Shown one piece after another: positions 1 to 29,037 of a stretch of DNA of 29,037 nt (its first letter is position 1; each line of letters begins with the position of its first letter). The translations under genes were made by a program, and so were the position numbers. The stretch is from Sistotremastrum niveocremeum HHB9708 (taxonomy: Eukaryota; Basidiomycota; Agaricomycetes; Sistotremastrales; Sistotremastraceae), in the NCBI GenBank assembly GCA_001630475.1, contig KV419481.1, positions 6,897 to 35,933 on the forward strand, written 5' to 3'. Below the pieces are notes generated by a model that was not told the origin of the DNA, made no database searches, and saw nothing but the letters and a program-made list of their open reading frames with translations.

Positions 1-411
1 CACGGTCTTCAGATGGCGCACTCTTAAAATAAAGGCCATGCTCCATATCGTATTGTTCCCAGGCACTCGCAAGCTGTTTGCGATACACCTGTCGTTCATC
101 CTCGGAGTGCTTTGCGTTTTCCGAGATCTTACCTTGCAGCGAGAGACATTCAATGCGAAAGGATAATTCATCCAGCTCCCACATTATCAGTCTCTGTGTG
201 AGGATTAATTCCTTAGCATCCCCACCACGATCATACAGTCGATTAAACCATTGATATGGCAGTGTGCTCTCGTCCGGAGAAATGACTGGCGCGCCTTGGG
301 GTAGTAGTTGATCAAAGATCGCGAGATTCTTTTGCCTGCGTTGAAACGCACCACGTTCGGGGATATGTGAAAGAAAGTGTCGCCAGTCTTCACGATCCAG
401 CTGCGGTTCAC
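1..411 (-). CDS. Partial hypothetical protein, runs off left edge
   Basis: One minus-strand frame is open from about position 448 to position 1, where it leaves the window, and no in-frame ATG is seen. A good splice acceptor (read on the minus strand, CTATAG at 417-412) suggests that an exon begins at 411. The roughly 136 residues are hydrophilic with balanced charge and typical codon use: near the start EPQLDREDWRHFLSHIPERG, in the middle LPYQWFNRLYDRGGDAKELI, then MWELDELSFRIECLSLQGK and a Lys/Glu-rich stretch ending SAWEQYDMEHGLYFK. No signal peptide or membrane segment is visible. I do not recognise the family. A domesticated or degraded transposon protein is possible in this repeat-rich setting, but nothing proves it. 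The 68-aa ORF with an ATG in the neighbouring frame looks like a shadow of this one. Confidence 0.5.
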
Positions 412-429
412 CTATAGTGTATCCAAGCA

Positions 430-480
430 AATTTCGATTCGAAATTTGTTATGCCTATATATGGCAGCTGGCTGCCATAT
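430..480. repeat. Two adjacent palindromes
   Basis: Positions 430-447 form an AAATTTCG/CGAAATTT palindrome. Positions 459-480 form a perfect 10-bp inverted repeat, ATATGGCAGC, with a 2-nt spacer. Both lie just upstream of the minus-strand exon and just before the polypyrimidine tract. Role unknown: hairpin, operator-like site or transposon end are all possible. Confidence 0.6.
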
Positions 481-639
481 AAGGCAAGGGGGAGGTGCGA
501 ACAGGTCAATCCCTTTCCCTTGGGGATCCGAGGGAGATTTCCCCTCTTCCCTCGGCCAAATATGGTCAAGGGAAGCTCCGAGGGTGACCTCCCCCTGGCC
601 GAGGGAAATCACCCTTGCCTATTACTTCTTTCCCTCGTC

Positions 640-1175
640 CGACTAAGCGCATTCCCCCACTCCCTCCCTTGCCATTTTTGGCACAGTTGCTCATTTCCCC
701 CCTTTTCCCCTGATTTCCCTCTGATTCCCTCCGTCTCCCTTGGTTTCCCTTGATTTCCCTCCGTTTCCCCTTAAGTCCCCCCATTTCCCTTTCTCTTCCC
801 TCATTTCCCTCTAAGTCCACAGTCCCTCGATTTTCCCTCGATTTCCCTCGATTTCCCTCACGTTTCCCTCACGTTTCCCCCATTGCCCTCACCCTTCCCT
901 CAATTTCCCCCAATTGCCCTATTTCCCTCTATGTCCCTCAAGTTACCTCCATTTTCCCTCCATTTCCCTCTCACCTCCCCCTTCCCCTGACTCTTCCCTC
1001 GATTTCCCTCGATTGCCCCCACTTTCCCTTCATTTCCCTTTCTTTCCCCCTTCTATAGACCTACTTCCCTCTCCAATTCCCCAATTCCCTCTCATAGCCC
1101 TCAATACCCCTGCATCCCTTGTTTATTCCCTCCCATTGCCCCCACTTCCCCCTGTGTGCCTATCATTTCCTCACA
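640..1175. repeat. Polypyrimidine tract, degenerate TTTCCCTC repeat
   Basis: The plus strand is dominated by C and T, with a loosely repeated 8-10 nt unit TTTCCCTC(GA). The clearest runs are around 830-870 and 1000-1040; less regular versions begin near 500. The minus strand is therefore GGGAAA-rich. ORFs in all plus frames here (Pro/Ser/Leu/Phe only) are artefacts of composition. Such tracts can adopt triplex or G-rich structures, but no function is shown. Confidence 0.75.
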
Positions 1176-2577
1176 CTTGACTGAACTTGAGAACCGTTCC
1201 ATAATGTACCTACGCTACAACCTTCTCCCCCCCCCGCCGGCCCTTTTTTCTTAGCTCCATTTGCGTCATCCCCCCACCTCCGTTCCTGGTCTTCAACTCT
1301 GTGTCCTACCTCAGGAATGTCTTCTTGTGATCCTCCCTTTTGATGAACGCTCACCTGCATCCCTCGGGCCAATTCCAGCATTCACACGACCTCATTCAGG
1401 CTTCGTTTTTCCTGCACATAACCGCCTCGTTCCCAGCACCCAAACCCAAGTCCAATCATTATCCGTTCCTTGTACCTATGAGCTAGTCAGGTACCCACAA
1501 TCCTGCTGCTCCCGGAGCGGCACAACTCTCCCCGCCTAAACACATGTGGCTCGTTAGCCCTGTCTCCCGCTCCGCAACTCTCATACCTTGTGCCACCATG
1601 TACTGTCGGTGTTTCGGCATTGCGAACACCCGAGTTCCGACCCGCATGGTAATAACATCACTCACAGACCAATATACATCCAAAAATAGTAAAACTTCTC
1701 TGAGACATTTTTAACGTCTATAAGAATCGTATAATGCACTTTGAAATAGTTTACATTCAGTAGATTGAGCCCATGGCACCAGCCTTTCGCGCTTCAGAAG
1801 CGTTCGGCGTTCGGAATGCCAAAACACCCACAGTAATACTCCGCAACACACTGAGGTTTCTCCTGCTCCCGGAGCAGCACAACTCTCAGTCAGTCCTTCC
1901 ACATCTGCTCTGCTCCGTCCCGGGACCCCGTAGATACCCCATGCCCATGGACAATGCACCGCTCCCGGAGCAGCACATCTGCCCGCCCCATTGTTACTGT
2001 GTCAAATATCACCTCCTTGCACCAAGGCCTTGAATGAATGACGGCAACAAACATCTCCACACTTCACAGTTCACACCCTTCAATTGCTCAGGGTCATCCG
2101 TTCCGTGAAGACGTTCAACATTCACCATGCCACCCTGAGCTTCTGCAGCTCCCGGAGCAGCACAATCCATCCTTATCCACGTACACGGTTAGCCTTTAGG
2201 TGAGTCTCGGGGTTAAATTTAGGTGAGTCTCGGGGTTAGAATTAGGTGAGTCTCGGCGCTCGGGCAGGACCTCATTGCCTCGTTGTCTCGGTCTTTCCTT
2301 TTAGCCCTTAGGTCAGTCTCGATCCCATCAACCGTCACACGCAATGTCCCTCCCCCTTATTCTACCCTGTTCACACACTCTGTTCTCCTCTGCTCTTCCC
2401 CAACCAGCTACTCGTTTACATGCCACCCCATTACCCAGATTCTTCCACCTCTCCATCCACCAAGGACAACTTACTCATGATGAGCTCCTCCACCAATAGT
2501 GTTCCGTCAACGTCCTTTTTTACACCGCCTCACACATCATTCAAGCGTGTATGGCGTTAAAGGACTCGCTCTCTCAG
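1176..2577. other. Intergenic, no supportable gene; GCTCCCGGAGC motifs
   Basis: No coding frame with convincing composition or splice structure is seen. The stretch contains four copies of an 11-bp palindrome GCTCCCGGAGC at 1508, 1865, 1961 and 2148, usually extended to GCTCCCGGAGCAGCACA. It also holds a 23-bp tandem repeat (2196-2264). Short ORFs are Pro/Ser/Cys-rich composition artefacts. Confidence 0.6.
2196..2264. repeat. Tandem repeat, three 23-bp units
   Basis: Three head-to-tail units start at 2196, 2219 and 2242, each beginning TTAGGTGAGTCTCGG. The first two are nearly identical and the third diverges in its last 8 bases. A fourth partial unit (TTAGGTCAGTCTCG) lies at 2308. Each unit starts with TTAGG, the short telomere unit of this chromosome end, which may be coincidence. 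Confidence 0.8.
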
Positions 2578-2823
2578 TACTGTACTTACACGACCACGAC
2601 ATACTGCCGTTACGCCGTACGTTTTTGAAAATACGACATACATATACAAAAATATATTCAAATATTTGCAATTGATGATACATTCTGTTTCCGATAGTTA
2701 TGAGGTGTCTCGACACATGTGTTTGCGCAGGAAGGAGCTGAGAGTGTCAAAAATCGTGCTTCTCCGTGCGTGCTCCGTGGGTGCTTAGCGTGTGAAATAT
2801 GTCAAGGTCCTGTAGGTACAGTA
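2578..2823. mobile_element. MITE with CTGTAC-type TIRs and TA target site
   Basis: The element starts TACTGTACTTACACGACC and ends with the inverted form GGTCCTGTAGGTACAGTA, so the terminal inverted repeats are about 16 bp flanked by TA on both sides, as in Tc1/mariner-like MITEs. The interior has no coding capacity. Two related copies occur at 13112-13603. They share a subterminal block (CTCCGTGCGYGCTCCGYGGG followed by TGCTTAGCGTGTGAAATA or a close variant), which supports one family. It abuts the copia fragment to its right. Confidence 0.7.
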
Positions 2824-2845
2824 GGTGGCATCTCTCTCATTGACC

Positions 2846-3262
2846 ACTTCCCTGAGCCACCCCCCGTCTGTGACCGTTGCACCGGAGGGAAGATCCACCA
2901 TCCCTCTTTTCCATCTTTCACAGACACCCGTTGGTCGACCGTTCTAGGCCGCATTCCTTCAGACATTGGCGGCCTCCTCCGTCCTCGTTACAGAGGTGTC
3001 AAATACTACATTCTCTTCATCTGCAATTCCTCCCATTACGTCTGCATCTCCTTCATGGCAACTAAAGACCACGCGCAAGCAAAGTCCCACGACTACAAAG
3101 CCCATGTTGAACATCTCCACAACACCAAAATCAAAATGTTTCGCAGCGACAATGGCTCCAAAGACACTTCAAACGCTTCCCGTCGCCCACTCCCCCCTGC
3201 CGGCATCACCCAAGAACTCACTTGCTGATTCTCCTCAACACAATGGCGTCTGCGAGCCATAT
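2846..3262 (+). pseudogene. Broken Ty1/copia integrase fragment
   Basis: The first plus frame reads CDRCTGGK (pre-integrase zinc-knuckle end and GK) near 2866-2890. It then gives RIPSDIGG with the first catalytic Asp, a YRGVKYYILFICNSS stretch and KMFRSDNGSK with the second Asp near 3142-3150. The remaining hallmark, SPQHNGVCE (compare copia S-P-Q-x-N-G-x-x-E), appears near 3230-3258 in a different frame after a stop at about 3226, so the gene is frameshifted. The zinc-knuckle HHCC region is incomplete. No reverse transcriptase or RNase H region and no LTRs were found nearby. This is an old retrotransposon relic, not a functional gene. The 169-aa ORF covering it starts inside the neighbouring MITE. 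Confidence 0.75.
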
Positions 3263-3433
3263 ATAGTGAGTCCCTTAATTCGGTACACCCTATCTAGTAT
3301 ATACTTGTGTACCACCCTTCCGGAGGGAGTAGACGTTCTACCCACTCGTCTCATAGCATATCCCGTTCCACAGCATTCCTCCACCATCCCCTAGCATTTT
3401 TTTCACCTGAATCATCCCAAAACCTGGAAACCA

Positions 3434-3521
3434 ACATGTTCGAGATCACCACCATTATACAAATTAGCATTGCAACAATTCCCACCTTTAGCTCTCAGGG
3501 CCCCCATTCCCTGCAGCCTAT
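3434..3521. repeat. Dispersed repeat block, copy 1
   Basis: It shares an ordered series of words with 7011-7079: ACATGTTCGA, then CCACCTTT or CCACCCTTT, then CTCAGGGCCCCCAT and CAGCCTAT. The order and spacing make this homologous rather than chance. The origin is unknown; it could belong to a degraded retroelement downstream of the integrase relic. Confidence 0.5.
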
Positions 3522-3662
3522 GAACTTCACACAAAAACAGACAACCGGCCACTTCAGTCCAGTCACGACTTTGGTCCCGTTCCCCAATACAACCAGTCCC
3601 GTGGACTGGACTTTCGAACTCTAGTTGCCATCGTCAGCTCCTGTTCTGAGGTCCCGTTACAA

Positions 3663-3689
3663 CCAAGGGTGGTTCTGTCCATTATCTCC
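3663..3689 (+). repeat. Left arm of 27-bp inverted repeat
   Basis: CCAAGGGTGGTT...TTATCTCC matches the reverse complement of 5350-5376 at 24 of 27 positions. The arms enclose 1.7 kb that contains the 98-bp hairpin element. No matching target-site duplication is visible, so a non-autonomous element is only a possibility. Confidence 0.5.
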
Positions 3690-4356
3690 CGCTATAGGGT
3701 CAAAAAAACTTCCTAAGCCCTGTTGTTGACCCTACCTACCTATTTTATGTCCGCTATTGCCGAGATATGACTGCATTAGGCATCTCCGAGATTCCGTTTT
3801 CAAACCCCGCTGATTCACGCTCATGCTCGATCAGTCCATGCCCACTGCTCTCAAGCGTTCTCCCAGATGCTGACATTCACATCATTAAGGCGCTCTGTAA
3901 ACACCTCCAACCAGACTCCAATCCCTGTACCTTTTCCTAGACTAGTCGGACCAGATTGCGTTATATAATCAAAATAAAATAGCCTGCGATCCATGTAACT
4001 TTTCCGGAGCGGATTGGCTCACCAATTATAGAAGGTAATCGCAGTTGTGATTAGGGACCAACTACATGTGCTACACACTTCCGACCAGCCTACGACCACA
4101 TTCTGCACCATCCCTGCCCTCCCTAGCTGCTGTCCTGCCTCTGAAAGGCCTGTTGTTAACTTGTTTACTTCAAAAAAAAAGCCAACCCAATCAGGTACGC
4201 GAAATTTTTACTTCATTGCGTTGATCAAGCTCATCGCCATAATTAATCAACTTGTCTGCAGAATCCAGTCATCTTGAAACCATGGTTCATCAGCGGACGC
4301 ATCGCTCACTCTCCGGTTGCCTTGGAATATCATTTTCAAGAACTTGTCCGCTTGGA

Positions 4357-4454
4357 CTTCAGAAAAAATTAGACCTCCTATTTCAACTCTTGAGCGCTCC
4401 AGAGTACTCAAAAGTACTCCAGAGTCAAAATAGGAGGTCTATTTTTTTCTGAAG
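4357..4454. mobile_element. 98-bp hairpin MITE, copy 1
   Basis: Terminal inverted repeats CTTCAGAAAAAATTAGACCT / AGGTCTATTTTTTTCTGAAG extend over about 27 bp. An inner palindrome, GAGTACT-caaa-AGTACTC, lets the whole unit fold into a long hairpin. By eye it is identical over 98 bp to 9754-9851. Flanks show a 2-bp direct repeat GA/GA (4355-4356 and 4455-4456). It has no coding capacity. Sequence identity between the two copies implies recent movement or conversion. Confidence 0.85.
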
Positions 4455-5349
4455 GATGGTGGCAAAGGAGCAGCTCACTATATTATGAATGACGTAAATA
4501 TTCGAGAGAGGACTTGTTGTATTGAGAGCATCTGCCTCGGCGCCTATCAATGACAGATGTCGCTCGGAGTTCCGGAATCGCATAGCCGAGAAGGATTACT
4601 CTCAAACTGGGTCTACTAATCGGACTGTAGTTGGACCCCTCCAACTACTGTGTATAATCGTCTCCAACTACATACGTTTAGCTGACCAAGTCAACAGCTG
4701 ACTGACGTAGCACTACACTACTAAAACGGAGATTTGATTTCATCCCCTGACAGGGCCTAATGGCAAAATAATCACTTGTCCGACTAGCAAGTGTAATCAA
4801 AATCCCAACAAACTGATATACCATTAGGTGGTCGTACCTAATCGGCTCCCATTCGCAAGCCCTTCAATCCTGTGATTGTTCATTTATCATATTCGTTCAC
4901 ATGGGCTCCGCCAACAGCACTCGGCTTTGCCACTACAGAAGCTGCAGACTTTTTCCAAAACCATCTGAAGTCTTGAATGTCTTTGACTGAAGTCTGAAGT
5001 CAACTGACAACATCTGGCTACTCAGAGGCCCACGCGACTCTGCAAAAGCAATATCTTATTCCAAATGCAATAGCAGGATGTCTCAGACCGGATTCGTAGA
5101 GCTCTCAACCGGGTTTGTCGCAATGCCTTGGATGCCAAGTCTAAAGATCCAGTATTGGATTCCCAATCGTTGTATATGTATAAATGGATCATACATCGTC
5201 TAGACAATCAAATGTGGTTCTGACAGAGTCTAAACAGTGCTCATAATGACTGAGAACGATACCTGGGTGGTCCAGTGCCCTCTCCCAAGTGGCGTTGCAA
5301 AAACTTTTCAAGACCTCCCGCTGACCCTACCTACCTCTACCTCATGTCC

Positions 5350-5376
5350 GGAGATAACGGACCAAACCACCCTTGG
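5350..5376 (-). repeat. Right arm of 27-bp inverted repeat
   Basis: Reverse complement of 3663-3689 with three mismatches. It directly abuts the hAT-like fragment that starts at 5377. Confidence 0.5.
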
Positions 5377-5443
5377 TCACGACTGGACTTTTGATCCCCC
5401 GAGGGTCAATCAGTGACTGCCGGTCCAGTTGCCGTCCAAAAGT
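5377..5443. mobile_element. Fragment of hAT-like MITE
   Basis: GGTCACGACTGGACTTTT, then GTGACTGC-CGGTCC and CCAAAA, follow the same order as the left subterminal part of the full copy at 8821-8886. No intact terminus or target duplication remains, so this is a truncated copy. Confidence 0.5.
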
Positions 5444-7010
5444 GCTATCTGGCGCTACTCTTTGAAAGATCACCTTGTCAACCACAAAGTTGACCCGGAT
5501 TTATACAAAGATCAATGGCAAATTGCCCACACTGAAAGCACCATTATCAAAGTTGTACTGGTCCTACTACTATGGGAGGAGCAAAATACTCAATGATGCA
5601 ATCGTTGCCCAGCGCGCGACCTTGCGTCGCTCAAGTTCACCAAGGCTCACCCTTCTCAACTGGCTCTCTGTCTCCTGTGTAAGTCAATTGTCTTGAAATC
5701 AATGTTCTAATCGCATACAATTTGTGTACGAACGTTCTAACACCACACGCACTGATTCAGGACACGTCCTCACTTTCCTATGCCCATCATCTCACAAAAG
5801 GTCTGATGTCATTTTGCATCCAAGGCGACATGCGCACCAGGTCGCTGTTAAGAGATGTGTATTGCCAGCCAGGCAGTTGCAAGGGATTGCAGATTAGGAA
5901 TATGAAGAACATGGTGATGCGACTGCTCCTGAGGTTTCCACTTCATCATCAACGTGCGTTCAGTTTTTTTATTTAATTTTGATGGCCCGTCCTGACGTAC
6001 ATACCCTTCTTCTTATTGGCAAACTCCTCTTGCTCATCGCGCGGACAACCACACTGCAAACACAGCAAGCCAACATGCCCGACCAACTTGATTGCGCCGT
6101 TTGACTTCTCGATTTGCTCAATCCTTCTGAAAACTGCTCACTTTGTTTTGCATCTCTGTATCGCTTCAATAGATCTCAATATATCTATCCTCCTCCTCAC
6201 CCTCCGTCTGTCCCTTGCTCTTAGCATTTCCAAAAACAAATATTTAAAATTTAAGCCATCCAAAAAGCGTCCGGACCACGTTCGAACCAAGCCGGCCGCA
6301 TCCTGAACCGGACGCAAGCATCGGATCACGTTCGGGCGTCGAATGGGGGACCGAACCCAAGTTTGGTTAGCGGTTTGGGCTCAAGTGGTCAACAAGCAAA
6401 CAAAACCAACCTCCGCCATCACTCGTCCAGATCCCCATTAGGATACAACCCCGTACTAGTTTGGCTCCTTGTCAGTCACTTGTTAGTCCGTTACCCCTTT
6501 CGCCCATCAAAAAAGCACTATATCTATTCCACTCAAACCATACCACACTCCTTAGAATTATAATCAAGTCTTATCCACCTGATATTCTCTACCCTTGTCC
6601 GTTCCATCCATTATTCGGACCTTGCTCCTGCCAGTTCCAGGTTTCTCAATCTGATTACCCTGCTCGCTTGCCACCTAGGTGATGCTGCGTGTCCTACACC
6701 CATGAAATCCTGGTGCTCCGGGAGCAGCAGCTTATGTGCACTCACCCTCTGCCAGGGTTCATCTGTCTCTTGTGCTTTCACCACATCCACCATCACAGCA
6801 TTGATCAAGATCCACCACAGCACTATAGCCTGTGTTCCATGTCCGGACAGACGTCCCTCCCAAACAAGTTTCCCAGCATAAACTCTGTGTCGACCCCATC
6901 CAAGCCCCACAACTCCCCCGTTTCACCACTCCCTCCGCTTCCATCTGCATACCCCCTCCATGAACATTCACTCACGGCAAGCCATGGTTTCAACATCTGT
7001 CATGTGAAGA

Positions 7011-7079
7011 ACATGTTCGAAATAACCAATCTTCCCTGTCCACCCTTTGGACTCAGGGCCCCCATCTCCACCAGCCTAT
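7011..7079. repeat. Dispersed repeat block, copy 2
   Basis: Contains ACATGTTCGA, CCACCCTTT, CTCAGGGCCCCCAT and CAGCCTAT in the same order as the block at 3434-3521, with a shorter spacer. Origin unknown. Confidence 0.5.
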
Positions 7080-8806
7080 ATCGTACTTCCATGACCACTA
7101 CATAATGCGCTTACACTGCTACGCTTGTCACCATACAATATTCAAACACCCACATGCATTCAAAACATAACAAACAACTCGCGAGAAAACCCCAACAACA
7201 ATCCACTAGCTGTAATGACCGTAGTCACAGTACAGCTTAGGGCAACAAAAATGCCCAACATTGATGAGGATCTCTACCATGAATTGTAGCGTGAAGCTGA
7301 ATTCGCACGGCTTTGCGGCCTGGCACATTCATAATTCTTTGCAGCCAAATTTTATACCCTACAATAAGGACTTTGTCAGTACGGCAGTACCTACACATGC
7401 CCACGGTCCAGTCTTGGGATCTGGCCATCTCATTCCCCTTCAACAAGATCTCACTCCATATCTGCAAAATCGGAACCCAAAGAATGGCCTCCGAGCACCC
7501 GGCCTGGGAATCGAAGTCACAGAAGGAGCTCGGAATAAAGAATCGGGGAAAGTCTACTACAGACTTGAGGGCCGCTGTAACTAGTTGGGTATCAAGAAAA
7601 TGAAGACATATGACGATGAAGGCAACGCACCTCCCGGATACTAAGAGGTCTTTGAGACAGTGTAATCTGGCGTGCATCCAGATGACGTAAGAGCATATTG
7701 GAAAGCACTGACAGCATGTACAGTATTCAATGGATGGAAGTCGACCAGCGAAGAGGTTCGATCGCGCATTCCGCTTGAAGTAGCGTTGATGAATCCACCC
7801 CAGCATTGGAGCGATGAAGCTCAAGAGCAAAGAGCACGTCGTCGGTGTTTATAGAAAGAGCAGCAATTGGGCAAGTCCAAGTGGCGCCATTTTGACTGGG
7901 CCAAATGTTCACTTCCGACCAAATCCATTGCTGTTGATCCACAAGACGTTGGCTTCCAAGCCTCTCAAGATTTCTCATCAATCCTTCCATCACATCCATC
8001 CAAACAATCCTACGATATGCACTCGGCTTTAAATGGAGTGTCAGTTTGGCCTTCTTCAGCCGTCATCCTCAATCAATTGGTCCATCATTGTCATTAACTC
8101 CACCTGCCATCCACTGAGTCTCGTAAGGCTGTTCAAATGATAAGGTCAAAGAAAGTGTTAAATCTCGTCCTCGCGGTCTCAGTATGAGTCATAATTGTAC
8201 TGTGTTTGCACTGTTCATGTCCTCATCTGCATCCAAAAGATCCTACACCCTGCAAGCTTGCCTTCAAGTCTACGAGTCTGATACCATCTTTCGTGATCCC
8301 TTTTGTGCTCATTGTTTCCACCGTTCTTTTTGGAGGCCATGCAACCGGCCTAGAATTACTTGTAGTCATGCCATAACAGTCGTCTAGCCAATACAACAAA
8401 GTTTACATCTTGGCAAAGCCTTATGTGGCGAACCAATATCACTGCATGCTTCAAAACTAGAGCTCCTAACGGTTTGGCCAGCTGAACCAAACCGGGGGTT
8501 TTGTCGCTTCAAATGCCCGTTAGGTTTGAGCGAGGGAGCAATTTCTGAGCCGGCCGTTTGAAACTGGGCTAACTGCGTCTATTCGCGGTTTGCTCGACTA
8601 CGCCGCCAACACGTTGTCTGTGCTGTTCGGGCTTGTTCTACGACCCATCTACGGGTCTTGATGCCTCTCTCAGCTCGACTTATGCACACACTCTCTGTAT
8701 AGTCCAACATACTGTCTCACCGTGACCAAGCAAACGATCCTCACGACTGTTGTCTGCTGCTGTGACATGGATCCATTATCTCCAGTCCTCGATCTGCACC
8801 GCAGGA

Positions 8807-9322
8807 TACGGTTTTAAAGTCCGGTCACGACTGGACTTTTTCCGTTTTTGCCCGTGACTGGCAACTGCCGGTCCGCTTGCCTGCCAAAATTTTGGGCAAC
8901 TGGCAACAGGACTGCAGTTGTGGTCTAGCAACCAGTTGCCACAAAGACCAGTTGCCTGACCAGTCATGGCCACGACCTGAGGTCACAACTGGTCTAAACC
9001 ATTATTTTAATCAATTATATATTACTGTTGGGTCTTATTAGTGGTCATATACTGTCTAGTAACACATAGGAACACTATATAATACAATATATGATGAATA
9101 TATGGCCATAAATACCCACTTGACACCCAAAATACCCAGGGTACACCCTTTCCCAGGACCCCTAAGGGTCCACAGTCACAACCACGGTTGCGACTGGTCA
9201 TGACTGCAGTTGCCAGTTGCCTGATTTTCAGAAATCCAGATGACCGGCAACTGCAGTCCAGTCACGACCCCACCACGACCGGCGGTTGCCTGCAGTCACG
9301 TGGACTGGACCTTCGAACTCTA
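8807..9322. mobile_element. hAT-like MITE, copy A
   Basis: 516-bp element with an 8-bp target-site duplication CCGCAGGA (8799-8806 and 9323-9330). The right terminus, read inward, is TAGAGTTCGAAGGTCCAGTC, which fits the loose hAT consensus YARNG. The left terminus, TACGGTTTTAAAGTCCGGTC, has diverged. Subterminal regions are packed with GACTGCAGTTGCCAGTTGCC-like words in both orientations, and the centre is AT-rich. It has no coding capacity, so it would depend on a transposase elsewhere. Copy B is inserted in the opposite orientation. Confidence 0.85.
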
Positions 9323-9330
9323 CCGCAGGA

Positions 9331-9753
9331 CAAGAACTTCTCTATGCCTTCAGCCATGTCATTCTGAAAATCTGGAGCAGAGTCAAGCGTTGGAGCTGTG
9401 GTGAGTATAGAGACCAAATGATGTGCTATGTCCCCTATATGTTCAAAAGTAACGCTATCCTTGAATAAAATCCGATGTTGGACTTGTCAACTTTATGTCC
9501 GAGGCATCAGAAGCGCTTGGGCATCTTCCGATGTATCCGGAAAGTCCCTAAACGGGAACCGTCGTGCTCAAAAAGAACAACTTTGCGATGAACGAAACCG
9601 ATATTACTAGTAATGGATTCAGAGCTGGCAGAATAAGGTTACAATTAGCTTCTAACAGCTGGTAATAGAATGAAGGTCCCATGAGCTTCGAACATTTGTT
9701 CGGTAACATATCCGGCAACGATGTAATAGTATTATCCAAGTCAATTGATCCAA
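9331..9753. other. Intergenic; possible decayed coding remnant
   Basis: No gene is supportable. Minus-strand ORFs on each side of the 98-bp MITE (9548-9808 and 9836-10078) could be one old coding segment split by that insertion, but no family signature was recognised and the reading is uncertain. Confidence 0.35.
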
Positions 9754-9851
9754 CTTCAGAAAAAATTAGACCTCCTATTTCAACTCTTGAGCGCTCCAGA
9801 GTACTCAAAAGTACTCCAGAGTCAAAATAGGAGGTCTATTTTTTTCTGAAG
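9754..9851. mobile_element. 98-bp hairpin MITE, copy 2
   Basis: Same 98 bp as 4357-4454 with no difference seen. It is flanked by AA/AA (9752-9753 and 9852-9853). The different flanking dinucleotides of the two copies (GA and AA) argue that a 2-bp target duplication is real, or that boundaries shift by a base or two. Confidence 0.85.
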
Positions 9852-10659
9852 AAGTATCGAAATGTTGTATTGATAAATTCCAAATCAAAGAAAACTGCTG
9901 CGTATACGATCTCGATCCATCTCTGAGATATCAAAGTAGTCATCTTCCAACGCAGCTTCACCCACTCAGTGCAAGAGTCCATTTGGCACAGCTCCGGCAC
10001 TCTCGGCAATTTGATGAGCGCCGGCTTTGTCATCTCATTCGGCGAACTCGGTGATATCTTCCAGAATATTGAGTGCATATAGAGGCTTCAATGCGTCATA
10101 TGGGATGTTCTGCTATTGATATTCTACCTGTACATATCAAAACATTTGTGACAAGGACTAAAATAGTTTAAATCAAACTGATTTTGCGCGCGGCAGGGAA
10201 GCCGCAAAGTTGGAAAGCCGACCTCAGCTCAGTTTTTTCCTTGGACTCTATTCCCACCTTAAACAGTCGCACTTCAACAAGCGCAAACCTGCCGTTGCAC
10301 CCCTCCCGTTCATCCCCCAATGTCCAAAGTTGAACAGCACCTCTGCGCCAGTTCGGCACCCTCCCAGCACATCCCTCCGCTCAACCGACCTCACTTACAA
10401 TTCCTTCATTCACCTTCTCATCACAACCACTCACACATGTTGCGTGACCGTCCGACTTCACCATTCTCTCAGCTTTGCCGGCATCACGGCCCGAACACCC
10501 TCTCCAACTACGCCGGTCGCCAAACAGACACCAACAATGCCGCTCCCCATCTCCCCAACCTTCCCACCCGCCGTCGATCTCCCCTCAACCTCTCCCTCTG
10601 AATCTAAACATTTATCTCCGGCAATTCTCCGCGTATTCCTTCCTTCGTCCTTTCTCGCG
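9852..10659. other. Intergenic, no supportable gene
   Basis: Composition shifts to C/T-rich after about 10250, similar to the flank upstream of the helicase gene. Long plus-strand ORFs (for example 189 aa from 10210) are Pro/Ser/Thr-rich, overlap in several frames and look like composition artefacts. Confidence 0.5.
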
Positions 10660-10925
10660 GTTGTTTGGTCGCCGCCTGGGTTTCTCCGGGTCGCAACCTC
10701 CCGGCTGCTCTTCTTTCCCTTTCCATTTTCCCCTCTTTTTTGCTCTTCTTGTTTCACAACATCAACCTATCTCCCTTAAATGCCCGATTATCCAACGCAT
10801 TTCCAACGTCATTGTTCTCCATTGGTCCCTCACCAGCCTCTCTCATTGGTGTTCGGTCAGTTTATCTTTTATCCTCCAATTATCCAAGCGTGCTCATCAT
10901 TTCATCCAGCTCGATCAGCGCCATC

Positions 10926-11431
10926 TAGAGTTCCAAGGTCCAGTCCACGTGACTGGTCGTATTGGGCAACCAGACTGAAGTCGCAACCGGACTGCAGTTG
11001 CCAGTTGCCTCAGTTTCTGAAAATCAGGCAACCGGCAACCGCAGTCATGACCAGTCATGACCACGGTCGCGACCGATGCTCAGGGAAGACCCTTAAGGGT
11101 CCCCAAACAGGGTGCTCAGAGGGTCATGTAGTGGTATTTTTCCCATGTATGAGCATGTATTCATGGTATATGATGTATATACAGTATGTATATGATCAAT
11201 AGACACCAATAGACTATATATAAGAGGATAAAACAATATATTAATGATTAAAATATTACATTTATAGGGTAGGCAACTGGTTGTGACTGGTCATTTGATG
11301 ACTGGTTGCCGGACCGTGACTGCAGTTGCAGTTGCCAGTCATGGACATTTTGGAATTTGGCAACCGGTCGCAGTTGCCAGTCACGAGGAATTTTGGAAAA
11401 AGTCCAGTCGTGACTGGACTTTGGAACTCTA
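10926..11431. mobile_element. hAT-like MITE, copy B
   Basis: 506-bp element with 8-bp target-site duplication GCGCCATC (10918-10925 and 11432-11439). Terminal inverted repeats TAGAGTTCCAAGGTCCAGTC and its partner differ at 1 of 20 positions. It shares subterminal GACTGCAGTTGCCAGTTGCC words, a CCCTTAAGGGTCC word and an AT-rich core with copy A, in inverse orientation. It is non-coding. It sits inside the duplicated helicase 5' flank, so it inserted after that flank existed. Confidence 0.9.
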
Positions 11432-12631
11432 GCGCCATCCAGCCCGATCGCGCTTTCTACCTAGAACTTTCGCCTCCCACAAAAGCGCCAGCCAACCTGA
11501 ATTCGGCCGATCAGCCACTGGCTCTCGATCAATGACTCCACTCTTCAACTACGCATTGTATACTGCTACAATGACCCTTCATTCGTCAACTGTGAGCTCC
11601 TCTTCATTATCAAACATCCTAACGAGCTCCCAACAAATTGAACCCATGTTTTAGCCTTTCGCTCATCCTAACAGAGTATCCCATTCTGCGCACCCTCACT
11701 TCTTATTTCCCTTGTGCTCCGAGTTCCGTCTCTCTCCAGTTGCTCCAGGTACATTGAACGAACGCGTGATCCTACCCATAAGTCTCATTGGTCGGTCGCC
11801 CTTTTTTAAAAAAATTGCCAGTGATCAAAACTGAATCGTCGACGCGCCAGCCTTTTCCGGCTCCTCCGGCAACCCTCCCCGCCACGGTTACATGGCATGA
11901 CCACATCGCTCTGTACTCTCCCTCTCCTCTAACTCTCCGTCAACTATTCCCACCCTACAATTTAACATTACACCCCGACCCAATTCCCTTGAGTACGCTT
12001 TATTTTTTAATTTTTTGGCCTTCCGTACTGAAACCGTTTATCCCAGCATCTCTCATTGCAAACAATCACTTGAAACACATCCCTTCTCTCGCTCCCGCTG
12101 ACTCCGTTGTCTCATTACAATCTCGGCCAGAGCGTCTAGCCCCGGGGCCCCAAATTTTCATTTCTTATCGCAATAAACTCCTTCTTCCCCCTGAGATTTC
12201 ATCGTCCCAACGACGAAATCATGGGTGAGTCCCTTCACCCCACGTGACATCTCGCCCTGGGACTCCAGCTCCCGGAGCAGGTCCTGTCCACTCGATTCCC
12301 TCCCAAACACTGCAATCACTGTTTCTGTGTCCATCACCTAGATTCGACCCGTCTAGTCATCCTTTCCCTCATTTGGCGCCTCCAGCTGCCGCTACAGGAA
12401 AAACCCCTCCCCTCCGACTACTTAGAGCCGTTCCCGCTTCGTCTATTTTATTTTCCGAGCCTACACTCGATCTCATTTATCTGTATCTCAGTCAGCAACT
12501 ACTTATGTGCCATTCCGCTTCTCGCCCAATATACCGGCATACGTTTACCACCTGATTTGTCGTGCCTCCAACCCCAAATTTTCCGGCTTGTTTTCTTTTT
12601 TTTCACCCACTTTCCCTTGCTCCACCCTCAG

Positions 12632-12640
12632 ATATAGCCA
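12632..12640 (+). promoter_or_regulatory. TATA-like element of truncated helicase copy
   Basis: ATATAGCCA lies 166 nt before the split start codon, in the same context as ATATAGCCAT upstream of the full gene. Conservation between the diverged copies suggests a core promoter element; this is inference. Confidence 0.4.
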
Positions 12641-12797
12641 CTGGCTCTCGAACTCTCCTCCTCGTGCGACCCCCAACTTAGTCTCACACCCTGTTAGTTC
12701 TCCTTCCTCGTTGTTCATTGTCCACCATCTAACTTCGCTTGCAGACTGATTATTCATTTGACAAGCCCTACCAAGCATTTCAACGTCAACACACAGC

Positions 12798-13111
12798 ATG
12801 TACGTCTCAACCTAATTGATTCCTCTCGTCCCTCACCATCCTCCAGGTATTTCCCGCAACACTGTGCTATACCCCACTGCTCTGCAGTTCTGGCAAATCT
12901 CGCCGACGCCGAAGCCCACGCCAATGAACACCCTCGCCCCAACTGCATTGCTTTCCTGTTGAAAGCCCAGACTAAGATGACCCAAGGTGTTATCAATTGT
13001 CATTTCCAACACCAATTTCCGTCCAAAACATCCAAGCAAATCTACAATCGATTAGCCGTTTCCCTGCCACTCCACAATTTACAAGAGCCATACACTCACA
13101 GCGAGACTTAA
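12798..13111 (+). CDS. Truncated helicase paralogue: one C2H2 finger
   Basis: Join of 12798-12799 and 12847-13111, giving 88 residues. The intron 12800-12846 (47 nt) splits the start codon AT|G exactly as in the full gene. After splicing the protein begins MYFPQHCAIPHC, compared with MHFPQHCPIPDC in the full-length protein. Finger residues C7, C12, H25 and H29 keep identical numbering. Similarity fades after about residue 30, and the frame stops with TAA at 13109-13111, the base before the TA-MITE at 13112. Everything downstream (other fingers, recombinase, helicase) is missing. It could be a pseudogene stub or a small expressed zinc-finger protein; conserved promoter, splice sites and finger leave the second option open. 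A stub is more likely. Confidence 0.55.
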
Positions 13112-13603
13112 TACTGTACATACACGACCGTAACATGCGGGCGTAACGGCGTACTGTACCTACATGACCAAAACATACGAGCGTTACGCGTTACGTTTTT
13201 TTAAATTACAACGTACAAGCTCCGAAAGATCTCACAATATTACCAATGCATGCGATCCTTTGTTTCCGAGAGTTATTAGACATATTGGTTGACGTGTTTG
13301 AGCACCAACGAGTGATAAGTGTCAAAATTTGAGGATCTCCGTGCGCGCTCCGCGGGCGCTTAGCGTGTGAAATACGTTGAGGTCATGTAGGTACAGTAAT
13401 CATTTTTCAAACGTAACATACCGCTTAACATACTACCTTGAAATATCTTATAAATACATCTCTATCGTTTCCGAGAAGTTGAAGCGGACCTTAGAACATT
13501 GTTTGAGCTATAGGGAGTGAAAGAGGTCGAAATAAAATGATCTCCGTTCTCCCTCCGCGGGCGCTTAGTGGTTCTCCTATGTTACGGTCATGTATGTACA
13601 GTA
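13112..13603. mobile_element. TA-MITE (outer copy), split by inner copy
   Basis: Left end TACTGTACATACACGACC at 13112 and right end GGTCATGTATGTACAGTA finishing at 13603 are inverted repeats of the CTGTAC family. Inside lies a second complete copy (13152-13398), so this is a nested insertion. The right half keeps the subterminal block CCTCCGCGGGCGCTTAG. Confidence 0.7.
13152..13398. mobile_element. TA-MITE (inner copy)
   Basis: TACTGTACCTACATGACC at the left and GGTCATGTAGGTACAGTA at the right form a perfect 18-bp inverted repeat including TA. The length (247 bp) agrees with the copy at 2578-2823 (246 bp). It is inserted near the left end of the older outer copy. It is non-coding. Confidence 0.8.
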
Positions 13604-13725
13604 CACAGCTGTCTTCGTATTCCGAAGCCTAACACTCTCTTTCCAAGCACTTTCTTGGTCCGATGATTCAAACGCACAGTCAAATGATGCTGTTTCAGAT
13701 GACGAAAACGTTACTCCCCACAAAT

Positions 13726-14190
13726 CAATCCACCATTTCTGCATCTGCTCCCTTCTCGGTTGGCCCTGCCTCTCCGGTCGAATCGGGAGTGGCTTCTTCG
13801 TACCCGCGTTTGGGCACGAGTTGAACGAATATAGCACCGATGAGCATTCCTTTCACAAAGACCTTGACGATTCGAGGATCGACCAACACTCGAATTTTCT
13901 TCTCGCGACAATCTGTGTCACCTTCGGAGGCCTGTCCGTTCGCGTCGAAAAATTGCGGTTGCCACAAATGAAAATCCACCAAAACGAAGGCAAGCCGCAC
14001 AAACAAGAAGGACGAGTATGCTGCTTATCGTGTGTTGAAGGACCTCGCGTACCTGATTCATACGATGTATCAAAATCAGTCTCACGACCGAAAGCAATTT
14101 CAACAGACCTTAGCCAATCACCTTAGCTATGATTTCTGCTTGCCTTCGACCGAATTCTTCGCCCGCGACTTCGAATAGCATTCTTCCTAT
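13726..14190 (-). pseudogene. Probable minus-strand coding remnant, unknown family
   Basis: A minus-strand frame open from about 14006 to the stop at 13726 reads like genuine protein: DTDCREKKIRVLVDPRIVKV, then FVKGMLIGAIFVQLVPKRGY and an acidic tail ending EMVD. Further upstream (14190-14120) another minus frame gives MLFEVAGEEFGRRQAEIIAK. A good acceptor (CGGACAG, about 13940) and donors such as GTACGC (about 14053) suggest small introns, but I could not settle a single model, and the frame between is interrupted. No domain was recognised. It lies between the MITE nest and the helicase 5' flank. It may be a truncated gene or a decayed one; the overlapping plus-strand 178-aa ORF is less convincing. 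Confidence 0.35.
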
Positions 14191-16190
14191 AACCGAAATC
14201 ACTATTCGTATTCATCAAATACTCGATTGCAGACGCTGACTCCTAGGCGAAACCGACACAATAAATGATCAATATATTCACAATCACCGACTGTGTTTCA
14301 TCCGCTAGCAGCCGCGCCGGATTTGACGGCCCATACTCCGTTCGGCATTCCCCTGAAGCTCTGGTTCGTTAGGTCTCTCTGACGCTCTCCCCCTCTCTCC
14401 CTATTCCTACTCATACTCCCGTCTCCCATTCACCGAAACCACCTCACTCAAGTCCATTCCCAAGTCGTTCGCGCGAGTTCCGGCTCTCGCATCCCAAATC
14501 CAGACTTTACGCCGCCGAAGGCCGAGCACCAAACACATCACAACATTCGACGCGTCCTCCTGCTACCTATCGACCCCAATCTCAACGCCAAACCAGCCGA
14601 TCTGATTCTTAATCTTTTCCCTTTACTTTCACCCCACATCCTTTTCCTATTTCGTCTCCTCTGGTCCAACTCGTCGCCGCCTGGGTTTCTCCGGGTCGCG
14701 CCTGTTGTGCCATTTTTTCATCCTCGCCCTTTCTCCCCCTCCTCCCTCAGACCCAAAACCCCCCTCATCCATCTATCGCTTTCTTCACATCCCCTTACCA
14801 TAGTCCCATCCTTCAATGAGTACGATACTGCTTGTGTTTCAATCGATCCATTTACGATCGCCATCGATCAGCCGAGCCTGGCCGCTAAAGAAATGGCCGG
14901 CAATTCTCCGTCGTAGTTTTCGTGCTTATCCAGCTCGATCATCAATACGGCTATCGGGTCATCTATCATGTCCTTCTCCCTAGAACCTTTCACATTACAA
15001 ATGTGAGCTCCTTCGGCACCAGGCCCGACAACACCCGATGGCTCACTTCGCACTCTGTCCAACTAGCAAATACACTATCTCATTCGACCACATTCAATCA
15101 ACGACATTTCCATCTACTCCCCAGCTCTGGGTACCCTTACTCACCCCAGGAGGCCACTTCATCTTCACCCTCCTCCCCCCAACGTCGCACTTTCCAGCTC
15201 ATTTGCCCGAGGCTTTCGGCACTACCAAACAACGCATGCCTGCACCCGAGCTCCGTTTGTCTCCCCTCAAAAATTTATCGATTCCAGAACCATGTCGATC
15301 CAGAATTCTTTGGGTAAGTTACCGCACTTTCTGTTCTACCCCTGAATTAATTTCTATTGCGTCAGTCTCTCTTTCCTCGCCGAATTGCCGAGCCTCGCTC
15401 TTGGCTACTGTTGGTCGTCCAATCGCAGCGTTTTACCCTCTCACCGCCTCGTATCCTCAACTCAACACCGTCATCGCATTCTCTCACATTTCGCACTTAC
15501 ACGTCTTACAGTTAGTCGCTCCTTTATTATTTTTATTATTTCCAATATACTCATTCACGTCAACCTTCAGTTCCCTCGACATTATCTCCCCCTGAATCTC
15601 AGCTCGATCCCCCCAGATCGATCCACTTTGAATCTCTGTTTTTCGTATTCCCGATCCAGCGATCGTTTTAACCTCATGACCGTTCGCACGAGGCCAATAT
15701 CCCCCAATTTTAATCCATCCTCTGACGAAGCATCCATAGCTCTGTCAACGCCTTCTAGAACGATTCGCAGAACGATTCGTGATTCCACCGGCCGCCTATA
15801 ATTTTCTCCCATCTCCTTCTCCGCCACCGAGCTCATCGCTTTGCTTCAACCCCATCAGTCGCCTTTTTTGGTGGTTTTTGGTTTTTTTTCGGCTAGGGCC
15901 CTCTCAATTACACAGCCAGAGCCTCTGAGTTGAGCGAGGTTGCTCAAATCTCTCGTCGAAAATCGAGATACCAATCGTTGGCCTGATCCCCACTCCACCA
16001 CTCTCCTGGACTTTTACCCCGATCGGCTCCCTTGCATCAAGGCAATATTGGACCTGGCTCCACGGCCATCCGAGAAAATATCGAGGGACATGTCCCTCGT
16101 TCGATATTGCAGTCTCGCCCTTTTTTACCGTTCCATTCGGTCCATTCCGTCTCTACCTTGCCGGCCGACACGCCCTCCATTTTCCCTCAC
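14191..16190. other. Pyrimidine-rich 5' flank of helicase gene
   Basis: About 2 kb of C/T-rich sequence with many overlapping Pro/Ser/Leu-rich ORFs in all frames and no convincing gene. Parts of it are duplicated at 10.66-12.8 kb. It probably contains promoter and long 5' leader sequence of the helicase gene; possible leader introns cannot be defined from sequence alone. Confidence 0.5.
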
Positions 16191-16200
16191 ATATAGCCAT
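16191..16200 (+). promoter_or_regulatory. TATA-like element of helicase gene
   Basis: ATATAGCCAT lies 185 nt upstream of the split start codon. The word and its surroundings, including downstream GTGCGAC and AGTCTCAC words, are preserved in the truncated copy at 12632, which is the main support. Confidence 0.4.
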
Positions 16201-16375
16201 CTCCCCTCGTCTCCCTTTCCTTGTGCGACTCCCTACCCAGTCTCACTCCCCGTAAGTCGAAATTTCCCTCTCCCTTCCCTCCGCCCTCCAGCGTCTCACG
16301 TTCCATTCCTAGGTTTTGCTTTCGCACCTTGACGCAATTTTCAAAGCAACTACTAATCGCCCAGACACAGACAGC

Positions 16376-19300
16376 ATGTACGCTTTTTTTTTCTTTCCAA
16401 AACCACCTCTGACTGACTTCTCCTAGGCATTTTCCGCAACACTGTCCCATCCCCGACTGCCTCACGGTTCTAACTTCCCTCCAACATGCGGAGGATCATT
16501 CTCTCTTGCATCCGGACGACCGCCATTGCATGCAATGTCCTTTAATGTTTGCCGACCAGGAAGACCGTCGCAAACATGTCAAGGAGGTTCATCAATCCGC
16601 TGTTCAGTTGGCGTTTAATGGTTCGTACCTTGTCTCTTCCTCCCGACCTTAGCCAACCCTGTTATAGGAGCCAAATACAAGCTTTACCGCCAACAATCTG
16701 GCACATTTGCGTGTCCTGTCAGCCCTTGTGCCGATGGTACCGCGGATCATCCCTTCGCCTCGCCTGTTCCTGGCACTCTGCAGGCCCATTGGAACCGCCG
16801 CCACAAGGATCTCCAAGCCGGTTTCCTTGCCTCTCCCGATATCATCCTGGATTTTACCCTTTTCCTCCAGGACGGCACACCCGCTACCGTCACTCCCGCG
16901 GTCGTAATCGACGTCGACGACGAAGATCCTGCTCCGGTCATCCCATCCGATACCCCAGTAGATTCCTTCCACGCCGAAGCTCTCGCTTTGGGAGCTCTTG
17001 TGGATGTATCACCTCCTCCTCTCGCTCAGCCCATTCCGACTTCTCATTCCGACGAACACGTCGATCTCAGCGATGTTCCCGATCTCATAGACCTAGACGA
17101 TCTCAGCGATGTTCCTGATCTCATAGACCTAGACTATGAGACCGACGAAGATGAAGACGACGCAGACCCAGCTCCCCTTCCCCAGCCTCCATCCGAATCA
17201 ACCGACGATCAAGCCCAGCGCATTGCCCAACTTCGCGAGCCCAAGCTTGAGACTTCCGTCGACCCATCTCCCGACTCCACTCCCATTCGCTCTGATCATG
17301 ATCTCTTCGGGATGGGTTACTTGATCCATGCTGGATTTCACGTAGCTATCTGCACCAACTGCCACGAAGCCGTGTCTCCAAAGTCCCTGATCACTCACGC
17401 TCGCGCTCATGGCGTTCCTCCCTTACCCCAAGCTCGAGTTGATGAGGTTTGCGTCGAATTCGTCTTGGTTTCACCCCCACAGGCACCTCGCTTGCCCATC
17501 GGTCCTCCAATTCCCCATCTTCGTCCTCCCATCCTCGGTCTCTTCGGTTGTCCCAGTTGCTCCTACGCTGCCAAGAACGTGTCTACCGTTCGCGAACATC
17601 AGAAGGGTCATCACCCTTCTGAACCTCGCTCTCATCCTCTCGACGGCATTCATACTCAGCAGCTCAACAGTGCCACCCAGACGGCCCATTTCCAAGTCGA
17701 TATCTCCCTCCCACCTCTTATCAACACCACCTCCGCCCAATCAGCTATCACTAAGATCGTCTCCGAGCAAATCGCCCGCGACACTCAATACCAACGCCTT
17801 CCGCCGACCACGAAGCATGTCGATATCTGGCCTCGCAAATCCAAATGGCACCATGCTCTTCGCAATGCCGATCGCAAAACAGTCCATCAACTGGGGGCTT
17901 TCCCATCTAAACAAATACGGGAAGACTCCTGGCTTTTGCGTCTCACCAAACCAGCATTGCGCTATTTCACCGAAGCCATCACCGCCACCGCTGGCTTGAC
18001 TGCCGATACCCGTGCTCAACTCAAAAATCCATATCCCAAAGAGTACGTATTCACTCTCATCCTCGCGATTCCTTTTCTAATCGGATTCTAGATTCAATCA
18101 CAGTCCATCCAGCTACGCCGAACCCCAAGAATCCGTCACCTTCCAGACCTACGCTCGCTATGGTGTCCAGATTCTCGCCTGTATCCTCCGATCCATCCAC
18201 CAACCTGTGCCTGGATTCGACATCACTTTTACTCCGGAGCAGTCCCCACACATACAGGCTCTGTATCGCGCTCTTCGTGACAATGCGCAGCCTGACATCA
18301 TCCAATCTCTCATCCATCCCCTATTCTTCTCCCTCGTTCAGAGCTTCTCTGGACGCGTTGCCGACGATGACTTTCGTTGTCCTCTAGTCTGCGCCAATAT
18401 TGCCACGAATGTCAACGCTGAAGGACAATTACGCGATATTCGAGCCATAGCTCCAACCTTCACCCGCTTGCAGTGGTGTATTCGCGCAGTAGTTGCCAGT
18501 CATATCTCCCAGAGGCCCGACTCGTTGTCAGAGGATGCGTACGTAACTCTCCTTTCTCTTATTCGTCCTCTCACTCTTTGTCTTTCAGAGCATGCCTTGA
18601 GATCGCCCATCTCATTATCGAACATGAGCCCACTCCGTTCGGTCGAAACCGTCGATACATCCATATCATCAAATACATCATTGAAGGATCACCCTCTAAG
18701 CCAACCGTGGTCTACAGCGAGGATGGTCGTAGCCTCAGTTGCCTCGGCGACGTCCTCTCCCTTCAGGTTCTTCGGGACGGAGTTCACAGGCTTCTCGACG
18801 AAGTCGAATCCGACTTCGCCAATCTCGTCCTTCGTGGTCTCCAGTATCCCGAGCTCGAACACCTCCTCTCACGCTTCTATGACCCTCTCGACGATTCAGT
18901 TCGCGTTCACGACAATCATCGTTCTACGACACCCGGTTATTCTTTCGTTTGGGATCCCCGCAACCCATTTCAGCCTTTTCGGTTTCGCTTTCTAGCCGAT
19001 CTCATTGATTCCAACGTCCAATGCGAAGGGAATAATTTCTGGGTCGATGGCAAGCTCAATTCCGCTGCCATCTCACACTGGAACCGGCAGACGACCCTTT
19101 GGTGGGAGGTAAGCTTCATTCTCAAACGTAACTGTCATCCCCCCTCATCAATCTCACAGAAAACCATCATACTCTCGCATATCTGTTCCGGCGGGTCTTC
19201 TCGTGCCACCGAATTCTCCCTCATCACCCATGCTCAACTCCACGACGGCGACCGTAAGGTTCACACCATGCCCCAGGGCGTCGTCTTGCTTTTCACGTAC

Positions 19301-22300
19301 TCCAAGAGCAGCGAGAATACTGCGCGCGACAAGATGGTATTCAAGCCCCTCCCCAAACGTCTCTCCAACGTTCTCACGACTTTCCTCGTCCTCGTTCGCC
19401 CGGCCGAATTGGCTCTTGCCCCCTACGCCGGCATGACGCAGCGCCAACAGGAGAATTACGCGACCCATCTCTTCGTCGCCGAGGGCGAACTCATCACCGA
19501 CCAGCGAATCCGATTCCTCATGAGACGTATCTCCGATTCCTATTTCGGTATCGGTCTCTCTTACAATCAGATTCGCCACATCTTCAAAGCCATCACCCTT
19601 CGCGAAACCGGCCACGATCTCGACAACATAGACACCCACGAAGAACGTCCCGCTGATGCCGTCTTTCATCACAAACGGGGTACCGCCGACCGACACTATG
19701 CTGTTCACCCCGAGCAGCACGAGTCCAGTCGTCAACCGGCTTTTCAGGCTTACCTCAAGATCGGATATCTGATCCACGAATTTCTTGGTCTCCGTCAGCC
19801 CCCGATTCCTCTTCTGGATACGTCCGTGACGCCTTCCAATCTTCCTATGGTCACCGCGGTCAGTCCTTCTCTCTCCTCTTCTTCCGCCGATTACTTACTT
19901 TTGTTTTAGACCTTGACCTCCCTGATTGACTCTCTCGACGCGAGAATCACCGATCAGGTGGCCTCCTTGAAACATAGCCTGTTTCTCGGTCTATCCCAAG
20001 TCCTCAACGGCCTTCCTACCACTTCCAGTCCGCCTGTCGAAGCCGCAATTCGTCGTCCCCTCGATTTGGATATACACGCGAGTCGACTTACCGTACTTAC
20101 GCGATACTACCTCGACATCAATCGACACCCCCCTACTATGCTTGAACTCTCACAACCGAGCTTTCGCAGCTTAGAACAAGCACAGTACGTCGACCACATC
20201 CTCTATTGTCGCGGACACGCTGTCGTCGTGCTTCCCACCGGGGGTGGCAAAACTGTGGGTATCGCTGCTGCTGCCTATCTATACGAGAAGGTCGCCGGAC
20301 TGATCGTGGTATTCCTTCCCTTCATCGCCCTCATGGAGAGTGCGTACCACGATCTCTGTCGCATCGCTCCCACAGCTCGTTTCGGCCGTGACGATTGGTC
20401 TCCGTTCACGACGAAGATCCTCCTCATAAGTCTCGAGCATCTGACAGATCCTCGCCATCTTCGGTCGTTTATGGGACTCCACGGTCACATCAAATACATC
20501 TTCCTCGACGAGATCCACGAACTCCTCATCAACAATTCTTTTCGTCCCCTCTTCAACGATCTCAAACAATTGATCTCTCTCGGATGTCCCATCATCATGA
20601 TGTCGGCGACTATTCCTCCCACTTCCGTCGATACACTTCTCCAACGTCTCAACATCGCCTATGCCCAGATCATCCGAAAGCCAATCACCGCACGACCTGA
20701 AATTCGATATGCTGCCCACAAGATCACCCCTCAAGAACTTCCTTCCCGCATTTCCGACTTCCTCGAAACTCATCCCTGCGGATCCAACGATCGTGGTATC
20801 GTCTTCTGCACCACTAAGAAGTCACTCGCCGAACTCGCCGTCGCTCATTCCGGAGTGAAGTATCACTCCGATCTTTCCCGCGACGAACGAGAGCTAGCTA
20901 CCGCTCGCTGGGAAGAAGGTCGCGAGGCCGCCGATCGGGTTATGTTCGCGACGAAAGGATTCGGCACTGGGGTTCATATGCCAGGCGTTCGATTCGCCGT
21001 ATTCGCCGGAGAACCCGATGGTATCCTCCAGTTCGATCAACCTGCTGGTCGAGCAGGTCGTGATGGGAAGCCCTGCGACGTCGTCATCTTCTGGTTTAAC
21101 CTCCCTCGTCGTTTCCCTTCCTCCGACTCGGATGCTCTTCATCATGGTGGATTCGATGCGCTCTGTCGTATGCTCAGTCATCCTACGCGATGCCTTCGTT
21201 GGGAACGGAGCGAACACATCGATGGTAAGGGCCTCACTTGCGCCTCGCTGTCTGGCGTATATCTTCAATTATGTCAACGATGCGAAATCGAATCTGTGAG
21301 TCTCCTCCCTCTTTTGTATGTTCCATTGTCTAATTCTATTTCATAGCAATCCAACATCGACTTCCTCGCTCTCGCCGACGCTCTCCAACCTCCGCCTGCC
21401 CCAACCTATGCTGCCGACCCATTCGAATCCGCCGATCACCTCCCCATTCCTCCCCCTCAGTTCCAGCCCAGCCAATCGTCTACCGTTTCTTCGACCTCGA
21501 CCTCGACCCTGACCACCGACAACTTCTTCAGCCACGGGACTCGTCACTCGTCGAACACCAATGCGTCTTCCTCCCAAGCGACCACGCTCGTTGCCCCCAG
21601 GACCCCGACGAAGTCGCAACAGTCCGATTCAGTCTTCGGGGTTATCTCCCCTTCCAGATCCGTCCCCGGTCAGCCAGGTTCACCAAGTGCGTTTCCCGGT
21701 ATATCCTTAAATTTCCTTCACTCATTGTCTCCGTAGGTTTCTCTCAAGCTTTGAAGCGGACCGTCCACGATGCTCATCACACCCCTCGCAAATTCGAGAA
21801 GCGTCTCAAACCATCCAATCCATCTCCACCCCGACCCTCGTCTGTGACTGCGCGATCTTCGACGCCATCACTCCCTTTTCCTGGGTCGACTGTGCTGTCG
21901 ACGATGAATCACTCGCTACCCTTCCTTCCCCCTCTTCCAACCCCTTCACTCCTCGGTAGCACTCACCCCACTGTCCCACTTATCCCTCTGTTCCCTAACT
22001 CCACCGAGATCCCACCTCCAACTATCCCCCTCGCTCTTCAGCTTCCGACAATACATCACTCCGACGACGTCCTACCTCCCACCGCTCAGCCCCTTTCTCT
22101 GCGTGATAAACTCACTATCGCTCGGAAAGCAGACTTCGACGCGGCAGTATTACGTATTGTCTCCAGGACTAGCGAAGCAGCCGAACAATTTCGCGTCAGC
22201 GCCGATTGGGGTGAAGGATGTCCTCTCGAGCTCGTCCTCCGCAAACACAACATCCTCCACCTCCATCCCGACGCTAATCCCAACGGCTGCGCACCGCATT

Positions 22301-22701
22301 CCGGTCTCTACTGGTGCAAGAACTCGCTCATGCAGACGACGTGGAATACGCAATGGAAGTCGTGGCGTGAGCGTCTGCCTTACCGCTGCCAAATCCGTGA
22401 GCAGTACCACACTCGCTGTTGGGCGCCAATGTGGGCCCCTAACCATTGGTATCATTACAAGAACGCCAAAGGCCACTGTTCCGACTTCCTCAAGGATTTC
22501 TGGGTCGCACTGTGGTATAGCCCGATCCGTTCTTCCCTCATCGCCCACGTCTCTCTCGACCCCTCCGTCTCTATCACCAACGTCTTCGACTATCAAGAAT
22601 GGCTCGTAAAGCGATGGAATTCCGACACACTCCTCATCAACGGAATCGTCATGGTTCACGAGTGGTTACAGATGTATCAGTTACTTGTTTCCGTCGCCTA
22701 G
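16376..22701 (+). CDS. Telomere-linked RecQ helicase with OrsD-like fingers and tyrosine-recombinase domain
   Basis: Proposed exons: 16376-16377, 16427-16620, 16668-18042, 18092-18538, 18589-19108, 19160-19858, 19910-21295, 21347-21686, 21737-22701. The sum is 5,928 nt (1,975 aa plus stop), all junctions in frame. Five C2H2 fingers: C7/C12/H25/H29, C35/C38/H51/H56, C81/C86/H106/H111, C294/C297/H309/H313, C360/C363/H376/H380, resembling OrsD/DUF3505. Acidic linker about 195-230. Residues about 850-1030 show a tyrosine-recombinase pattern: R861 (SSRATE), K895 (YSKS), R985 (NQIRH), H1017 and Y1026 (HHKRGTADRHY). RecQ core: PTGGGKT 1188-1194, DEIH 1279-1282, SAT 1311-1313, QPAGRAGRDG 1456-1465; zinc segment C1507/C1523/C1534/C1537. 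A Ser/Thr/Pro linker and a Cys/His/Trp-rich tail follow. Presumably nuclear; related in kind to tlh of S. pombe and UTASa of Ustilago. All key motifs are intact; function is inferred. Confidence 0.85.
17063..17134 (+). repeat. 36-nt in-frame tandem duplication
   Basis: Two head-to-tail 36-nt units differ by one C/T change and encode DLSDVPDLIDLD twice in the acidic linker of the helicase protein. The near identity indicates a recent duplication. The unit reads as an acidic, hydrophobic motif that could bind a partner; one resemblance is to SUMO-interacting motifs (DLIDLD), which is speculative. Confidence 0.85.
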
Positions 22702-23482
22702 ATACACTCGCTCAAACGATTATCTTACATAAGTAGCGTCCTGTTCTTTCCTCTCCGTATCCTGTCATCGTAGCATTACGCAGCGTTCTATACTGTTGTC
22801 TCCGTAGACTCCCGTCGTAGCAAACCGAATCCAAATTGTTCCCTAATTCAATCGTCCAGTTACTCCGTCCAAATGACGCGTGAACCGATCAACTCTCCCA
22901 CTAACACTAAACCAAAGTACGATCTTTGCAACACTGGCCTTTCCTTCCACTCTCTTCCACCCACTATCACCCTTACCCCTTCTTTGCCGTTCGCATTCCC
23001 ATTCCATCTGACTTCTCCAGACGCACTTATCACCGTCGACATAAACTGATCGAGTACGTTGCACGTCAGAGCAAATTGATCCCTCACTATCGTCACATCA
23101 CCGGATCGATTTCACATCCCTATCCCCGTATCCAATCCAGCGCACGCATGCATCTCTCCTTACACATTCCTCGCGAAATTAACATCCTCGCACGTACCTA
23201 GACTCTCCTTCCCACTATCTATCCCTGTTCTCCTCACCAACCCCTACTTTCGTTCTCTCTATTAGAGGCTCGCGTTATTTCCCCGTTATCATATCTGCCG
23301 CCAAACTACACCAGGGCCTTATTTGGCCTTGTTTTCCGGCGTCTATTACCTCTCCATCATCTCCTCCTGCCAGATACCTTGACTGCGTCGCCGCCTTGGT
23401 ATTTCGAGGTCGCTTCGTCACGTCGTAGATATCATCCCTTTCTTCCTCAAGACCAACACCTCGATTCGGAGACCTTATCCCC
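22702..23482. other. Intergenic spacer between helicase and companion gene
   Basis: 781 bp, C/T-rich. It should hold the helicase 3' UTR and the promoter and leader of the companion gene. An ATG at 22873 with plausible introns (22917-23020 and 23194-23265) can be joined into a long open frame, but it enters the companion gene out of frame at the 23650/23705 junction, so I treat it as fortuitous. Confidence 0.5.
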
Positions 23483-26400
23483 ATGTCGTCCCCGTACGCA
23501 TCCTCTTCGTCGAAATTATTTCTCCACTTACGCCCACCCTCAAGGCCTGTCTCACTCCCGAATGACATCCGCGATCGCCCTCGATCGTTTGCGCATTCCA
23601 CCTCCACCGATTCAGCCTTACCTTCCATGTCTTTCTCAACCCTTCAATCGGTATCCTAATCTCCACCTCCTCCCATAATATCACTCTAACCTACGACTTT
23701 TTAGGCTATACCCAAAGCCGAACCCCAATCCGTCGACCAGAAACTCCCTATACCCTTGGCTGAATTGCAGGATACCATGCGATTGTACACCGACCCAGTT
23801 CGACCTCGCTTCCTGAGCTCCCCAATCTTTCAGCTCACCGATTCCCTCAACGTCCTCGTGTACTCTCTCAATGTGCATACCCATCCATCGTATGCTCCAG
23901 AGCTGTCTGCATCAGCTCTGCAAAGAGATCCTAAGCTGCACCTCTTTACTCACCCTCAGCTGTTCACTCCCTCGTACCCTTGGGCTCCCCTCATACCTCT
24001 CATGCCCCGCGTCGATGTCACTGTCCTAGCGCCATTGCGTTATCAGTCTCCCTGGCCTCTGGAACGAATTAATCATAAATTCAGCCTCTCGCCGACGCTC
24101 ATTTCAGAGTGGAGAGATATACACCTGCGTCTCCAGCGCGTGGTTGATGTCCTCCGTAACTATTGTCTCCACTCCCTCCCCTCCAAGTCTTGGCAAAGAC
24201 AAATAACCGCTCAACTTGTTATCCCTCCTCCCCCCTCTCGATTCGGGTTTGAGCAACACCATCGCCACGCGGAGGTCGCGCAGCGTCAATGCTTCCTCTC
24301 CCATGTCACATTTCGTTTGTGGTTGGGTCTCGTCCTCTTATTTATGAAGATGCTCCCTCCCGTTCGTCCAACTGATTTACCACAATGGTTTCATGCATTG
24401 GCCAAAGCCGGCTTCTCCTCAGCCTGGCTCAACGATTTTCAGACTTCAAATATATTCCGTGACTCGCTCTCCGGACCTCGACGTCCTGGCGCTTTCATCG
24501 ACATGAACGCCTTCCGAGATCATCCAGTCTATCAACCCCTCCTTTCGCTCTACCTTGACCTCCAGGTTCCTCTTTACTATCGTTGGAATGACGAAATCCA
24601 ACAGGCGAGTCTTCATCGAAACTACTCCAACTGGCTCGCCCCATTTCGACCCCTCAGCACCGCAGACCTCAGGCCTATCTGCATATCATCCATCCTCAAT
24701 CGAGGCAAGCCCCAGCGCCCACCTCCACCTCTCCCACTGGCCGACGATTCGGCTCCAGAACTCTCCCAATATCTTCTCCAAGGACAACTCCGTCGCTTTC
24801 TCCATCCCCCCTCCTACGAACAACGTCAGCGCAGTGAGGCGCTCGCAGCGTTTCACGATCAGAGTCTTTCGAGCTATTGCCTCGCCGTTTCCACCGTTTA
24901 CGAATGGCTCCAAGATTTACCCGGCGGTCGCTGGAGACAAACTCTCGTTCCTACCTCACTTAAGCTGGTCGCATTCTCCCAATATCCTCGTCACCGTCGC
25001 GTTTACGTTCCCGAGGAAGACACATGGCATCTCTGCCTCGGCTTCCGCAATGAACGTTTTCCCGCATCACCTGTTCCCCTTTCTACCCCTTCCTGGTACG
25101 AAGATCTAAGCGTCGCCGGGGTCGAATATTCCGTTTCAACAGCGATTGACGCTATGAATCACGATCACGGGTCTGACATGGACGTTGATCTCCGGTCATT
25201 CGACCCTCCACAAGTCGCATCACCACCACCACTGATTCTCCCTCCCACCGAGCTACTGTCCGTTCCCACTCCGTCGTCTCCTCCCAACCTCACTTCTGCC
25301 AATTCCACCGTCGAAGAATGGCTACGTGAGCGCTTCGGCTTCAAACCACTGTTATATATTGGCGCGACCGACCACCAAACCTGGGATGCTTTCCGTGCCA
25401 GCTTTGGATTTTTGCCGACTTTAGAACAACCGGAGATCAATGCTCCAGACCTCATAAAGTTCGTTGAAAGGATCCGCGCCTTGGGCGCACGACTGTGGGC
25501 CGACGAACAGATTCCTGACAGCGAATTGGTAACGGCTATTCAACCTCTGCCTCCCCCTCCAAGCTACACTCAGCCCCTCCGACTCCATGCGCATCCTCTA
25601 GCATCGGACTCAGCGATGTCTAAACCTCCTTTCCGTCGCTCTCCTCGCTACCTATATCGTTTTACCCACCCCCCATCTCGAGTCAACTGGGATTTGGTCG
25701 TGTTTTCCGCCGTCGATGCACTCTGGATCGTCCGTCAGAGATTCCCGACTCTCCCTGCGGCCCTCCTTAAACTCGTCTCGCATGGAATTCCAGTCTCAAC
25801 TATGACGACCTCCTCTCGAACGCGCTCCTCAGTCACAGCCATCGATCCCCCTTCCTACTCCCTTCCTCACCACCAAGAAATTCGTCGTTACCATGCTCCT
25901 GATACTCTGTTCTCTGCAGATGATTACGCATCCTATGAAGAACATTGCCGTCAGCTGTGCCTGCGCCCCGGTCTTCGAGCTGCACTCGCCCGTGGTGGTA
26001 TACTTTGGCGAATTGTCCAAGATTATTTGGACAAAGACCTTGTCCTCGGTGGCCCATCTGACGATGCCTCCATCTATGGTATCAGATTTGGTCTCCCGAC
26101 TGCACCTGCCGCTTCCAACAATCCGTTGTGGGACGATTATCTTAATCCTGAAGTCGCTGACGCCCTCTGCGGTCTTTTCTGGGCCGGTAAATGATTCCCC
26201 CTCCGTTTAACTTACAAGTGCTCACCTCACCAACTTTCTCTCCATTCAGAAGGTGTCGTCGACCCCAACAATCCAAAGTCTGTTCGCGAGGTCAAGTATT
26301 CTTATTGGCCCCCTCCTGTTCTGTGGTCAAATATGCGTCATAGCAATGATTTTGGCGCATGGTCCGAAACCAATGAACGTTGGTTTATCACTCTCCGCGA

Positions 26401-26554
26401 CCAATATCGTGCCGGAACTGCCCAACCCAAACGTATTTCCCAGTGGCGTCAAGAACTTCGCCAATTCTCCAAAGACCTCCGACACTTCCGTCTTGCGATG
26501 GAAACCGTCTCCGCCGCCCAGTTACGCCAACTGCTGGAGGAACCTGACGCATAA
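23483..26554 (+). CDS. Helicase-linked companion protein, function unknown
   Basis: Exons 23483-23650, 23705-26186 and 26250-26554 give 984 residues. Introns of 54 and 63 nt have GTATCC/TTTTTAG and GTAAAT/ATTCAG ends. The start ATG at 23483 (MSSPYASSSSK) is chosen because its frame joins in phase to exon 2 and a TAG lies upstream in that frame. The protein is Pro/Trp/Arg-rich without signal peptide or clear catalytic motif. Notable segments are LWDDYLNPEVADALCGLF near residues 864-881 and, in the last exon, YWPPPVLWSNM, WSETNERWF and QWRQELRQF. The C-terminal half resembles, from memory, an uncharacterised family that is multicopy in Agaricomycetes; I could not check this. It lies 0.78 kb downstream of the helicase on the same strand and is the last gene before the telomere, so a shared role or joint spread is plausible. 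Confidence 0.75.
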
Positions 26555-28801
26555 CCCCTCGCCAGTCTCTGTCTCTCCTCCCTCTCTCTGTCCACGATCT
26601 CGATCTCCGTTAGCTTACCTCGGTCTTTCTTGTAAATACATCTCCAAGCGAATAAATCAGTTTCGTCGCACTTCACCAATTTCCCGGAGACGGATGATTA
26701 TCAGTCCACCAGTAAACTCAACGTGACATCCAAAAACCTCGTTCAAGCATACCGATATCCGTCCTCCATGCTTCGAACATAGCCCCACCGGGCAGAGTCG
26801 TATCATATCGCTGCAACCAACAGATGTACCTGTTACCCTCAATCAACCTTCACTCTCTCACTGGCATGCTTCGCAGATATTCTCCCATTCCTGTTCTCCC
26901 GAATCGAAGCGAAGATTTAAACACCACCACAGCGGTAACCTATTCCCATACGTGTAAGATGACCCTCGCTGATTTCTTCAGTTTCTAACCGCATCACCTC
27001 ACCCACTTTCCATGATTACAAGTCGGCCTTGGCACATGCCCACCGAAGTTACTAGTGCTAAACATCACTGCTTGTTCACATTCAAAATCCATTGTCGAAG
27101 GTACCATTCGTCCTCTCCCACTAACCTAGTTCGTAGTACCGTCCCCGAAATTACCGTTCGTCGACTGTCCTTCTTTAATTGCACAACACCCATCTGACGC
27201 GAGTTTATAGACTACTACATCTCGTCAAGTCCCCTCCCCATAAATCGCAACTTCAGTAAGGTTAGCGGTTCGATTTCGCTCATGACAAGCCCACCATCAT
27301 CTTTCTCGCAGCGATTACGTGGCTGGCGTATCACAAATCATCCTGTTCGATGTTCCCCAAACTCATGCCGACTCCCATTGCCCGATTCATTTAGATCTGA
27401 CTGATCAACGTCCTCAACATTCTGCTTCATTGTTGCAGAAGGCAGGCTGCATACCCGAATTTAGGCCTTTTCCCTGCATTAGGATCATCAACGATCGAAT
27501 TCTCGGCTTCGTATTCGCTGATTTAGCCACATCCGAGCCTTTGTCCTGATTCATCGCAGTACCGCCGACGTAAGAGTATCATACCAACGAATGGAGGTCG
27601 GTATCATACCCGGGACGCATACCTCAAGCATTCATATCTATCAACACTTTCGTCTCCACCCTGAGTGTCTTAACTTTTCTCCGCGTTATATGTGCTACTT
27701 CTCTTTCTCACTGCGATGCTAGGCAATGTCGTACGCTAAAATTCCACACCTCAGATCGAAATCCGGTCGCATCCAACAGTACAGTAATTTATCCTCAGTC
27801 TGGCCCTCACATGGTTCGCTACCTCAACTATCATGACCGACGCAAGTTACACAGATGTCCTGGGATATTCATTATCTTTCCGTCCTCGCAGGGATATCCC
27901 ATCCCTCGACCATCTGACCCACCAAATCTGGCCTTTGAGCTAGCCTCTTCCGTTCCCCACGTCGCACTACTGTTATCCATCGCCGGTTATGCTCTCCTAC
28001 GTTGACTTGCTCATTTGTCTCAATCCTATCTCACTCATCCATCGCCAATCTACTTCGTATCGTTGCATATTCTCGATAGACTTTCCTTCCTTCCCCACCT
28101 TCACTCATTCCTTGATGTCAGAACCTATTCAGGATCAGCTATAGTGCTCGTGTCCTCTCGGTTCGCACAGGATCTATTGTTGTCACCCATCAGCAATACG
28201 CATGGCGTTCACTCCCATCGTCTTCGTGCTCTTAGCTTAGGACCCTTTTCCACATTCAGAAGACTCTCAACCCCCCTATTCCATGTTCATCTCGGTCTCA
28301 CATACTCCCTATTCGTCCTCCTCGCGCCTTCAGTATCCTATCTCCCGCATCCATGTCTTATAACTTACCTGACCCTCGTAACCTAACGTTCTCCATAAGC
28401 TATTCGACCACTCGCTAAATTATTCATACCTATCACCGCTCCACATGAACCATCCGCGTATCTGTCAAAAGTCCTGCCCAATTCAATTGTCTCTCCAAAC
28501 CCCCTCCAACCGCGCGTCCGTGTCGTCCATATCATTGGCCCAAACAAACACCTTCTTCTTCTCTCCATTCCGATCTCGACACTCACGGCAACAAACTTCC
28601 TCCCACCCTCCGCGACTTCACTTTGGCTTAGCTTTGCTCGCAATACCCACCCGAATTTGTCCCCATAGTCGACTGTCCCGAATCGACATGCGAGTCTGAA
28701 TCATGACGTACTCAAACTCGTTCAGTCCAATTCTCCCTCCCCACGAAATCTCGAGGACACCAAGTCTGAGATCGGGATATCCCAATTGCTTCTAGGCTCA
28801 G
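26555..28801. other. Subtelomeric DNA without supportable gene
   Basis: About 2.2 kb with C/T bias and only short ORFs (76 aa from 27319, 64 aa from 27811, 123 aa from 28015, 84 aa from 28445). None shows consistent codon use, splice structure or family motifs. One interstitial GGTTAGCGGTT word, containing the TTAGCGG telomere unit, is at 27260-27270. It presumably includes the companion gene 3' UTR and telomere-associated sequence. Confidence 0.5.
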
Positions 28802-28850
28802 CAAAGACGCCACTCTCTTACCAAAGACGCCACTCTCTTACCAAAGACGC
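28802..28850. repeat. Tandem repeat, 20-bp unit, 2.4 copies
   Basis: CAAAGACGCCACTCTCTTAC occurs at 28802-28821 and 28822-28841, followed by a partial CAAAGACGC at 28842-28850. It sits 86 bp before the telomere and may be the end of a subtelomeric satellite. Confidence 0.9.
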
Positions 28851-28936
28851 CCATCTAAAACGCAGCCAAATCCTTTTCCCAAACTCTGTGTTCGCCTCCT
28901 AATGTGAACTAAATCCGCCCACTCCGCATTTCAAGT

Positions 28937-29037
28937 TTAGGTTAGCGGTTAGGTTAGCGGTTAGGTTAGGTTAGCGGTTAGGTTAGGTTAGCGGTTAGGT
29001 TAGGTTAGCGGTTAGGTTAGCGGTTAGGTTAGGTTAG
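28937..29037 (+). repeat. Telomere: mixed TTAGG and TTAGCGG units
   Basis: The last 101 bp parse completely into eleven TTAGG and six TTAGCGG units plus a terminal TTAG. Every TTAGCGG is separated from the next by one or two TTAGG units. The G-rich strand runs 5'->3' to the window edge, which fits a right chromosome end. The standard filamentous-fungal repeat TTAGGG does not occur. The array continues to the edge, so the full length is unknown. A telomere-like subtelomeric satellite is the alternative, but terminal position and composition favour a true telomere. Confidence 0.85.

Follow-up and report, generated by a model that had tools for sequence, protein, structure and literature searches.

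A tyrosine-recombinase-like domain between OrsD zinc fingers and a RecQ helicase core in a probable telomere-linked helicase of Sistotremastrum niveocremeum

The stretch of DNA analysed here (the window, 29,037 nucleotides) forms the end of contig C88 in the 34.7 Mb, 111-contig genome of Sistotremastrum niveocremeum HHB9708. A splice model predicted from the sequence, in which eight GT-AG introns of 47-61 nt are removed, reads 16376-22701 of the forward strand as one intact gene of nine exons and 1971 aa, with the frame open from the ATG at 16376 to a stop codon ending at 22701. The ends of the spliced gene are exactly those given in an earlier note on this DNA, and the five candidate catalytic residues named there were all found, with numbers 4 lower in the 1971-aa model. 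The layout of the gene and the contig end is as follows:

16376..22701, + strand: whole gene (splice model), encoding OrsD zinc fingers, a middle region, a tyrosine-recombinase-like domain, a RecQ helicase and a C-terminal domain
16427..18042, + strand: zinc-finger region, exons 2-3 (intron 16621-16667), with an OrsD/PF12013 match at about 17333-17614
18104..19108, + strand: middle region, exons 4-5 (intron 18539-18588), 5' of the catalytic domain, delineated by tblastn to paralogs
19160..19858, + strand: tyrosine-recombinase-like catalytic domain, a single exon, assigned by residues invariant in copies and by register with XerD
19202-19204, 19304-19306, 19574-19576, 19670-19672 and 19697-19699, + strand: candidate catalytic codons for R857, K891, R981, H1013 and Y1022, respectively
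19910..21295, + strand: RecQ-type helicase core with GGGKT, DEIH and GRAGRDG motifs (PF00270, E 5e-12; PF00271, E 1.1e-10)
21347..22701, + strand: C-terminal region, two exons, delineated by tblastn to paralogs
28937..29037, + strand: telomere repeat array of mixed TTAGG and TTAGCGG, the last 101 bases of the contig

The OrsD and RecQ parts of this layout were identified by family searches. In the Pfam scan PF12013 matched residues 239-332 of P0001 with an E-value of 2.7e-6, and the same match was recovered at C88:24229-24513 in the genome search. The RecQ helicase core expected of a telomere-linked helicase (TLH) was found with PF00270 and PF00271, with TIGR01389 (E 9.7e-30, under the curated cut-off of that model) and with the solved structures, among which the top match to the protein was a RecQ (4tmu, E 1.3e-16). 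The C-terminal region gave no Pfam match above cut-off, and part of it was related by tblastn to the same region in the copies on C99 (26% identity) and C63 (24%). A reading of the gene as an ordinary RecQ helicase was rejected, since the copy on C50 retains much of the sequence of approximately 1100 residues that precedes the helicase, and the other copies retain parts of it. The joining of the recombinase-like and helicase domains is supported independently of the splice model, because the copies on C6 and C63 encode both in one uninterrupted frame (944 and 798 aa, respectively).

A protein search of the genome returned 10 matching places, which make up six loci: C88 (the window), C50, C21/C99, C63, C6, and C36. 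Using the C36 and C6 proteins as further queries brought up no additional locus in the genome. The matches on C21 and C99 lie at facing contig ends that share 8 bases and seem to be two parts of one gene, which we left as separate parts. All five OrsD matches in the genome lie upstream of a recombinase-like domain on the same strand; C63 had no OrsD match in the genome search. The C36 copy consists of OrsD and the recombinase-like domain without a RecQ match, and a helicase was found neither in the three frames scanned there nor in a genome search with the window helicase exon, which matched on C88, C99, C63, and C6 only; the stretch of C50 in which a helicase would be expected is unreadable. 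The RecQ portion therefore looks like an optional part, and the sequence comparisons suggest that OrsD together with the putative recombinase is the shared core of the family. The second half of the middle region also aligned by tblastn with the RecQ-less C36 copy, and this region may possibly be the core-binding part of the recombinase; compared on its own with a XerD-type profile it scored an E-value of 0.18.

Support for a tyrosine recombinase assignment comes first from the conservation of the five residues R857 (in SSRATE), K891 (YSKS), R981 (NQIRH), H1013 and Y1022 (both in HHKRGTADRHY), which the earlier note had picked without any alignment. Complete catalytic domains were available from four copies (C88, C63, C6, and C36), 21-34% identical in pairwise comparison and, like every copy compared here, drawn from this one genome. 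These four share 201 columns, of which 23 are invariant, and each of the five residues is within the 23; by a hypergeometric estimate made by hand, the chance of all five preselected residues landing there is ~1e-5. The Glu three residues past R857 is likewise invariant, giving an R-x-x-E box. Incomplete rows agree wherever they cover these positions (R, E, K, and R in C50 and C21; H and Y in C99), so that R, E, K, and R are retained in six of six covering rows and H and Y in five of five. Loss of these residues among homologues was one of the two outcomes that the earlier note had named as refuting its proposal, and within this genome the proposal withstood that check. The order R, K, R, H/W, Y that characterises the tyrosine recombinase superfamily is thus present in the four complete copies, as proposed, and the H-to-Y spacing of nine is constant (5/5 rows). 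Similar blocks (GRGTE, YHK, WRH, and GHS...Y) may be present in ascomycete OrsD-RecQ proteins as well.

The window gene and the C50 copy, the nearest to it (63-66% protein identity), gave a dN of 0.22-0.25 and a dS of 1.4-1.6, hence a dN/dS of about 0.14-0.18 with dS near saturation. With dN far below dS, this lineage shows signs of purifying selection. The C50 copy itself is broken, ending after the second Arg and continuing into unrelated sequence.

To compare the domain with known enzymes, we aligned a 7-row profile of the catalytic domain (6 rows kept by the hhalign filter, Neff 2.5) with a profile of 84 XerD-type sequences. The match had a score of 25.2, an E-value of 0.0053, and a probability of 6.8%, and in this unguided alignment R, K, R, H, and Y landed on R148, K172, R247, H270, and Y279 of XerD, with the Asn of the window copy on H244. 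Three kinds of control were used, namely shuffled profiles, a reversed profile, and further domains taken from this protein. The reversed profile scored 12.1. Column shuffles reached the real score in 1/200 and 1/300 trials and placed five catalytic residues in 0/300 and four in 9/300, and shuffles of 10-column blocks, which keep the motif blocks together, reached it in 8/200 and 17/300 and placed all five in 2/300, one of these at or above the real score. Other regions of the protein gave E-values of 0.18, 0.18, and 0.4 against the XerD-type profile. Realigning the query changed its E-value to 0.02, adding the upstream region gave 0.022, and six random 25-row subsets of the template ranged from 0.0027 to 0.098. 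The profile signal is thin, as expected because the family is shallow, and the common register is its strong part. Decoy profiles of UvrD and RecJ were dropped for having too few relatives (2 and 1, respectively), and 80 retained relatives of lambda Int, listed at 99% identity, were left out.

The libraries of known families did not extend this likeness. The recombinase exon had no match in Pfam (E up to 10) or NCBIfam (E up to 1), and PHROGs (E up to 10) gave nothing for two of the four copies and weak unrelated matches for the other two. Neither PF00589, the phage integrase family against which the earlier note had proposed checking the domain, nor any other integrase HMM of the kind that defines the tyrosine recombinase superfamily matched the exon, and an all-Pfam hmmscan, in which PF00589 likewise missed the exon, did not return the DUF3435 family for it; the sole PF00589 match in the genome was below cut-off (16.2 bits) and at another place. 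AlphaFold, run on the catalytic exon as a single sequence without an alignment, reached a best mean pLDDT of 31.8. A solved-structure profile search with the domain alignment gave three matches (E 0.12, 0.18, and 0.82) that we took as chance, and relatives sought by pattern in viral and genome contig collections produced 11, 31, and 15 matching stretches, none of them a relative.

The lack of a library match, the weak E-values, and the 4-6% of block shuffles that reach the real score are what would be seen if an unrelated domain happened to show the five residues by chance. We consider this explanation quite improbable, since all five fall within the 23 invariant columns of 201, the register of the five was obtained unguided, and the reversed profile falls so far below the real one (12.1 vs 25.2). 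Conservation of the five residues and the register with XerD are instead strong evidence, at the level of motifs and short of proof of the fold, for a tyrosine-recombinase-like domain between the OrsD fingers and the RecQ core, where the earlier note had placed it.

The domain nevertheless departs from XerD and the phage integrases in several respects. Besides being missed by PF00589 and fused to zinc fingers and RecQ, it has longer spacings, with 34 residues from R to K in all six rows (24 in XerD) and, from R to H, 32 residues in three rows or 40 in a fourth (23 in XerD). Another mark of the superfamily, a His (or Lys) in the HxxR box, is absent; the window copy has Asn at this position, as had been noted, and the six covering rows read N, N, N, Q, R, and A. 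This His is a less strictly conserved position within the tyrosine recombinase superfamily.

The missing His in 6/6 covering rows could also indicate that the recombinase fold has been kept as a non-cleaving module that binds DNA or joints, a domesticated remnant within a telomere-maintaining helicase. Induction of some TLH genes in telomerase-negative survivors of Ustilago maydis, described in the available portion of PMC10532341, would suit such a host role, exercised through the helicase alone. The Tyr and the R/K/R/H residues are, however, invariant in copies that differ at roughly two thirds or more of their positions, and a dead enzyme is disfavoured because loss of some catalytic residues would be expected; we therefore regard this alternative as unlikely.

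The same missing His, together with the site near a telomere, might be taken to suggest action on the chromosome end itself in the manner of a telomere resolvase or a type IB topoisomerase, enzymes with a related R-K-R-H/K-Y chemistry in which the HxxR His is not strictly required. This seems highly improbable to us given that the contig ends carry TTAGG/TTAGCGG repeats, with the proviso that hairpins are invisible in an assembly.

The copies of the family are distributed near contig ends. The stop codon of the window gene is 6.2 kb from the telomere repeats. A 19-base word of the array, GGTTAGGTTAGCGGTTAGG, occurs as an exact match at 13 contig ends and a variant of it ends C6, so that at least 14 ends bear telomere repeats, a count from which ends with other variants would escape. 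The gene is present at three of the 14 telomere-bearing ends seen (C88, C63, and C6), within about 7 kb of the repeats on C63 and at about 44 kb on C6; these distances cover the three loci whose outer ends are in view, those of the other three being outside it. Transcription runs toward the closest contig end at each of the six loci, provided that C99 is taken as the terminal contig of the C21/C99 pair; at random such an arrangement has a chance of 1 in 64 by hand arithmetic. Copies near other contig ends, for which the earlier note had suggested looking, were thus found, and a telomere-adjacent site with several copies near contig ends (six loci, three with visible repeats) is what places a gene among the TLHs.

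Such a distribution is also what one might see if the gene encoded the recombinase of a genuine mobile element, with Crypton-like chemistry and a preference for subtelomeres, in which the helicase would play an accessory part at an intermediate that is single-stranded or replicative. The several copies near contig ends and their shared orientation (with the same condition on C99), the existence of a RecQ-less version on C36, and the patchy occurrence at telomere-bearing ends favour this possibility, and in the available excerpts of PMC5576322 the subtelomeric RecQ families of Colletotrichum higginsianum are treated as transposable elements. No convincing terminal repeats bound the gene: one exact 11-mer brackets it (16240 and 23549), as do three imperfect two-copy direct repeats (14672/23386, 13434/26616, and 13846/26022; 79-82% over 21-29 nt), all judged to be chance. 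DNA searches of the genome covered 9000-16370 and 26560-28930 of the flanks. The segment 26560-28930, from the neighbouring ORF to the telomere, has no second copy in the genome, and 11435-16370 had no match elsewhere among the 40 of 311 candidates scored, in which the matches within 9000-16370 were repeat segments up to 11434 only. A 92% match between C50 and window positions 11251-11439 is a dispersed repeat and was discarded as a common gene flank.

No near-identical or recent copies were present among the 10 matching places, the copies being old and 21-66% identical. The earlier note had envisaged spread from telomere to telomere; copies do lie near several contig ends, and no recent spread of this kind was seen, given the absence of convincing bounding repeats, the unique flank, the broken nearest copy, and the gene's presence at three of the 14 telomere-bearing ends seen. 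The data are explained no worse by an ancient subtelomeric family maintained through selection than by an active transposon, and we hold the mobile-element explanation to be possible but doubtful. Recombination of chromosome ends by the protein is compatible with it.

Cryptons and Starships (DUF3435) are eukaryotic mobile elements of fungi that use a tyrosine recombinase, and we know of no helicase fusion in either. Compared with them by description, the window gene differs in having no element ends found around it. The portion of PMC4522978 available mentions RecQ families and Cryptons separately. The subtelomeric RecQ elements of C. higginsianum resemble the family in their single orientation to the telomere and in helicase domains without a detectable RQC or zinc-binding domain, but one of them has DDE and HTH motifs, and a tyrosine recombinase goes unmentioned in the excerpts of that report (PMC5576322).

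The window gene is probably a fungal TLH whose long N-terminal half would comprise OrsD zinc fingers and, after them, a tyrosine recombinase domain, with recombination of chromosome ends as the most likely function. TLHs are known also from fission yeast and Magnaporthe. According to the accessible text of PMC10532341, the UTASa/UTASb genes of U. maydis are, like the family described here, subtelomeric, multi-copy, and built on a RecQ core, and UTASb consists of a conserved 'core' and/or an OrsD domain; in the window gene a single protein unites OrsD, a conserved middle, and RecQ. Descriptions of RecQ-like genes at the ends of fungal chromosomes go back to 1998 (a reference in PMC10532341), the roles suggested for them being drawn from the helicase core, and RecQ genes near telomeres of other fungi appear in the consulted parts of PMC5576322 and PMC10817607. 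According to PMC7473861, Agaricus bisporus var. burnettii has subtelomeric RecQ helicases in which no other domain was found, and var. bisporus is without them and shows no telomere abnormality. Neither PMC7473861 nor PMC10532341 uses the word recombinase in its main text, and among the open-licence PMC papers listed no title or abstract opening ascribes a recombinase to telomeric RecQ proteins.

From XerD-type enzymes and RecQ helicases we infer the integrase fold, the catalysis, the DNA target, and the outcome of the proposed reaction. The OrsD zinc fingers would dock the protein on subtelomeric DNA, where Tyr1022, aided by R857, K891, R981, and H1013, would cut one strand and form a 3'-phosphotyrosine link. 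The RecQ motor would open the neighbouring duplex, allowing strands to be exchanged and resealed, and the outcome would be recombination between or at chromosome ends that may serve the host, a selfish element, or both.

Extended to the class, and here we are tentative, fungal TLHs might be tyrosine-recombinase enzymes in which an OrsD-recombinase core took up a RecQ motor and survives at chromosome ends either as a telomere-targeted selfish element or as a domesticated end-recombination enzyme. If this is true, a built-in strand-cutting recombinase would give a reason for the location of these genes at chromosome ends and might provide a way of recombining ends without telomerase, and eukaryotic tyrosine recombinases would include a helicase-fused branch. 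The joining of zinc fingers, a probable recombinase domain and a helicase in one protein suggests that TLHs may themselves carry out recombination of chromosome ends or may have arisen from mobile DNA.

The helicase gene of the window (16376-22701, plus strand) has a paralogue on contig C36 of the same genome, listed here with two elements that lie upstream of the gene in the window.

C36:36001-45500, positions 3752-7569 of that stretch, minus strand: paralogue that carries OrsD fingers and a recombinase-like domain
Window 10926-11432: dispersed repeat of about 507 bp, solo-LTR-like
Window 13112-13603: MITE-like segment of about 490 bp, with 25-nt terminal inverted repeats and internal repeats

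No RecQ match was found in the C36 paralogue, which is a natural minimal version of the OrsD plus recombinase-like gene. Within the window, a short translated similarity links 12851-12943 to the zinc-finger N-terminus of the helicase gene at 16428-16514, and the segment is possibly a relic of a further copy of that gene. The solo-LTR-like repeat occurs, among the matches listed, in at least 32 other places at 89-96% identity, some of them partial, with one copy about 0.5 kb upstream of the helicase-family gene on contig C50. Dispersed-repeat matches (95-97% among those listed) were also obtained for window 9000-9324, and the terminal inverted repeats of the MITE-like segment are 96% complementary.

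GC skew was strong across window 1-29037 (-0.28, C-rich in the direction of the telomere) and likewise in the stretches from contigs C21 (-0.38) and C99 (-0.34), smaller in C6 and C50 (-0.16 to -0.21), and weak (-0.08) at C63, at C36, and in one interior stretch of C6. Window 692-1053 holds minisatellite arrays that are rich in pyrimidines and whose periods range from 10 to 70 bases. In the telomere repeat at 28937-29037, TTAGG and TTAGCGG units are mixed irregularly, and one 19-base word from this repeat is shared by 13 contig ends.

The interval that separates the helicase gene from the telomere contains a large ORF (23705-26554; 829 aa plus a possible additional exon), which matched no Pfam or NCBIfam entry. 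A search of its own genome returned eight matching places on C88 (the contig of the window), C13, C81, and C6, with three of the eight on C6, all within about 39 kb of that contig's end; the ORF may therefore represent a second subtelomeric gene family.
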